Below, in pieces: positions 1 to 64,000 of a DNA stretch of 64,000 nt. The notes beneath the pieces are model-generated. The model saw only the letters and a program-made list of their open reading frames with translations, did no database searches and was not told the origin of the DNA. The number at the start of each line of letters is the position of its first letter. Position 1 is the stretch's first letter. Position numbers and translations under genes: made by a program. Source of the DNA: Rosistilla carotiformis (GTDB lineage Bacteria > Planctomycetota > Planctomycetia > Pirellulales > Pirellulaceae); NCBI RefSeq assembly GCF_007753095.1, contig NZ_CP036348.1, positions 7,355,411 through 7,419,410 of the forward strand, in the 5' to 3' direction.

Positions 1-1
1 G

Positions 2-616
2 ATGCCTCCCGATGGAGCTGCCGAGCGAGCGCGTCAATTGTTGTTGTGGTTGTCCAAGGAGAATCCGCAGGGGAACTGGCAGCAGTTTCTGGCCGATGGT
101 GGATCGCGATTGCGTTGGGACAAGATCATCATGACCGGTGCGTCGCACGGCAGCACCACCGCCGCTCGGTTCGCCAAGCATCAACGCGTCGATCGGGTTG
201 TGATGTTGTGCGGGCCGAGAGACCAGGATCAGGATTGGCAGAGCTTGCCCTCGGCCACTCCCGCCAATCGATTCTTCGGGTTCACTCACGTCCTGGATGG
301 CGGTTGGACCGGCGACCATTATTGTCGCTCTTGGGAGATGTTAGGCATGAATGCGTTTGGCCCGATCGTCGACGTCGATTCCACCACGCCTCCCTACGAG
401 AACTCGCGCAGCTTGATCACCGCAGCGGATGTGGGAGGAGACGCTGGCCGCGCCCATGGCTCGGTCACCCCCGGTCGCTCTTCGCCCAAAAACGAAGACG
501 GCGGATTGAAGTTTGATCCCGTCTGGCGTTATTTGTACACGCACCCCGTCGACGAAGTGGGAGTGGCGACGGAAGAGGATCCCGGTTGCCAACGCGTGCA
601 CGTGAAGTACGACTGA
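2..616 (+). CDS. BPSS1187-like alpha/beta hydrolase, 3' part
   Basis: The reading frame is open from the left edge, so this is the C-terminal ~204 residues of a longer protein; the ATG at position 2 is probably an internal Met. A nucleophile elbow GASHG is seen at residues 46-50 (Ser48 the likely nucleophile) after a hydrophobic strand, as in alpha/beta hydrolases. The following text (VVMLCGPRDQDQDWQSL, then FGFTHVLDGGW) resembles the secreted BPSS1187 family of planctomycetes. Substrate unknown. It is followed by a 99-bp gap and a convergent peptidase gene. Family assignment is by eye; the truncation is a window effect, not a mutation. Confidence 0.65.
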   Translation: MPPDGAAERARQLLLWLSKENPQGNWQQFLADGGSRLRWDKIIMTGASHGSTTAARFAKHQRVDRVVMLCGPRDQDQDWQSLPSATPANRFFGFTHVLDGGWTGDHYCRSWEMLGMNAFGPIVDVDSTTPPYENSRSLITAADVGGDAGRAHGSVTPGRSSPKNEDGGLKFDPVWRYLYTHPVDEVGVATEEDPGCQRVHVKYD

Positions 617-715
617 TCAGCCGCTCCGCGCCGCCACTCGTCTGCGTCGGGCGTTAAACGCGGGCACTTCGGTTGGGAAGCGAGATCGCTTATCGATCGA
701 CAGCTGCCCGCGACG

Positions 716-1972
716 CTACGGTTTTTCGGGTTGTTTGGCCAGGAACTGTTGCGTGGCGATGGCGAGGTTTTCGCCGACAGCTTTGTAGCCCGCCTGTGTA
801 CTCGCGGGAGAATTCCAGGCCGTTTCCAGGCAGACGCTGACCGTGTGGGGATTGCCGTTCAGGCTGACCCAGTTCTTGCTGATCTGTCGCCACAGCGGGT
901 GGTAATTCGATCCCGTCACCCTCGGCTTGTTGTTCATCGGAATCGAAGGCTCGATGCGACTGATCCGCTGGTAGGCAAGTTCCATGAACTGGTCGGCTGC
1001 TTCCACCGCCTGAGGCTTCAACAATTCCCGCGGCGGGACGAAGAAGAAGGTGGGATCTCCGGGGCCTGGGTTGTGGAGATCGATGAACAGATCCATCCGG
1101 TTTTGGTCGATCAGCTCGCCCACTTTTTGCTGAGCCGCGAGGATTTCGTTCCAATGAGGCTTGGCCGACCAGTCGCGATTGTGGTCGCGCGGGATCGCGT
1201 TTTTACCGCCGTTGCCGGTCGCTGTGTTGTCGATGTCCATGATCGGAACCAGATAGACGTCGGCGTGTTGTCGCAGCCAAGCCGCTTGGCGATCGTCGCC
1301 GGCCAACCAATCAGCGAAACCCTCGGCGACCCAGCTGGAACCACTCTCCCAAGCATGCTGCCGGGCTTGGATCCAGACGCCAAAGCGCTGCTCCGCCGTG
1401 CGCGTTCCCTCGCGGAAGTGGAGCATCGGAACCGCGCGATCTTCGCGCGATCGGCACAACTGCATCGCTTCGACATGCGGTGAGGCTTCGCTCAATCGAG
1501 TCGCAAGTTTTTCCGCGGTCTTGGGTGTGTAAGGCGGTCCCCAGGCGACGTACACCGACGATGTATCGGGGGTGAGTTCATAGGTCATGATCGGTCCGTC
1601 GCGCTGCCCCGGATCGGTTTGTCGCCATGTTTTGCCGTCGGTCGAATAGGTCGCTCGCTTTGGCATTGCCCAGGACGCCCCCAGCGGTTTTTGTTTGCCG
1701 ACGGTGGCTGTCGAGCCACGCAGCTGAAGCGTGATCGTTTGCCCGGGTTGGATACCATCGATGCGAAAGTACCACCAGCAAGGCCAGCCGCGGGCGGGAT
1801 CTCCGCCGGGCATAAATCGAATGCTGCCAGCCGCCGGATCGATTTCGACCTCTGCAACCGATCCCCCTTCGAAATCAGCAGCGACCGACAGCGGGGCGTC
1901 GGCGAAGAGTTGCTCGCCGGCAATCGCAAGCGACAGGAGGGCAAGCGGGACAAGAAGTTGTCGCGGGTTCAT
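716..1972 (-). CDS. M14-family zinc carboxypeptidase, exported
   Basis: Likely a secreted metallocarboxypeptidase of 418 residues. The ATG at 1972 was preferred over one five codons upstream because it gives a clean signal peptide (MNPRQLLVPLALLSLAIAG) and has GGAG nine bases upstream. Residues 30-150 form a beta-rich N-terminal domain, as in cytosolic-carboxypeptidase-like M14 enzymes. The M14 set is complete: the HxxE zinc motif in QARQHAWESGSSW (His206, Glu209), an arginine-bearing RDHNRDW segment, the third zinc ligand in DLHNPG (His299), and the catalytic Glu in SVCLETAW (Glu383). It converges with the hydrolase at the left edge. The specific peptide substrate cannot be read from sequence. 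Confidence 0.85.
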   Translation of the reverse strand: MNPRQLLVPLALLSLAIAGEQLFADAPLSVAADFEGGSVAEVEIDPAAGSIRFMPGGDPARGWPCWWYFRIDGIQPGQTITLQLRGSTATVGKQKPLGASWAMPKRATYSTDGKTWRQTDPGQRDGPIMTYELTPDTSSVYVAWGPPYTPKTAEKLATRLSEASPHVEAMQLCRSREDRAVPMLHFREGTRTAEQRFGVWIQARQHAWESGSSWVAEGFADWLAGDDRQAAWLRQHADVYLVPIMDIDNTATGNGGKNAIPRDHNRDWSAKPHWNEILAAQQKVGELIDQNRMDLFIDLHNPGPGDPTFFFVPPRELLKPQAVEAADQFMELAYQRISRIEPSIPMNNKPRVTGSNYHPLWRQISKNWVSLNGNPHTVSVCLETAWNSPASTQAGYKAVGENLAIATQQFLAKQPEKP

Positions 1973-2113
1973 CGGTGGGGACTCCATCGTTCTCTCGGCC
2001 CATCAGGCCGATGCATTCATCGATTCGTGAAACGCGTAACGATACCATCGGTGAACCCAAGAGTCGAATTGCGGCGGTGAGAGTGTGGGCCTACGGTAAT
2101 CTCAGCGCGAGGT

Positions 2114-2171
2114 GATCCCGAAGGGATGCAAGAAGGTAGCCGGAGGTCGTCGCGCAGCGGTGCACCTCCGG
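2114..2171 (-). repeat. REP-like hairpin element, left copy
   Basis: Read on the minus strand this is a two-hairpin element: a stem CCGGAGGT/ACCTCCGG (2140-2147 with 2164-2171, 16-nt loop), a spacer CTACCTTCTT, then a second small stem ATCCC/GGGAT. A related copy lies in the opposite orientation at 3108-3162, so the two bracket the tandem array between them. The stem sequence differs between copies but pairing is kept (GGAGGT/ACCTCC here, GGTGGT/ACCACC there), which points to selection or replication through the hairpin. No REP-associated transposase gene is present in the window. Confidence 0.7.
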
Positions 2172-2224
2172 AATGCGAGGCCGTTATGCGCGATGGTCCC
2201 GGAGGGATCACATATCGATGTTTT

Positions 2225-3107
2225 GGCCACAGAGGACTCAGAGGTCACCGAGGGTTGGGATGGTCTCTATTTCTCTCTGTGGTCTCGGTGACCTCTGTGG
2301 CAAATGATTCTTTTGCGATGAGATGCGCCCCCGTCGGGGGCGGCGTTCGATTGCGTGATCCGGTAAATCGTGAATGTTTTGGCCACAGAGGACTCAGAGG
2401 TCAACGAGGGTTGGGATGGTCTCTATTTCTCTCTGTGGTCTCGGTGACCTCTGTGGCAAATGATTCTTTTGCGATGAGATGCGCCCCCGTCGGGGGCGGC
2501 GTTCGATTGCGTGATCCGGTAAATCGTGAATGTTTTGCCACAGAGGACTCAGAGGCCACCGAGGGTTGCGGATGGTCTCTATTTCTCTCTGTGGTCTCGG
2601 TGACCTCTGTGGCAAATGATTCTTTTGCGATGAGATGCGCCCCCGTCGGGGGCGGCGTTCGATTGCGTGATCCGGTAAATCGTGAATGTTTTGGCCACAG
2701 AGGACTCAGAGGTCAACGAGGGTTGGGATGGTCTCTATTTCTCTCTGTGGTCTCGGTGACCTCTGTGGCAAATGATTCTTTTGCGATGAGATGCGCCCCC
2801 GTCGGGGGCGGCGTTCGATTGCGTGATCCGGTAAATCGTGAATGTTTTGGCCACAGAGGACTCAGAGGTCAACGAGGGTTGGGATGGTCTCTATTTCTCT
2901 CTGTGGTCTCGGTGACCTCTGTGGCAAATGATTCTTTTGCGATGAGATGCGCCCCCGTCGGGGGCGGCGTTCGATTGTGCGATCCGGTAAATCGTGAATG
3001 TTTTTGCCACAGAGGATTCAGAGGTCACCGAGGGTTGCGGATGGTCTCTATTTCTCTCTGTGGTCTCGGTGACCTCTGTGGCAAATGATTCATGCGCCCC
3101 AGTCGGG
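2225..3107. repeat. tandem array of five and a half ~156-bp units
   Basis: The starts of the repeated phrase GCCACAGAGGA lie at 2226, 2382, 2537, 2694, 2850 and 3006, giving a period of 155-157 bp, with the sixth unit truncated. Units differ by only a few substitutions and single-base indels. Each unit holds an imperfect long inverted repeat: GCCACAGAGGactcAGAGGTCACCGAG against CTCGGTGACCTCTGTGGC, about 80 bases apart, and a tight GC hairpin GCCCCCGTCGGGGGC. Because 156 is divisible by 3 an artefactual open frame runs through most of it. No gene lies in 1988-3222. The array is bracketed by two inverted REP-like elements. Confidence 0.9.
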
Positions 3108-3162
3108 GGTGGTGTTCGCTGCGCTCAGACCACCGGCTACGTTCTTAGAATCCCTGCGGGAT
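3108..3162 (+). repeat. REP-like hairpin element, right copy
   Basis: Plus-strand copy of the element seen inverted at 2114-2171. Stem GGTGGT/ACCACC at 3108-3113 with 3129-3134, loop containing CGCTGCGC, then CCGGCTACGTTCTT and a second stem ATCCC-TGC-GGGAT ending at 3162. The paired stem change relative to the left copy is compensatory. It directly abuts the truncated sixth unit of the tandem array. Confidence 0.7.
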
Positions 3163-3222
3163 TTCCGTTTCGGCTGAAGCCTCGACTCCAGCCGTTAACT
3201 TCGACAACTGTGTCGATCGTGA

Positions 3223-4470
3223 TCATGCGGCACAGCGATCGTGTTGGCTGGTGTCGTCCGTTGCGGTGGTACGTGGGGCTAGGGTTGTCGCGAGCAGAAC
3301 CGATGCCAGGGTTGTCACCGACAGGCAGCCCAGTGCGATCCTCAGGCTAAGCCATTCGGCGACAAATCCGATCAACGGCGGCCCCAACAGGAAGCCGAAG
3401 TATCCGATCGTCGATACCGTCGCCAAGGCCACGCCTGCCGGGACATTGTCCAACCGTCCGCAGGCACTAAAGACGGCGGGGACGATCGTGGCGAAGCCGC
3501 CACCGATCATCGCAAACCCCAACAATGCCAATGCGAGATGGGACGAAGTGACGACAATCAACAACCCTGCCAACGCGACGAGCCCGCTGATCCGTACCTG
3601 ATTCATCGGTCCCAGCCTCATCGACAAGCGATCGCCGACAAATCGGCCCGCCGCCATCGCGATGGCAAAGGTCGCGTAGCCCGTTGCGGCAAGCCCTTCG
3701 CTGACTCCCAGAACTTGATTCAATAGCACAGCGCTCCAGTCGGCCATCGCACCCTCACCCGCCATGATGCAAAACGCGATCGCTCCCAACAGGATCAACG
3801 CCCGGTTTCTGCCGCGCGGCTGGGACGGTGCTCCGGTTTCCTCGTCCCGCGTGTCCGATGCGGCGGTTGGCGATTCGATCAACAGGCGGGTAACGATCGG
3901 TACGATCGCAAGCGAAAGGAGCGCCGAGACCAGGGCAAAGTGCAGGCCGGCGGCGAGGCCCCAGAGTCCGATCACGCTACCAGCGATCGCGCCGGACAAT
4001 CCGCCGACACTCCAGAGCGCATGGATCGATGAATTGATCGGCCTCTGCCACCGCCGCTCCACCTCCACCGCTTGGACATTCATCGACACGTCCAACATGC
4101 CGTGCCCGACGCCGAACAACAGCAACGCGATAAAGAGCGCGGTCAAGCTGGGCATCAGCGCCACCAACGGCAGGCCCGCGATGTAGAGCAGCAAGCTGAT
4201 CGCGACAACGCGACGACTGCCCCAACGCGAGCAGAGCCAACCGGCGGTGGGCATCGCAACGACAGCTCCCAACGCCACCATCATCAACGCAACGCCTAAA
4301 GCAGCGTGCGATAGTTGGAACTGAGACTGGATGGCGGGGATTCGCGTCGCCCAGGTCGCATACAAAAAACCGTTCAGGAAAAACAATCCACGCACTGCCC
4401 AGAGAGAGGCCGTTAGCGGATTTCCCGAGTCGTTACGCACAATCCATTGAGGTACAGCGATATTGTTCAT
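3223..4470 (-). CDS. MFS transporter, YbjJ-like
   Basis: A 415-residue integral membrane protein with about 12 hydrophobic segments and MFS hallmarks: TWATRIPAIQSQ after the first helix, a loop-2/3 motif in GWLCSRWGSRRVV, and a central hydrophilic linker (residues ~195-220, SPTAASDTRDEETG). The pattern TRIP...GHGMLDVSMNVQ resembles the E. coli YbjJ branch of sugar/unknown permeases. The start at 4470 was chosen over an in-frame upstream ATG at 4593, because the longer form would add a polar tail overlapping the upstream HAD gene. It lies 79 bp downstream of that gene in the same orientation, so co-transcription is likely. In E. coli ybjJ is also beside a HAD phosphatase gene. Substrate unknown. 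Confidence 0.8.
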   Translation of the reverse strand: MNNIAVPQWIVRNDSGNPLTASLWAVRGLFFLNGFLYATWATRIPAIQSQFQLSHAALGVALMMVALGAVVAMPTAGWLCSRWGSRRVVAISLLLYIAGLPLVALMPSLTALFIALLLFGVGHGMLDVSMNVQAVEVERRWQRPINSSIHALWSVGGLSGAIAGSVIGLWGLAAGLHFALVSALLSLAIVPIVTRLLIESPTAASDTRDEETGAPSQPRGRNRALILLGAIAFCIMAGEGAMADWSAVLLNQVLGVSEGLAATGYATFAIAMAAGRFVGDRLSMRLGPMNQVRISGLVALAGLLIVVTSSHLALALLGFAMIGGGFATIVPAVFSACGRLDNVPAGVALATVSTIGYFGFLLGPPLIGFVAEWLSLRIALGCLSVTTLASVLLATTLAPRTTATDDTSQHDRCAA

Positions 4471-4549
4471 AGGAGAATCGAATCGTGGATCCAAATTGGT
4501 GTTGATAATTGACGACGCCCAATGTTGGTCGTCGACGAAGCATCCATGC

Positions 4550-5461
4550 TCACGAAGCGGCAGTCGCGGACGACGCATCTCGGGTGTCGGCATCGGTCGG
4601 CAGAATCGTCAGCCGATCGACTTGCGATTTTTCCCAGCCCTGGACATCCAACCCGCTCGCTTCGAACAGCTCGCGAATCTTCGTCCGATCGGTCCAGCCC
4701 ATCACATCTTCCAGGATCGGGATCAAGACGCTGAACGCGTTGTCGCTGAGGACCGTCCGGCGGGCGATCGGGGCAAGGTGTTGGTTTTCGGAAACCGCGA
4801 TCGTGTATCCGTCGCAGCGATTGACGTGCAGCATCACATGGACATCGGAACTGCCGTCGCCGACGTAGACGATCCGGTCCCAGCTGACTCCCAGTTGCGA
4901 TTGCAGTTCGTCCAAGGCGGTCACCTTGCCGTAGCCCGCGGTCAATTGGGCGACCGAGCTGATCTCGCCCGAATCGGGGTCGAAGTTCAACCGAGTGCCG
5001 AAGATCCGATCGGCTGGCACGATTCCCTCGAGCGCCGACCGCACCACCTCTTCCGGCGATGCAGAGACGACATAAAACGTAAACCGATGGCCGTCGATGC
5101 CTCGATCGAGCAGGTCCATCAATGGAGCCAGGTTCTTTTTCAGCCGAATCCGCCGTCCCGCTTCGACCAGGTGTTCGCGGCGGACCTGGCGGTAATCGGG
5201 ATCGTGCAGCAGCAGATAGGTCAGTTCGCCCCCCTGTTGAACCAGATGGGAACTGGCTAGCCCTTTGACTTTGCGTTCAAAGTCCGGCAGCCCCAGCATC
5301 TCGCTCAAAACTTCCCCCGAATCGTTGAAGCTAAGTGTCTGATCAAAATCGCTGGCCAACAAATAGTGCTTGGCTCGTCCTCCCTTTGCCGGTTCGGGCA
5401 GCTCGCTGCGCGCGTCGCTATCCAAATGGAAACGATCGGATTGGGTTACCGCGATACTCAT
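4550..5461 (-). CDS. HAD-superfamily phosphatase (PSP-like)
   Basis: A 303-residue cytoplasmic hydrolase. HAD motif I is [10 protein letters not shown] (nucleophile Asp38, acid/base Asp40), motif II the serine in VVSASPEE, motif III the lysine in YGKVTAL, and motif [12 protein letters not shown], so all catalytic groups are present. The helical cap inserted after motif I fits class IB enzymes of the phosphoserine-phosphatase type. The start at 5461 is fixed by GGAGG about 8 bases upstream; an in-frame ATG at 5587 would run into the divergent regulator's control region. It is the first gene of a probable HAD-MFS operon divergent from a GntR/LacI regulator. The phosphorylated substrate is unknown, possibly a sugar phosphate given the neighbours (inference). 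Confidence 0.82.
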
Positions 5462-5590
5462 CTTTGCCTCCGTTGAGGTGGTGTCTTCGTTTACGTGGTG
5501 TTGCGTCCCTACGTCGGCAATCCTACGCAGGTGACGACCGGTTACCATGGACAGACTCGCCGAGAATGTCACAATAGCTGTAAGCACGTG

Positions 5591-5611
5591 TTGTCAACCT
5601 GTTAGTGACAA
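5591..5611. promoter_or_regulatory. candidate operator TTGTCA-N9-TGACAA
   Basis: A perfect 6-bp inverted repeat, TTGTCA at 5591-5596 and TGACAA at 5606-5611, in the 240-bp region between the divergent HAD gene (start 5461) and regulator gene (start 5702). Spacing and symmetry fit a dimeric GntR-type operator. Binding by the adjacent regulator is inference. Confidence 0.4.
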
Positions 5612-5701
5612 GCCCTTGAGGTGAGTTTGCGCCGGATTCACATCCAATAACATCTTTTGCAATCAATGCTTTGCAGGCATTCTGAAAACGTAAGGGGAAT
5701 C

Positions 5702-6907
5702 GTGGCCGATACAAAATACCGTCAAATCGCCGATAAATTGCTCGCCGACATTACAGCTGGTCGGTTCCAACCCACCGGTAGGTTGCCAAGTGAAACGCAG
5801 CTTGTCAGGCGATTCGATGTCTCGCGTCCGACCGCCGCTCGGGCTCTTCGCGAGCTGCAGAACCAGGGGCTGATCGAACGGCGAGCCGGTTCGGGAACGT
5901 TTGTCCGTCAGCAGGCGGCGGTGGTCGAAGAGGGGCAGCGAGTGATCGGGCTGCTGGCGCCGGAGATCGGTTCGACCGAGATCCTGGAAGTCATCTGCGG
6001 CGACATCGCGCGACTCGCCCGGCTGCATGACTGTGCCTTGCTGTGGGGCAGGGAAGGAGTGCACCCCAACGTCAACGAAGCTTTTGCCGATCCGACCAAC
6101 GCCCAATCGGTGACCGTTGGTGCCGATCCGATCGAAGCTTCGCGACAGCTGTGCGACGCGTTCATCCAGCGGGGCGTGCCGGGAGTCTTTTTTGTCCCGT
6201 TGGAGCACCATCCCGACAGCCAAAACCTAAATTTCCGAATCACCGATCGGTTGCGGCAGGCGGGGATCGCTGTCGTCTTGGTCGACCGCGACATCCATCC
6301 CTTTCCGCAGCGCAGCGAATTCGATCTGGTCGGGATCGATAATTTTGCCGCTGGTTTTACTGCGGCATCACATCTATTGAAGCTCGGCTGCAACGGGCTG
6401 CTGTTTTTGGCGCCGCCGCAAACGGCCCCGACCATCGCTCAACGAATCGCCGGAGCGCGGGAGGCGGTGATCTCCCAAGAGCCGTCCGCCCGCCCGCTGC
6501 AGGTTGCCCGGTTCGAACCGGACGACGTCGATCAGATCGAAAAACTGATCGCCCGGTTCCGTTTGGTGGCCGATGCGTCGGCCGCTGACGCTCGCGATCC
6601 ACTGGACGCCATCATCTGTTCCAACGACCGCGTTGCCGCCACGTTGATGCAAACGCTGGCGAAGCTGGGGATCGAAGTGCCCCGGGACATCCGGCTGATT
6701 GGATTCGACGACGTGAAGTATGCGCAACTGCTGACCGTCCCGCTGACAACCATCCGGCAACCGTGCCGCGACATCGCGATGGTCGCCTTCCGATCGATGC
6801 TCGACTGCATCGAGAAGGTGGTGGTGCCGCCGCGTCAGTACCTGTTGGCAAGCCAATTGATCGTCCGCGAATCGTGCGGAGCTTACATGAAACCGCAGCC
6901 AATGTGA
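5702..6907 (+). CDS. GntR-type HTH fused to LacI-type sensor, transcriptional regulator
   Basis: A 401-residue regulator. Residues 1-70 are a GntR winged helix-turn-helix (KYRQIADKLLADI, then GRLPSETQLVRRFDVSRPT and GLIERRAGSGTFVR). From about residue 80 a periplasmic-binding-protein-like domain follows, with LacI/GalR landmarks: GVFFVPLEHH, LVDRDIHPF, VGIDNFAAG, and near the end DAIICSNDRVA and LIGFDDVKYAQLLTVPLTTIRQP. This AraR-like arrangement usually responds to a sugar. A GTG start at 5702 is preferred because AAGGGGA lies just upstream; an ATG at 5657 would add 15 residues. It is divergent from the HAD-MFS pair and probably controls it. Confidence 0.85.
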   Translation: MADTKYRQIADKLLADITAGRFQPTGRLPSETQLVRRFDVSRPTAARALRELQNQGLIERRAGSGTFVRQQAAVVEEGQRVIGLLAPEIGSTEILEVICGDIARLARLHDCALLWGREGVHPNVNEAFADPTNAQSVTVGADPIEASRQLCDAFIQRGVPGVFFVPLEHHPDSQNLNFRITDRLRQAGIAVVLVDRDIHPFPQRSEFDLVGIDNFAAGFTAASHLLKLGCNGLLFLAPPQTAPTIAQRIAGAREAVISQEPSARPLQVARFEPDDVDQIEKLIARFRLVADASAADARDPLDAIICSNDRVAATLMQTLAKLGIEVPRDIRLIGFDDVKYAQLLTVPLTTIRQPCRDIAMVAFRSMLDCIEKVVVPPRQYLLASQLIVRESCGAYMKPQPM

Positions 6908-7014
6908 CTCGTGCCGGCGTTTCGAGGCGGGCGTTGGTGCGAGGAAACAATGCAAAACACGGGTTGGGATCGCGAACACGCCCCTTTGCGAACTACAATC
7001 TCTTGGGGAGAGAC

Positions 7015-9468
7015 ATGATGAGCGATTTGATGAAAACAACCGACAGCAGTGCGACCGACGAGGGTTCGGCGGCGATGCCAGAACTGGAGCAAACCTTGGC
7101 GCACGATGGAGCGAGTCCGTCGGCAGGGAGCGACGCGGACACTGCGAAGGGGACCAAACAGAGTCGCGATCTGGCGTTTGCTGTTGCGCTGCTGAAGATG
7201 GGGCACGCCAACGTGCGGACTCTTGCCGGAGCGGCGAAGAGCTGGACGACGCACGGCAATCTGTCGCTGGCCGATCATTTGTTCGAGCAGAAGACGATCT
7301 CGGCCGACCAGCGAACGGCGGTCCAACGGCGCTCTCAACAGATGCTGACGTCGATCGCCAAGCTGGATCGCAATGCTCGCAGCAACGGTGCCAACGGAAA
7401 CAAGGACCCGATGACCAGTTCGGATCGCGAGCAGCATTGGCTGGCTCAATTGGATCCCAACGGCAAGGTCGCCAAGTTGCTGGGGATCGCCGATACGTCG
7501 GTCCTGTCGCAGGACGAGGTCCAAGACCGGCAGGTCGGTTCGCGCTACACGTTGCTGCGTAAGTTGGGGCAGGGCGGTCTGGGGATCGTCTGGTTGGCTC
7601 GCGACCAAAACCTGCAGCGTTATGTGGCGGTGAAAGAGATCTCCCGCGAAGTGGCTCCGGGCGATGTCGCTTTGGACCACTTCCGCCGCGAAGCCGAGAT
7701 CACCGGCCGGCTGGAACATCCCGGGATCGTTCCGGTCTATCAATACGGCGAGGATGAAGCGACGGGCAAGTCGTTTTATGTGATGCGGTTTCTTGGCAAG
7801 CGGACGATGCAGGATGCGATCGCCGAATACCACGAACGACGCGAAGCGGGAAACGACGACCCGATGATGCTGCACCGATTGCTGTCGGCGCTGATCAACG
7901 TCTGCAATTCGGTCGGGCACGCGCATTCGCGCAAGGTGATCCATCGCGATCTAAAACCGGAAAACGTCGCTCTCGATGAGTTCGGCCAAGTGACCCTATT
8001 GGATTGGGGCTTGGCGATGATCAACGACGCGTCGGGGATGTACGAAGTCAACGGCCGGACCGAACCGGGCGACTTGCACAGCGTCGGTTCGACGCAGGTC
8101 GGCCGCGTGCTGGGAACGCCCCTCTACATGGCTCCCGAACAAGCGTCGGGGCGGCTGGACGAAGTCGATGAACTGACCGACGTGTTCGCGCTTGGCGGGA
8201 TTCTGTACGCGATCCTGACCGGCGTCGCACCGCACCAATCGGCGATCGAAGACGCGGAGACGGGGAGCAGCCGGTCGGACATCATGTCGCAGATCGTTGC
8301 TGGCGAAGTTGTGCCGCCGATCAAATTGGTGCCGTCGGTGCCGCCGGAATTGAACGCGATCTGCGTCAAAGCCCTCTCGAGCAAGCGGTATCTGCGCTAC
8401 GAATCGGCCAAGGCGCTGGAGGTCGAGATCGAGCGATTTATCGCCGGCACACCGGTGCATGCCTACAAACCTCCCACCAAACAACGCCTCAAACGCTGGA
8501 TGGCCGATCATCCGACGGCAACGCAGTCGCTGCTGTTGGCCACTTCGCTGCTGTTGATCGGTGGCGCGGCGATCGCTTACACCGCGCGTCAAGGCAGGTC
8601 GGCGCTGCAGCAGGCGCGTTATGCGTCGGCTCAAGAGTTCACACGCGAACTCGAAGTGAATTTGAACTTCGAGACCGAGGGGATGGTCCGCAACCTGCAC
8701 TTCGTTTCCGAGCTGCCGCTGATGGAAGCTGTCGTTGCATCGCATCAAGGTGGCACCGCAATCGCTCCGCAGTCGGACGGATCGATGGCCGAAGTCGGGC
8801 CAGTCGAATTGCTGAACCGCCAGGCGCATCTGTTCGGCGGTTTGCTGAAGGCGAACCCCGCCTACTTGGTCGCGTATTCATGCATCGAAGAGGAAGGAGG
8901 GGGGATCCGCGAACTGATTCGATCCGAACGCAGTGGAGTCGGGCGACGCGTCTTTCGTGTGCCCGAGCGAGATCTTTTAGCACGCGAGGCGAGCGAGCGC
9001 GACGAGGAGGGAACCCAAGTGATCCATTCGCTGCGTCCCGACGACGTGGTGCTGATCACCAACGACCAAATAAGCGAGAACGTGCCGGTCAACAACCGAT
9101 CGCCGTTGGTCGTCAGTGGCGTCCAGGCGACCTTCGACAGCAACGGCCTCCTGTTTGGCTTGAACATTATCGAACTCGATCTCCGCAGTCGCTTGGAGGA
9201 ACTATTCACCGCCGTCGCTCCCGAACGGGTGACGATCTACGTGACCGATATCGCGGGCAGTATCGTGTTGCAGTTCCACAATGGACGCGTTCAAGCTGTC
9301 GATAACGCTTCGATTACCGACGAGTTTGCTCAGCTGAAAACCTTCTTCGCCGAAGGTGCAACGGCCAGCGAATTTGGCGACGGCTCCAAGGTCTTCGCCC
9401 GCCGAGTTCAGCTGGGCGGATCGCCGAAAGCTCAGCTGGGAATCATCGCCTACATCCAACACGACTAG
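7015..9468 (+). CDS. transmembrane serine/threonine protein kinase with C-terminal sensor-like domain
   Basis: An 817-residue protein. After a ~170-residue N-terminal region comes a Hanks-type kinase: glycine loop GQGGLG (from residue 185), VAVKEI lysine, HRDLKPEN (His310, Asp312), DWG in place of the usual DFG (Asp330), and GTPLYMAPEQASG. One membrane helix lies at residues ~504-525 (SLLLATSLLLIGGAAIAY). The last ~290 residues lie outside the cytoplasm and look like a double-Cache sensor (FTRELEVNLNFETEGMVRN..., later VTIYVTDIAGSIVLQFHNG). The start is set by GGGGAGAG ten bases upstream; a longer frame back to 6763 would overlap the regulator gene. The kinase-first, sensor-last order is typical of planctomycetes. 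Ligand and targets unknown. Confidence 0.88.
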   Translation: MMSDLMKTTDSSATDEGSAAMPELEQTLAHDGASPSAGSDADTAKGTKQSRDLAFAVALLKMGHANVRTLAGAAKSWTTHGNLSLADHLFEQKTISADQRTAVQRRSQQMLTSIAKLDRNARSNGANGNKDPMTSSDREQHWLAQLDPNGKVAKLLGIADTSVLSQDEVQDRQVGSRYTLLRKLGQGGLGIVWLARDQNLQRYVAVKEISREVAPGDVALDHFRREAEITGRLEHPGIVPVYQYGEDEATGKSFYVMRFLGKRTMQDAIAEYHERREAGNDDPMMLHRLLSALINVCNSVGHAHSRKVIHRDLKPENVALDEFGQVTLLDWGLAMINDASGMYEVNGRTEPGDLHSVGSTQVGRVLGTPLYMAPEQASGRLDEVDELTDVFALGGILYAILTGVAPHQSAIEDAETGSSRSDIMSQIVAGEVVPPIKLVPSVPPELNAICVKALSSKRYLRYESAKALEVEIERFIAGTPVHAYKPPTKQRLKRWMADHPTATQSLLLATSLLLIGGAAIAYTARQGRSALQQARYASAQEFTRELEVNLNFETEGMVRNLHFVSELPLMEAVVASHQGGTAIAPQSDGSMAEVGPVELLNRQAHLFGGLLKANPAYLVAYSCIEEEGGGIRELIRSERSGVGRRVFRVPERDLLAREASERDEEGTQVIHSLRPDDVVLITNDQISENVPVNNRSPLVVSGVQATFDSNGLLFGLNIIELDLRSRLEELFTAVAPERVTIYVTDIAGSIVLQFHNGRVQAVDNASITDEFAQLKTFFAEGATASEFGDGSKVFARRVQLGGSPKAQLGIIAYIQHD

Positions 9469-9548
9469 CGGCCCCGCTACGCGAGCGACGCGTTGCCTTT
9501 GCCGGTTGTGGAACGCCCCGATGCCAGGGTTCCACTTCGCACTGGTTG

Positions 9549-10589
9549 CTACGAATGCGTGGCCGATGCTTCCGGCGCTTGCTGTCGAGCATCGATGTAC
9601 AGCGTTTTCACAAACACCATCGCAACCACGACCATCGGTGCGGCGAGCATCACGCCGAGGATCCCGACGACAACACCCATCAGCAACTGAGCTGCGATGG
9701 TCAGGACTGGCGGCAACGAGACCTCTCGCTGTTGCACGATCGGCGTGATGAGATAACTCTCCAGCGTCTGCAACACGAAATTGAACAGCAAGACATACAG
9801 CACCATCTGCGTGCCGACATTCACAGCCAACAGCATCTGCGGAACGGCGGCCAGCAGGGGACCGATATTGGGAATAAAGGTCAGCAGTGCTGCGAGCACG
9901 CCGAGTGTGATCGGCATCGGAATTCCAAACGCCCACATTCCGATCGCCGTGGCGATTCCGACGATCGCCATCGAGACAAACCGGGCGACGATCCAGCGTT
10001 GCAGCGAACCGTTCATCCGATCGAGAACCTTCTGCGTGCGAGCCCGTTTCCCTGGTGGCATCAATTTAACGAGGCCGTCGCGATAGAGATCGGGATCGTA
10101 AGCGGCGTACAATCCGATAAAGAAGATCACCAACGCCGCGGTCATTCCCCACCCCAACGACTGCAATCGCTGAAGCACCGCCGGCAGGATGTCGCTGCTC
10201 GACTGCGTCAGTTGCTCTTCGATATCCGAAACGTCGGGCAAATGCTTCTGGGCCCAGGCGTGTTGTTCCAATTGCTCGTTTGCCGTTTGCGCGGCCGATT
10301 GCAATTGATTCCACAGTTCATCGGCCCGATCGGCCACCTGAGATCCCAATTGGAAGATGCCCAGCCCGATGGCGACCAGCATCAGGGCAACGACCACGAG
10401 ATAGGTGGTGCGGTAGGAGAGCGATAGCTTTTTCGCCGACCAGGCGCTGATCGCATGCACGAAGACTCCAAACAACAAACCTGCGAGTATTAGCAGGCTG
10501 ACATTCAGTGTTGGGACCAACAGACCTGCCGTCGCCAAGACGAGGGCGATCAGCAGCAGAGCAAATAGGGAGGTTTTGGCTTTGGACAT
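9549..10589 (-). CDS. AI-2E family transporter (PerM/DUF20)
   Basis: A 346-residue membrane protein with about eight hydrophobic segments. An N-terminal pair or triple of helices is followed by a ~100-residue soluble stretch (ADELWNQLQSAAQTANEQLEQ), then the family signature region LRQ... around LTFIPNIGPLLAAVPQ, and a C-terminal segment SYLITPIVQQREVSLPPVLTI that is characteristic of the family. The start at 10589 (MSKAKTSLFAL) is preferred to an upstream in-frame ATG that adds a polar tail. It converges on the kinase gene with an 80-bp gap. Family members include AI-2 exporters and Na+/H+ antiporters; the transported species here is not determined. Confidence 0.85.
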   Translation of the reverse strand: MSKAKTSLFALLLIALVLATAGLLVPTLNVSLLILAGLLFGVFVHAISAWSAKKLSLSYRTTYLVVVALMLVAIGLGIFQLGSQVADRADELWNQLQSAAQTANEQLEQHAWAQKHLPDVSDIEEQLTQSSSDILPAVLQRLQSLGWGMTAALVIFFIGLYAAYDPDLYRDGLVKLMPPGKRARTQKVLDRMNGSLQRWIVARFVSMAIVGIATAIGMWAFGIPMPITLGVLAALLTFIPNIGPLLAAVPQMLLAVNVGTQMVLYVLLFNFVLQTLESYLITPIVQQREVSLPPVLTIAAQLLMGVVVGILGVMLAAPMVVVAMVFVKTLYIDARQQAPEASATHS

Positions 10590-10884
10590 TCGAGGCTGAC
10601 GATTCCTGGGGTGAGCTTTTTGAAGATGACCCACTGCAACAATCGCGCCATCGATCGATGGGACCGGTTTTCGCACCTTCGACGCCGTCGATTGCTCGGC
10701 CTGCTTCCGACCTGATCGCTACCAGTTCACCCACGCGTTTGGTCCAGATCTTGCGAGGGTTTTGCTGTAGAAAGCTCGCAGCACGCCGCAGAGTGATGGT
10801 GAGCACGATTGCACCGAAACCGTAAGAGTGATGCAATGAGAGATGCATTCCCCACCGAAGCGAGCCCACCACGGAGACGGCATC

Positions 10885-12414
10885 ATGCAGGATGAATCGC
10901 CAAAGACCAACACCGATCTGATCGACGCGTTGCGGTCGGCGGAAGTTTACGACGACGCCAGCGGGCCGCCGCAAGAGATCCAAACGCACATCTCGTATCT
11001 GTTTTTAACCGACGCGCACGTCTACAAACTGAAGAAGCCGGTCGACTTCGGATTCTTGGATTATTCGACGGTTGCCAAGCGGCACGCAGCGTGTGAGGCC
11101 GAGGTCGAACTGAACCGCCGCATGGCGGCGAACATCTATCGGGGCGTTCTTCCGGTCGGCCGAGATCACGACGGGAAATGGAGAATCGGCGGCGAGGTCC
11201 CTCCCGTCGATTGGTTGGTTGCGATGCGGCGGCTGCCCGAAGAACGTTGCCTGACGCAGATGATCCAACGAGAGGATTGGGGTGATCGAGACGTCGCACC
11301 GATCGTCGACATGTTAACCGCGTTCTACCGCCAATTGCCGCCGGTCGAAATGCCAACCTATCGCGATTGTTATCGTCAGCATGTGCTCGACAACGGGAAC
11401 GAGCTACTCGATGCAAAACATCAATTGCCGCCAACCGTGGTCCAACGCGTACAAGCGGCTCAGCTGCAGTTCATGTTCTTGCGCGGCGATGCGTTGCTGC
11501 AGCACCGCGTTGCCGATGGCCACCTCGTCGAAGGGCATGGCGATCTGCGGGCCGAACACATCTACCTGACCGATCCGCCGGTCGCGATCGATTGCATCGA
11601 ATTCAGCCGCGAGTTGCGGTTGGTCGACATCGCCGATGAATTGAGCTTCTTTGCGATGACATGCGACGATGCGGGTGTCCCCGAGTTGGGCGAAGCGGTG
11701 CTGCGGCGCTGCTGCCAAGCGTTGGGAGATGCCCCCGATCCGCAATTGATAGCCTTTTATCGATGCTATCGCGCTTGTGTGCGAGCAAAGGTGGAAGCGT
11801 TGCGATCCGATCAAACCACGGAGGCGTCGGGATCCGATTCCCAGCCAGGAGCCGTGCGGTTGATCGAGCTGGCCGACCGATACGCCCAGCAATTGGGAAG
11901 CCCGACAGCCGTGATCGTTCGTGGGCTCAGCGGGACCGGCAAGACAACCGTTGCCAAGGCGCTCGCCGAGAAAATGGGAGCGGTCCATCTGTCGACCGAT
12001 GCGCTGCGGAAGGCAAACTCGCCGGACGATGATGTGAACTACGACGCGCAGTCGCGCCAACAGGTCTACAGCGCGATGTTCGACCAGGCGATAGAGCATC
12101 TGCAAAACCGAGTTCCGGTCGTCGTCGACGGCACGTTTTTGCAAGCCGATCTATTACGAGAGGCCCAGCAGCGGTTGGCCGCTGCGGGTGACAAGGTCGT
12201 CGTCGCGACATGCATCTGTCCCGAGGAGGTGGCGATCGACCGCATCCGCCAGCGGCAACGTCGCAGCGATTCGTTGTCCGATGCCGACGAAACGGTCTAC
12301 CGGCAGCAGGTCGCCCAGGCGGATCGGGTCTCTCCCAGCATGGCTGGAATCAAGGTCGATACGACCGCCGACATGCCGGTGATCCTCGAAGAAATTCGCC
12401 GCGGCATCATGTAA
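10885..12414 (+). CDS. bifunctional APH-like kinase / AAA (zeta-toxin-like) ATPase
   Basis: A 509-residue fusion. Residues ~20-300 are an aminoglycoside-phosphotransferase-fold domain with HGDLRAEH as the catalytic loop (~residue 218) and IDCIEFSRELR...DIADELSF as the metal-binding part. Residues ~335-509 form a P-loop kinase with GLSGTGKT (~residue 347), a LID region rich in arginine (RIRQRQRRSD), and VDGTFLQADLLRE. This architecture is widespread as an uncharacterised bifunctional protein; despite the APH name it is not evidence of antibiotic resistance. GGAGA precedes the ATG at 10885. The TAA stop abuts a MITE-like element. Both active sites look intact. Confidence 0.82.
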   Translation: MQDESPKTNTDLIDALRSAEVYDDASGPPQEIQTHISYLFLTDAHVYKLKKPVDFGFLDYSTVAKRHAACEAEVELNRRMAANIYRGVLPVGRDHDGKWRIGGEVPPVDWLVAMRRLPEERCLTQMIQREDWGDRDVAPIVDMLTAFYRQLPPVEMPTYRDCYRQHVLDNGNELLDAKHQLPPTVVQRVQAAQLQFMFLRGDALLQHRVADGHLVEGHGDLRAEHIYLTDPPVAIDCIEFSRELRLVDIADELSFFAMTCDDAGVPELGEAVLRRCCQALGDAPDPQLIAFYRCYRACVRAKVEALRSDQTTEASGSDSQPGAVRLIELADRYAQQLGSPTAVIVRGLSGTGKTTVAKALAEKMGAVHLSTDALRKANSPDDDVNYDAQSRQQVYSAMFDQAIEHLQNRVPVVVDGTFLQADLLREAQQRLAAAGDKVVVATCICPEEVAIDRIRQRQRRSDSLSDADETVYRQQVAQADRVSPSMAGIKVDTTADMPVILEEIRRGIM

Positions 12415-12415
12415 G

Positions 12416-12560
12416 CGCAATACCGTTCAACGAAGGAGCTTCGGACCGTCGAAAGAAATTGCGGTCGGACGTAGTGGACGAGGTTACGAGTCCCAGCGAT
12501 TTGGTCTGATGCCAAAGGACTCGTAACCTCGTCCACTACGCTTCGTTGAACGGTATTGCG
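12416..12560 (+). mobile_element. MITE-like palindromic element, copy 1
   Basis: A 145-bp element with terminal inverted repeats CGCAATACCGTTCAACGAAG (12416-12435) and its complement at 12541-12560. Nested inside is a second, 23-bp inverted repeat beginning GTAGTGGACGAGG (12471-12493, complement 12517-12539) around a 23-nt loop. It has no coding capacity. It begins two bases after the stop codon of the APH/AAA gene and is followed seven bases later by a second copy. A third copy is at 62.3 kb. Confidence 0.8.
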
Positions 12561-12567
12561 TATAAGC

Positions 12568-12720
12568 GCAATACCGTTCAACGAAGGAGCCTCGGACCGT
12601 CGAAAGAATTAGCCCCGGGACGTAGTGGACGTAGTGGACGAGGTTACGAGTCCCAGCGATTTGGTCTGATGCAAAAGGACTCGTAACCTCGTCCACTACG
12701 CTTCGTTGAACGGTATTGCG
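12568..12720 (+). mobile_element. MITE-like palindromic element, copy 2
   Basis: Tandem neighbour of copy 1, same orientation, with the same outer and inner inverted repeats. It differs by a few bases, and a GTAGTGGAC block is duplicated at about 12620-12640. Copies 1 and 2 are separated only by TATAAGC, and GTAAGCG flanks the pair on both sides. Confidence 0.8.
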
Positions 12721-12932
12721 TGTAAGCGGATCCGGCCGCGCCGGGGCGTCTCGAATCGCCCGGCGGCCTCGATCTTCATCTCTTCTCGGCACGTGGTTTG
12801 CGACGTTTGCAATGTATCGGATCCGATGGGCGATCGCCCCGATTGGAAGCTCGTAGAGCGTTATCGGCGACCACTCGCGGTGTCGGATCTACCGAACTGG
12901 ACGATACGAAACCAACTTGCAAATGGAGACCG

Positions 12933-13616
12933 ATGATGAAGATGCGAATCTATTCTTGCGCGGCACTGGTAGCACTCGCTGTCGTGGGCTGTGAGGAACC
13001 GGGCGACTACACAACGCCCAACCCGGCGAGCCCGACGGCGACCGACGCGTTGCCCGTCGATCCAATAACCGTCGATCCGGTCGCGGTCGATCCGGCGACC
13101 AATGTTCCGGCGGCTAGCGATCCGAAGACTGGCGATCCAGCAGCACGTGTCGAGCAGTCGACGTCAGCTGTTGCGATCTGCGAATTGGTACCGGTCGGCG
13201 ACAGCAAAGTCCGCGGTGCGGTGCGATTTACTCAGGAGGGGGATGTCGTCAAAGTCCGCGGCGAGGTGACTGGGTTAACTCCCGGAAAGCATGGGTTCCA
13301 TGTCCATGAAAAGGGAGACCTTTCGGACAAGGAGACTGGCAAATCGACCGGTGGACACTTCAATCCGACCGATCAGCCGCATGGCAAGATGAGCGATGAG
13401 AAGCGACACGTCGGCGATCTTGGCAACATCGAAGCGAACGAAGAGGGGATCGCGATGATCGAAATCGACGATTCGGTGATCTCGTTGACCGGTGAACATT
13501 CGATCGTCGGACGTGCGATCGTGATCCATGCTGAAGCCGACCAGTTCACGCAACCGAGCGGTGACGCCGGGGATCGCGTTGCGTTCGGTAAGATCGAAAA
13601 CGCTTCCGCCGAATAA
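12933..13616 (+). CDS. Cu/Zn superoxide dismutase family lipoprotein
   Basis: A 227-residue lipoprotein: signal peptide with lipobox LAVVGC, a Pro/Asp/Val-rich linker of ~50 residues (repeated VDP and DPxT units), then a Cu/Zn-SOD domain. All metal ligands are visible: HGFHVHEKGD (two Cu His), GGHFNP (bridging His), QPHGKM and KRHVGDLGN (Zn His, His, Asp), and AIVIHAEAD (last Cu His). The active-site arginine in GDAGDR is present. Both cysteines of the usual intrasubunit disulfide are missing (GKSTGGHF and DRVAFGKI). GGAG precedes the start at 12933. Role: extracytoplasmic superoxide removal, anchored to a membrane. Confidence covers the family; activity without the disulfide is an inference. 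Confidence 0.85.
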   Translation: MMKMRIYSCAALVALAVVGCEEPGDYTTPNPASPTATDALPVDPITVDPVAVDPATNVPAASDPKTGDPAARVEQSTSAVAICELVPVGDSKVRGAVRFTQEGDVVKVRGEVTGLTPGKHGFHVHEKGDLSDKETGKSTGGHFNPTDQPHGKMSDEKRHVGDLGNIEANEEGIAMIEIDDSVISLTGEHSIVGRAIVIHAEADQFTQPSGDAGDRVAFGKIENASAE

Positions 13617-13739
13617 AGCGTCTCGCTTCTAAGTGAACTTCATTCCTTGCCGGGCGACCGACCGCAACGTGTCCATCGGTGATCGCAGGTTCGATCGCCC
13701 GCGCAGCAGGATTTTCTTTTTCATGTGGAGATCAAAGCG

Positions 13740-14039
13740 ATGCCACGGTGGAGCGACAAAGACCAGCGTCAATACGAGCACATCAAGGAGAGTCAACGGG
13801 ACAGCGGAAGGTCGGAAGCGCGTGCTAAAGAGGTAGCGGCTAGGACCGTCAACAAGCAGCGGCGTGAAGAAGGGCGTACCCCGAACACGACAACGCAAGG
13901 GACCGGGAATCCAAATACTCCGCTTGAAGACCGAACGGTCGACGCGCTGCGGAACATCGCATCGAATCTCAACATTAGCGGCCGCAGCAAGATGAGAAAA
14001 CGCGAATTGATTGAAGCGATTCGCAGCCGCCGTTCTTGA
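13740..14039 (+). CDS. small Rho-N-domain protein (often named plasmid stabilization protein)
   Basis: A 99-residue, very polar protein beginning MPRWSDKDQRQYEHIKES. The N-terminal half (KEVAARTVNKQRREEGRTPN) is strongly conserved in a small family often labelled 'plasmid stabilization' without good evidence. The C-terminal ~40 residues (TVDALRNIASNLNISGRSKMRKRELIEAIR) match a Rho termination factor N-terminal / SAP-like helix-extended-loop-helix fold. GGAG lies 11 bases upstream of the start at 13740. It sits with CsbD-type small stress proteins, suggesting a stress role (inference). Confidence 0.75.
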   Translation: MPRWSDKDQRQYEHIKESQRDSGRSEARAKEVAARTVNKQRREEGRTPNTTTQGTGNPNTPLEDRTVDALRNIASNLNISGRSKMRKRELIEAIRSRRS

Positions 14040-14337
14040 TCTACGTCGTGCGGCGATTCATCGGAAACGAAGCATCGACGGCGTGATCGGTTCTCAACCA
14101 TCCTGGCTCGCCACCGCTCGCGCCCTATTTTGCGAGCTTTCTCAAAGTTTGCGACTTGTGCAAATTCGAAGACGTGGCAGCAGCGGACGATGCAGCAAAC
14201 CGCCATGTCGAAGGGCGTTGCATCGTCGAAGTCGGACCGCGTTGGTACATCGTTTGCGACGAGAGAACAGCAACTGCTTCCCAATTGAGTGCATTCCTCA
14301 AGCAGCAGAAAACAATAAACGAAAAGGAAGAACCACC

Positions 14338-14766
14338 ATGGCAACGAAACAAGAAACCCGTGGACAGTGGAATTCGATCCAAGGGGCTGTCAAAGAGAAA
14401 TACGGACAGATCACCGACGATGAACTGCGAGAAGTCGAAGGCGAGAAAGAGCAGTTGATCGGATTGATTCAACAGAAAGTCGGCGCCGCCCGAACGGAGG
14501 TCGAATCGTTCGTTAACAAAGTCTACCAGGAGTGCGGGGCGACATGCTCGAACCTCTCGGACCGCGCGGCGAGCTATGCCGAAGCGACCGGCGAACGGAT
14601 GCGTCAAGGCTACGATCAATCAACGCGTGCCGTGGCTCAGCGTCCGATGGAGTCGATCGTGACCGCATTTGGTATCGGCTTGTTGGCCGGTGTCGCAATC
14701 GGGTATTCGCTCGCCACCGACCGCTATCGCGAGCCCACCTGGCGCGACCGCTTCATGAACCGCTAA
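14338..14766 (+). CDS. CsbD-like / DUF883-like membrane-anchored stress protein
   Basis: A 142-residue protein in two parts. Residues 1-45 (ETRGQWNSIQGAVKEKYGQITDDEL...GEKEQLIG) match the CsbD motif. The rest is helical and amphipathic and ends in a membrane helix, SIVTAFGIGLLAGVAIGYSLA, followed by a basic-acidic tail, as in ElaB/YqjD-type DUF883 proteins that tether ribosomes or respond to stress. An A-rich purine tract AAAAGGAAG precedes the ATG at 14338. The 298 bp upstream (14040-14337) hold no gene I can support. Fusion of CsbD and DUF883 features in one small protein is a slight oddity. Confidence 0.75.
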   Translation: MATKQETRGQWNSIQGAVKEKYGQITDDELREVEGEKEQLIGLIQQKVGAARTEVESFVNKVYQECGATCSNLSDRAASYAEATGERMRQGYDQSTRAVAQRPMESIVTAFGIGLLAGVAIGYSLATDRYREPTWRDRFMNR

Positions 14767-14829
14767 CCCGCATCGATTTACTCGTGCGTCCATCGTTCCA
14801 AGTCACTCGTTAAACAGGAATTTCATCCC

Positions 14830-15069
14830 ATGCCTACTGAAAACAGAACCCAACAACGCAATCCGTCAACGAACGCTGTGCATAACCAGGTCGAAGCCGC
14901 GACGCACTCCGCCGCCGAAAGTATCCAAGAGTATGGCAGCCATTACGTTGCCGAACCGGCGAAGGATATCTTTGCACTGCTCAGCGATTACGCGAAGGAC
15001 CGACCCGACGTCATGGCCGTCTGGTCGTTCGGACTGGGTGTCGTTGTGGGTTGGAAGCTTCGCGGTTAA
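14830..15069 (+). CDS. small hydrophobic-tailed protein, unknown
   Basis: A 79-residue protein, polar at the N terminus (MPTENRTQQRNPSTNAV), with a central amphipathic region and a C-terminal hydrophobic segment VMAVWSFGLGVVVGWKLRG that could be a membrane anchor. The ending resembles that of the gene 63 bp upstream (helix then short basic tail), so the two may be related and act together. AACAGGAAT precedes the start. I do not recognise a named family. Confidence 0.6.
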   Translation: MPTENRTQQRNPSTNAVHNQVEAATHSAAESIQEYGSHYVAEPAKDIFALLSDYAKDRPDVMAVWSFGLGVVVGWKLRG

Positions 15070-15202
15070 TACGAAACGGATCGCAAGCATCCCCGAATCG
15101 CTGAGATGCGAGCGACCATGAAAGATGCTGGGGCCGCGTGTTCGAACTTGGAACGCGCGCCCCGCGTCGCGATAGGGATTCTTCAGCGATGCAGTGGATC
15201 GG

Positions 15203-16279
15203 TTACGCCGCCTCGGGCATCGTGCGTCCCTCGAGCTGGTAGACGTAGCGGAGGACTTCGGCAACGGCCTGATACTGTTCGGAAGGTACGGGATGTCCCA
15301 CCTCCACGTTCTTGTAAAGCGCCTGCGCCAGTGGCTTGCGTTCGACGATTGCGATGCCATGCTCAAGCCCAATGCGGCGGATCTTTTGGGCCAACAGCCC
15401 CGCCCCTTTCGCTGACACAATCGGCGCGGCCATCGTCTTGGGATCGTACTTGATCGCGATCGCCAGCTCCGTTGGATTGGTGACGATCACGTCGGAATTA
15501 GGCACATCGGACTTCATCCGTTGCATCGCTAGTTGGCGTTGAACTTGTCGACGACGGGCAATGACCTGCGGATCGCCTTGAGATTCTTTCATCTCGTCGC
15601 GCATCTCCTGCTCGGTCATCATCAAATCCTGCTCATGCTTCCACCATTGAAAGGCGAAATCGAAAGCCGCCAAGATGAACAGGGCCCCGCCAATCCAGAG
15701 GCATGTATAGAAGGTGGCATCGAAGATCAATTTGGCCACGGCGGCGACGCCCAACTGGCCGACACCCAACACCGCTTCATACCATTGCATCAGCGAGAGC
15801 GCGGCCACGGCGGAGATCACACCGAGTTTGAAAATTCCAAACCCCAAACGCATGAAGTTGGGCAGCGCCAACAACCGTTTGATCCCTTGCATGGGGCTGA
15901 TATTGCTGAATTTGGGCATCAGCTTGTCGGGCAGCAACATCGGGCCGGTTTGCAGGATGTTGACAAGGATCGCGCAAATGAACATGCAGACCATGATGGG
16001 CCCAATGGCCATCAGGGTGAAGTAGCCGGTTCGGGTCAACAGGCTGCTGGCGCTGTCGACGGTAAACGCTTCGACTTCCGAATCGGCGAGTGACGCGACC
16101 AACACTTCGGCGACATCGGTGACCATCGGACGACCGAAATATCCGATCACTGCGAGTGCGGCCAGTAACAGCGCGGCCGAAGCCAAGTCTTGGCTACGGA
16201 CCACCTGCCCCTGTTCACGGGCTTTCTGTCGCCGGCTGTCACTGGCTGAAAACCTCTTTTCGCCGTCTTGGTCCGCCAT
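15203..16279 (-). CDS. flhB: flagellar export switch protein FlhB
   Basis: Flagellar type III export protein, 358 residues. The N terminus is FlhB-like and basic (MADQDGEKRFSASDSRRQKAREQGQVVRSQD), followed by four membrane helices (residues ~30-210) and a cytoplasmic tail. The autocleavage site reads NPTE in place of the usual NPTH (VIVTNPTELAIAIKYDP): the Asn and Pro needed for cleavage are present but the His is Glu. The conserved MSxxEMRDEMKESQGDP linker is present. It is the last gene of the fliP-fliQ-fliR-flhB block, 82 bp after fliR. flhA is not in the window. Confidence 0.95.
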   Translation of the reverse strand: MADQDGEKRFSASDSRRQKAREQGQVVRSQDLASAALLLAALAVIGYFGRPMVTDVAEVLVASLADSEVEAFTVDSASSLLTRTGYFTLMAIGPIMVCMFICAILVNILQTGPMLLPDKLMPKFSNISPMQGIKRLLALPNFMRLGFGIFKLGVISAVAALSLMQWYEAVLGVGQLGVAAVAKLIFDATFYTCLWIGGALFILAAFDFAFQWWKHEQDLMMTEQEMRDEMKESQGDPQVIARRRQVQRQLAMQRMKSDVPNSDVIVTNPTELAIAIKYDPKTMAAPIVSAKGAGLLAQKIRRIGLEHGIAIVERKPLAQALYKNVEVGHPVPSEQYQAVAEVLRYVYQLEGRTMPEAA

Positions 16280-16361
16280 CGCGTCTGACGCGTCCTTTCC
16301 AAAATGTTATTGCGGTTGTCGTAAATGAAAACGCTGTCGCAGCGTCATCGGATCGTTTGGA

Positions 16362-17147
16362 TCAGCCCGGTTTCGTAGTCGCCAACAGATCGCCCAATCG
16401 ATCGAACAGGGCGGATAATTCGGTCTCAAATAACAGACCACACGACCCCAGTGCGATCGCCGAAATCGCCATCATCGCAATCGCGTTGACATTCAAACCA
16501 ACGGCGAGGATGTTTAGTTGCGGTAGCGTGCGGCTGAGCAGCCCGGTGATCAGGTTCGACAGCAGCAATCCCGTCACCACCGGAGCGCCCGCTCGAACCC
16601 CCGTCGCCATCCCTTGGGTCATCTCATACGTCAACAATTCGATCCAACCGATTTCGACGCGTACCAGTCCCGGCGGGATCGTTCGGAAGCTGGTGAACAA
16701 AGCATCGATCAACATGTGTTGACCGCCGACCGACATCAAGATCACCGTCACCATCATCCCGATCATATTACCCAGGATTGGCATCGCAGCTTTCGTTTGC
16801 GGATCGGTTCCGGCCCCCAATTGCATACCGGCGGTCGAACTGATCAATTCACCGGCCAGTTGAATACCGGTGATCAACAACTGAATCACCAATCCGATAA
16901 ACAGCCCCACGATCGCTTCGCGTCCCATCGCGATCGCCAGATCGACGATGCTGTTGACCGGGGGGACGGGCAAGTCTCCCAGTAAAGGGAACAACAATCC
17001 GGTCATCGTCAACACGAGGAACACTTTCACGCGTCGCGGCACGCCGGCACCAACGCCTGGCATCCCCATCAACATCAGGCTTAGACGGGTCAGAACAAGC
17101 ATGAACAGCAGCAGTTGCTGTTGGCCGATTTGTGTCAATGCTTCCAT
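16362..17147 (-). CDS. fliR: flagellar biosynthetic protein FliR
   Basis: Core export-gate membrane protein, 261 residues from an ATG at 17147 (MEALTQIGQQQLLLFMLVLTRLSLML). Family text is clear: MPGVGAGVPRRVKVFLVLT, ELISSTAGMQLG, PQLNILAVGLNVNAIAMM. About six membrane helices. An in-frame ATG at 17231 would overlap fliQ by 38 bp and add an arginine-rich tail, so the shorter start is preferred. It forms the export gate with FliP and FliQ. Confidence 0.95.
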   Translation of the reverse strand: MEALTQIGQQQLLLFMLVLTRLSLMLMGMPGVGAGVPRRVKVFLVLTMTGLLFPLLGDLPVPPVNSIVDLAIAMGREAIVGLFIGLVIQLLITGIQLAGELISSTAGMQLGAGTDPQTKAAMPILGNMIGMMVTVILMSVGGQHMLIDALFTSFRTIPPGLVRVEIGWIELLTYEMTQGMATGVRAGAPVVTGLLLSNLITGLLSRTLPQLNILAVGLNVNAIAMMAISAIALGSCGLLFETELSALFDRLGDLLATTKPG

Positions 17148-17193
17148 TCGTGCGCGCCTTCGGGGATTCCGTTCCCACCACCACAACCGTTTG

Positions 17194-17463
17194 CTAGGGG
17201 CCGATCTGTCCGGCACTGAGGTAAAGTTCACGCGCGAATTCGACCATCCGTTGGATCATCCAAGGCATGCACACGATCATTGTCGTCGCCATCGCCAAGA
17301 TCTTCGGGACAAACGAAACGGTTTGATCTTGAATCTGTGTCAACGCTTGAACCAGCCCGATCATCAATCCGGCCGCCATCCCGATAAACAGCAGCGGCGA
17401 AGCGATAATCACCGCTTGCAACAAGGCTTCACGAACAAAATCGGCAGCGGAATTAGCGTCCAT
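17194..17463 (-). CDS. fliQ: flagellar biosynthetic protein FliQ
   Basis: Two-helix export-gate subunit of 89 residues, normal family length. MDANSAADFVREALLQAV opens it, followed by the SPLLFIGMAAGLMIGLVQALTQIQDQTVSFVPKI region diagnostic of FliQ (given here in words: helix 1, then the TQIQ-Q-SFVPK loop, then helix 2). The start at 17463 gives the family N terminus; longer frames upstream are non-homologous. It lies 82 bp after fliP and 46 bp before fliR. Confidence 0.95.
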   Translation of the reverse strand: MDANSAADFVREALLQAVIIASPLLFIGMAAGLMIGLVQALTQIQDQTVSFVPKILAMATTMIVCMPWMIQRMVEFARELYLSAGQIGP

Positions 17464-17545
17464 GGTTCTCTTCTGTGAGGTTTGGGGGCACGCGTCGAGC
17501 ACGGCCCGAGGGAGGTTGCGATGTGGGTTTGGAAATCGATCGTCG

Positions 17546-18364
17546 TCAACCAGGAAGGGTGCCAAAGCTCTCCAACAACATCTGCACCACCAGTCGCCAA
17601 CCGTCGACCAGCACGAACAACAATAATTTGAAAGGCAACGAAATCACCCCCGGCGGCAGCATCAACATGCCCATCGAGATCGTCACGCTGGCGACGACAA
17701 TATCGAGGATCAAGAAGGGCAAATAGATCTTAAAGCCCATCAAAAATGCGACCTTCAATTCGCTGAGCATGTAAGCGGGCAACAGCACTCGAATCGGTAC
17801 GTCAGCCATCTCCGCCGGCGGTGGTCCATCGACATAGCGAAAGAAGAGATGGACGTCATCGTAGTTTCCGGCCGCCGCGATCTGCCGGCTCATGAATTCA
17901 CAGATCGGTGCCTTGCCGATATCCCACGCCTCTTCAAGACTCATCTCGATCGAAGGATCGGTGTAGGGTTGGATCGCGTCTTTGTAGACCTGATGCCAAA
18001 TCGGTCCCATCACAAACAATGTCATGAACATCGCGATGCTGGTCATGACTTGGCTGGGGGGCAATTGCTGCAACCCCATCGCCTGCTTCAACAACCCAAA
18101 CACGACGATGATCCGTACGTAACAGGTGGTCATGAGCAAGATCGCAGGAGCCAGGCTCAGGACGGTCAACAACAGCATGATCTGCAGGCTGCTGCTGAGC
18201 CCTTCGGGGCTGGTCCAATGTTCGGGGCCTTGGCGGACAAAGTCGATCGGATCGTCCAAGCGAATCGGCGTCTGCGTGATCACCTCCTGCGCGCATACAT
18301 CGGCGGTGCTGATCGATGCAGCAAGACAGCCGAACAATACAAGGGTGATCCAGCTTCGTTGCAT
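17546..18364 (-). CDS. fliP: flagellar biosynthetic protein FliP
   Basis: Export-gate subunit, 272 residues. A cleavable signal peptide (MQRSWITLVLFGCLAASISTADVCAQ) is followed by a short periplasmic part and four helices. FliP signatures include LSLAPAILLMTTCYVRIIVV, GLQQLPPSQVM, and LPAYMLSELKVAFLMGFKIY. It is the first gene of a four-gene block; the expected upstream partner fliO is 1.7 kb away beyond an opposite-strand gene, so fliP probably needs its own promoter in 18365-18744. Confidence 0.96.
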   Translation of the reverse strand: MQRSWITLVLFGCLAASISTADVCAQEVITQTPIRLDDPIDFVRQGPEHWTSPEGLSSSLQIMLLLTVLSLAPAILLMTTCYVRIIVVFGLLKQAMGLQQLPPSQVMTSIAMFMTLFVMGPIWHQVYKDAIQPYTDPSIEMSLEEAWDIGKAPICEFMSRQIAAAGNYDDVHLFFRYVDGPPPAEMADVPIRVLLPAYMLSELKVAFLMGFKIYLPFLILDIVVASVTISMGMLMLPPGVISLPFKLLLFVLVDGWRLVVQMLLESFGTLPG

Positions 18365-18744
18365 CCGTACACCGCGCGTGGAGAGAAATCCGTCCTAGGC
18401 ACTGCGGAGATTAGGAAACCAAGGCTCCCAGCGGAAGAGAAGTTAGGGAAAATCCAAACTTTGATTCAAGTTCGAGCATGCTAGCATCACGCCCGACTTT
18501 ACTGGTTTGAGCAACTATTCCAGTCGATAGATAAGAAGTCATGCCCCACCGATTCCATAGTCGACGTAGGGACATGTAGGTACGCGAGGGTTCGCGAAGG
18601 ACGGCTGGGATCCATCCCGTTGCCGGTTCACTGCGATGCCCCATGCCATGATGGAATTGCCGATCGATCGGCCCCGCCCGATGGATGCGAACCGCAACCA
18701 TTCCCCCTCTCGCAATGCCCCTGTTTATCTCGATGAGGAATCAT
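18365..18744. other. 380-bp divergent intergenic region, fliP / MORN gene
   Basis: No gene here that I can support. It must hold promoters for fliPQR-flhB (leftward) and the MORN-repeat gene (rightward). I did not find a convincing sigma-28 or sigma-54 flagellar promoter by eye. Confidence 0.5.
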
Positions 18745-20016
18745 ATGAAGAGTCGATCGGCGAGATGTCTCGCAATCCACTGGATCTTGTTTGGCAGCGC
18801 CACCCTTAGCTCCATGGGAGACCTGGATGCTGACGAAAGTGTTTTGGTTCCCCCGATCGCGGCGCCAATGATGCTAGCCCCTGCCAACGAACCGGCTTCT
18901 TTGGACGACTTCCCCGAGGACAGCGTGTTGACCGTCGATACGCCCTACATCGCCCGTCGGATTGAAGAAGCCGCCCGGGAACTGGCTGGCGAATCTCTGG
19001 TCGCCGACAGCAATTCCGAAATCGTCCGCGAACGCTACGACGATGGTTCGGTCAAGGTTGAACGGACCGTCACGCAAGATGAACTGGGCAACTTTGTCAA
19101 CAATGGTCCCTATCGGATGTACAGCCCATCGGGCAGCTTGGTCGCCGAAGGCAACTTTCAAATGGGCGCCCGACACGGCGACTGGCGACGCGTTTATGAA
19201 ACCGCCGACGCCAGTTTGTTGAGCGCTTATCCGTACAGCGAGTTCCAGGCCCCATTCGTTTCCCAAGCGACTTTCACCGCCGATAATCTCAGCGGCAGTT
19301 GGATCATCACCGATGCCCAAGGCAAACTGGTCAGCGAGATCCCGTTCCGCGATGGCCTGCGTCATGGTCAAGCGATTTGGAATCATCCCAACGGCAAACG
19401 GATGTACGAAGCCAACTATCGAGACGGAATGCTCGAAGGAGTGATGGCGGAATACGATGCGGCGAGCAACGAACTGACAAGCCACACGTTCCAGGACGGT
19501 CGCCGTGAGGAACGTGAAGTCGAACATTACAAGAATCAACAACCCAAAGCAGAATTCCTGTATCTATCGGCGCAGCAAACACTGAAGCAACGCGATGATT
19601 GGTGGAACGCCAAGCCGGCCGTTTACGAAACCGCAGGCAAGCGTTTGAAACACGGCAGTTTTGTCGAGTACCACGCCAACGGTCAAAAGAAGTCGACAGG
19701 AAAGTATGAAGAGGGACATTTGACCGGTGAATTTGCCAGCTGGTTCGAGAACGGCCAACGCGAAACCCTAGGCCATTATCATGCAGGCGTCGCGGTCGGC
19801 GCTTGGGCTTGGTGGCATCCCAATGGAATGCGACGTGCCGAAGGGCATTACGCCAACGGAGCTCCCGAAGGTCAATGGATCAGCTGGACTCCCGAAGGAA
19901 AGGTTGCCAAACGGCAAACCTATGCCGATGCGAGGCCTTCGGATGTGGTGCGTAGCCGGAACGCAAACCCGGCCCGTCCCAGTTCGGCGAACGCACAGCG
20001 CCGCGTCCAGCGGTAG
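18745..20016 (+). CDS. secreted MORN-repeat (YwqK-like) protein
   Basis: A 423-residue protein. A signal-like N terminus (MKSRSARCLAIHWILFGSATLSS) is followed by at least nine copies of a MORN/YwqK motif of the form NGxxxxxGxYxxGxxxGxWxxW, e.g. YSPSGSLVAEGNFQMGARHGDW, HPNGKRMYEANYRDGMLEG, YHANGQKKSTGKYEEGHLTG and HPNGMRRAEGHYANGAPEGQW. AGGA lies six bases before the ATG at 18745; earlier in-frame ATGs would lack this. The C terminus is arginine-rich. It is the only plus-strand gene within the flagellar cluster, splitting fliO from fliP. Function unknown; such repeats are used in envelope and protein-interaction roles. Confidence 0.82.
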   Translation: MKSRSARCLAIHWILFGSATLSSMGDLDADESVLVPPIAAPMMLAPANEPASLDDFPEDSVLTVDTPYIARRIEEAARELAGESLVADSNSEIVRERYDDGSVKVERTVTQDELGNFVNNGPYRMYSPSGSLVAEGNFQMGARHGDWRRVYETADASLLSAYPYSEFQAPFVSQATFTADNLSGSWIITDAQGKLVSEIPFRDGLRHGQAIWNHPNGKRMYEANYRDGMLEGVMAEYDAASNELTSHTFQDGRREEREVEHYKNQQPKAEFLYLSAQQTLKQRDDWWNAKPAVYETAGKRLKHGSFVEYHANGQKKSTGKYEEGHLTGEFASWFENGQRETLGHYHAGVAVGAWAWWHPNGMRRAEGHYANGAPEGQWISWTPEGKVAKRQTYADARPSDVVRSRNANPARPSSANAQRRVQR

Positions 20017-20075
20017 CCCCAGAGCGACCTCCTGACAATCGGGCGTCGCGCACAAGCGACGTCCGATGACGGAAC

Positions 20076-20699
20076 CTAAGTCGCGCTGTGACTGAACAGA
20101 CTGCGACGCGGGGCGGCTTGATTATCGACAAAGCCATGGGCTGCTTTGCCATCCCCAGCATCTTTTAACGCTTCGGCAAACGTCGCCCGCGCCTTGCCGG
20201 TGGCTCGAGCCATCAATTCGTTGACCTCGCCCGGTTCGGTGAATTCGGTTAACGTCGTGACACCGGTCTGCGTTAACGCGACCAACAGCACGCGATCACC
20301 GCACTTCACCAAAGCCGCTTGATGGCGGGGATCGATCTGCGAAGTGCCCAAGACGGTGAACAGATCGCGGTTGAGCGTGCCCGCTTGGCGACCGCCGGTC
20401 TTTCGGGTCACCCAGACGAATCCGCAAAACAATCCCAGCACAATCGCGAGACTGCTGATCACGGTGAACAAAGGCCCTGTAGAGGCTTCGCTGTCGGCCG
20501 CCGTGGGAGTTTTGCTGCCCGCCGGTGGCAACGGGATCGATGTCCGCGAAGCCTGTTCAGACGGTTCCGTCGCGGGGGATTCGTTCAACGGTTGGATCGA
20601 ATAGCTGGGATTGGAAACCACGCGTGGCAAGGGATCTTGAGCCGCGGTGGGAAGCATCGACAGCAACGTCAGCAACAAGATTGCGGGTTGGCGAAACAT
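20076..20699 (-). CDS. fliO: flagellar biosynthetic protein FliO
   Basis: A 207-residue bitopic protein: signal peptide (MFRQPAILLLTLLSMLPTAAQ), a Pro/Ser/Thr-rich external linker to about residue 75, one membrane helix (LFTVISSLAIVLGLFCGFVWV), then a cytoplasmic domain with the FliO pattern LFTVLGTSQIDPRHQAALVKCGDRVLLVALT. It starts 3 bp after the fliN stop codon, supporting translational coupling, and ends 59 bp from the convergent MORN gene. FliO assists FliP assembly. The external linker is longer than in E. coli FliO. Confidence 0.85.
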   Translation of the reverse strand: MFRQPAILLLTLLSMLPTAAQDPLPRVVSNPSYSIQPLNESPATEPSEQASRTSIPLPPAGSKTPTAADSEASTGPLFTVISSLAIVLGLFCGFVWVTRKTGGRQAGTLNRDLFTVLGTSQIDPRHQAALVKCGDRVLLVALTQTGVTTLTEFTEPGEVNELMARATGKARATFAEALKDAGDGKAAHGFVDNQAAPRRSLFSHSAT

Positions 20700-20702
20700 C
20701 GT

Positions 20703-21149
20703 TTACGCATTGCCTCCGGTCACCAATTCGGTGACGCGAACGCAGAAGCTTTCGTTCAACACCAACACCTCGCCGCGGGCAACCAAGCGGTCGTTGACAA
20801 ACACATCGACGGGATCGCCAGCCAAACGGTCCAAGGCGACCACCGATCCACTGCGCAATTGCAGCACATCTTCCAACCGCATGTGGGTGCGTCCCAATTC
20901 GATCCGCAGATCCAGATCGACATCGCTCAGCAGGTTCATCGAGACGAGTTCGTCGATGCCGTCTTCATGCTGTAATTCGTTCAGCGAAAAAGGTTGCGGG
21001 TTGGCATCCGTTGCGGCTGCCGGGCCATCGGCAGCGGCAAGATCCGCTTCCGCTTGGTCGAGCAATTGCTCCATCCCGGCGGTCGATCGCGCATCCTCCG
21101 CGACGGTGGGCTGCGGCGGATTCTGTGTCTGTGATCCATCATCTGACAT
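20703..21149 (-). CDS. fliN: flagellar motor switch protein FliN
   Basis: C-ring protein of 148 residues. The first ~65 are acidic and Ala/Pro-rich; the last ~80 form a SpoA (surface presentation of antigens) domain: LDLRIELGRTHMRLEDVLQL, GSVVALDRLAGDPVDVFVND, VARGEVLVLNESFCVRVTEL. This matches FliN closely. No fliM gene, normally next to fliN, is found between fliL and fliN or elsewhere in the window. Confidence 0.93.
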   Translation of the reverse strand: MSDDGSQTQNPPQPTVAEDARSTAGMEQLLDQAEADLAAADGPAAATDANPQPFSLNELQHEDGIDELVSMNLLSDVDLDLRIELGRTHMRLEDVLQLRSGSVVALDRLAGDPVDVFVNDRLVARGEVLVLNESFCVRVTELVTGGNA

Positions 21150-21173
21150 CGAACGGCCTTCGCTAGGTTGCTA

Positions 21174-21725
21174 TCATTCTTCGCGAACTTTGTATTGTTT
21201 GAAACCGACCGACAGCAGGATCGGTTCTTCAAGCACGGCGTTACATGTCGTCAAAATACGCCTTTCGATCAAGCCCAATTGGTTGTCTTGCAATTCTTCC
21301 AGACGCGAATTGCGGACAACCATCCGGATCCCGTGCTGCAAGCGGCCCTCTTTCTCTTCGAATTCTTTGGTCATCAATTCCTTGTTCTTTTGCCGCAACG
21401 TGCCGAACAAACGAAATTCGACAGCATACTGTCGCTCGGTCCCCAGCGGCGAAAAGGTCTCGCCAAATGGCCCCAACTGAAACTCGATGACTTTCTTTTC
21501 GTCGTCGTCTTTTTTGATTTCAACTTCGCTGACGTTCTGCACGTCTTCGATTAACTGCGATTCGGCCATCGCGGCGACTTCATCCGCCGACGGAACCATG
21601 AAGAAGAACAACAACGTTTCGACGATCATCACCGCGGATACGAATCCGACGATCATCAATTTCTTACTCTTGGGTTGATCGGAGGGGGTCGCTTCGTCTT
21701 CGACGCTCTCTTGTTTATCTGCCAT
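21174..21725 (-). CDS. fliL: flagellar basal body protein FliL
   Basis: A 183-residue protein: acidic cytoplasmic N terminus, one membrane helix (LMIVGFVSAVMIVETLLFFF), and a periplasmic domain with YAVEFRLFGTLRQKN and the C-terminal LRQ/RRILTTCNAVLEEPILLSVG strand pattern of FliL. Only three bases separate it from motB upstream. FliL surrounds the stator units and affects motor torque. The C terminus lacks the usual VLFTEFVVQ tail and instead ends KQYKVREE, so this is a divergent member. Confidence 0.8.
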   Translation of the reverse strand: MADKQESVEDEATPSDQPKSKKLMIVGFVSAVMIVETLLFFFMVPSADEVAAMAESQLIEDVQNVSEVEIKKDDDEKKVIEFQLGPFGETFSPLGTERQYAVEFRLFGTLRQKNKELMTKEFEEKEGRLQHGIRMVVRNSRLEELQDNQLGLIERRILTTCNAVLEEPILLSVGFKQYKVREE

Positions 21726-21728
21726 GGG

Positions 21729-22505
21729 TTATTGCCTCTCCTGATCGTTTTCCGGAATGATATTCTTTTGACGTTCGTCGTTGGTTCCGATCAAATCGGA
21801 GACGGTTTCGTCCAACAGGAAGACTTCGACACGGGGATTCTGTTGTTGTTTCGCTGGGTCCGCGGCAACACTCATCGGTTCACTGTCGGCTGCCGCAGCG
21901 ATTCGACAGCGTCGCGGATCGATGTGATGGTGGTTCACCAAATAATCGTAGACCTGGACGCTGCGGGCGTAAGCCAGGTTCATCGGTTCACGAATCGAGA
22001 CGGCCTGGGCCGCCATGCGGGCCGATGTATGGCCACGGATCTCGATCTTCTGCGGCTTGCCCTTCAGTTCGTCCGCGATCCCATCGAGCGCGGCCTTCAC
22101 ATCGTCGTTCAGTTCGGACTCCCCTTCGGGAAAGAACACGACCGTCCCCACCGCGGTCAACCGACCGGGACGGATGATCCGCACCGTCGGTTGTTCGCCA
22201 ACGGGCGCTTTGGCGTCCACGCCACCTTTGTGCGAGTCCAGTTTTTTGGCGCGGCCCATCGTCGCCAAAACTTCAAACGCGGTTTCGCGAGGTTTTGCAT
22301 CCCCCGGCGACATGCTTTCCATCGAACGTTCATGGCCAAATTGTTGCCGCATCGATTCGACGAGGGCTTGGAACTTTTCTTCTTCCTTGATCTCGCTGAG
22401 CGATACCAACATGATAAAAAACGTCAGCAGCAACGACATCATGTCGCCGAACGTCACGACCCATTCTGGGATCGCTGCTGCACCGTCATCTCCACCTTCG
22501 TCCAT
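21729..22505 (-). CDS. motB: flagellar motor protein MotB
   Basis: Stator subunit of 258 residues. The single N-terminal helix, IPEWVVTFGDMMSLLLTFFI, contains the Asp that carries protons or Na+. Residues ~120-240 are an OmpA-like peptidoglycan-binding domain (ALDGIADELKGKPQKIEIRG, then LAYARSVQVYDYLV and IAAAADSEP). An RxxNPRVEVFLLD-like ending follows. It sits between motA (31 bp upstream) and fliL. With MotA it forms the ion-driven stator. Confidence 0.93.
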   Translation of the reverse strand: MDEGGDDGAAAIPEWVVTFGDMMSLLLTFFIMLVSLSEIKEEEKFQALVESMRQQFGHERSMESMSPGDAKPRETAFEVLATMGRAKKLDSHKGGVDAKAPVGEQPTVRIIRPGRLTAVGTVVFFPEGESELNDDVKAALDGIADELKGKPQKIEIRGHTSARMAAQAVSIREPMNLAYARSVQVYDYLVNHHHIDPRRCRIAAAADSEPMSVAADPAKQQQNPRVEVFLLDETVSDLIGTNDERQKNIIPENDQERQ

Positions 22506-22536
22506 ATCCGATATATCCCGTATGACCTATGAATGT

Positions 22537-23322
22537 CTATTCTGCAGAGCGTTGTTTAGGCGGCAGGTAGGTCCGCAGCTTCTGTTCGATCGCGCGAGGG
22601 CTTTCGCCCGATTGAATCGCCAACACGCCGCGGATTGCGATCTCCATCGAGACCATTTCTTGGCGGCTGATCAGACCCAGCTTTTCCGCAAACGGTGAGA
22701 AGAAGACGTTCGCCACGATCGCACCATACAACGTCGTGATCAACGCCACGGCCATACCGGCACCGATGCTCGACGGGTCGGACATGTTGCTCAACATCAT
22801 GATCAGACCCATCAGGGTTCCAATCATTCCGTAGGCCGGCGCAAAACGTCCCAACTGGTCCATCACCGCCTTGCCATCTTTATGACGGATCGCGATCGCG
22901 CTGACTTCCGTCCGCAACACCTCTTCAACCCCTTCGGGGGTGCTACCGTCGACAGCCATCTGCAAACCCGACTTGACCAACGGATGTTCCACCTCGGCGA
23001 TCTTGCTCTCCAACGCCAACAGTCCGTCGCGCCGCGCGGTTTCCGCCAATTCGACAATCTGCTTGATCAGCGATTGCAGATCGGGGGCCTTATTCAAGAA
23101 GACCTTCATCGCCACCATCGGCGAACCGACCATGTTTTTCATCGGAAAACAGATCAACGCCGCCGCGACGGCACCACCGATCACGACCAGGAACGAGGGG
23201 AGATCGATGAAGGCGCTAAACGGCGCGGAACCAAGTGCGATCGAGCCCAAGATCAGGCCCAGCGCTAGGATCACGCCGATAAGACTTGCAATATCCATAA
23301 TTTGAACGCCGTCTATTTCCAA
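22537..23322 (-). CDS. motA: flagellar motor protein MotA
   Basis: Stator subunit of 261 residues with four membrane helices: residues ~5-25 and ~32-52 at the N terminus and ~155-175 and ~190-210 after a cytoplasmic loop. The loop has GLLALESKIAEVEHPLVKSG, and the third helix region reads APAYGMIGTLMGLIMMLSNM, both diagnostic. The last part (FAEKLGLISRQEMVSMEIAI) is the usual cytoplasmic tail. First of the motA-motB pair, following flbD by 15 bp. Confidence 0.95.
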   Translation of the reverse strand: MEIDGVQIMDIASLIGVILALGLILGSIALGSAPFSAFIDLPSFLVVIGGAVAAALICFPMKNMVGSPMVAMKVFLNKAPDLQSLIKQIVELAETARRDGLLALESKIAEVEHPLVKSGLQMAVDGSTPEGVEEVLRTEVSAIAIRHKDGKAVMDQLGRFAPAYGMIGTLMGLIMMLSNMSDPSSIGAGMAVALITTLYGAIVANVFFSPFAEKLGLISRQEMVSMEIAIRGVLAIQSGESPRAIEQKLRTYLPPKQRSAE

Positions 23323-23337
23323 TCAAAGGGGAACGAT

Positions 23338-23550
23338 TTACGAACCGCAATGGGGAGACATTGTCGGCAGCAGTTGTTTTTGTTGTTGGTATCCAATCGC
23401 GCGATCGACGATCTCGTCCATCGTTTCCCGCACGATGAATCGCTCGCCCGTGGTTAGGGTCACGAACGTGTCGGGACGATTTTCGACGTACCGAATCAGT
23501 TCGGCGTTCAGGATGAACGCTTCGCCATCAATCCGCGTGAGCTTGATCAT
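23338..23550 (-). CDS. flbD: FlbD family flagellar protein
   Basis: A 70-residue protein of normal FlbD length. MIKLTRIDGEAFILNAELIR opens it, and FVTLTTGERFIVRETMDEIV is the conserved core. The start at 23550 gives the canonical N terminus; the longer frame upstream is not homologous. It is the first gene of the flbD-motA-motB-fliL-fliN-fliO run. Family members are small flagellar proteins of unclear role, distinct from the Caulobacter FlbD activator. Confidence 0.9.
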   Translation of the reverse strand: MIKLTRIDGEAFILNAELIRYVENRPDTFVTLTTGERFIVRETMDEIVDRAIGYQQQKQLLPTMSPHCGS

Positions 23551-23871
23551 GTTTAAAACTGCCGATCGATGAACCACGACTGCCGTCAACCGACAGACTC
23601 GGCTCATTTTGCCGATGATGCGCAAATACAACATCTGCGCCTCTGATCAACTGTAGAACACGCTAGCTTCGATGCGTGGCGATCCGTAAGAATTGTGCTT
23701 GTTGTGGCGATCTAATGCATTTGCATCCCACGCGCACGGTCACGGTTGAAGCGATTGTGCCGACGACAACGAAGATCCTTTGCCCGGCGACGATTTACGT
23801 CTACGCGTTCGGCCGAATCAGCACCGTCGCAGCGGTGGTGCCGCGGGGTCGACGTGAAGTTCAAGAAACGG

Positions 23872-26112
23872 TCAGGCGAGGCCCCATCGCCGTCGCAAGA
23901 TCCATTCTCCACTCAACAGCCCCACCACGATCGCGGCGACGATCCAATGATTCCAGATCGGTCGGCTGGGCAGTTCGCGCAATCGGATCGCGCGTCCGAC
24001 GGGCAACGATGACCACAGCGAACCCGTCGCCTGGGCGACACTCAACATTTTCCCGCCGCTGATCTGGCTCGCTTCATCCAACGCCAGCAACGCCGCCCGC
24101 CCATCGGCAATTTCGATCGACGGCGTTTCGATCCGCAACGCCACCGGCTCCGGAGGACTTTCAAACACCGGGTCGATCAACTCGATCCAATAGTCCCCCG
24201 CGGGCAAATCGCTGACCGTTCCCCGCAACCGCTGGGGATCGCTGGACGGATACAGCGTCTCCAACCGCGGTGGGTCGTCCGGACTCCGGATTGCAACCCG
24301 CGCCTGACGACGAGGCTCCGCCGCGGGCAACGCCAGCTCGATCTCCACCGACTGGCCTTGAGTGAACCGCGTCCCCGAAACTTGCAAGACCGCCCGATCG
24401 ATCGTGTCGATCCGCTTCCGGCGGGCCAATTGCCGAATCACTTGCAACCAGTAGCGTTCATGAAGATTGTGGATCGAGGACCCGCTGAGCCACCGAAACG
24501 ACTCGTCGCTCAATTGCAGCCACACCTGGCCAGCACCCACAATCTGCGTCACGATCACCGGCGTCGGCGCGACCTCCTTCCCCGTTTCGTCAGTCGCCAA
24601 GACCACCTGCGCCGCCGGTTTGACAGCGGGCGCACGCAACAACCAATAAAACGGTGGCAGGTCGGACCAACGGATTCCAGCGGGAAGCGGCAACTCGCCT
24701 GACGCTTCCCCCAACCGCGTGCGGAAGACCGTCAGTGGCCGCGACTGCAAACCCGTGGGCGCCTTCAAATCCTCAAGCTTCACCGGCATCAGATGATCCC
24801 ACGCGGAACCGCGAGCCGCCAAGCGATTCTCTGGTCCGGCAACCACCACCAATCCCGTCCCTTGCGATCGAACCAGATTGTCGATTTGATCGATCATCAA
24901 ATCGCCCAATTGATCGATATCGGCATCGCACAAAATCACCACATCCAAGGCTTGCAAGTCGCTTGCCTTCACCGGTGGCAGCGTCGCTGCCGAACGATCT
25001 TGTTCGGCATACCGAGGGTCCCCATCTTGCAACACACTTGTCAAACGGATCAAGTTTTCAGCAGCCGCACCTTGCCCTTGTGCCCGTTCCAGCAGGTGCT
25101 TGAGGAACCGAAATTCATAGCTCGGCTGTTGGGCGATCAACAACACGCCGATCGGTTCGTCGCGAACCACCACACGCATCGGCTTGCGGTTGTTGTCGGT
25201 AAAGATCTCGCCAGCGATCGGCGGCGCAACAACCTCCAGATTCCAAGGTCCGGGCCGATTTGCAGAAAAGCGAAGCGGTACAACCGTCCGCGTCGACGCG
25301 GCTTCCATGCGAACCTGTCGACGATCCAACACGGCTTCGGAATCGCGATCCCGCAGCTCCACCGCAACTTCGCTCCCCGGTGGCGCGCTACCACGCAACA
25401 GCACGCGGACCTGCACTTCATCGCCAAGGAACGCATGGTCGTCGGCGATCACTTCGTCGATCGCCAGCTCCGGCGGCGATTGCTCCCCTCCAATCCCAAC
25501 CGTCCACAACGGAATGTTTTGGGAAGCCAACTGGTCCGCCGCAACGCGTAGCGCCACCCCTTCGGTAACCACTCCGTCGGACAACAGCACAATCGCCGCC
25601 GTCGACCGGCCACGTTGTGCGTTGGCGATCTGCAACAACCCATCTCCCAAGCGACTGCTCAGCCCTTGGGCCTGTAGATCTTGCAACGCATCGACCGGCC
25701 GCATCTGGTCGCTGATCGCAAGCAATTTCAGCCGATAGCGTTCACCCAAAGTCTCTAGCCGACCGGGCTCGGCCAACAAATCTCGAGCACGCGTCAGACG
25801 GTCGATTCCCGCTTCGCCCGCCGAATCGCCCGAGGGCAATTGCATGCTGGCCGAATCATCGACCAACAGAATCAAGTCGGGCAGTTCGGTCTCAAAAAAC
25901 GAAAGCCGCCAACCGCCAAGCATCCCAAACAGCAACGCCACAGCAGACAACCGCAACACCGACAATCCAAGCACCCGCTGCCACGCGAGCCGTTGGCGGA
26001 TCAACAGCCATGTCATCCAACCCGCCACCGCCACGAACAACAACACCATCGCCCACGCCGGCAATGGCCAAGCATGTTGAAATTCCCAGCGGGTGTCGGC
26101 GGCGAATATCAT
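23872..26112 (-). CDS. large VWA-domain membrane protein with GATase-like domain
   Basis: About 746 residues from ATG 26112 (a GTG at 26130 is also possible). Two N-terminal helices (AMVLLFVAVAGWMTWLL, then LRLSAVALLFGMLGGW) precede a VWA domain with MIDAS motif LVDDSASMQLPSGD, plus AIVLLSDGVVTEG. Then come Ig-like strands and a class-I-glutamine-amidotransferase-like Rossmann segment (IGVLLIAQQPSYEFRFL...DVVILCDADIDQL...LVVVAGPENR). A final helix, NHWIVAAIVVGLLSGEWIL, anchors the C terminus. This layout is common in planctomycetes beside BatA-like genes; a paralogous partner lies at 27198-29192. Function unknown. Confidence 0.75.
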   Translation of the reverse strand: MIFAADTRWEFQHAWPLPAWAMVLLFVAVAGWMTWLLIRQRLAWQRVLGLSVLRLSAVALLFGMLGGWRLSFFETELPDLILLVDDSASMQLPSGDSAGEAGIDRLTRARDLLAEPGRLETLGERYRLKLLAISDQMRPVDALQDLQAQGLSSRLGDGLLQIANAQRGRSTAAIVLLSDGVVTEGVALRVAADQLASQNIPLWTVGIGGEQSPPELAIDEVIADDHAFLGDEVQVRVLLRGSAPPGSEVAVELRDRDSEAVLDRRQVRMEAASTRTVVPLRFSANRPGPWNLEVVAPPIAGEIFTDNNRKPMRVVVRDEPIGVLLIAQQPSYEFRFLKHLLERAQGQGAAAENLIRLTSVLQDGDPRYAEQDRSAATLPPVKASDLQALDVVILCDADIDQLGDLMIDQIDNLVRSQGTGLVVVAGPENRLAARGSAWDHLMPVKLEDLKAPTGLQSRPLTVFRTRLGEASGELPLPAGIRWSDLPPFYWLLRAPAVKPAAQVVLATDETGKEVAPTPVIVTQIVGAGQVWLQLSDESFRWLSGSSIHNLHERYWLQVIRQLARRKRIDTIDRAVLQVSGTRFTQGQSVEIELALPAAEPRRQARVAIRSPDDPPRLETLYPSSDPQRLRGTVSDLPAGDYWIELIDPVFESPPEPVALRIETPSIEIADGRAALLALDEASQISGGKMLSVAQATGSLWSSLPVGRAIRLRELPSRPIWNHWIVAAIVVGLLSGEWILRRRWGLA

Positions 26113-26182
26113 CCGAGGAAGGGTTTCCACGAGTCGACGGTGCGGCGGACGCGGATGGGGACCGGCGAGGGCTGCGATCGAA

Positions 26183-26689
26183 TCACGCGCTCGGTTTCAC
26201 TTCCGCAGCATCGCCGGTATTGCGAGCCGCCGGTTTCTTGACCTTCTTCGGCCGTCGCTCTTTGGCAGCATTCACGCTGCGATCCGGATGCAATTGGGCA
26301 AGCGTCTCTTGCAGTTCAGCTAGCTTCTCTTGAGTCGCTTCGATCTCCTCGGCCAACCGCTGGGCAAGTTCTTCACGTTGATCGAAAAATGCTTGCACGT
26401 CGTCCAACAGCGAACCGCTGCGGGGCGGTGGCGCTTCCTCGCCGGCTTCCGAATCGGAACCTTCCATCTCATTGCTTTCGTTTGGCACGTTGTCGTCGCT
26501 CGTTTGCGGATCGTCGTGGGGGTCGGCTGTCGCCGCGCCAACAACCTTGGCGGTTGCGTCGCTTACCGCTTCGGCGGCTGAATCATTTGAGTCCGCCACG
26601 CTTGCGGTCGTCGATGCGAGATCAGCGGCGGCGCTTTCGGAACCGGTGTCGGACGCAGAAGCTTCGCGGCGCGGTGTTTTTTTGGGCAC
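26183..26689 (-). CDS. acidic coiled-coil protein, unknown
   Basis: A 168-residue soluble protein with a GTG start. Residues 1-95 are low-complexity, Ala/Ser/Asp/Glu-rich and probably disordered. Residues ~97-135 (SLLDDVQAFFDQREELAQRL...EEIEATQEKLAELQETLAQL) form a coiled coil. The C terminus is basic (KERRPKKVKKPAARN). It shares orientation with the VWA genes on either side. No family recognised. A run of seven A residues falls at codons 2-5, a possible slippage site. Confidence 0.55.
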   Translation of the reverse strand: MPKKTPRREASASDTGSESAAADLASTTASVADSNDSAAEAVSDATAKVVGAATADPHDDPQTSDDNVPNESNEMEGSDSEAGEEAPPPRSGSLLDDVQAFFDQREELAQRLAEEIEATQEKLAELQETLAQLHPDRSVNAAKERRPKKVKKPAARNTGDAAEVKPSA

Positions 26690-26788
26690 TTTAAAAGGCT
26701 GTCCTATGGGTATTTAAAAGGGGCAAGTACGCGGCACCGGAACACAAAGCAAACCTAGGCAATTTAGCCAGGGGATGCCAATCGATTC

Positions 26789-26794
26789 TATAAT
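26789..26794 (+). promoter_or_regulatory. candidate -10 box TATAAT
   Basis: A perfect TATAAT on the plus strand in a region where both flanking genes are on the minus strand. No good -35 box is seen 16-18 bp upstream. It would start a transcript near 26801 that ends at the terminator at 27158. Confidence 0.35.
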
Positions 26795-26800
26795 TCCAGG

Positions 26801-27158
26801 CCGAGTGATGCGAATCCCACTTAATGGGTGGGAATGGATGCGACACATCGCGCGGTAGATCCGATTTTTACAAGCATCAGGTGAACACGGCAACCGATCG
26901 CTATGGAAACCCTTTGCTCCCCCATCGGATTCCAAATCTGCCGTGCCACCGAACCGCGAGTTTTGATTGATTGCACGCCACACAAGGAACCACGCCATGT
27001 TGAGGACTTTGCCTTTTTAATGTAGTGCCGTCGCATCGTGGCGTTGGCTTGCCTGAAACATGCCCCTGTTTCAGTCAGTCCAACCGATGTGGCGGTGAAC
27101 GTCGATTCGACCCTACCTTGCGAGTGGTCTCCAGCGATTGGAGATCACTCGCATTTTT
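26801..27158 (+). ncRNA. candidate structured non-coding RNA, ~130-360 nt
   Basis: Within a 507-bp gap with no credible protein gene. The core is an extended hairpin: CCGTCGCATCG (27028-27038) pairs with CGATGTGGCGG (27085-27095) using two G-U pairs, GTTGG (27043-27047) with CCAAC (27080-27084), and CTGAAACA (27053-27060) with TGTTTCAG (27067-27074). The G-U pairs would be A-C mismatches on the other strand, so the RNA is plus-strand. Upstream, CACGGC/GCCGTG (26886-26891, 26940-26945) encloses CCGAT/ATCGG. It ends in a strong plus-strand terminator. Conserved blocks of tmRNA, RNase P RNA and SRP RNA were looked for and not found. The 5' end is uncertain. Confidence 0.45.
27120..27158 (+). terminator. 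rho-independent terminator, plus strand
   Basis: A 14-bp stem GCGAGTGGTCTCCA / TGGAGATCACTCGC with one G-U pair and a 5-nt loop (GCGAT), followed by ATTTTTC. The T tract is on the plus strand only. The next gene is minus-strand and ends at 27198, so this terminator serves a plus-strand transcript starting inside the gap. Confidence 0.8.
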
Positions 27159-27197
27159 CGTTTCCCGTTCGAGCCCCACAAGCCTGGCGTGAAACCA

Positions 27198-29192
27198 TTA
27201 TCGCAACTGACGACTGACCGCCGATTCGGCCACCAAACAACCGATCAGACACGCCAAAACAATCTGGAACAGTGGCACGCCCGCATCTCGAACCTCATCC
27301 GTTTGCGCCACCGTTGCGGCTTCGTCCGACTCCGGCCGCAACCGCTGGGGCAACCGATCGCGATCCAACGTGACGAGCTCGCTTTCGGCCACCGGTGGAT
27401 TGACCGCGAATTGCCCTATCACTTTCCCATCGCGCCGCACCGGGTAGACGCCCGCCTCGCGCTCCGTGGACCGAACCGCGGTTTCAGCATTTGGATTGGG
27501 ATCGCGCGTCAGCGCGACCGTCTCCTGCATTAAAGGAATAAAGCTAGGCCACAAAGCGATCGCATTCCAACTCGCATCGCCCGTCCCAGCCTGCGGGTTG
27601 ACGGCGGTTGCGATCACAATCAATCGACCTCCGCTGGCAAGCCGCTTTGATAAAAACAACGGGTCGCCGTCGCCAACCCCTAGCACCGTTTCGACGCGTG
27701 AATTCTCCACCGGAAGGATCTTCCAGTACCTGAACACGGGAGTCGTGATTAAGCCGCTGTCGGGATGCGATTGAAACGGTTGAGTGATGGGATGCGCATA
27801 ACCTCGGGGATCGATCGGATATTGCCCGGCGTCGGCGAGCGATTCGATCCGCCCGATCGCAAGGGGATCGCTGCTGTCGCTGTTGGCAAATTCGCGGTTA
27901 AACAAATTGGGATCGCTGCGGGGACCAAGCCACAGCATCGCGGTGTGCCCTTGTTGTAGATAGCGTCGCAACCACTGGGCATCCGCGGCACCGATCGGCC
28001 CCAGGTCACACAACACGATGCAATCGAAGGCGTTCGGATCCAACCGGTCCAGCCGCGGTGCAACGATCTCTTCAACCTGCAGCGAACCCGCGGTGCCACT
28101 GCGCAGCGCCGTCGCCGCAAACCGTGTTGCCGATGCCTCACTGCCGACGCAGGCGACGCGAAGCGCCGGCCGCATATCGACCACCATGCGGCGGACGTTG
28201 TCGGCGTTCAAATCGTCCTCGGGAATTTGGACCGCGACGACATGTTCGCCTTGGGATAACGGAAGCTGCCAGTGAACTTCCCCACGGCTTCCCGCGGCAA
28301 TCGCCACTCGGCGACTCTCTTGAACCACGCCGTCGACCAACAATTGAACCAACATCGGAGCGGTATCGGCCCGCGACGACCGCGCGATCCGACTGTGAAG
28401 TTGCAGCGGTTGTTTGGCGACAAAAAAGCCAGCGTCCACGTGGAACGTTTCGATGTGCGAGTTTTCGACCTCCTCGTTGCCGACCTCAACAATTTCCCAC
28501 AGCGCGTCGGACGTGAGCTTTGTTTGCGACGAAACGCGTTGCCATGAGGTGGCTTGCATATCGCTAAAGATTACGACGTGTACCTCACCATTCCAAAGAG
28601 CATCGCGGTCGATCGAACGGATTCGATCGGAAAGACTCTCGAGCGTCTGATCAAATGCGGCTTCGCTGTCGGTCGGTTGCAGCGACGCCAGCGTTTGCTG
28701 CATCTCGACCGGATCGTAAGTGATCGTGTCGACGATCCAGTCGTTTTGGGCACCAACCTGCAGTAACAGAAACCCGTCGCCTGGGAGCGCATCGTCGCAC
28801 CGTTGGGATGCGGCAGCGATCGCGTCGGACCAGCGTGTTCCGTCGTCGCGGCGCGCTTTCATCGACATCGATCCGTCGATCACAAGGATCTGCAAACGCG
28901 GCCTGCGATCGAGCGGCACGTCCGCCGAAGCATCGATCACCGGATCGGCGAGCGCGATCGCAAACAGCACGATTGCCAGCACGCGCAACGCCAACAGCAG
29001 CCATTGCCACAGTCGAAACTTTCGCTGCGATTTCTGTTGCGCCGCGATCACAAACTGGACTGCAGCCCAGCGGATCGAACGCCGCTGGCGACGCGAAAGC
29101 AGATGCAACACGATCGGAATCGCCGCTGCGGCCGCCCACAGCAACATCCAGCTGCTTGCAAAAAGGCCTAAAAAAAGCAGCTCATTTCCCAT
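27198..29192 (-). CDS. BatA-type VWA membrane protein
   Basis: A 664-residue protein. The N terminus is the BatA domain: a first helix (SSWMLLWAAAAAIPIVLHLL) then SRRQRRSIRWAAVQFV, a second helix (LALRVLAIVLFAIALADPVI), then a VWA domain whose MIDAS reads VIDGSMSM. Further on are a VVIFSDMQ strand, Ig-like segments, and a Rossmann-like LVCDLGPIG-type region; a C-terminal helix (FQIVLACLIGCLVAESAV) closes it. With the VWA/GATase-like protein at 23.9 kb it forms a pair often seen together in planctomycetes. The partner genes moxR and DUF58 are not adjacent here, though a second set is at 60-62 kb. Function unknown. Confidence 0.78.
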   Translation of the reverse strand: MGNELLFLGLFASSWMLLWAAAAAIPIVLHLLSRRQRRSIRWAAVQFVIAAQQKSQRKFRLWQWLLLALRVLAIVLFAIALADPVIDASADVPLDRRPRLQILVIDGSMSMKARRDDGTRWSDAIAAASQRCDDALPGDGFLLLQVGAQNDWIVDTITYDPVEMQQTLASLQPTDSEAAFDQTLESLSDRIRSIDRDALWNGEVHVVIFSDMQATSWQRVSSQTKLTSDALWEIVEVGNEEVENSHIETFHVDAGFFVAKQPLQLHSRIARSSRADTAPMLVQLLVDGVVQESRRVAIAAGSRGEVHWQLPLSQGEHVVAVQIPEDDLNADNVRRMVVDMRPALRVACVGSEASATRFAATALRSGTAGSLQVEEIVAPRLDRLDPNAFDCIVLCDLGPIGAADAQWLRRYLQQGHTAMLWLGPRSDPNLFNREFANSDSSDPLAIGRIESLADAGQYPIDPRGYAHPITQPFQSHPDSGLITTPVFRYWKILPVENSRVETVLGVGDGDPLFLSKRLASGGRLIVIATAVNPQAGTGDASWNAIALWPSFIPLMQETVALTRDPNPNAETAVRSTEREAGVYPVRRDGKVIGQFAVNPPVAESELVTLDRDRLPQRLRPESDEAATVAQTDEVRDAGVPLFQIVLACLIGCLVAESAVSRQLR

Positions 29193-29298
29193 CGTGTTGG
29201 TTGTCGAGAAGGGGGTTTCAAAGAAAATAGACTGCTTCGCAATACCACAAGCACCGGCTTGCTGGCGTCGACTCCATTTCCAATTCTCTCAAATTGCA

Positions 29299-30873
29299 AT
29301 GAATAACACTAGCAGCTTCAAGGTATTGTTTCTGATCGCCCTGATCGGGACCGTCGTGGGATGCAAGAGCGAGCCCGCCGATCGGCCCGAGGAAACGCCA
29401 GCCGAAGCGGTCGAAAAGGCTCCCGCATCGGACGCGCCAGCCGAATCGGAAGCGACTGCCGCGATGGATGATCCCGAATCGCAGCCGGGCGTGATCGTGA
29501 TGGACGCCGACCAGCTGCTAGCCAACCGCTTGCCCGCCGAACAGGCGAGCCAAGGTTGGGTGCGACTGTTCGACGGCCAAACCTTCTTTGGATGGCAGAT
29601 CGCTAGCCAAGCGAACTGGCAGATCGACGATGGGGTGCTGAGTGTCGATGACGGCGAAAAGGGCCTGATCTGCACCACCATGCGTTGGCGCGACTATCAA
29701 CTGTCGCTGGAATTCAAAGCCTCTCCCGAAACCAACAGCGGCGTTTTTCTGCGAACGAATCTGTTCCCAACCGATCCGACGGTCGACTGCTATGAATTGA
29801 ATATCGCTTCGGTCGACAACCCCTTCCCGACCGGCAGCTTGGTGCAGCGGGAACCGAAAAGCAGCGCCGACATCGCCGCATTCGATTACGACGTGTGGCA
29901 TCGATACGACATCCGCGTTGAAGGTGCGACCGTCAACGTGAAGCTCGACGGCGTGGAAATCCTCAACTACGTCGATCCCAATCCATTGCCCGCCGGCTTG
30001 ATCGGTCTGCAATACAACGGCGGCCCGGCAGCATTTCGCGATGTTCGCATCCGCCCGCTGGGACTCGATTCGTTGATCTCCGAGAAGATCGAAGACCACT
30101 GGGTCCGCTATCCCGAGATGGAAGGGGATTACCAGATGACCGATGACGGGATGCAGATCACCGGCGGCCGAGCCCAATTGGAATCGAAGGCTCAATACGA
30201 CGACTTTGCCCTGTTGGCCGAAGTCCGCACCAACGCGGCAGCTTTGAATTCGGGGATCTTCTTCCGCTGCATCCCCGGCGACGTGATGATGGGCTACGAA
30301 TGCCAGATCTCCAACGCCACGATCGAAGGCGATCCGATGTTCCCGGCCGATTGCGGAACCGGCGGTTTCTTCCGTCGCAAGGACGCTCGGATCGTTGCCG
30401 CCGACGATCAGGAATGGTTTTCGATGCTGTTGATCGCCGATGGATCGACGATGGCCGCATGGGTTAACGGACTGCAGGTCAGCGAATGGAGCGACGATCG
30501 CGACCCCGACGCCAACCCGCGCAAGGGCCAACGCCTGGAAGCCGGTACGTTGATGCTGCAAGCTCACGATCCGACGACCGATATCCACATCCGCCAACTG
30601 GCCGTCGCAACCCTGGCCGCCCCCGTCGAGGAAGCGAAGCCCGAAGCCAAAGAAGAAGTGAAACCCGAAGCGAAGGAAGAAGCCAAGGAAGAGCCGAAAC
30701 CGGAAATGAAGGAAGAGGCAAAGCCTGAAGCGAAGGAAGAGCCACAGCCCGAGGCGAAAGAAGAGGCAAAGCCCGAGGTGAAGGAAGAAGCGAAACCGGA
30801 AGCCAAGGAAGAAGCGAAGCCAGAAGTCAAAGAAGAGGCCAAGCCAGAGGCGGCGGAAGAAACGAAGGAGTAG
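29299..30873 (+). CDS. two-domain DUF1080 lipoprotein with Lys/Glu repeat tail
   Basis: A 524-residue lipoprotein: signal peptide with lipobox LIGTVVGC, an acidic Ala/Pro/Glu linker, then two DUF1080 (concanavalin-like, 3-keto-disaccharide hydrolase family) domains at residues ~85-255 (GWVRLFDGQTFFGWQI, NSGVFLRT, YELNI) and ~265-440 (LNSGIFFRCIPGD, YECQI). Residues ~446-524 are about 80 residues of EAKPEAKEE-type repeats, a flexible charged tail. The start at 29299 gives the lipoprotein signal; a longer frame upstream is the antisense of the BatA-type gene. Role: surface glycan binding or hydrolysis, by family (inference). Confidence 0.85.
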   Translation: MNNTSSFKVLFLIALIGTVVGCKSEPADRPEETPAEAVEKAPASDAPAESEATAAMDDPESQPGVIVMDADQLLANRLPAEQASQGWVRLFDGQTFFGWQIASQANWQIDDGVLSVDDGEKGLICTTMRWRDYQLSLEFKASPETNSGVFLRTNLFPTDPTVDCYELNIASVDNPFPTGSLVQREPKSSADIAAFDYDVWHRYDIRVEGATVNVKLDGVEILNYVDPNPLPAGLIGLQYNGGPAAFRDVRIRPLGLDSLISEKIEDHWVRYPEMEGDYQMTDDGMQITGGRAQLESKAQYDDFALLAEVRTNAAALNSGIFFRCIPGDVMMGYECQISNATIEGDPMFPADCGTGGFFRRKDARIVAADDQEWFSMLLIADGSTMAAWVNGLQVSEWSDDRDPDANPRKGQRLEAGTLMLQAHDPTTDIHIRQLAVATLAAPVEEAKPEAKEEVKPEAKEEAKEEPKPEMKEEAKPEAKEEPQPEAKEEAKPEVKEEAKPEAKEEAKPEVKEEAKPEAAEETKE

Positions 30874-31011
30874 GCCGGGCGAGAGTAGCCAGGGGCGAGC
30901 GGATCGATTCAAATCGGGGGATGTCGCGACGGGCTTGCCCAGCCCTTTATAATGATCGGCCCTCGATTGGTTTGTCTGGATCGAGGCCATTCCTTTAACG
31001 AAAGCTCCACG

Positions 31012-31614
31012 ATGAAAAAACTCGCCTCCCTGCTTGGAATCTGCCTACTCTCGACCACCTGTTTCGCTCAAGCGACAGCGACAATTCTGAAGCCTGTCGC
31101 TCTGCAGGCTGGTACCGCTGCGATCTCACCTGCGAACTCGCGGATCGATTTTGTCGGCACGCACGAAGGGGACAAGCCCGATCCACGCAAAGGTGGTTTC
31201 GGAAAGTTCACGGGGCAAGCGAAGGTCGCCGCCGATGGCTCGCTGCAATCGATAGCTTGGGAGATCGAAACCGGATCGCTGTTTACCGAGATCCCCAAGC
31301 TGACCGGACACCTGAAGAACTCCGACTTCTTCGACGTCCGCGAATATCCTAAGGCTTCGTTTCAATCGACCTCCGTCGCCGCCGGTTCGGGTGAAGGGAA
31401 CTACATCGTCACCGGTGATCTGACGCTGCTGAAGGCGACGAAGTCGATCAAGATCCCCGTTTCGGTCGACGTCTCCGCCGAAGGGCTGACGCTGCACAGT
31501 AAATTCAAAATCGATCGCACGCAGTTCGGCATGAACTACGGTCAAGGAAAGGTGAGCAACGATGTCGAGATGACAGTTGCCATCGGCCAGCCGACCGAAG
31601 CGGCGGGACGCTAA
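31012..31614 (+). CDS. YceI-family periplasmic lipid-binding protein
   Basis: A 200-residue secreted protein. Signal peptide MKKLASLLGICLLSTTCFAQA, then a YceI lipocalin-like barrel: SRIDFVGTHEGDKPDPRKGGF, SIAWEIETGSLFTEIPKLTG, HLKNSDFFDVREYPKASF, and GDLTLLKATKSIKIPVSV. The family binds isoprenoid-type lipids in the periplasm. The start at 31012 gives the signal peptide. The stop is one base before the GTG start of the next gene, suggesting coupling. Confidence 0.9.
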   Translation: MKKLASLLGICLLSTTCFAQATATILKPVALQAGTAAISPANSRIDFVGTHEGDKPDPRKGGFGKFTGQAKVAADGSLQSIAWEIETGSLFTEIPKLTGHLKNSDFFDVREYPKASFQSTSVAAGSGEGNYIVTGDLTLLKATKSIKIPVSVDVSAEGLTLHSKFKIDRTQFGMNYGQGKVSNDVEMTVAIGQPTEAAGR

Positions 31615-31615
31615 C

Positions 31616-32536
31616 GTGTTCTCGATCCAGGACATCCTCTACGGCGGGTGCTTGCCCGCCGTGGTTGCGGTGTTTGTCTTTGTTGTCGTATCGCGTGTGT
31701 TGCCCGAACAAGCCGGATCTCGCTACGCGTCCGCTGCCGCGTTGACGCTCGGCTTTCTCGCCGGATACGCGATGCTCGCGCTCGGTCCTTGGGCGGCGGA
31801 ATCGCACTGGCACTGGCTCCCCTACGCGCTGCTGATCGCATCGGTCGCCGGACCGATCGCCGCGGCCGAGGGTGTACATGCCGTCGAACGCTGGCTGATG
31901 TTTGCGCTCCTGGGCGGTGTGGTCGCTTGGTTCCTGGTCCCCGACTGGGACGATCTGCAGCCGTCGTGGGCGGTCCATGCCAGCGTCTTGGCGATCTATA
32001 TCGCTTGCCTGGCTGGTGGTTTGGAATCGTTGGCTCGGCGGATCCCGGGACCTCTGTTGCCCGCAACGCTTTGGATGACGCTCAGCGCGGCCGCCGTGGC
32101 GTTGGCCCTTTCGGGCAGCCTACGTTTCGCTCAGATTGCCTTGGCCGGTGCGGCGGCGATGTTTGGACTGACGATCCTCGCCTGGTTCCGCCCGACGAAG
32201 ACGTCGCTGGTCGGCTGCGGTTTCGCTGTCGCGGTGCTAGTCGCGGGGGCGTTGTTGATCGGGCGAGTTAATTCGTTCAGCGAAGTGCCGCTGGCAACGT
32301 ACCTGTTGATTCCACTAGCACCGCTGGCGTTGTTTGCCAGTCTCGCCGGACCACTCTCTCGCAGCGAAGGTTTTAAAGGCGTCGTCTTACGATTAGTGCT
32401 GCCGATCTTGCTGCTTGGCATCGCGGTCGGGCTGGCGATCGCCGCCGAAGCCGGTTCCGAAGAGATGGACTACAGCATGCGGCAACTCCCGCAACGACTT
32501 AACGCTTCTCCGATTCAGCTCGACGCGCTTCTTTAA
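31616..32536 (+). CDS. polytopic membrane protein, unknown
   Basis: About 306 residues from a GTG at 31616 (the frame is open further upstream into yceI but that is not hydrophobic). Some nine or ten hydrophobic helices run through it, from LPAVVAVFVFVVVSRVL to VVLRLVLPILLLGIAVGLAI, with an ending EMDYSMRQLPQRLNASPI. No motif recognised. It follows the YceI gene by one base. Its 3' end overlaps the 3' end of the convergent DUF4416 gene by 38 bp. Confidence 0.65.
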   Translation: MFSIQDILYGGCLPAVVAVFVFVVVSRVLPEQAGSRYASAAALTLGFLAGYAMLALGPWAAESHWHWLPYALLIASVAGPIAAAEGVHAVERWLMFALLGGVVAWFLVPDWDDLQPSWAVHASVLAIYIACLAGGLESLARRIPGPLLPATLWMTLSAAAVALALSGSLRFAQIALAGAAAMFGLTILAWFRPTKTSLVGCGFAVAVLVAGALLIGRVNSFSEVPLATYLLIPLAPLALFASLAGPLSRSEGFKGVVLRLVLPILLLGIAVGLAIAAEAGSEEMDYSMRQLPQRLNASPIQLDALL

Positions 32537-33062
32537 ACAGCGCCTTCAGTTCCTCGCGCGCGGCGTTCAAGAAGTTCATCGCCGGCTCGGTTTGGTAATC
32601 GGGATAGGTCCACGGATGCATCTTCCAGCTGCCGCCGGTGAACGACATCGTGACTTCAGCAAAGATGCCGTCGCGGAGATACAGCCGATGGTCGCGGTCT
32701 TTGGTCGTGGCCAGAACAAACTTGGCCAGCGTGAGGTAGCCCGAATCGAGATTCAGCGGACGGTCTTCGGGATAGCTGTTCTGGGCCTTGAAATCGAGCT
32801 CCCATTGATTGGTCAGCAGCTTCCAATCGGCAAGCTGTTGCGGATCGCGGAGCGGTTCAAAGGCGAAGATCTGTTTCTTCAGATCGTTGCCCATCTCGGC
32901 TTGGTAATAATTGGTCATGTCGAAGGCAAACAATTCGCTCTTCAGCCGGACCTGGAACCCGGCGGCGGCAAACGCCGCGACTGACCAATCGAGCGCGTCG
33001 TCGTATCGCGTGGTGATCGCGCACAACGGCATCACGCTCTCTGGCATTCGCACAACACCCAT
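32499..33062 (-). CDS. DUF4416 family protein
   Basis: A 187-residue cytoplasmic protein starting MGVVRMPESVMPLCAITTRY. The blocks DALDWSVAAFAAAGFQV, SELFAFDMTNYYQAEMGNDL, RPLNLDSGYLTLAKFVLATTKDRDHRLYLRDGIF (here in pieces of the family core) and HPWTYPDYQ match DUF4416, of unknown function. A longer frame to 33329 runs under the divergent aminotransferase gene and was rejected. Convergent 38-bp overlap with the membrane protein gene. Confidence 0.85.
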   Translation of the reverse strand: MGVVRMPESVMPLCAITTRYDDALDWSVAAFAAAGFQVRLKSELFAFDMTNYYQAEMGNDLKKQIFAFEPLRDPQQLADWKLLTNQWELDFKAQNSYPEDRPLNLDSGYLTLAKFVLATTKDRDHRLYLRDGIFAEVTMSFTGGSWKMHPWTYPDYQTEPAMNFLNAAREELKALFKEARRAESEKR

Positions 33063-33226
33063 TACTGAACCGACCTTTTCTTGGATAGAATAGACGTTTT
33101 GAAGTACCCGGTCGACGAACCCTCGCGACTTCGTTCGACCCGAAATGACACGATCCGTTTCGATCGACGCGAAGGTGCCCCGCGTGGCATCGACCGATCT
33201 GCAGCAGAACAAAGGCCTTTTTCCCG

Positions 33227-34357
33227 ATGACCAAATCAACGCACCCTTGGCTGGCGGATCGCACGGCGGCTTTCGACAGCAGCGGCATCCGCCGCGTCTT
33301 CGATCTGGCGGCCACGCTGAAGGATCCAATTAACCTGTCGATCGGTCAACCCGACTTCGATGTCCCCGACCCGGTCAAGCAAGCCTGCGTCGCTGCGATC
33401 AACTCCGGCAAAAACGCCTACTCCCAAACCCAAGGGATCGCACCGCTGCGCGATAAACTGCAATCGCAGCTGGACGCCCAATACGGGCATGCCGATCGCA
33501 AGGTCTTCGTGACCAGCGGCACCAGCGGCGGGTTGGTGCTGTCGATGTTTGCGATGGTCAATCCGGGCGACGAAGTGATCTTCTTCGATCCCTTTTTTGT
33601 GATGTATCCGCCGTTGATCAAGCTGGTCGGTGGCGTGCCGGTTCCGATCGACACCTATCCCGACTTTAAGATCGACATCCAAAAGGTCGCCGATGCGATC
33701 ACGCCTCGCACCAAGATGATCCTGCTGAATAGCCCCGGTAATCCGACGGGTGTGATCGCGACCGAACAGGAGCAGCGAGAGCTGGCGGCGTTGGCTGCCG
33801 AGCGTGGGATCGCGTTGGTATCCGACGAGATCTACAGCCGCTTCTGTTACACCGACCGTTTCATTTCGCCCGCCGAATTCAACGATCAAACGATCGTGAT
33901 CGATGGCTTCAGCAAAAGTCATGCGATGACCGGATGGCGGGTTGGATTTGTCCACGGCCCGACCGCAGTTGTCGAGACGATGACCAAGTTGCAGCAATAT
34001 TCGTTTGTCTGCGCCCCGCAGCCGGCTCAATGGGCGGCGCTCGAAGCGATCGACGTCGATGTCGACGACTACCGCCAACAATATCAAGGCAAACGCGACC
34101 GGATCATCGACGCGTTGAAAGACGACTACGAAATCGAAGTCCCGGGCGGCGCGTTTTACATCTTCCCGAAAGTCCCTTGGGGAACGGGAACGACGTTTGT
34201 CGAAGCGGCGATCGCGGCGGGGCTGTTGATCATCCCGGGCGGGATCTTCAGCGGTCGCGACACCCACTTCCGGATCTCCTACGCCGCCAGCGACCAGACG
34301 ATCGATCGCGGCATCGAAGTCCTTAAGCAACTCGCCCGATCGGGCCCCAAGGCGTAA
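33227..34357 (+). CDS. class I/II PLP-dependent aminotransferase
   Basis: A 376-residue cytoplasmic enzyme of fold type I. PLP features: NLSIGQPDFDVP at the N terminus, TSGTSGGL phosphate-binding turn, NSPGNPTG (Asn), SDEIYSRFCY (Asp, Tyr), GFSKSHAMTGWRVG with the Schiff-base Lys, and the substrate-binding Arg in HFRISYA. The pattern fits aspartate/aromatic aminotransferases of subgroup I-gamma. Exact substrate cannot be read. Standalone gene, divergent from the DUF4416 gene. Confidence 0.9.
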   Translation: MTKSTHPWLADRTAAFDSSGIRRVFDLAATLKDPINLSIGQPDFDVPDPVKQACVAAINSGKNAYSQTQGIAPLRDKLQSQLDAQYGHADRKVFVTSGTSGGLVLSMFAMVNPGDEVIFFDPFFVMYPPLIKLVGGVPVPIDTYPDFKIDIQKVADAITPRTKMILLNSPGNPTGVIATEQEQRELAALAAERGIALVSDEIYSRFCYTDRFISPAEFNDQTIVIDGFSKSHAMTGWRVGFVHGPTAVVETMTKLQQYSFVCAPQPAQWAALEAIDVDVDDYRQQYQGKRDRIIDALKDDYEIEVPGGAFYIFPKVPWGTGTTFVEAAIAAGLLIIPGGIFSGRDTHFRISYAASDQTIDRGIEVLKQLARSGPKA

Positions 34358-34414
34358 AACGCCCGGGAGCGGGGCGGCGGATGCCTCGAGTCGACAAACG
34401 GTTTAGCCAATGTT

Positions 34415-34445
34415 TTTACCCGCGACTTCCGGGCTTTGTGGTAAA
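34415..34445. promoter_or_regulatory. candidate autoregulatory inverted repeat
   Basis: TTTACC (34415-34420) and GGTAAA (34440-34445) form an inverted repeat 19 bp apart, ending nine bases before the antitoxin start codon. Antitoxins commonly repress their own promoter, so this is a plausible operator, but the arms are short. Confidence 0.25.
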
Positions 34446-34453
34446 CTTTTGTT

Positions 34454-34723
34454 ATGACTCTCAAGCTTTCGAAAGACTTATCGGATGCGTTGCATGCGAA
34501 CGGCAGCAACGGATTGGAAGTTGTCGATCCCGACAGCAACCGCATATATTTCGTCGTCGATGCTGATATTCATCGACAGGCGATGGAGGCGTTGCGTCGT
34601 CAGCAAGACCGAGAAGCGATCGCGCTGGGGATTGCAGAGATGGAAGCCGGCGAAGGGACTTCGGTCGACGAAGCCTTCGAAGGGATTCGGGCAAATCTCA
34701 GCCTGCCGCAGCGAAAGCAGTGA
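34454..34723 (+). CDS. antitoxin of RelE/ParE-type module
   Basis: An 89-residue protein, MTLKLSKDLSDALHANGSNG, followed by VVDPDSNRIYFVVDADIHRQAMEAL and an acidic C-terminal half (AEMEAGEGTSVDEAFEGIRANL). The N-terminal strand with YFVVDADIH resembles small antitoxins that precede ParE-like toxins. Its TGA stop overlaps the toxin's GTG start (GTGA), a standard toxin-antitoxin arrangement. The call relies mostly on this context. Confidence 0.7.
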   Translation: MTLKLSKDLSDALHANGSNGLEVVDPDSNRIYFVVDADIHRQAMEALRRQQDREAIALGIAEMEAGEGTSVDEAFEGIRANLSLPQRKQ

Positions 34724-35055
34724 ACCACCGCCTGATTATTCTGCCGCAGGCTCGGGCCGACGTCCAGCGAAACGCTTTGTGGTGGGCAACGCATCACTCA
34801 TCGGAACAAGCCGCCCGGTGGCTCGACGCGGTCCAATCGCAATTGGAGTCGATCGCGGAGTTCCCGGAAAGCCATTCGCTCGCGGCTGAAAATGATGATT
34901 TCGCCTACGAGATTCGTGAAAAACGCGTCGGACTGGGAGCTCGCCCGCGATACCGCGCCGTTTTCACACTCGCAGATGATGCGATCTACGTACTGGCCAT
35001 TCGAGCCGCCGAGCAGAATCGGCTCACCGAAGACCAAGTCGGCTTTGATGCTTGA
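34720..35055 (+). CDS. RelE/ParE-superfamily toxin
   Basis: A 111-residue protein with the RelE/ParE fold pattern: RLIILPQARADVQRNALWW, helix EQAARWLDAVQSQLESIAEFPESH, then strands RPRYRAVFTLADDAIYVLAIRAAEQ. The GTG start overlaps the antitoxin stop. ParE members poison gyrase and RelE members cleave mRNA; the sequence alone does not decide which. It looks intact. Confidence 0.82.
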   Translation: MNHRLIILPQARADVQRNALWWATHHSSEQAARWLDAVQSQLESIAEFPESHSLAAENDDFAYEIREKRVGLGARPRYRAVFTLADDAIYVLAIRAAEQNRLTEDQVGFDA

Positions 35056-35159
35056 AACGCAATGCTGCATCGTCAGCGTACACTGAGGCCGCTGCTGCTT
35101 GTCCGAAAGAGCGCGATTGCCGGTCACGCGACGGGGGGCAAGGAGTACCGAAGCGTGGA

Positions 35160-36683
35160 TCATCGTAAGAAGAGGTGATAGACCGGGTTGGCCGTTTCGT
35201 CGGCGTAGCGGTAACCCAAGGTGTCGATGAAGTCGGCAAAGGCCTGCAGTTCTTCATCGGGAACCTGGATGCCTACCAGGATCCGGCCGTAATCGGCGCC
35301 TTGATTGCGGTAATGGAACAGGCTGATGTTCCAGCTGGGATGCATGCTGGACAGAAAACGGACCAGCGCGCCGGGACGCTCGGGGAATTCGAAGCGATAC
35401 AGTCGCTCATTTCCCACAAGCCGGCTGCGGCCGCCGACCATGTAGCGCAAGTGCTCTTTGGCCAGTTCATCATCCTTGAGGTCCAACGCGGCGAAGCCTT
35501 CGGTGGCGAGCGACTGTTGAATTTCGGGAAGTTCCCCACGGCTGCTGATCGCCAGACCGACCAACACATGGGCTTCGCGTTCATCCGAGATGCGGTAGCT
35601 GAACTCGGTGACATTCCGCTGCCCAATGGTCTGGCACAATCGCTTGAAGCTGCCGCGCTGCTCGGGAATCGTGACCGCCAGCAGTGCCTCGCGTTCTTCA
35701 CCCGCTTCCGCTCGTTCGGCGACAAACCGCAGCCGGTCGAAGTTCATGTTCGCACCACAGGTGATCGCCACCAGCCTTTCGCCTTGTAGGCCGTGCTGCG
35801 CGATGTACTGCTTCATTCCGGCGATCCCCATCGCCCCAGCCGGTTCCAAGATGCTGCGGGTATCTTCAAAGGCATCTTTGATGGCGGCACAGACGGCGTC
35901 GGTATCGACGGACACAAAACCATCGACCAATTCCCGCGTCAATCGGAACGTTTCGGTGCCAACAACTTTGACCGCCGTGCCGTCGGAAAAGAGTCCCACA
36001 TCGTGCAGCGGGACGACGCTGCCGGCATCGATCGACTGGATCATCGCATCGGAATCACCCATCTGAACGCCGATGACTTTGATCTCGGGGCGAACCGCTT
36101 TGATATAGGCAGCGACGCCCGAGATCAGCCCGCCACCGCCGATCGCCACAAACACGGCATGGATCGGATGCTGATGCTGACGCAGGATTTCCATCCCGAT
36201 CGTTCCCTGACCCGCGATCACATCGGGATCATCAAACGGATGCACAAAGACATATCCATGTTGCTGTTCGAGCTCCAGAGCGTGCGAATACGCGTCGGAA
36301 TAACTGTCGCCATGCAGGACGATCTGGGCACCCAAGTCGCGGACGGCGTCGGACTTCAATTTCGGTGTTGTCACCGGCATCACGACGACAGCTTGGCACC
36401 CTAGCTGGCGGGCGCTGAGCGCAACGCCTTGCGCATGGTTCCCAGCCGAAGCACATACCACACCGCGAGCCAGTTCCGCCGAGGAGAGTCGTGACATCTT
36501 GTTGTACGCGCCGCGCAATTTGAAACTGTGGACCGGCTGCGTATCCTCGCGTTTCAGCCAGACCTGGTTGCCGAGCCGCGCAGACAATTTGTTCGCCCGT
36601 TCCAATGGCGATTCGATCGCGACATCGTAGACCCGGGCGTTGAGTATCCGTTGCAAGTATCCCAACAAGCGTTTATCCGTCAT
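35160..36683 (-). CDS. ilvA: threonine ammonia-lyase, biosynthetic (IlvA)
   Basis: A 507-residue PLP enzyme that converts threonine to 2-oxobutanoate, the first step of isoleucine synthesis. The catalytic domain (residues 1-~320) has HSFKLRGAYNKM with the PLP Lys, SAGNHAQGVALSA, GGGGLISG phosphate loop, and SVDTDAVCAAI. Residues ~325-507 hold two ACT-like regulatory domains (AVTIPEQRGSFKRLCQTIG and RFEFPERPGALVRFLSSMHP), so it is the long, isoleucine-inhibited biosynthetic form. The start at 36683 (MTDKRLLGYLQ) is chosen over an ATG four codons upstream. Confidence 0.93.
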   Translation of the reverse strand: MTDKRLLGYLQRILNARVYDVAIESPLERANKLSARLGNQVWLKREDTQPVHSFKLRGAYNKMSRLSSAELARGVVCASAGNHAQGVALSARQLGCQAVVVMPVTTPKLKSDAVRDLGAQIVLHGDSYSDAYSHALELEQQHGYVFVHPFDDPDVIAGQGTIGMEILRQHQHPIHAVFVAIGGGGLISGVAAYIKAVRPEIKVIGVQMGDSDAMIQSIDAGSVVPLHDVGLFSDGTAVKVVGTETFRLTRELVDGFVSVDTDAVCAAIKDAFEDTRSILEPAGAMGIAGMKQYIAQHGLQGERLVAITCGANMNFDRLRFVAERAEAGEEREALLAVTIPEQRGSFKRLCQTIGQRNVTEFSYRISDEREAHVLVGLAISSRGELPEIQQSLATEGFAALDLKDDELAKEHLRYMVGGRSRLVGNERLYRFEFPERPGALVRFLSSMHPSWNISLFHYRNQGADYGRILVGIQVPDEELQAFADFIDTLGYRYADETANPVYHLFLR

Positions 36684-36890
36684 TGGCTCTCTCAATTCAC
36701 ATCGCTTCCGTTGACTCGATCCCGTTGCACCAAACCTATCGCAACAACCCTTCGGACAATCCCAGCATATGCCAAATCACCGTCGAGCGATCGGGGGCCT
36801 TGGTCCTTGAGCCAGATCCATTGCTTTGAAGGGATATCCGCCAGCCGATTGGCAATCGTTTGGCCATCATGATGATACCGTGCCAACGGT

Positions 36891-38336
36891 TTAAGTCATT
36901 GCCGACAGCAGTTCGTTGAGATCGACGGTTGCAAACGTCGTGGCGTAATCGGACATGGCGTAGGGAATGACCAGTTGGTTCTCGTGAACGAGTGCGCCAC
37001 AGGTGTAGACTACATTCGGGACGTAGCCTTCGCGTTCGTTTTCGTTTGGTGTAATCAAGGGTTCTTGCAACCGGGCGATGATCTTCGATGGATCTTCCAG
37101 ATCTAACAGCATCGCACCGATGCAGTACTTCCGCATCGGACCGACACCGTGCGTCAGAACCAACCATCCGGCTTTGGTTTCGATCGGCGAACCACAGTTC
37201 CCCATCTGGACGAACTCCCAGGGATTGGTTGGTTTGACAATCATCTCCTTGGTGTACCAAAAGTAGAGCAAGTCGGAGTACATCAGAAACAAATGCTCTC
37301 CATCTTGTCGACCAAGCATCACGTAGTGGCCGTTGATCTTTCGAGGAAAGAGCGCCATGCCCTTATTCGCAACGGCCGGACCGTTGAGTGTGTGCATTTT
37401 GAATTGCAGGAAGTCCGCGGTTTCCAGCAATTGAGGCAACACCATTTTGCCATCGTAGGCGCTGTAGGTCGCATAATAAGTGCATCGACCATCCTCTTCA
37501 CAAAAGCGAACAAACCTGGCGTCTTCGATCCCATTTGTTTCCGTGGGGCTGTAGGGGAAGATGACGCGTTCGGACAACTCGTGATCTGGACTGTATTGAA
37601 TCTCGTAGTTCGATTTCGCCAGCATGACGACCTGTTCCACAAGGGGCACCAGTTCATCGTGCTGCGATCGATGCTCCCGCAGTGAGATATTCAATCGATT
37701 CTCGAGCTGTTCGAGTGTAAAGACGGTCTCGAGTGACGACAGAACTTCAAAGATGAACGTCGTTCCCAAGCCGAGTTCGATCAATTTGCGTCGGAACAAA
37801 TCGTTTTCATAGCGTGAGTCGGGAACAAACTGAGGCGTCGTCACAAACCGAACCGGATCGTCGATCCTGATTTCCTGGTCTTTGCCGATCGTTCCCGAAC
37901 GGAACACGATCGACGAAATATGTCCCTCGCCAACGGCCCGTAAACTCATCGCAAACCGCCGTTCGCCATTCGCGAGATTTGATTGATCGGGATGCCAAAC
38001 AAGCGAAGGGTTGAAAAGCGCGGCAGATTCCAACGCGTATTCCTGAGTGAAATAGGCTCCCAACAGTAGACGCCGGTTCTCGCTCAACGGGGCATCGGTG
38101 AGCAGGTGATGGCGAATACTCAGAAACCGTTGCTCAAAGAACGCTTTGGGTTTTTGGTGGCGTCCATGAAATTCTTCATAGACTTGATTCAATAGCGCGT
38201 CGACCTCCCTCTCGGCGAGCGTGGAAACCCGTGCAATAACGCGAAGGATTCGATCGTCGGTCGGCGGCTGAAACGGCCGCAAGACAACGCGTTTCTTGTT
38301 GGGCGAAAGTACGATTCCGGTGCGTTGAATGTGCAT
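36891..38336 (-). CDS. GH130 family glycoside phosphorylase/mannosidase, long form
   Basis: A 481-residue cytoplasmic protein with no signal peptide. An N-terminal helical extension (residues ~30-150) precedes a five-bladed beta-propeller with the GH130 signature GIEDARF (catalytic Asp), plus ATYSAYDG, GMALFPRKINGHYVML, NCGSPIETKAGWLVLTHGVG and GYVPNVVYTCGA. GH130 enzymes phosphorolyse or hydrolyse beta-mannosides. Which mode applies depends on phosphate-binding residues I cannot assign with confidence. It lies 96 bp downstream of a GT4-toroid gene and in a cluster with a second GH130. Confidence 0.85.
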   Translation of the reverse strand: MHIQRTGIVLSPNKKRVVLRPFQPPTDDRILRVIARVSTLAEREVDALLNQVYEEFHGRHQKPKAFFEQRFLSIRHHLLTDAPLSENRRLLLGAYFTQEYALESAALFNPSLVWHPDQSNLANGERRFAMSLRAVGEGHISSIVFRSGTIGKDQEIRIDDPVRFVTTPQFVPDSRYENDLFRRKLIELGLGTTFIFEVLSSLETVFTLEQLENRLNISLREHRSQHDELVPLVEQVVMLAKSNYEIQYSPDHELSERVIFPYSPTETNGIEDARFVRFCEEDGRCTYYATYSAYDGKMVLPQLLETADFLQFKMHTLNGPAVANKGMALFPRKINGHYVMLGRQDGEHLFLMYSDLLYFWYTKEMIVKPTNPWEFVQMGNCGSPIETKAGWLVLTHGVGPMRKYCIGAMLLDLEDPSKIIARLQEPLITPNENEREGYVPNVVYTCGALVHENQLVIPYAMSDYATTFATVDLNELLSAMT

Positions 38337-38432
38337 GTGTGCCGATGGAAAAGAACATAAAGAGTAAGGTCGGTTTATCGTCTGTCGTCCTCCTGTTGAC
38401 GGGGCACGACGACGGGCTAGAAGCCGATCCCG

Positions 38433-40679
38433 TTATTCGAGTGACGCGAGTTGTTGCATTTCAGCGAGCGACAACAAGAATGCCAACGTCGATTCGGCGC
38501 CTTGATTCTCGTTCACTTGATTTTCCATCAGCCCGTCGTAGCAGCCGCCAGTGGATGCATCGTAGAGTGGCATGCCGAGATCGTTGCGGCCCAGAAACCA
38601 ATCGAATGCGAGGTGGGCTTGCTCTGCCCAGCCAGCGTCACTGGTGACTGCGTAGGCTTCGATCGACGCCGAGACCATCGCATGCGCTTCGATCGCTTGT
38701 TGATCAAAGATCGCCGTCGTTCCATCGTCTCGACTGAAACCATTGCAACCAATCGGGCGAAAACGGCCTTCCGGGGACCGTTGTTTCTCACCCAACCAAC
38801 GCAGCGATTTCAATCCGATCTCGGTCGCTCGAGCGTCTCCAGACGATCGGCCATAGCTGAGCAGTGCCTGAGGCAATTTGGCGTTGTTATAGGTCGCGAC
38901 GTTTTCAAACCATGGCCAATCATCGGTTGCCACCGATTCGTACATCTCGATCAGCTTCTTTGCCAGACGCTCGCTCATCGTACTGGCGACGCGATCACCG
39001 TGATAACGCCGTAAGTACTCGTGGATGCCGAGAATACCGAGCGCCCAAGTGCGGGGCGATGTCGTGTTTTCACAAGAGGAGAGCGCCCGATGAAACAACT
39101 CCCGCGCCCACGACACCATTCCGCCGCGGCGCGATCGGCCGATGCAAATCCCCAGCGCCCAGAGCGCTCGCCCTTGAGAGTCGTCCGAACCATCGCGTTC
39201 CAACCAACGCCGGTCAAAGCTCATGAAGTTGCGAAAGCGGCCGGTGTCTCGATCAAAAGCGACGTTGAGAAACGCGGCGTATCGGGACGCGAGCATCTGG
39301 ACATCGGGGGAATCCTTGCCCAGTTCCTCGATCAAAACCGTCAAGATCAACGCCCGCGCATTGTCGTCGGTGCAATAGCCGTGACCGTGATCTGGAATCG
39401 AATAAATCGCGTGTTGCACAATTCCTGTCGAATCGCTCATGTGTTGCAAGTGATCCAACTGCATCTGCGGCAACGCCAACGGTCGCTCGTCAAGCGTCCG
39501 CACGGCCAACGGCTTTCGCTGAATATTGTGATCTTCAAGCGCATGCTTGAATGAGCTCACATACAACTGCGAGACATGGTCCCAGGTCATGTCGCGGCCC
39601 AGCAAATACGCCTGCTCACGCATCGCCGAACGCCGCGGTTCGTCTGCCAGCAAACCGATCACTTCACGAGCGATCGCCTTGGGATCGGCGAATGGCACCA
39701 GCACGCCGCGGCCGTCGGCCAACAGCTCTTCGGCGTGCCAGTAGGGCGTGGAGATGACCGCTTGCCCACATCCAAATGCGTAGGCCAGCGTTCCCGATAC
39801 CGCTTGCTGCGCATTCAAATAGGGCGTGATGTAAAGGTCCGCGGTGCCGATAAATTCAGTGAGTTCATCCAGCTCCACAAACCGATTGTAAAAGCTAACG
39901 TGCTTAGTAATTCGTAGTTCTTTCGCCATCCGTTCCAAGCTGATTCGATAACGCTCGCCTTGTTCACGTATCAAACTCGGGTGCGTCGCACCGAGCACGA
40001 GATAGATGAAGTCGGGGAAGTGTCGGATGATCTCGGGAATCGCTTGCAAGACATGTTCGATGCCTTTGCCGGGCGAAAGCAATCCGAAGGTCAGCGCGAC
40101 CGATCTGCCTTCGACGCCAAACTGCTCTTTTAACTTCACCTGATCGATGTCGGGTCGATTCGGAATACCATGGGCGATCAAATCAACCTTTTCGCTCGGT
40201 ACTGCGTAGGTGTTGATCAGCGTCTGGCGACTTCGCTCGGTCATCACGACCAGCCGACTCGAAAGCCGAACCAACTGTTTCATCACCGCGCGTTGGCTCT
40301 GATTCGGATCCGACAAAACCGTGTGCAGTGTCGTAACGACAGGCATCCGCAAGTCGCGTAGCAAAGCTAACACATGGCTTCCACTGGCCCCGCCATAAAT
40401 TCCAAACTCGTGTTGTAGGGAAACGATATCGACGTTGCTGAAGTTCAAAAAATCAGCCGCCGCGCGATAGTCGTCGAGTTCTTGTTCCACCACCTGAAAT
40501 TGAACTTCGTCCTCGTAGTCGTAGCCGCCCACGATATCGTCCATCGGCACGACAATGCAATTCGCGTCAGAGGCTTTGGCGATCGCGGATCGCAAGTCGT
40601 GAGTGAACGTCGCGATCCCGCATTTGCGAGGCAGGTAGTCGCCGATGAAAGCTATTTTGTGTAGGTCGTGGTTCGTCAT
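38433..40679 (-). CDS. GT4 glycosyltransferase fused to a helical-toroid domain
   Basis: A 748-residue cytoplasmic fusion. Residues ~5-370 are a GT-B retaining glycosyltransferase of family GT4 (GDYLPRKCGIATFTHDL, LQHEFGIYGG, GLLSPGKGIEHVL, YITPYLNAQQAVSGTLAYAFG). Residues ~400-748 form an all-helical region reminiscent of (alpha/alpha)6 toroids (GYCTDDNARALIL, SQGRALWALGICI, PRTWALGILGIHEYL, NAKLPQALLSYGR). Its ATG overlaps the stop of the neighbouring GH130 gene (40676-40679), so the two are co-translated. Placed between two GH130 genes, it may build a glycan those enzymes degrade. Acceptor and donor unknown. Confidence 0.82.
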   Translation of the reverse strand: MTNHDLHKIAFIGDYLPRKCGIATFTHDLRSAIAKASDANCIVVPMDDIVGGYDYEDEVQFQVVEQELDDYRAAADFLNFSNVDIVSLQHEFGIYGGASGSHVLALLRDLRMPVVTTLHTVLSDPNQSQRAVMKQLVRLSSRLVVMTERSRQTLINTYAVPSEKVDLIAHGIPNRPDIDQVKLKEQFGVEGRSVALTFGLLSPGKGIEHVLQAIPEIIRHFPDFIYLVLGATHPSLIREQGERYRISLERMAKELRITKHVSFYNRFVELDELTEFIGTADLYITPYLNAQQAVSGTLAYAFGCGQAVISTPYWHAEELLADGRGVLVPFADPKAIAREVIGLLADEPRRSAMREQAYLLGRDMTWDHVSQLYVSSFKHALEDHNIQRKPLAVRTLDERPLALPQMQLDHLQHMSDSTGIVQHAIYSIPDHGHGYCTDDNARALILTVLIEELGKDSPDVQMLASRYAAFLNVAFDRDTGRFRNFMSFDRRWLERDGSDDSQGRALWALGICIGRSRRGGMVSWARELFHRALSSCENTTSPRTWALGILGIHEYLRRYHGDRVASTMSERLAKKLIEMYESVATDDWPWFENVATYNNAKLPQALLSYGRSSGDARATEIGLKSLRWLGEKQRSPEGRFRPIGCNGFSRDDGTTAIFDQQAIEAHAMVSASIEAYAVTSDAGWAEQAHLAFDWFLGRNDLGMPLYDASTGGCYDGLMENQVNENQGAESTLAFLLSLAEMQQLASLE

Positions 40680-41752
40680 ATGAGAGATTGAGTTCGAGGG
40701 GCCATCGATTCGAGTACAGCTTGTTTGGAAAACTCAGCCATCCCGACGCACCGATCGGCGGCTCCGTAGTAGACTTGCAACACGTCGCCTTGAAGGAACA
40801 TCGCAGTCGGAAAAACAACATTCGGTACAAATCCGCAGGTTTCAAAATCGGCGGTGGGCACCATGATCGGCCGTTGCGATCGAGCAATTACACGCGACGG
40901 ATCGTATCGGTCCAACAAGATCGCCCCAGCGGTATATCGGCCGACCTTTCCCGCTACGGTCGATGACTCGCTACCGTGGTAAAGAAGCAACCAGCCCTCG
41001 TCGATCAAGATTGGTGGCGGTCCACTCCCCACACGATCCCCTTCCCACGATTCGGATCCACAAAAGAGTGGTTCATGGCGTCCCCAATCGATCATGTTGG
41101 AGGAACGGGCGATCCAGATCTGTGGTCGACTGAATTGCGACCGCGGATTCGGACGATGGAGTGCCACTAACTCGCCGTCGATCTTTTCCGGAAACAAAAC
41201 AACATCTTTGTTTTCGCTAGGAAAAATGATGCCGTGACGCTCGAACGCGATCAGATCCCGCGACGACATGAGGGCCGTGCAGGCACCGAATTTGGATACC
41301 GAGACGTAGGTGATCCAATAAGTGTCGTCGATCTTTGTGATTCGAGGATCTTCGATTCCATAGTCTTCCGTCGCGCCCGATGGCAAAACCAATGCGACAG
41401 CTTTCCACCGGCCCTCGGGTTCAAGCGAACGGCGCCACGCTTGGAAGTGCGAAACCGAAGTCAAACGCAGATTGCCGGTCTTGCTGACCATAACAACCCG
41501 AGCATCTATTTTTTGCAAATCCTCGTCGCAAACCCAATCCACCGTCGCCGTGCTGTCGCAGCCCCAACGTGGCAGCGGGGTCCATCCGTGTCGCTGTTCG
41601 AGAGTCGTCTCCGCGACACGTGCCAACATGACGGCGTCGTTTCCCTGAATGGTGACTGCGGGATTCATCACCCCCACAACCTCCCATCCGGATTGTGACG
41701 GGTTGATGTCCGACGGTTGCAGCAACAACGTCGCTCGCAGTCTTTGGGTCAT
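40676..41752 (-). CDS. GH130 family glycoside phosphorylase/mannosidase, short form
   Basis: A 358-residue single-domain GH130 beta-propeller: FNPAV-like start (VVGVMNPAVTIQGNDAVMLA), YGIEDPRITKIDDTYWITYV with the catalytic Asp, FPSENKDVVLFPEKIDGELVALHRP, and GSGPPPILIDEGWLLLYHG. Ending GFVPNVVFPTAMFLQGDVLQVYYGAADRCVG is classic for the family (quoted here as the C-terminal blades). It has no signal peptide, so it acts in the cytoplasm. Four-base overlap with the GT4 fusion downstream. It differs in length and N terminus from the other GH130 at 36.9 kb, so they may act on different linkages. Confidence 0.88.
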   Translation of the reverse strand: MTQRLRATLLLQPSDINPSQSGWEVVGVMNPAVTIQGNDAVMLARVAETTLEQRHGWTPLPRWGCDSTATVDWVCDEDLQKIDARVVMVSKTGNLRLTSVSHFQAWRRSLEPEGRWKAVALVLPSGATEDYGIEDPRITKIDDTYWITYVSVSKFGACTALMSSRDLIAFERHGIIFPSENKDVVLFPEKIDGELVALHRPNPRSQFSRPQIWIARSSNMIDWGRHEPLFCGSESWEGDRVGSGPPPILIDEGWLLLYHGSESSTVAGKVGRYTAGAILLDRYDPSRVIARSQRPIMVPTADFETCGFVPNVVFPTAMFLQGDVLQVYYGAADRCVGMAEFSKQAVLESMAPRTQSLI

Positions 41753-41849
41753 AGACTAGCCCTCCACAATGGCATTAAGTTCGATGTTTTTGAAAGTCCT
41801 CTTCTCGATCGGAAATTGCAAAGAAACGTCGGTTTAAGGGCTTGTGGCT

Positions 41850-42266
41850 CTAGGGGACCGATTGACGAATAACTATCTCAGGCGATTGCACGCGGTAGGC
41901 GTCCGATTTCTCATCGCGAATCAAATGATACGTCGGTAGGACCGTCACGTGCTTCTGTTCCAATGCTTCTAAAGCGGCCTGGAACGTGGCTGCATAAATG
42001 ACCGACTGATTGGGTGAATTTGCATCGAGCACCATCAAATGCAGCACTTCAAGATCGTCTTGATTTTGCAGAAAACCTTTTACCAGTGGATAAGGTGTCA
42101 AAGGAATTGTGCCCGCCCGCAGGAATGCGTCGTATTGCGGCTTGCTGGAAAACGCGAAAATGGCGGAAACCGCGGGCTCACCTGGCATCTGCTTCACCAC
42201 TGGACCAAGCGGGTGAAGGCCCTTCCTCAACACATAACGAGGCATCGCAGCAGCACAATCCATCAT
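41850..42266 (-). CDS. small conserved-looking protein, unknown
   Basis: A 138-residue cytoplasmic protein, MMDCAAAMPRYVLRKGLHPL, with an AGGAGG ribosome-binding site a few bases upstream that fixes the start at 42266 rather than the ATG at 42359. Balanced composition and even hydrophobic spacing (VSAIFAFSSKPQYDAFL, LEVLHLMVLDAN, HVTVLPTYHLIRDE) look like a folded domain. It is 97 bp upstream of the GH130-GT4-GH130 genes in the same direction and may be the first gene of that operon. No family recognised. Confidence 0.6.
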   Translation of the reverse strand: MMDCAAAMPRYVLRKGLHPLGPVVKQMPGEPAVSAIFAFSSKPQYDAFLRAGTIPLTPYPLVKGFLQNQDDLEVLHLMVLDANSPNQSVIYAATFQAALEALEQKHVTVLPTYHLIRDEKSDAYRVQSPEIVIRQSVP

Positions 42267-43082
42267 CGTCGCCTCCTTGGCGAAAGAGCAAACCACCGCG
42301 AACGATCTGAAAAAGAGAGTCTTCGACGCTCCTGCCAACTCATGCGTTGCGATTGGCAACGGTCAGAAGAATGGGCGGACACCAAGATGCGGTTGCCGCG
42401 AGCATCGACCTACAACGCGTCATTCATTGATGCATCTGTTCGCGCAGGCTATCACTTCACCATACAGTGGTTTTGATTCGACACAAGGCCTAACAAGACG
42501 AACCCTCCAACACTTTGATTCCTTTACGCAACTTCGTAAAACATGTTTCGTCCCCAATCGGCGTATTCTGATAGATCGATGTCGCCGCGCTGAAACAACC
42601 TGGGGGACCGTTGGCTACAGAGCCAGCCTTCGAGAGTGACTGCCTAGTCCGATTCGCTTCCCTTGTCTCAGCCGTGAACAACCATTGCCTGCAAGAGCTG
42701 CAAATGGGCCGCTTGGAGGCCGCCACGCCAAACGGCCCCGTTCGGGGCGACACTCGGGTCCGCTCAATACCGGCATTTCGGCGCCTCGTTCTTAAATGCC
42801 AAACATCCAGCAGATGCGAAGCCATGCATCGATTGCGGCAGGCTCACCCCAATATGTGGTAATCGCATCCCTCATCACTTTGGGGGTGGCGTACGTTTCG
42901 CGAACCAAAAAGCGGGTTCGGATACACGGATTCTCTCAGTTGCGCAGTCGGCACAACCGTCAATCGTTTTGAATCTGCGGCAGCCGCGTTCGAAATGCCG
43001 TGGTTCCATGCAAGATAGAGCCCCGGTGTTTGGATGTCCACGATATCCGGTGGTGGAGTGACGCGGGAACCGATTTAACTTG
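42267..43082. other. 816-bp divergent intergenic region before the polysaccharide operon
   Basis: No protein gene that I can support: the small frames here have scrambled composition. It separates the minus-strand GH130 cluster from the plus-strand polysaccharide/NRPS operon and should hold both promoters. Two short palindromes are visible: TTTACG-N6-CGTAAA at 42523-42540 and GCCCCGTTCGGGGC at 42735-42748. No convincing sigma-54 site was seen. Confidence 0.5.
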
Positions 43083-44642
43083 ATGAGTGACAAACTGCAA
43101 AACGCGACGATGCTGATGCCGCCGGATTCGGCGACCGCTGGTCCATCGCATGCGCAACCACCGCAGCGACACCCCGACGGTAGGTCTGCTGAGACAGGGT
43201 CCGACGCGTCGTCTAACGAGCGCCATCTTGGGTCGAGACTTCAAGGAACTCAAAAGCGTCTGTTCCGTGAGAGCGTCTGGGTCGTTGGTGGTCGGTTGTT
43301 GGGGATTGGAACCGCGATTGCAATCAACGTGGTGCTTGCCCGCGTGTTGCCTCCAGCCGACGTAGGTGTCTTCTTTCTGCTGGCCAGCATCTTAACTTTT
43401 GCTGGTTTCATGGCCATGTTTGGCCTCAACGCGGGCATGGTTCGATTCGTTTCCGAACGGATCGGTTTGAACGATGTTGCGGGAGCTCAAGCGGTACTGC
43501 GCCAAGGAACCAAGGTAGCCGTCGCGTCGATCCTGACGGGCAGTCTGATCTGTTGGGGTTTCCTGCATTTCGCCGGCGAACAGGTGTTTGGTGTCACCAA
43601 CCTCGCGGTGCTTGCCCCCTTGGTCGCTCTGAGCGTACTCGGATCAGCGACGATCCAGCTGGCCGCTAGTCTGCTTCGCAGCTTCCACGACTCACGATTG
43701 TCGATCCTTTTAACGGGCCAATTCGGCGGCCCGTTGTGCAATTTACTATTTATAGGATCAACCGTTGCCGTCAGTCGATGGATCGTTCCATCGTTGGAAC
43801 AAGTGATGGTGTTCTGCACGATCTCACTTTGCTTACTGATCCCCGTGGCGATCATCAGCGTTCAAAAAATCGCGCGATCACGGTTGGCAGAGATCGAACC
43901 AAGTAGCACGCCCTCCAGCCTGTTGCCGATGTCCACGTTGTTGATCGTCTGCTTGCCATTGATGCTCACGCAGGGGCTTTCCTATATCACCGGCCAAGCG
44001 GATATCTGGATTGGCGGGGCGATCGTCGATCACGAACAATTGGCACTTTACGCGGCGGCGCGGCGATTGATGTTGTTGATCGGGATGCCGATGCAACTGG
44101 TGAACCTGACCGTAATCGCATCGATCGCCGAACTGCGCGCTCAGGGACGCCTGCAAGATCTACAACGCATTCTACGCTCGGCGGCAACCTTCGCAGCGGT
44201 GGTCGCAATCGCTGTTTGCATTCCGATCATGATCTTCCCCGCACAGATTGCAGCGTTCATCTTTGGGCCGTTCTATGCGGACGGGGCGATGGTGTTGCGT
44301 ATCCTCTGTATCGGACAACTCGTCTTCGTTTGTGTCGGCGCGGCTGAACTCACCTTGATGATGTCGGGGCAACATATGAAAGCGTTGTCGATCAATATCT
44401 TCACTTCGATCAGCCTCTTCATCAGCGGCGTTTTGATGACTCAGCAATGGGGCATCGTGGGCTTGGCGATCGCTTGGACCTCCATCGTATCGTTGCAATG
44501 CATCGGCTTTTGTCTATCCGCCCGTTGGTCCGTGGGAGTCTGGACCGTCATGGACGTGCGGGTTTTGCGGACGGGGCGGGAAATTCTGGCCGCGGTTCGA
44601 GCGAAGTTCAAGAAAGCAAACAACATTGGTTCATTGGAATAA
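43083..44642 (+). CDS. Wzx-type polysaccharide flippase
   Basis: A 519-residue membrane protein of the MATE/MVF flippase superfamily. After a polar N terminus of ~60 residues come about 12-14 helices. The first, FRESVWVVGGRLLGIGTAI, and VLARVLPPADVGVFFLLASI are the standard opening of the polysaccharide-export (RfbX) family. An ATG at 43083 is used; a TTG one codon earlier is less likely. Role: moves lipid-linked oligosaccharide across the inner membrane. First gene of the polysaccharide operon. Confidence 0.88.
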   Translation: MSDKLQNATMLMPPDSATAGPSHAQPPQRHPDGRSAETGSDASSNERHLGSRLQGTQKRLFRESVWVVGGRLLGIGTAIAINVVLARVLPPADVGVFFLLASILTFAGFMAMFGLNAGMVRFVSERIGLNDVAGAQAVLRQGTKVAVASILTGSLICWGFLHFAGEQVFGVTNLAVLAPLVALSVLGSATIQLAASLLRSFHDSRLSILLTGQFGGPLCNLLFIGSTVAVSRWIVPSLEQVMVFCTISLCLLIPVAIISVQKIARSRLAEIEPSSTPSSLLPMSTLLIVCLPLMLTQGLSYITGQADIWIGGAIVDHEQLALYAAARRLMLLIGMPMQLVNLTVIASIAELRAQGRLQDLQRILRSAATFAAVVAIAVCIPIMIFPAQIAAFIFGPFYADGAMVLRILCIGQLVFVCVGAAELTLMMSGQHMKALSINIFTSISLFISGVLMTQQWGIVGLAIAWTSIVSLQCIGFCLSARWSVGVWTVMDVRVLRTGREILAAVRAKFKKANNIGSLE

Positions 44643-44652
44643 ACAAGTCCTA

Positions 44653-44668
44653 TTACGATGCATCGTAA
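44653..44668. promoter_or_regulatory. perfect 16-bp palindrome after wzx
   Basis: TTACGATGCATCGTAA is a perfect palindrome ten bases past the flippase stop codon and 130 bp before the polymerase start. The flanks extend it imperfectly. No T tract follows, so it is not a typical terminator; a protein-binding site is possible. Confidence 0.3.
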
Positions 44669-44798
44669 GAGCTTCGGCAGAACTCCAATGGGGTGATTCG
44701 CCTAAGCCACCGATGGTTCACCGATCACACAAATCTCGATAATCGTTTCCCAATCTATCCACAACTTCAGTACACTCTCGCGTCTCCGCTTCATCCTC

Positions 44799-46073
44799 AT
44801 GTCCACTGTCACGTTGCCAACCGAACCGACACAAACCAATGGAGTTGCCACCTTGGCGTCCATTGTTTGGCAACCGTGTTTGGTATTCATGCCGTTTCTG
44901 GCAATGGGCGGTCTGTTGTGGTTGTGCCCTTCGATGGAAGGGGCTGCCGGCTATCGGATTCGCGAAGAATTGTCGATGGGAAACCTGATGGTGCTTGTCG
45001 GATGGTACGGATGTATCTTTGCATGTGCCGCGATGGGGCAACGACTTGCCTTGTCGCTCCCTCGTCTCAATGTGATGGCACGCGACGCGTTTGATTCAAC
45101 CGTCTTCTACAAGGCACTCACCTGTCTGGCCTTTATTGGCGTGGCGGGTGCGTGGATGGCGGCGCTTCGTAACGGCGTCTCCGTAGTGGAATTGATCAAG
45201 ACGCAACAGTTCAACCTGCTGAAGGATTCTCTGTACGCGAACTACAACCACCTGTACACCTTGCGTTACACGACGTCGCTGGTGGGTGGATACGCGCTGT
45301 ACCGGCTGGTTTTCCTTCGCCAAGTCAATCGTTTGGACATCTTGAACCTGTGCTTGATGCTCGCCGCAACAGCGATCTCTGCGCGGATTTTGATTATCCA
45401 AGCGGTCATCTTTTCCGGTGGCTTGGCAATTCGATTCGATGACCTTCGCCGCGTGAAAACGCGAACGATCACGATCGCGGCGCTCGGGTTGGCGATCTGT
45501 ATTGTCGCCTTCACCTGGGTCCGCAGCGCTGGCAGCTACCGCGATTACTTTGGAGTCGAGAATCCCCTGGCAATGACCTTCTTGGAGATTCAGCGTTATG
45601 TTGGCGCACCGGTTCAAGCGAGCATGGGCGTGGCGCGGATGGCAGCCGAACAACCTTCGCGTGGTTCACTGGGGAACCTCATCAAATACACAACACCCAC
45701 CTTCCTACATCCCGATGCTTTAAAGGTTGAAGACAATTCCGGCGGCGTCGCCGCCCAGTGGTACCTTCACGATGTGGATATCGATGAAACACTTACAACC
45801 AACTCCGCATTTGTGGAGATGTACGGCGATCTAGGTTTTTGGGCGTTTCCCGTCGTCGCATGGGCCAGCTTTTTGATGGCCGCTGTTGGCAGCTACTTTT
45901 GGCGCGCCGATAACCTGCTGTGTCTGATCGGCTGCGTCGTACTGTACGGCTTCTTTGAACTGTGGCGAACGTTCTACTTCACCGCCGGTTCGTTCACCTT
46001 CATGATTCTTGCGGTGCTTGTCGCCGCCACCGCAGCCACGTTGATCAAACCCGTACCGAGGACGGCATCATGA
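44799..46073 (+). CDS. Wzy-like polysaccharide polymerase
   Basis: A 424-residue protein with about 11 membrane helices and a large external loop near residues 245-340 (RSAGSYRDYFGVENP...NSGGVAAQWYLHDVDID), with TNSAFVEMYGDLGFWAF just after. This layout and its place between a flippase and transferases fit an O-antigen/exopolysaccharide polymerase; such proteins are recognised by topology more than motif. The stop overlaps the next start (ATGA). Confidence 0.72.
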   Translation: MSTVTLPTEPTQTNGVATLASIVWQPCLVFMPFLAMGGLLWLCPSMEGAAGYRIREELSMGNLMVLVGWYGCIFACAAMGQRLALSLPRLNVMARDAFDSTVFYKALTCLAFIGVAGAWMAALRNGVSVVELIKTQQFNLLKDSLYANYNHLYTLRYTTSLVGGYALYRLVFLRQVNRLDILNLCLMLAATAISARILIIQAVIFSGGLAIRFDDLRRVKTRTITIAALGLAICIVAFTWVRSAGSYRDYFGVENPLAMTFLEIQRYVGAPVQASMGVARMAAEQPSRGSLGNLIKYTTPTFLHPDALKVEDNSGGVAAQWYLHDVDIDETLTTNSAFVEMYGDLGFWAFPVVAWASFLMAAVGSYFWRADNLLCLIGCVVLYGFFELWRTFYFTAGSFTFMILAVLVAATAATLIKPVPRTAS

Positions 46074-47131
46074 GCGCAAGTCGCAATCTCATTTACGATT
46101 CACGCTGGATCAGCCCGACCGGGATCGGACGGTTCGCCAGTGAATTAGGCGATCGACTGCCATGCCTGCATCACCAGGCGATCGGCGGTAGCCCGACCAG
46201 TCCCTTGGACTGTCTGCGGTTGGGTTGGATGCTGTGGAATACCGACCGCGCCTTTTTTTCGCCCGGCTTCAATGTGCCACTGACATCCCCGATGCTGGCG
46301 AAGCGATCGTTTGTGTTCACGATTCATGATTTGATCTATGTGAATCATCCCGCCGAAGCATCCCTCGCCAAACGACTGTATTGTCAACATGTGATCCGCC
46401 CCGCGGCGCGGCGTGCATACAAAGTTCTCACCGTCTCCGAATTCTCAAAACGCGAAATCGTCGACTGGGCGAGAATCGATCCCTCACAAATTGAAGTGGT
46501 CTACAACGGCGTTGGCAGCGCATTCACACACGCGGGTCCGAAACACGATCTCCATCGTCCCTATCTTCTGTACGTGGGAAACCAACGCCCGCACAAAAAC
46601 GTGGGTGGGCTGCTGCATGCCTTCGCACAAATTTGCGGCACCCGAGATGTCGATCTGGCGATCACCGGTCAAGCGACGGCGGAAACCGTCGCGACGATGG
46701 AAAAATTAGCGATCGCCGGACGCGTTCACTTTCTCGGAAAATTGTCCGACGACCAACTGGCCGCTGCCTACCGCGGCGCTCAAGCGACCGTCTTGGCCTC
46801 AGAATATGAAGGCTTTGGTTTACCCGTGATCGAATCGATGGCGTGTGGTACGCCGGTGGTCTGCAGCAACGTCACATCGTTACCCGAAGTGGCGGGAGAC
46901 GCCGCCGTGCTGGTTGAAACCCACCCGGACAGCATCGCCGCTGGGATCCGCCGCGTTCTCGAAGACCCCACATTGCAGCAAACATTGATCGCGGCGGGAC
47001 TGAACCGCGCCGCCGATTTCAGCTGGGAAGCGACGGCGGCCAAAGTGCTCCAGGTCCTTCAACCACTCACCGTTGCCGCGACGCAATCCGTCCCAACGCT
47101 TATTCAACCTCTGGAAGCTTCTGTGAAGTAA
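46070..47131 (+). CDS. GT4 glycosyltransferase (polysaccharide operon)
   Basis: A 353-residue GT-B glycosyltransferase starting at the ATG that overlaps the polymerase stop. Landmarks: YDSRWISPTGIGRFASEL, FTIHDLIYVNHP, VLTVSEFSKREIV, YVGNQRPHKNVGGLLHAFA, and ASEYEGFGLPVIESMACGTPVVCSN (the E-x7-E donor-site region). This is the mannosyltransferase-like branch of GT4. Acts at the cytoplasmic face on a lipid-linked acceptor. Sugar unknown. Confidence 0.9.
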   Translation: MSASRNLIYDSRWISPTGIGRFASELGDRLPCLHHQAIGGSPTSPLDCLRLGWMLWNTDRAFFSPGFNVPLTSPMLAKRSFVFTIHDLIYVNHPAEASLAKRLYCQHVIRPAARRAYKVLTVSEFSKREIVDWARIDPSQIEVVYNGVGSAFTHAGPKHDLHRPYLLYVGNQRPHKNVGGLLHAFAQICGTRDVDLAITGQATAETVATMEKLAIAGRVHFLGKLSDDQLAAAYRGAQATVLASEYEGFGLPVIESMACGTPVVCSNVTSLPEVAGDAAVLVETHPDSIAAGIRRVLEDPTLQQTLIAAGLNRAADFSWEATAAKVLQVLQPLTVAATQSVPTLIQPLEASVK

Positions 47132-47134
47132 CCC

Positions 47135-48361
47135 ATGAAAAAAATTGCACTGATTCATGAATGGCTAACCACCTACGCAGGCTCCGAGCGCGTGGTGGAA
47201 CAGATGCTGCTGCAGTACCCCGAATCGGATCTGTTTGCCGTCGCCAACATCTTGTCCGCCGAAGATCAGAAGTTCCTTCGCGGAAAAGAACCGACAACCA
47301 GCTTCATTCAAAAGTTGCCGTTTCTAAAGAAGTTCCTCCGCCACTATCTGCCCTTGATGCCGATGGCGGTGGAGCAGTGGGATCTGAGCGCATACGACGT
47401 CATCCTGTCATCGAATCATGCCGTTGCCAAAGGCGTGATCTGTGGTCCCGATCAACTGCATATCAGTTACGTTCACACACCGATCCGTTATGCCTGGGAG
47501 TTTCAGGCGCAGTACCTGCGTGAGTCGAAGCTGACCTGGGGCGTGCGGAGTCTGTTGACCCGAATGATCTTGCATTACATGCGACTGTGGGACAATGTCT
47601 CGTCGACCCGCGTGGACGCATTTGTGGCCAACAGTCAATTCATCGCGAACCGGATTCAGAAGTGCTATGGCCGCCAGGCGGAAGTCATCTATCCGCCGGT
47701 CGATGTCGATGCGTTCGCGCCCAGCTACAAGAAAGAAGACTACTACATCGCCGCCTCGCGTTTGGTTCCCTATAAACGGGTCGATCTGATCGTCGAAGCT
47801 TTCCGGTTAATGCCAGAACGCAAACTGTTGGTGGTGGGCGATGGACCGATGTACAAGACGCTCAAGGCAAACTGTCCGGCCAATGTGGAATTGATGGGCT
47901 ATCTGCCGCATGAACGGATGAGCCAATTGATGCAGGGGGCCAAGGCATTTGTGTTTGCCGCCGAAGAGGACTTTGGAATCACATCGGTCGAAGCCCAAGC
48001 TTGTGCGACGCCGGTGATCGCTTATGGTCGCGGGGGCAGCTTGGAAACCGTGGTCGAAGGAGTCACTGGATGCTTCTTTGAGGAGCAGATTCCACAAAGC
48101 GTGGCGGACGCCGTCGCTACCTTTGAGAATCACCAAGATCACTTTGATTTGAAGGCCACGCGACAACATGCCGAAGGCTTCCGACCCGAACGGTTCCGCG
48201 AAGAACTCGCAAATTTTGTCGACTCCCAGTGGGCGCAATTTGTCGTCAACCGTCGTCGGCGTCCTCAACAAACCTTTTCTAAAACGACCCCCGGTTCGTT
48301 GAATCTGCCAGTCGACAACGCGTCGAACTTGGTTAATCTCGCAGGAGTGTCAGCCCAATGA
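47135..48361 (+). CDS. GT4 glycosyltransferase, WbaZ-like
   Basis: A 408-residue GT-B enzyme. MKKIALIHEWLTTYAGSERV is the typical opening of the WbaZ/mannosyltransferase group, followed by SYVHTPIRYAWEFQ, FVANSQFIANRIQKCYGR, and ASRLVPYKRVDLIVEAF; the donor site is AEEDFGITSVEAQACATPVIAYG. The last ~50 residues are polar and probably flexible. Three bases separate it from the previous gene and its stop overlaps the next start, so it is within an operon. Confidence 0.9.
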   Translation: MKKIALIHEWLTTYAGSERVVEQMLLQYPESDLFAVANILSAEDQKFLRGKEPTTSFIQKLPFLKKFLRHYLPLMPMAVEQWDLSAYDVILSSNHAVAKGVICGPDQLHISYVHTPIRYAWEFQAQYLRESKLTWGVRSLLTRMILHYMRLWDNVSSTRVDAFVANSQFIANRIQKCYGRQAEVIYPPVDVDAFAPSYKKEDYYIAASRLVPYKRVDLIVEAFRLMPERKLLVVGDGPMYKTLKANCPANVELMGYLPHERMSQLMQGAKAFVFAAEEDFGITSVEAQACATPVIAYGRGGSLETVVEGVTGCFFEEQIPQSVADAVATFENHQDHFDLKATRQHAEGFRPERFREELANFVDSQWAQFVVNRRRRPQQTFSKTTPGSLNLPVDNASNLVNLAGVSAQ

Positions 48362-49896
48362 ATACTGAATCCCCCAACGCAGCAAACCCCCTAAATCTTG
48401 TCCAAGCCTGTTGGCAAAACAAGGGCAAGATGCTGATCGTCTTTGCTTTGGTGATGGTTGCCACCGTGGGCATTCTGGGCCAGTTGAAGCTGAAATACAC
48501 TTCGGAGGCTAAGTTATTCATTCGGCTGGGTAAAGAAACCATCGGTCTGGATCCTACCGCGACCGTCGGTCAAACGGTGTCGGTTCAAGAGGCACGTGAG
48601 AAAGAGATTCATTCGGTGCAATCGCTGGTCCACAGTCGGAACGTTTTGGAACGCGTGGTCGACAACGTGGGCATCGATCGCATCTTGGAGAAAACCGATG
48701 GGAAGGAAAAAAATTGGTTGCCGATCGATCTCGATTACATCAAATCGCTCAGCCCCGTCTACGTCGATAGTCCACGCGACACGGCGATCGCCAAGCTCGA
48801 AAAGCAACTGGTGACGTTCAACCCGCGCTCCACTGCAATCATTGGTTTGCGGTATGAAACGATCAGTCCCGAATTGGCTGCCGAGGTGCTTCAAGAAGTG
48901 ATCGAGTCCTCGATCGACGCACAGGTTCGCGTTCACCAATCCGCCGGATCCAACGACTTCTTCCTCTCACAAACCCGACAGCAAGCCGAAGAGGTCGCCA
49001 AACTGGAAGATGAACTGTTGCGGTTCAAAAACGAAACGGGCGTCTCCGAATTAACACAACATCGGCAACTCAAGATTGCACAGATCGCATCGCTGCAAGA
49101 TGCCTTGATGGACACGATCGCGAAGAGCGAAGCGGTAACTCGGGAAATCGAATCACGTACGCAAATGATATATGAACTGCCCGCCCGAGTCCGGTTGTCC
49201 GAAACCACCGGGTTGCCCAGCAGTGCCGCCCAAGGAATGCGAGAGCAACTGTATTCGTTACAAATGGTAGAAAACGAACTCGTTTCACGATACCAACCCG
49301 ATCACCCCAAAGTCCGGCAAACACGCGCTCAAATTGCCGCCGCGCAAGAAACACTGGAATCCGAACATGTCCTGACACAGGTCACGATGGGCGTGAATGA
49401 ATCGCGACGTGAAATGGAATCGGCATTGCTCAATCAACAAGCCATTGCGGACTCGTTGGCGGCGCGCAAGACGATCTTGACGCAACAGATTGCCGAACTG
49501 GGAGAAGAACTCAAAGAGATCAATCAAAGTGAAATTACGTTAGCGCAGATCTCACGCAAACTCGATTTGGCCCGCGCCAGTTATCAAGACTACGCCAAAC
49601 GCTCCGAACTCGCTCGGTTGGACGTGGCGTTGAGTTTGGGAAATCTGTCAAATCTCAGCGTTTTACAACAGCCTAGCGATTCCAAGATCCCCTCCAGCCC
49701 CAAAGTTGCCTTGACCCTGGTCATGGGCACGACGATCGCGATCTTCTTGAGTCTGTTTGTTGGCGTCGTCTCGCAATGGTGCGGCGCTCCATCCCACCAC
49801 ATGGCGACGACCAATGGCACAAATTCTGTGCTACCCTTGCGAGGGCTTCCATTTGCCGAAGCCGCAAACCGCTTCTTTTCCTTTCGATGGCTCTAA
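48358..49896 (+). CDS. polysaccharide chain-length/co-polymerase protein (GumC/Wzz type)
   Basis: A 512-residue inner-membrane protein. An N-terminal helix (KMLIVFALVMVATVGIL) is followed by a Wzz domain (YTSEAKLFIRLGKETIGLDPT), a long periplasmic coiled coil (residues ~170-410), and a second helix (VALTLVMGTTIAIFLSLF). There is no C-terminal Walker-type tyrosine-kinase domain, so a separate kinase, not in this window, would be needed if regulation is of the Wzc type. AGGAG precedes the start, which overlaps the previous stop. It sits 24 bp before the NRPS gene. Confidence 0.85.
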   Translation: MNTESPNAANPLNLVQACWQNKGKMLIVFALVMVATVGILGQLKLKYTSEAKLFIRLGKETIGLDPTATVGQTVSVQEAREKEIHSVQSLVHSRNVLERVVDNVGIDRILEKTDGKEKNWLPIDLDYIKSLSPVYVDSPRDTAIAKLEKQLVTFNPRSTAIIGLRYETISPELAAEVLQEVIESSIDAQVRVHQSAGSNDFFLSQTRQQAEEVAKLEDELLRFKNETGVSELTQHRQLKIAQIASLQDALMDTIAKSEAVTREIESRTQMIYELPARVRLSETTGLPSSAAQGMREQLYSLQMVENELVSRYQPDHPKVRQTRAQIAAAQETLESEHVLTQVTMGVNESRREMESALLNQQAIADSLAARKTILTQQIAELGEELKEINQSEITLAQISRKLDLARASYQDYAKRSELARLDVALSLGNLSNLSVLQQPSDSKIPSSPKVALTLVMGTTIAIFLSLFVGVVSQWCGAPSHHMATTNGTNSVLPLRGLPFAEAANRFFSFRWL

Positions 49897-49920
49897 CTTT
49901 TTGCGATTCGGAAGGGCACG

Positions 49921-52900
49921 ATGACAATGATCCAAAGAGGACTGCCAATGCACCCAACTCGAACCCTGAGGGATTCCGAGTCGCTTGGCAATGCGGTTGT
50001 TCCAACGCCAGCTCTGGGTACCTTGTCGTCGTGTTGTGCGCGTTTGTCGCCAGTCGAATATGACCAACTGGTCGACTTGTGGAATCGGACCGAACACCGC
50101 TGGGACGATGCGCCTTGCCTGCACGAGCTGTTCACGACCCAAAGCAAGCACACCCCCGATGCCATCGCAGTGATCCATGGCGATCTTCGATTGACCTATG
50201 CCGAATTGGAAGAACGCTCGCGACGGGTCGCCTGTCGGTTGATCGAATTGGGAGTCTCTCCAGGTGATCGGGTCGCGGTGGTCGCCGACGGGACACCCAA
50301 CGCCTACATCGGTTTGCTTGGCATCCTACGTGCTGGCGCAGCCTACCTTCCGATCGATCCCACGTTTCCCGCCGACCGCATCCGCTTCTTTTTCGAAGAC
50401 GCCGCGGTCCGGTTCGTCGTGGGAAATATCGATCCTGCAAGATTCGAAGACCATCCCGGGCTGACGTTCGTCCAGTGCGATGAACTGCCCACCGGCAATA
50501 TCGATTGTTTGCCCAGCGTCGCGCCAACCAACCTCGCCTATGTTCTGTTTACCTCCGGTTCTACAGGCAAGCCGAAGGGAGTCATGCTCAATCACCAGGG
50601 ACCGGTGAATACTGTTCGCGACATCAACTTGAGCTTCGATGTGCAAGCAACCGATCGCGTCTTGGCGTTGTCGGCCCTTGGCTTCGATCTGTCGGTCTAT
50701 GATCTGTTTGGAATGTTTGCCGCCGGCGCGGCGATTGTTCTACCGACCCCCGAACAATCGCGTGATCCCCACAGCTGGCGCAGGTTGATCGAACAACATC
50801 AGGTCACGATCTGGAACACGGTCCCGGCTTTGATGGATATGTTCGTCACGAGCTTAGACGCGTCGACCACTTTGCCCAGCCTGCGCCGCGTGATGCTCAG
50901 CGGCGACTGGATTCCCGTCTCGCTGCCCGACCGCATACGCCACGCAGCCCCCAAAGCGCATCTGTATTCGTTGGGCGGCAGCACCGAGGCATCGATCTGG
51001 ACGGTTCTATACCCGATCGATCGCGTCGATCCCGATTGGCGGAGCATTCCCTATGGCAAACCGCTCCGCAACCAACGCTGCTATGTCGTCGATGCCGAAC
51101 GAAAGTTGTGCAAGATCGGCGAGGTGGGTGAATTGTGTCTGGCAGGCGTTGGTGTCGCTCTAGGCTACGTGAATCGACCCGAATTGACACAAGAACGCTT
51201 CATTCCGGATCCCTTCTCTCCCGGAGACACTCTTTATTTAACCGGCGACCTGTGTCGTTACGGTGAAGATGGAAACCTTGAATTTCTGGGGCGGCAAGAT
51301 CATCAAGTCAAGATCCGCGGCTACCGAATCGGCCTCGGCGAGATCGATGCCGAAACGCAAAAGCTGCCCGCCGTTCGCGATGCGGTCGTCGTCGCCAGCG
51401 AAGAAGAGGCCGGTGCGCGATTGATCGCGTATGTGGTCTTTGAATCGGGACAACAGCTGACGCTCGAGGAATTGCAGACCCAGCTGGCGGCAAGTCTTCC
51501 AAAATATATGCTGCCCGCCGCCATGGTCCCGCTAGATCGATTGCCGCTGACCGCCAATGGCAAGATCGATCGCAAGGGTTTGCCCTCCCCGACGGCGACG
51601 CGAGAAGCGAGCCCGAAGCAGCAGCCCAGCAATCCCACCGAAGCGGCCGTCTGCGAGATCTTATCCGAACTGTTGCATCGCGATCCGATCGATCCGCGCG
51701 ATGGCTTCATCGCGCTGGGTGGAAATTCTTTGGTCGCCGTGGCGTTGGCCAGTCGGCTCAAAACCGTTTTCGGAATCCAGATCCCGTACTGGGATATCCT
51801 GGCCAATTCTCCCAACGCGATCCGACTGGCATCGCGGATCGAGACGCATCGCCAATCGCCGCAGCCAGTGGCCAGCACGCTCGTCGAAATCGGCAGCACG
51901 CCTCTCGATGAAGCTCCGTTGTCGTACCAACAGCAGCAGATCTGGGTCGAACATTTCCTGAAATCGAACCGCGCTCGATACAACATCCCCCTCGTGTACG
52001 ACCTTGTGGGAGAGGTCGATCTGTCGGCGCTTCAACAAGCGTTCACCTTGTTGATCGATCGCCACGCGATCCTGCGAACGCTCTATACACCAACCAGCTC
52101 CGGTTTAACGCAGCGGCCGATCGAGCCGACGCAGTTTACGGTGGAGTCGGTCGATCTGGGACAGATCGATTCGGCGACGCGGCAACAAACGATCGATGCG
52201 CAAACGCTGGCCTTTGTTTCGGAAGGCTTTGACCTCGACCATCAAATCCCGATCCGTGCGGCTCATTTTAAATTGAGCCCCAACCAATCGCGGATGGTCG
52301 TGTCGGTACATCACATCGCGTTCGATGGCCATTCGATCGATCTGTTGCATCGCGATCTGGCCAGCTTCTATCGAGCGATCGTCGATCGAAAAGGCCCAAC
52401 GCTCGCCGCGTTGCCCTACCAATACGCCAACTACGCGTTGGCGCAGCAGACAGCGGACGGTTCCGATCTGTTGGATGCCGACCGCGCGTACTGGCAACGT
52501 CAATTGTCGGGAGAATTGCCACAACTGGATCTGCCCCGCGACCCTTCCGACGCCGCGGAGTCCGAGGGGGATACGATCTCGTTGCAGATCGATCGCGATT
52601 TGCTGGACGCGGCGAGAAGGTATTCTTCCAATCGCCAATCGACCCTCTTCGTGACGCTGTTGGCTGCGATCAAGGCGACGCTGTTTCGGTATACGGGGCA
52701 ACAGGATCTGATCGTCGGATCGGCAGTCGCGGCGCGACCCGAGGCGGAGATGGAGGATCTGATCGGATATTTCATCAACGTGCTTCCGTTGCGAACTCAG
52801 TTTGCCGCCAGCGAATCGTTTGATGCGTTGCAAACGAAGGTCCGTGAAACGACCCTCTCGGCGATGGCGCATCAGAACTATCCGTTGGAGTTGATGAAGC

Positions 52901-55900
52901 GAGAGATCTTCGCGTCGCAGGGAACCGGCACGTCGCCATTCCGCGTCTTGTTTGTCCTCGAAAATGAACCCTGTTCTCTGGAGCTGACGGGTGTCGAAGC
53001 GCGTCGGGTTCCGATGGAGACGCAGACCGCGAAGTTCGATCTGTTGATCGCTGCCAGCGAATCGGACGCGAGCCTGCGAATCGATCTGCAGTACCGCTGC
53101 CAAAACTTCTGCCGCGAACGGATCGTTCATTTCGGAGAACATCTGACGACGTTGCTCTCCGCCGCGGTCGAAGCACCCGCAACGCCAGTCGATCGATTGC
53201 AGATGCTTCCGGCATCGCAACGTGCTTCCCTGCTGCAAGGCCCGATCGGCAGCAGCGCTTCGACGGGCGATCCAAACGCGACCGAACAATGCGATGATTC
53301 GGATCGTCGGCTTTCGCCTTCGGTGCTGACGTTGTTCGATGCCCAAGTCGAACGAAGCCCCGACAGCACGGCTGTCTGTTTTGAAGAGCAAACGTTCTCC
53401 TATGCGGAACTCGATCGCCGCGCGACGATCTTGGCATCGCGGTTGATCGAACTGGGAGTGCTTCCCGATCTACCGGTCGCGCTCAGTATCACGCGGTCGC
53501 CAGAGATGGTGGTCGCGGTTTTGGCGGTCCTGAAGGCCGGCGGGTGTTACGTTCCGGTCGATCCCGCGCTGCCACGGCACCGCCGCAAACAGATCCTCGA
53601 CGATTGCCAACCGCAGGTCTTGCTGACGCTGACGGGATTGACCAACGATTTGGAACTTAACGAATCGGCGACGCCAACTCTGCGGCTGGATACCTTCGAT
53701 TTTTCCAACCATCCGGCCAGCACCATCGAATTGCCCGCTCTGTCGGCTGATAATTTGGCGTACATCCTGTATACCTCCGGATCGACGGGCAAGCCCAAAG
53801 GCGTAGCGATGCCTCACGGTGCGGTCGCCAATCTGATCGCATGGCAGTTGGAAAACTCGCAGGCCGATCCAACGACCAAGACGCTGCAGTTTGCGTCGTT
53901 GGGATTTGATGTCTCCTTTCAAGAGATCTTTGCGACGCTGTGCAGCGGTGGTCAGTTGGAACTGGTAAGCGAAGATCGGCAACAAGACCTGCACCGATTG
54001 TGGAAGTTCATCGTCGACGCGAAGATTGGTCGAATCTTCGTTCCATTTGTTGTGCTGCGAACGCTTTGTGAAATCGCGGGGGATTCGGCGCGAGAGGCGT
54101 CGCTTCGCGAGGTGATCACAGCGGGAGAACAGTTGCAAATCACGCCGGCGGTGCGCAAGTTCTTCCAACAGCAACCCGGCTGCCGACTTTGGAATCACTA
54201 CGGGCCGACCGAAACCCACGTCGCGACCGGTTATCGTTTGGCGGCGGATCCGAGCACGTGGCCTGCGATTCCGCCGATCGGCAAACCGATCGATCGTTGC
54301 GTTGCCCTGGTTCTCGACGAACACATGCAACCGCTACCTCAGGGAATCGAAGGCGAACTGTATCTCGGCGGCGCCTGCGTCGCACGCGGCTACTATCAGA
54401 ATCCCTCGCTGACACAGCAGCGTTTTGTGAGCGGTCCGTTGGCAACCCCCGCGTGCGATCGGATGTATCGAACCGGAGACATCTGTCGACTCAACTGGGA
54501 TGGCGAACTTGAATTCGTCCGCCGCAATGACGATCAGATCAAACTGCGCGGCCACCGCGTTGAACTGAGCGAGATCGAGACGGTGCTCAACCAGCACGCC
54601 GACGTGAAGCAAGCCGTTGTTTGTTTCGACCCCAGCAGCCTGGGCGGTCATTTGATCGCGTATGTGTTGTCCGATTCGGAAGAGATCCGCGTCGATGACC
54701 TGAAGCAATTTTTACAGTCGCGGTTGCCAGCGTACATGCTGCCCAATGTGTTTTGCATCGTCGATGATTTTCCCAAAACCGCCAGTGGAAAGATCGACCG
54801 CAAACGTTTGCCCAAGGTCTCGCCATCGGTTGAGGCTTCGGAAAGGCAAGCGACGGAAGCTTCGACACCCAACGATCCTCTGATCGCTCGTCTGTTGGAG
54901 ATCTGGCGATCGGTATTGGACACCGACCAGATCGACGCCCACAGCAACTTCTTCGATTGCGGTGGAGACTCCCTCGCGGCGGCCCTTCTGTTCGCGCGGA
55001 TGGAAAGCGAATTTGGTCAGGCGTTGTCGATCACGAAACTCGTGGAATGTCCTACCGTCACAAAGCTGGCGGAACTGTATCGTCAGGACGACGATCGGGT
55101 CGAGGGCTGCTGGAACGAAGTCATGCGGATCGATCCGCAGCAATCCGCGTCGACGGCGGCTCCGCTCTTCTGTCTGCCCGGAATCGACGGCCATCTACTC
55201 AACTTCCGCGATTTGGCGGCCGCCATCGGGCAGGATCGTCCCGTATATGGGCTGCAGCCCTACGGCCTCGATGGCAATAGTTCCCCCTGCACAAGTATCG
55301 AAGAGATCGCCAGCCGACACGTTCAAGAGATCCGTCGTGTGATGCCAAACGGACCGTATCATCTGGCGGGATTTTCGTTTGGCGGAGTCGTCGCGTATGA
55401 GATCTCTCAACAATTGCGTCGTGCCGGCGAACAGGTGACCCTTGCGATTCTCGATGCTTATACCGGACTGCCCAAACTGGCGCCGTTGTATCAACGCTTC
55501 GCATTCCATCTGCGTTTTGCGCGGCAATGCGACGGGTGTCAACGTTGGAAATACCTTGCCGAACGCGTGACCGGTTTGGTCGCCGCGATCCAGCATCGTT
55601 TCGGTTGGATCACGATGGAACAGCGGTTGGAACGAATCATCAACGCCAAAGGAAACTACGCAAAAGTTGCCGCCATGAATATGACGGCGTTGGATGAGTA
55701 TCGCCCTACGGCCGCCCAAGGGCCGGCGACACTCTACCGTGCCAAGTTCCGCGCCGATTGGCCTGGCCAGGACGCTACCGATCCCAACATGGGATGGGGC
55801 AACGTCTTCGACACCGATGACTTGGACGTGATCGAAGTCGAAGGAGCGCACGCCAACATGCTTTCCGAAGCCAAACTGGCCGGCCTAGTCGAACATCTCC

Positions 55901-55929
55901 GCCGCACCATGTCGCGCGACGACGTTTGA
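49921..55929 (+). CDS. two-module non-ribosomal peptide synthetase (A-T-C-A-T-TE)
   Basis: A 2002-residue megasynthase with GGAAGGG just upstream of its ATG. Domains: adenylation 1 (~60-550; FTSGSTGKPKG, core lysine in TANGKIDR), carrier 1 (LGGNSL, Ser603), condensation (~660-1085; HHIAFDG at 797-803, intact), adenylation 2 (~1136-1630), carrier 2 (CGGDSL, Ser1684), thioesterase (~1745-2000; GFSFGG Ser1819, His1977). Reading the ten Stachelhaus positions by eye gives D-L-Y-N-M-S-L-I-W-K for A1, one change from a known cysteine code, and D-V-Q-I-I-A-H-V-A-K for A2, close to the proline code. The predicted product is a dipeptide such as Cys-Pro, or its cyclised form. No cyclisation, epimerase, MbtH or phosphopantetheinyl transferase gene is nearby. 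It follows the polysaccharide genes in one operon. Confidence 0.92.
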   Translation: MTMIQRGLPMHPTRTLRDSESLGNAVVPTPALGTLSSCCARLSPVEYDQLVDLWNRTEHRWDDAPCLHELFTTQSKHTPDAIAVIHGDLRLTYAELEERSRRVACRLIELGVSPGDRVAVVADGTPNAYIGLLGILRAGAAYLPIDPTFPADRIRFFFEDAAVRFVVGNIDPARFEDHPGLTFVQCDELPTGNIDCLPSVAPTNLAYVLFTSGSTGKPKGVMLNHQGPVNTVRDINLSFDVQATDRVLALSALGFDLSVYDLFGMFAAGAAIVLPTPEQSRDPHSWRRLIEQHQVTIWNTVPALMDMFVTSLDASTTLPSLRRVMLSGDWIPVSLPDRIRHAAPKAHLYSLGGSTEASIWTVLYPIDRVDPDWRSIPYGKPLRNQRCYVVDAERKLCKIGEVGELCLAGVGVALGYVNRPELTQERFIPDPFSPGDTLYLTGDLCRYGEDGNLEFLGRQDHQVKIRGYRIGLGEIDAETQKLPAVRDAVVVASEEEAGARLIAYVVFESGQQLTLEELQTQLAASLPKYMLPAAMVPLDRLPLTANGKIDRKGLPSPTATREASPKQQPSNPTEAAVCEILSELLHRDPIDPRDGFIALGGNSLVAVALASRLKTVFGIQIPYWDILANSPNAIRLASRIETHRQSPQPVASTLVEIGSTPLDEAPLSYQQQQIWVEHFLKSNRARYNIPLVYDLVGEVDLSALQQAFTLLIDRHAILRTLYTPTSSGLTQRPIEPTQFTVESVDLGQIDSATRQQTIDAQTLAFVSEGFDLDHQIPIRAAHFKLSPNQSRMVVSVHHIAFDGHSIDLLHRDLASFYRAIVDRKGPTLAALPYQYANYALAQQTADGSDLLDADRAYWQRQLSGELPQLDLPRDPSDAAESEGDTISLQIDRDLLDAARRYSSNRQSTLFVTLLAAIKATLFRYTGQQDLIVGSAVAARPEAEMEDLIGYFINVLPLRTQFAASESFDALQTKVRETTLSAMAHQNYPLELMKREIFASQGTGTSPFRVLFVLENEPCSLELTGVEARRVPMETQTAKFDLLIAASESDASLRIDLQYRCQNFCRERIVHFGEHLTTLLSAAVEAPATPVDRLQMLPASQRASLLQGPIGSSASTGDPNATEQCDDSDRRLSPSVLTLFDAQVERSPDSTAVCFEEQTFSYAELDRRATILASRLIELGVLPDLPVALSITRSPEMVVAVLAVLKAGGCYVPVDPALPRHRRKQILDDCQPQVLLTLTGLTNDLELNESATPTLRLDTFDFSNHPASTIELPALSADNLAYILYTSGSTGKPKGVAMPHGAVANLIAWQLENSQADPTTKTLQFASLGFDVSFQEIFATLCSGGQLELVSEDRQQDLHRLWKFIVDAKIGRIFVPFVVLRTLCEIAGDSAREASLREVITAGEQLQITPAVRKFFQQQPGCRLWNHYGPTETHVATGYRLAADPSTWPAIPPIGKPIDRCVALVLDEHMQPLPQGIEGELYLGGACVARGYYQNPSLTQQRFVSGPLATPACDRMYRTGDICRLNWDGELEFVRRNDDQIKLRGHRVELSEIETVLNQHADVKQAVVCFDPSSLGGHLIAYVLSDSEEIRVDDLKQFLQSRLPAYMLPNVFCIVDDFPKTASGKIDRKRLPKVSPSVEASERQATEASTPNDPLIARLLEIWRSVLDTDQIDAHSNFFDCGGDSLAAALLFARMESEFGQALSITKLVECPTVTKLAELYRQDDDRVEGCWNEVMRIDPQQSASTAAPLFCLPGIDGHLLNFRDLAAAIGQDRPVYGLQPYGLDGNSSPCTSIEEIASRHVQEIRRVMPNGPYHLAGFSFGGVVAYEISQQLRRAGEQVTLAILDAYTGLPKLAPLYQRFAFHLRFARQCDGCQRWKYLAERVTGLVAAIQHRFGWITMEQRLERIINAKGNYAKVAAMNMTALDEYRPTAAQGPATLYRAKFRADWPGQDATDPNMGWGNVFDTDDLDVIEVEGAHANMLSEAKLAGLVEHLRRTMSRDDV

Positions 55930-55970
55930 TACCGACGTGTTTCCCAACAGCGTGCGAGGTCGCCAGACCT

Positions 55971-57251
55971 TCATTCGACGGCGCGAGGATTTAACGCCGG
56001 AAGGGATCGTTGACGATCGCAGCGTCGAGCCGACTGGGAATCGATCGCTTTGCGGAACGCTTGAGCTAGCGATTGCCCCTGCCACGCAGTTGACCCTTCG
56101 CCGCGCTGACCGTAGCGCATGCGATGCAGTTCCGCCGCGGCGACGAACAGTTCGGCGGAGGGTTGGTAACTTGCAGGCTGAGTATTTTGCCAGTCGGCCC
56201 ATGCCGCTTCGGCAGCCGCGGCATCGTTGCGATGACAGGCTCGGATCAGACGTCGCGCGGCGACACGATCGGCGGGATTCAACCGCCGCCATACGCTCTT
56301 AGTCCAAGATCGGATCCGATCGAACTGCCAGATCGCGAGTCCTAACAGTGCAATGGATAGAAACGCAGTTAAAGCGATTCGCATCCGACTTGGTGGCGGA
56401 GGAGGCGGGGGAGCTGGCTTGGGTGCGGCAGCCACTTCGAACGTCACCGGGGGAAGCGTCTTGGTTCCAAACTCCTCTGATTTCGGATTCCACCAGATGT
56501 ATTTGATTCCCGGGATCGTGAGCGTCCCCGACCCTTTGAGCATGTAGGTGATCGTGTCGCTGCGCGTGCCGCTAAACTCCCCTCGCTGTGTTTTGTCGTC
56601 GACGGTCGGTTTGCCGACGTAGACGCTGATTCCTTCGGGAGCCGTGGTGGGTGGCGGAGCGAGCGCCATGCCCGATGTCTGTTGGGCACTCTGAGCGATC
56701 GTGCGACGGAAAACATCTCCCTGTTCCGCCGATCCCGGTTCGGGAGTCCACGATTCGGTGATCTCCAATTTTTCGGTCGTCACCAGAAAGACCGACTCCG
56801 GCAATCCCGGCGGCCGCTTGATCTGCAAATCGGTCGCTGGCACCTGTTCCACATGTTCCTGGTTCGGACCGGTGAAGCCGTCGCGGTGGGTGAAGCGGAC
56901 TTCAAAGGCGGGAACCGTGACTTTTCCGGCTGCCTGCGAGAACAACGCGAACTCGTGCGTTTGCATGAACCACGACGTGTCCCCCTTTTCCTCCGACGAG
57001 ACGACCGGGCTGCCGACCTTCACCAACAGGGCTCGGGGAATCTCAGGGATCGAAAAACTAGCGGCTCCAACAAACGGACCGTTGCCGCGCAGCTGCACAT
57101 AAATGGGCAACCGCTGTCCCATCCAAGCCTCTTTGTTCGGCACGTCGATCGAAACGGGATCGCCATCCGCCGCCGGCGCCGCGGCGGCAAAGGTCATCGC
57201 CCAGAGTGCGATCACGACCAGCCCAAACAGCATTCCACGCGGCACTCTCAT
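55971..57251 (-). CDS. batD: BatD-like protein
   Basis: A 426-residue membrane-anchored protein. The signal peptide (MRVPRGMLFGLVVIALWAMTFAAA) leads to two or three beta-sandwich domains (IDVPNKEAWMGQRLPIYVQL, FALFSQAAGKVTVPAFEVRF, TITYMLKGSGTLTIPGIKYI), a proline-rich spacer, one helix (MRIALTAFLSIALLGLAIW) and a cytoplasmic helical tail. The ATG at 57251 overlaps the preceding gene's stop (ATGA), which decides the start against a frame reaching 57533. Last gene of the moxR operon; it converges with the NRPS gene, 41 bp apart. Confidence 0.82.
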   Translation of the reverse strand: MRVPRGMLFGLVVIALWAMTFAAAAPAADGDPVSIDVPNKEAWMGQRLPIYVQLRGNGPFVGAASFSIPEIPRALLVKVGSPVVSSEEKGDTSWFMQTHEFALFSQAAGKVTVPAFEVRFTHRDGFTGPNQEHVEQVPATDLQIKRPPGLPESVFLVTTEKLEITESWTPEPGSAEQGDVFRRTIAQSAQQTSGMALAPPPTTAPEGISVYVGKPTVDDKTQRGEFSGTRSDTITYMLKGSGTLTIPGIKYIWWNPKSEEFGTKTLPPVTFEVAAAPKPAPPPPPPPSRMRIALTAFLSIALLGLAIWQFDRIRSWTKSVWRRLNPADRVAARRLIRACHRNDAAAAEAAWADWQNTQPASYQPSAELFVAAAELHRMRYGQRGEGSTAWQGQSLAQAFRKAIDSQSARRCDRQRSLPALNPRAVE

Positions 57252-57841
57252 TGCGTCCCTCCTGCGTCCTGCTCCGCTTGTTGGAACGCAAACTTTGACC
57301 TCAGGAAATCGGCCGGTTTGGTTTGCACTTGGCGCAACCAGACCGCTTGAACCGTGGCATCGGACGCCGCTTGGTCCCCGGCGATTTCGGTCTCCTGTCC
57401 CTGATCGTCCTTCTTTTTGTCGAAGACGATCTCGTCGGCTCCAACCTGCTGATCGCCCAGATCGCCCCCTTTCAATTCGAGCATCTTGGCCCGCGCGGCG
57501 GCGAGGTCGCGATTCTCTAGCGCCTGCGTCCAATCGGGGCGTTGCTTGATCGCTTGATCATAACTGGCGACCGCTTTGTCGTATTTGCCCAGCATCACCC
57601 AGCAGTTCCCTTGGTTGAATTGCGCTTCGGGCGTTGCGACGCGAGCAAACGATTGAGTCGCTTTTTCGAATTCCCCCGCGCGATACCAAGCGACTCCCTG
57701 TCGCATCGGATCGTTGTAAACGACCGCTGCGTCGGCAAACTTTTCCGCTCGCATCAAGCGATCGCCATGCTGATCGCCGGTCATCCAAAGACCGATCCAA
57801 GAGATGGCGACCACGGCAGCTCCGCTTTTCCAAATCATCAC
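57248..57841 (-). CDS. TPR protein (BatC-like)
   Basis: A 197-residue protein. An N-terminal helix (MMIWKSGAAVVAISWIGLWM) anchors it to the membrane; residues ~50-110 contain tetratricopeptide repeats (GVAWYRAGEFEKATQSFARV, FNQGNCWVMLGKYDKAVASYDQAIKQRP). The C-terminal half is acidic and glutamine-rich. It lies 3 bp after one VWA gene and overlaps batD, matching the BatC slot of Bat operons. Confidence 0.82.
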   Translation of the reverse strand: MMIWKSGAAVVAISWIGLWMTGDQHGDRLMRAEKFADAAVVYNDPMRQGVAWYRAGEFEKATQSFARVATPEAQFNQGNCWVMLGKYDKAVASYDQAIKQRPDWTQALENRDLAAARAKMLELKGGDLGDQQVGADEIVFDKKKDDQGQETEIAGDQAASDATVQAVWLRQVQTKPADFLRSKFAFQQAEQDAGGTQ

Positions 57842-57844
57842 GCT

Positions 57845-58777
57845 CTACTCCTTGGGCTGCGAAGATTTTTGGCGTCGAAACGATACGGCGACAAGCAAAG
57901 CCAACAGCGGCGTCAACCAATAACCGGCCTCCTGCCAACGATTGCTCTCGCCCGAGACGCCTGCGGCGGCGCGGCGTTGAGCGAAGCGGAAGATCTGTTG
58001 GATGTCGTCATCTTCGATCGAAAGCGATTCGACCGAACCACCGATCGCCGCAGCGACGTCGCGAAGCGATTGCGTCTCCGCCGAATCGGGATCGGTCAAA
58101 GCAAGGAACTCCGTCGGTGGCGATCCGACCGATTGATGAGCTTTGACCACTTCCGACGGATCGATCTCTGCGGAATCGGCGACGACCAACAGCGATCCCC
58201 CCGATCCCTGTTCGCGCAGCAACTCGCCCGCGGCGGCGATCGCCAAATCCAATCGATCCCCGGGAACCGGCATCACGTCGGGGCTGATCTCCGCCGCCAT
58301 CTCGCCGATCACGGCGGTGTCTTGCGTTGGCGGAAGGACCAGGTGGGCCGAACCGGAATAAGCGAGCAGGCCCAACGGGTCTCCCTTGCGAGCCTTCGCT
58401 AGATCGGCGATTTTCAGTTGAGCACGCTCCATCCGCGATGGCGAAGGGTTGGTCTTCAACATGCTCTCGCCCGCTTTTAAGACGATCATCAATGGCGGAG
58501 CGTCTTCGGCGAAGGGATTGGGTTCCAGTTTCCAAGTGGGGCCCGCGATCGCGATCGCGGCGACGATCCAAGCGGCCACCATCGCGTAACGCATGGGATC
58601 GCGCTTCGCATCGCGATCGTCAACCAACGCTTCCAATAGGTCGGGATCGATCTGTTGCCGCCAACCGCGCAGCGGATCGAGCTGTCGCTGCCAGTACCAC
58701 CAGACCGCAAACGCGATTGGAATCAGCGCCAGGCCAAGTGGGCGGACGAAATGAAAGTTGTGCAAGAGTCCCATCAT
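57845..58777 (-). CDS. VWA-domain membrane protein, BatB-like, degenerate MIDAS
   Basis: A 310-residue protein with two N-terminal helices (PLGLALIPIAFAVWWYW and MVAAWIVAAIAIAGPTW), a VWA domain and a C-terminal helix (YWLTPLLALLVAVSF). The metal-site motif that should read DxSxS is KAGES in LMIVLKAGESM, so the first Asp and Ser are lost and metal binding may be impaired; GLLAYSGSAHLVLPPTQD is otherwise conserved. Start overlaps the stop of the upstream batA gene. Confidence 0.8.
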   Translation of the reverse strand: MMGLLHNFHFVRPLGLALIPIAFAVWWYWQRQLDPLRGWRQQIDPDLLEALVDDRDAKRDPMRYAMVAAWIVAAIAIAGPTWKLEPNPFAEDAPPLMIVLKAGESMLKTNPSPSRMERAQLKIADLAKARKGDPLGLLAYSGSAHLVLPPTQDTAVIGEMAAEISPDVMPVPGDRLDLAIAAAGELLREQGSGGSLLVVADSAEIDPSEVVKAHQSVGSPPTEFLALTDPDSAETQSLRDVAAAIGGSVESLSIEDDDIQQIFRFAQRRAAAGVSGESNRWQEAGYWLTPLLALLVAVSFRRQKSSQPKE

Positions 58778-59811
58778 CCGTCGACCTCCAAACTGCCAGT
58801 GATCGGATTGACGTGGACCCTTGTCGTTTGGGCGGCCAGTTCCGGCGGAGTCCGGCGGGAGAGTGCGGCGGCAAATTTGCTGGCCATCGACAGCAGCAAC
58901 CAGGCCGCTAGCGGCACGTAGTAAATATCGGTGCGTGGGCGATGGCTGACCGTTTTGACTTTCCGAGTTTCGATTTTGTCCAATTCGTCGTAGATCCCCA
59001 CCAAGCTCTTCCGATCGGCGGCAAAAAAGTAAGACCCGCCGGTGGCCGATGCGACGTCGCGGAGCGCTTGTTCGTCCAGTACATCCTCGCCGACCGTCGT
59101 CGGATCGCCGATCGCGACGGTATGGATGTGGATGTCGCGTTGCGCCGCGACGCGTGCCGCTTCGATCGGCGGAATCTTGCGCTTGGTGTCGTTTCCATCG
59201 GTCAGCGCGATGATCGTCTTCGCCTGCGCATCGCTCTCGTCAAACAAACCAACTCCCAAGCCGATGGCGTCTCCCAACGCAGTCCGCGGCCCCGCCATGC
59301 CGACTTGGCATTCGTCCAACAAGCGACGCGATAACTCGAGGTCGGTCGAAAACGGAGCTTGCAAATAAGCCGCGTCGCCGAAGACGACTAACCCGACGCG
59401 ATCTCCCTGACGCCGGTCGAGAAACTCTCCCAGCACCTCTTTGACCGCCGCCAGCCGATCGACTTTCTGACCGCTCTTATTCGTAAAATCTTTTTGGTCC
59501 ATCGATCCCGACAGATCGACTAACAGCAGTAGATCGCGCGTTGGCAGTTCCTTGGTGATCGGCGGCTCGATCCACTGCGGCCGCGCCGCGGCGGCGAGGA
59601 CCAGCGTCCAGAGAATCGCTGGCAGAATCCAACGCGTCGGCGCTGCAGCAGCGATCACGGCAACGGGACTGCGGCCTATCGCTTCGGCAAGGCGATTGCC
59701 AAAGGGAACACGTACCGATACCTGTTGTGACTGGCGTGGCGGCAGCAACGCGCGCAACAACCACGGCAGGGGAAACAGCAGGAAAACCCAGAGGTAGTCG
59801 AAGGTCAGCAT
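58774..59811 (-). CDS. batA: VWA-domain membrane protein BatA
   Basis: A 345-residue protein with N-terminal helices (LWVFLLFPLPWLLRALLPP and WILPAILWTLVLAAAARP) and a VWA domain with an intact MIDAS, LLVDLSGSMDQKDF, plus VVFGDAAYLQAPFS, GTALGD-like PRTALGDAIGLG and IIALTDGND. The C-terminal helix (VPLAAWLLLSMASKFAAAL) completes the BatA layout. Overlaps the DUF4381 gene upstream by 7 bp. Confidence 0.88.
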   Translation of the reverse strand: MLTFDYLWVFLLFPLPWLLRALLPPRQSQQVSVRVPFGNRLAEAIGRSPVAVIAAAAPTRWILPAILWTLVLAAAARPQWIEPPITKELPTRDLLLLVDLSGSMDQKDFTNKSGQKVDRLAAVKEVLGEFLDRRQGDRVGLVVFGDAAYLQAPFSTDLELSRRLLDECQVGMAGPRTALGDAIGLGVGLFDESDAQAKTIIALTDGNDTKRKIPPIEAARVAAQRDIHIHTVAIGDPTTVGEDVLDEQALRDVASATGGSYFFAADRKSLVGIYDELDKIETRKVKTVSHRPRTDIYYVPLAAWLLLSMASKFAAALSRRTPPELAAQTTRVHVNPITGSLEVDG

Positions 59812-60290
59812 CCGTGGCGGTCCTCCGGCAATGAGTTCGTGGCGGCCGGAATCTCATGCGTTTGAATCCAGCCGCTGGCGTATTCCCGCAGCGAATTCAG
59901 TTCGTCGGTCGTTTCCGATTTGCGATAGATCGCCGATGCCAATTGCTCGCGGACCTGGGGCGGCATCGGCAGTGGAGCGGCTTCGGATAACCAAGTCGCC
60001 CAACGATCACCGACGAGATCGGCGATCTCGCCACGCGGTTGGATCGCCAGCGCGGTTCGTCGCAAGACCTCCGATACGGCAGCCGCCGAATCGGCCGACT
60101 GCAACTCCTGCAATGCCGCCCGCCGATAGCGATTCGCTTGCCAATGACGCCACGAACGATAAGCGATCGCCAACACGCCTGCGGCGACCAGGATCATCAC
60201 GGCGTACCAGCCCGGAGCCGGCGGCCACCAAGGGACCTCTGGCGGAACGACGATATCGTGCAAACGGTCTAGGCTAGTTGCGTCGTCCAT
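59805..60290 (-). CDS. DUF4381 protein
   Basis: A 161-residue bitopic protein. The opening LHDIVVPPEVPWWPPAPGWYAVMILVA is the DUF4381 signature (a short external segment then one helix), followed by a cytoplasmic helical domain (ALQELQSADSAAAVSEVLRR, VGDRWATWLSEAAP). It occupies its usual place between the DUF58 and batA genes, with a two-base gap to the DUF58 gene. Confidence 0.88.
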   Translation of the reverse strand: MDDATSLDRLHDIVVPPEVPWWPPAPGWYAVMILVAAGVLAIAYRSWRHWQANRYRRAALQELQSADSAAAVSEVLRRTALAIQPRGEIADLVGDRWATWLSEAAPLPMPPQVREQLASAIYRKSETTDELNSLREYASGWIQTHEIPAATNSLPEDRHGC

Positions 60291-60292
60291 CG

Positions 60293-61228
60293 TTACCGTG
60301 ATTGATTGCCAAAGAGGGACCTAATTTGCGGAGCGACGGGCAAGGCGGTGGAGATCGGCAACACCGGGACTCGCAAGCCGTGAAAGATCTCTTTCCAATG
60401 ATCCAGCAGCCGTTGAAACGTGGCTTGGAACTCGTCCCGAAAACCGGGGCTTTTCGATATTTCCCAAACTCGACCGCGATCATGGGCCAGCATTCCTGGA
60501 GCCCCGTTGATCGAGATCCCCAGCGGATCGTAGACCGCCACGATTAAGACATCGTTGTGTGCCGCCAACCGGCTGGTCAGTTGTTGCGTCTGGTCGTCGG
60601 CACCGTCCAGATCGCTGATCACGACGACCAAATGATCGTGCTTCACAACCTGCAGCGCATGTTCCAGAACGGCGTTCAGTTGGATCGATTGATCGACCGC
60701 AGCGGTTTCGTTTTGCTTGGCGCTCGGATCGGCGAGCTGACCGTTCAATCGGACGACTTGGTGGAACAATTGCAGCACGCGATTTTGGCTGCGATGCGGA
60801 CGCACCTCGGCGATCTCGTGGTCGTTGAATACCAGACCGCCGACGCGATCGCCACTGTCCAAGGCCCGCCAAGATCCCAGCGCCGCGACCTCTGCAGCCG
60901 CGACCGACTTCATCGCCCGGCGGCTGCCAAAAAACATCGGCGACCGTTGATCGACGACCATCAAAACGGGGCGCTCGCGTTCTTCGGAATAGACGCGGAC
61001 GTGGGGCGATCGCAGCCGTGCTGTCGCTTTCCAGTCCATCAACCGGATGTCGTCCCCTTGGTGATAATGACGCAGTTCTTCGAACATCAGCCCCCGTCCG
61101 CGCAGCCGCGAAGCGTGCCGACCGGCCAGCAGCGAACCGACTGGCTGGCGAGGCGTCAGCGAAAAGCCGCGCGCATCGGCTTTGAGCATCATCAAGTCTT
61201 CGAGCGTAATCGTCACCTGGGCTTTCAT
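60293..61228 (-). CDS. DUF58 protein
   Basis: A 311-residue cytoplasmic protein with a degenerate VWA fold. LLAGRHASRLRGRGLMFEEL, YHQGDDIRLMDWKATARL and YSEERERPVLMVVDQRSPM are the DUF58 hallmarks. The ATG at 61228 is 8 bp from the moxR stop; a GTG at 61240 overlapping that stop (GTGA) would add four residues and is equally possible. Works with the MoxR ATPase. Confidence 0.9.
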   Translation of the reverse strand: MKAQVTITLEDLMMLKADARGFSLTPRQPVGSLLAGRHASRLRGRGLMFEELRHYHQGDDIRLMDWKATARLRSPHVRVYSEERERPVLMVVDQRSPMFFGSRRAMKSVAAAEVAALGSWRALDSGDRVGGLVFNDHEIAEVRPHRSQNRVLQLFHQVVRLNGQLADPSAKQNETAAVDQSIQLNAVLEHALQVVKHDHLVVVISDLDGADDQTQQLTSRLAAHNDVLIVAVYDPLGISINGAPGMLAHDRGRVWEISKSPGFRDEFQATFQRLLDHWKEIFHGLRVPVLPISTALPVAPQIRSLFGNQSR

Positions 61229-61236
61229 CGGCTGGC

Positions 61237-62199
61237 TCACACAGGGACGACGTTCTTCAACAGTTCTTCGATCACTTCGCCCCGCGTGACCCCCGCCGCT
61301 TCGGCTTCGTAGGTCAAGTGGATGCGATGCGCCAAGCAGGCGGCGGCGACGGCGCGGATGTTGTCGGGCGAGACGAAATCCTGCCCCTGCAACCAAGCGT
61401 GGGCTCGCGCTGCGGCGTCCAGTGCCAACGTTCCCCGCGGGCTCGCTCCCAATCGAATCCATCGCGCCAGTTGATCGCCGTACTGTTTCGGATTCCGCGT
61501 GGCGAGGATCAGGTCGACGATATACTTCTCCGCCGGCTCGGCGACGTGCACCGCATAGACCTCTTTTCTGGCGGCGAAGATCACCTCTTGCGACAGCGGT
61601 GCGATCGGCTCAGCCGCTGCACCCGACTTCTCGCCACGGACCAGCCGCAGAATCGCGGTTTCGTTTTCGCCGACCGGGTAATCGACGCGAACGTATAACA
61701 GGAAGCGGTCCATCTGAGCTTCGGGCAACGGGTACGTTCCCTCTTGCTCGATCGGGTTTTGCGTCGCCAGGACGAGGAACAACTCGGGCAACGCGTGCGT
61801 CTTGGCAGCGACCGTCACCTGGCGTTCTTCCATCGCTTCGAGCAGCGCCGATTGAACCTTTGCCGGAGCCCGGTTGATCTCATCGGCGAGGATCAGATTG
61901 CCGAAGATCGGCCCAGGTTGGAACTCAAACGATCCATCCTGCTCGCGGTAGATCTCCGATCCGGTGACGTCCGACGGCAGCAGGTCGGGAGTGAATTGGA
62001 CGCGGCCGAAATCGCTTTCGACAAGCTTCGACAACGTCTTGACCGACCGCGTCTTTGCCGTGCCGGGAAAACCTTCCATCAGCACATGCCCGTCGGCCAA
62101 CAGCGCGATCAGGATCCGCTCCACCACCTCTTGCTGGCCGATCACCGCCGCATTCATGGCGGCGGAAATTTTCAAGATTGCCTCGCGCGGCTCCATCAC
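61237..62199 (-). CDS. moxR: MoxR-family AAA+ ATPase
   Basis: A 320-residue AAA+ protein of the MoxR branch: Walker A region HVLMEGFPGTAKTRSVKTL, QFTPDLLPSDVTGSEIY, Walker B LILADEINRAPAKVQSALL, EERQVTV, the sensor-1 LATQNPIEQEGTYPLPEAQ, and RLGASPRG. All motifs are intact. First gene of the seven-gene operon moxR-DUF58-DUF4381-batA-batB-TPR-batD, thought to assemble or activate VWA-containing complexes. Confidence 0.93.
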   Translation of the reverse strand: MMEPREAILKISAAMNAAVIGQQEVVERILIALLADGHVLMEGFPGTAKTRSVKTLSKLVESDFGRVQFTPDLLPSDVTGSEIYREQDGSFEFQPGPIFGNLILADEINRAPAKVQSALLEAMEERQVTVAAKTHALPELFLVLATQNPIEQEGTYPLPEAQMDRFLLYVRVDYPVGENETAILRLVRGEKSGAAAEPIAPLSQEVIFAARKEVYAVHVAEPAEKYIVDLILATRNPKQYGDQLARWIRLGASPRGTLALDAAARAHAWLQGQDFVSPDNIRAVAAACLAHRIHLTYEAEAAGVTRGEVIEELLKNVVPV

Positions 62200-62302
62200 T
62201 CACTCCATGCTTTTCCAGAGAATTCACCGCCAGCGCCCCGAAGAGACGTACTTCATTGGAGCGGCGTGTTTGCGCCTCGATTTTTGGGTCTTCGAGGTTG
62301 TC

Positions 62303-62466
62303 AGTTTAACGCCCCAACGTTCAACGAAGCGTAGTGGACGAGGTTACGAGTCCCAGCGATTTGGTCGGATGCAAAAGGACTCGTAACCTCGTCCACTACA
62401 TCCCGTCGCTAGTTCTTTCGACGGTCCGAGGATCCTTCGTTGAACCGTATTGAGTTTAACGCCCCA
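62303..62466 (-). mobile_element. MITE-like palindromic element, copy 3, with flanking direct repeats
   Basis: An inverted copy of the element at 12.4 kb: inner inverted repeat GTAGTGGACGAGGTTACGAG (62331-62350 and its complement at ~62379-62398) around CAGCGATTTGGTC, with outer arms TTCAACGAAG and CTTCGTTGAACC. The asymmetric spacer is on the right, opposite to copies 1 and 2. The 14-bp sequence AGTTTAACGCCCCA occurs directly at both ends (62303-62316, 62453-62466) and looks like a target-site duplication. The rest of the 366-bp gap 62200-62565 holds nothing I recognise. Confidence 0.75.
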
Positions 62467-62565
62467 CCGCCTGGTGGCTACAACGACAGAACAATTTATC
62501 GATATGGATTTTCCATCGATGACGAGTCGTGTTCCATGTGGGATCGACCACGTAGTGTGGCCTAC

Positions 62566-63534
62566 CTATCGCGCGTTGCCGGATGTCTCGAGTTCAATCT
62601 TCTCCGGAACATCGTCCATTCCCCAGTATCGATGCTCGATTCCGGTCTCATGCACCGTCACGATGCGAAAGCCCGACGGGTCCTTCCCTAGCGGACGGCC
62701 GACGGGACCGGTGGTGATCATTTCCATCGATCCGGCGGTGCCGTAGGCGTTGCGGTGGTAGTGTCCGGCAAAGACCGCGCGGACATCGGCCTGCTTCAGC
62801 TGGGCCAGCAAAGGCGTTCGCCGCTGCAGCGGAATGTTGAAGTATTGATCGGGCTCATCCTCTTCCGCCAGAAACAGCGGATGATGTTGAAACATCAGGA
62901 TGTGTTTCGCCTCTGCCGCGTTCGCTTCTTGCAGTTGTTGCTGGAGCCACGTTTGCTGAGCGGCCAAGACCTCGGGGGCCCCTTCGGGATCTTTGAGGAC
63001 GCTGGAGTTGAGGACGATGTTGCAGACGCCGCCGACCCAAAACGAAAAATAGTCGTCACCAAAGTTTTCCTTGTAACGGGCGATCGATTCAGCAGTAGGT
63101 CGGTTGCCGACGTCGTGATTCCCACACACACAGACCAACGGGATCTCCGCATCGACTTCGGAAAAGTCGCGATGGTACTGCGCGACTTGTTCGCGATAAC
63201 GCGGATGCTCTGGCGTCGCATTTGTCAGATCGCCACAGACGATCACAAACCGCGGCCGCAGGCGGTTGATATGCTCGACCGCCCGGCGCACCAGATCGAC
63301 TTCTTGATCGAACCCCTTGTTGCCACTGAAGAAGCCGTACTGCGTATCGGCCATTTGCATGAAGAAGAAGGGCCGCTGCCACGTCTGTTCGTGCTGGCGG
63401 TCGAAGGCCTTAAACGTTCGATCGGCCGCCTGTTGGAAGCGGGCATTGGGGACACCGGCTGGTTCCTGTGCCGAGCAGAGACTCGTCAACGATGAAACTA
63501 GCCACAGGATCAAGATAGGAAACTTGGATTGCAT
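62566..63534 (-). CDS. secreted calcineurin-like metallophosphoesterase
   Basis: A 322-residue protein with a signal peptide (MQSKFPILILWLVSSLTSLCSA). Metallophosphoesterase motifs are complete: MQMADTQYG (motif I, Asp and, unusually, Gln in place of His), VIVCGDLTNA (GD), VCGNHDVG (GNH), ILMFQHHPLF (His) and AVFAGHYHRNAYG (GHxH). The layout resembles CPPED1-type enzymes. Substrate unknown; an exported phosphoesterase or nuclease. Confidence 0.88.
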   Translation of the reverse strand: MQSKFPILILWLVSSLTSLCSAQEPAGVPNARFQQAADRTFKAFDRQHEQTWQRPFFFMQMADTQYGFFSGNKGFDQEVDLVRRAVEHINRLRPRFVIVCGDLTNATPEHPRYREQVAQYHRDFSEVDAEIPLVCVCGNHDVGNRPTAESIARYKENFGDDYFSFWVGGVCNIVLNSSVLKDPEGAPEVLAAQQTWLQQQLQEANAAEAKHILMFQHHPLFLAEEDEPDQYFNIPLQRRTPLLAQLKQADVRAVFAGHYHRNAYGTAGSMEMITTGPVGRPLGKDPSGFRIVTVHETGIEHRYWGMDDVPEKIELETSGNAR

Positions 63535-63764
63535 TGCATTTCATCGGGTGAATGGGAGGCTCGGAAGCAGGCCAAGCGTCGCGTCCATTCGCCGCCGAGC
63601 TACAAACGCCCAACCCAAATTCGGCGACCTAGCCAAGTGAAGTGGCTTGCGACCGCACCCGCAACGCTTTGCCGGCTGGCGTTTTACGCCAACGGGTTGC
63701 CGATTCTACGGCAACGTTCCCACATGGGCAAACCGTTCCCGGATCCTCTTCCATACCCGACCGA

Positions 63765-64000
63765 TCAATCCCCAACCAGCTCTGGAAAAACCTCTTCGTC
63801 GAGGTTCATGCGTTTGACCAGAGTACGAACCCGCACCAGAAAGTCGCTCTTGTAATTAGCGACTTGTTGTTCGTTGAGATTCAATTCCTCGGCGACTTGT
63901 TTGTTGCCGACGCCGCGGACAAACAGTAGTTCCAGACATCGCAGCTTCTTCCAATCGCCGCGTTGTTTCCAATGTTTGATTTGCGATTCGAGAGCCTCCC
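63765..64000 (-). CDS. ECF-type sigma-70 factor, C-terminal part (region 4)
   Basis: Partial at the right window edge; the frame has no start inside the window. The 77 visible residues read, in part, ESQIKHWKQRGDWKKLRCLE, then LLFVRGVGNKQVAEELNLNE and QQVANYKSDFLVRVRTLVKR, ending VFPELVGD. This is a region-4 helix-turn-helix of the sigma-70 superfamily in the form common in planctomycetes. The stop codon is at 63765-63767. The 230 bp between it and the phosphoesterase start (63535-63764) hold no gene. Regulon unknown. Confidence 0.75.
   Translation of the reverse strand, partial: EALESQIKHWKQRGDWKKLRCLELLFVRGVGNKQVAEELNLNEQQVANYKSDFLVRVRTLVKRMNLDEEVFPELVGD

Follow-up and report, generated by a model that had tools for sequence, protein, structure and literature searches.

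It is usual to regard peptide synthesis by synthetases and the assembly of sugar polymers as separate pathways, and an annotator is likely to split the locus described here in two. Its sugar half resembles the Wzx/Wzy loci for exopolysaccharides and capsules, with a flippase, a putative polymerase, GT4 transferases and a co-polymerase in one run, but it departs from them in having a peptide synthetase (NRPS) as its last gene and in the absence of a priming transferase and an export channel from the run. The NRPS shares its domain order (A-T-C-A-T-TE) and intact motifs with two-module dipeptide synthetases; it differs from them in lying inside a polysaccharide cassette and in its predicted product, Cys-Pro. 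Precedents for off-loading onto a sugar are the streptothricin NRPS and Pks13, the products of which, unlike the polymer considered here, are small molecules or lipids.

The dipeptide of the Leptothrix sheath is reportedly Cys-Gly, a point that our literature search did not confirm. The available part of one report describes the fibrils of this sheath as glycoconjugates cross-linked by their thiols (PMC8264430), and 'thiopeptidoglycan' has been used as a name for the sheath glycoconjugates of Leptothrix and Sphaerotilus (via PMC11087309, in part). The genes reported for the thiol sheath are the glycosyltransferase genes sthA and lthB, and the accessible portion of that report mentions no NRPS (PMC11087309). 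The proposed product of the present locus would likewise be a secreted glycan with cross-linking thiols. Our literature search brought up no described case in which an NRPS goes with a Wzx/Wzy locus or an exopolysaccharide bears a peptide, which is not proof of absence.

Rosistilla carotiformis Poly24 was isolated from polyethylene particles in the Baltic, and its cells form rosettes and have two unlike poles, one bearing matrix or a fibre and the opposite one a holdfast, according to the available part of its description (PMC7716947). For R. ulvae EC9, the accessible text gives four clusters of PKS/NRPS type, each <10% similar to antiSMASH references; that tally probably already includes the NRPS itself, the setting of which is not mentioned in that part of the report (PMC8303584).

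Results

The window, i.e., the whole stretch of 64,000 nucleotides that was analysed, belongs to the R. carotiformis chromosome (G000; 7,437,004 bp in one contig). Six consecutive frames on its forward strand encode a Wzx-like flippase of 520 residues (43080–44642; Polysacc_synt, Pfam PF01943, E 2e-9), an orthologue of which is present at all 5 related loci; a putative Wzy-type polymerase, a polytopic membrane protein of 424 residues (44799–46073); two GT4 glycosyltransferases of 353 and 408 residues (46070–47131 and 47135–48361; Pfam PF00534, E 2e-34 and E 9e-27); a chain-length protein of 512 residues (48358–49896); and an NRPS of 2002 residues (49921–55929). The spacings from flippase to NRPS are 156, -4, 3, -4 and 24 bp. 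A sequence-only reading of this DNA had described a complete A-T-C-A-T-TE synthetase at the end of a tight gene run, with 156 bp after the flippase and 24 bp before the NRPS, and had predicted a product of the Cys-Pro type; the frame coordinates, the Pfam domains of the intact NRPS frame and the specificity codes given below (Cys for A1, Pro for A2) all agree with it.

The name of the putative polymerase is given by context, i.e., by position and membrane character: the protein had no family match in Pfam, NCBIfam or PHROGs, and its AlphaFold model was unusable (pLDDT 46). The chain-length protein had no match in Pfam and only matches below cut-off in NCBIfam, that to TIGR03007 falling far below. 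When its model (pLDDT 67.6, pTM 0.35) was compared with the PDB by Foldseek, Wzc chains came first, followed by KpsE, with WzzE and Wzz lower. This modelled fold supports its assignment as a polysaccharide co-polymerase of the Wzz/Wzc type without a kinase domain.

No priming sugar-phosphate transferase was present in the flippase-to-NRPS run (homologues lie elsewhere in G000), nor was an outer-membrane export gene of the Wza type found among the genes of this run. The conserved six-gene block contains no resistance, regulator or dedicated peptide exporter genes, and Pfam detected no ligase or transferase in the cassette that could move a peptide onto a sugar. Promoter and terminator hits in 42300–56300 were no more numerous than in shuffles. 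We infer that the NRPS is co-transcribed with the cassette in Rosistilla. The terminator scan gave one weak match at 49858–49875, just 5' of the NRPS.

Pfam found in the NRPS two AMP-binding, two AMP-binding_C and two PP-binding domains, one Condensation domain, one Thioesterase domain and nothing further. All lie on the forward strand. The first adenylation domain (A1, 50116–51597) has the code DLYNMSLIWK and the second (A2, 53320–54825) the code DVQFIAHVAK, which we take to specify Cys and Pro, respectively. The first carrier domain was placed by its motif (T1, GGNS, 51706–51762), the condensation domain by Pfam (PF00668, E 6e-89; 51907–53235) and by the motif HHIAFDG, seen in all six orthologues, the second carrier domain by Pfam PF00550 and its motif (T2, GGDS, 54889–55077) and the thioesterase by Pfam PF00975 and the motif GFSFGG (55162–55926). 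In each of the six orthologues the catalytic motifs of C, both T domains and TE are intact, the Ser, Asp and His of the thioesterase included; the A1 code shows a single change (F for Y in G162), and the A2 code varies at I/V/M and A/V alone. The codes thus predict a Cys-Pro dipeptide as the product.

Comparison with solved chains placed linear gramicidin synthase LgrA top for both A1 and A2, its score being helped by matching twice; bacillamide synthetase BmdB was high for A1 and tyrocidine synthase 2 for A2. An A-domain tree of 88 rows put the six A2 domains in one fully supported group and the six A1 domains in another. The best solved matches of the thioesterase are NRPS thioesterases (E 2e-20 over residues 16–124; E 4e-16 over residues 23–256). 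That of Pks13, which shares sugar transfer with the role considered here, matches at full length (residues 16–275, E 4e-13), but other thioesterases match better. The NRPS gene is under purifying selection: comparison with that of the second Rosistilla genome (G001, 7,250,512 bp) gave a dN of 0.18 against a dS of 1.24. A degenerate gene was rejected on the open frame, the intact motifs and this dN/dS. ACPS-family matches over cut-off, as expected of a PPTase that could activate the carrier domains, occur in all seven genomes with a Cys-Pro NRPS; G000 has a PPTase-family frame of 274 residues elsewhere in the genome.

Among 241 genomes of the host's family, 34 had an NRPS match at E 1e-150. Six of these matches (three in Rosistilla and three in the genus g51) had 58–100% identity, and the rest had ≤39%. 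A homologue of the putative polymerase was detected in 8 of the 241 (E 1e-20), namely the same six at 70–100% and two genomes of the genus g48 at 32%. The order flippase, polymerase, GT4, GT4, co-polymerase, NRPS was found in all six genomes with a close NRPS; the G002 stretch in this comparison ended inside the NRPS, and the whole G002 gene was read separately. The gap between co-polymerase and NRPS is 21–24 bp in Rosistilla, whereas in 3 of 3 g51 genomes there is a one-base overlap of the co-polymerase stop with the first NRPS ATG. An upstream GTG start of the g51 NRPS frame would overlap the co-polymerase by ten. In the three g51 genomes a priming sugar transferase gene precedes the flippase gene (Pfam on the G161 copy).

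Flanks were compared by blastp at E 1e-25 over up to 20 kb on each side (about 4 kb upstream in G152). At this threshold none of the ORFs at 1–43000 of the window was matched beside any of the five other cassettes. Downstream of the window's cassette, 14 ORFs had counterparts in G002 (13 at 88–99% and one at 63%); relative to the G002 cassette, five of these lie downstream and nine upstream. One ORF had a 34% match in the G001 flank. The g51 genomes have cassette flanks in common; between g51 and Rosistilla there were only matches of 26–34%, the NRPS tail aside. The six-gene block is therefore constant while its surroundings change.

The two g48 loci (G145 and G147) resemble the cassette in their 32% polymerase homologue, related GT4 genes and flippase, but they have another gene order and a sulfotransferase in place of the NRPS. 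Pfam on G145 identified a priming transferase, two GT4-like genes, the flippase and the sulfotransferase, and about 19–20 kb at each locus gave no NRPS match. The polysaccharide machinery thus does not need an NRPS.

A seventh case was found in another family of the order. The G294 genome encodes a full-length NRPS with the codes DLYNLSLIWK and DVQFIAHVVK. Ahead of it, on the same strand, lie genes for a GT4 protein and for a Wzz-like protein 34% identical to that of the window, with a gap of 198 bp before the NRPS. The window polymerase was not found in G294, a search of a single genome with no positive control.

As a control, 93 NRPS places (54 + 29 + 10; the last batch also re-read four already counted) were read for codes and neighbours. 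They came from own-genome, genus, family, class, order, phylum and named-genome searches, which covered 241, 397, 396 and 392 genomes, overlapping and the last three being samples; the named-genome scan gave two distant relatives only. Weaker NRPS places listed without a locus were left out. Cys followed by Pro was read at 7 of the 93, and at all seven the co-polymerase gene adjoins the NRPS. Of the other 86, two (L034 and L118) had a cassette homologue nearby, that of the first GT4, and none had a co-polymerase homologue beside it; this control is indicative, as the flanks that it read were short and differed in length (~1.5 kb next to the match in the first batch, ~5 kb where contigs allow in the second), large NRPSs may hide neighbours and only homologues of the five window proteins were sought, so that unrelated polysaccharide genes would escape. 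At least two A domains were readable at 61 of the 97 loci of the last control reading, the four re-reads among them. At some places a Pro module follows a first module of another kind (L024, L088, L096, L098, L141, L143, L144 and others), and at some a Cys module is followed by a different second module (L107, L108 and L018); no cassette homologue was seen at those loci. L124 has a Pro module at a contig edge, with the preceding module outside the contig. Chance adjacency was judged unlikely from the gene order in relatives and the surroundings of the 86 other places.

The sequence-only reading had proposed a gene-neighbourhood search and would have been contradicted by NRPS homologues lying mostly away from polysaccharide loci. 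The search found instead that all six genomes with a close homologue have the NRPS beside the flippase-to-co-polymerase run and, counting the second family, that a co-polymerase gene stands beside each of the seven Cys-Pro NRPSs read. The genetic half of that reading, that the NRPS is part of a polysaccharide operon, is supported by the order in two genera, the g51 overlap, the second family and the differing flanks; the feature is confirmed as real, conserved and more tightly coupled to polysaccharide genes than could be seen from the window. As to the chemical half, the peptide may decorate or cap the glycan or be exported along with it.

Discussion

Our results make it very probable that the NRPS functions within the polysaccharide cassette. 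We place high confidence in a functional coupling of the two, because the same six-gene order recurs in every close relative with the polymerase homologue in the same six of 241 genomes, because the g51 genes overlap and the block stays while its flanks change, because all seven Cys-Pro NRPSs adjoin a co-polymerase gene as against 2 of 86 others with any cassette homologue, and because GT4 and Wzz-like genes once more precede the Cys-Pro NRPS of another family. Retention of the NRPS with the cassette in relatives hints at a thiol-carrying surface polysaccharide.

Our best explanation, to which we give a little less than an even chance, is that the NRPS of the cassette makes Cys-Pro and that this is used on the same glycan to give a thiol-bearing polymer. 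As the sixth gene product of a Wzx/Wzy-type cassette, the NRPS would load Cys onto T1 through A1, its C domain would join Cys to Pro on T2 and its TE would off-load the Cys-Pro thioester. The TE, or a step encoded away from the cassette, would pass the dipeptide to the lipid-linked repeat unit, at an amino or hydroxyl group, before this unit is flipped, and the exported polymer would carry cysteine thiols for disulfide cross-links or metal binding in the fibres, the holdfast or the matrix of the rosettes; the acceptor, the mode of transfer and this material role are what we infer from the arrangement. The absence of resistance, regulator and dedicated peptide exporter genes from the block favours a peptide that serves the glycan, and the thiol-cross-linked glycoconjugates of the Leptothrix sheath, as described in the part of the report available, indicate that a thiol glycan is workable (PMC8264430).

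On covalent attachment of the peptide to the glycan, taken by itself, we lean somewhat to the negative. Several points weigh against our best explanation as a whole. The cassette has no peptide-to-sugar ligase or transferase, and the TE fits NRPS thioesterases best. Thioesters of dipeptides with Pro as the last residue are prone to ring closure, which yields a diketopiperazine. The explanation is further weakened by the g48 loci with their polymerase homologues and no NRPS, by the weak terminator match before the NRPS (although such hits were at chance level overall) and by G294, with its wider gap and no detectable homologue of the window polymerase. The full hybrid, in which Cys-Pro is handed to the Wzx/Wzy repeat unit and the secreted thiol polymer cures by disulfides into an adhesive or fibre, is rather doubtful. 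If the NRPS does feed the glycan, the locus would provide rosette-forming planctomycetes that settle on plastic and algae with a genetic means of making an adhesive polysaccharide with thiols, and the matrix chemistry of these organisms would become testable with one gene deletion.

It is nearly as likely as a peptide serving the polysaccharide that the NRPS releases a free product, either linear Cys-Pro or cyclo(Cys-Pro), which would serve outside the cell as a thiol, a ligand for metal or a signal and would be made with the polysaccharide and perhaps retained within its matrix. The complete release TE with its NRPS-type matches, the absence of a transferase and the ease with which X-Pro thioesters form diketopiperazines all fit such a product. 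However, a free product alone leaves the retention of the gene in a glycan cassette, in two genera and another family, unexplained, and the conserved block has no separate exporter. Even with a free product, a conserved polysaccharide-plus-dipeptide operon would be a clear product-discovery target.

Use of the dipeptide away from the repeat unit, to cap the chain end or to modify a lipid carrier or cell-wall partner and so tether the polymer to the cell, appears improbable: the NRPS does directly follow the gene for the governor of chain length in all seven cases, but this is adjacency of genes alone, and the block has no visible anchoring enzyme. That an unrelated secondary-metabolite gene landed behind a polysaccharide operon is a poor prospect too. 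In its favour, the NRPS is scattered in its occurrence (6 of 241 family genomes), and a lone NRPS would equally account for the 24 bp gap and for the absence of further biosynthetic genes. Against it stand the order conserved across two genera despite changing flanks, the g51 stop/start overlap, the purifying selection and the further case in G294.

The pairing of a Cys-Pro NRPS with polysaccharide genes may have more than one origin or may have been reassembled repeatedly, because in the A-domain tree the A1 of G294 groups with two Rheinheimera domains and not with the six, these nine forming a supported larger group; its A2 is no clear sister of the six. The pairing in G294 may thus have been rebuilt separately, as judged from these sequences. 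The NRPS is present in one of the two genomes covered from the family of G294. The G294 contig begins just upstream of the GT4, Wzz-like and NRPS genes, and an M28 peptidase gene follows the NRPS.

Mosaic structure of the NRPS gene

Comparison with G002, another Rosistilla genome that carries the same six-gene cassette, shows that the NRPS gene of the window (49921-55929, +) is a mosaic. Relative to the G002 homologue (locus L009), pS is 0.54 over the first 400 codons and 0.10 in the last part, from codon 1401, versus 0.60-0.73 in the five cassette genes upstream. This pattern suggests recombination within the NRPS gene, resembling the exchange of capsule loci.

Related loci

Two genomes of genus g48 in the same family, G145 and G147, have polysaccharide loci (L061 and L062, respectively) with a 32% homologue of the putative polymerase; these loci contain a sulfotransferase and are without an NRPS, a pattern that looks as if glycan modification genes had been swapped.

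Among the NRPS places read as controls, L034 (G159) and L118 (G010) have a homologue of the cassette's first GT4 transferase close by, and their products are possibly glycosylated peptides. Three others, L024 (G055), L143 (G690) and L144 (G621), encode two-module NRPSs of ~2000 residues with a second module for Pro; the code of the first A domain is missing the usual Asp (GSK..., HGA...), and this domain perhaps loads a non-amino acid.

Other genes in the window

Divergent from the polysaccharide run is a consecutive row of genes for a GH130 phosphorylase, a GT4 transferase and a second GH130 phosphorylase (36891-41752, -), which had no counterpart in the neighbourhoods examined around the other cassettes. 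An aerotolerance-type cluster of BatD-like, VWA and DUF58 genes (55971-61462, -) is convergent with the NRPS gene; additional BatA/VWA genes lie at 23872-29192, and the product of the gene at 18685-20016 (+), 443 residues long, contains variants of the MORN_2 repeat.
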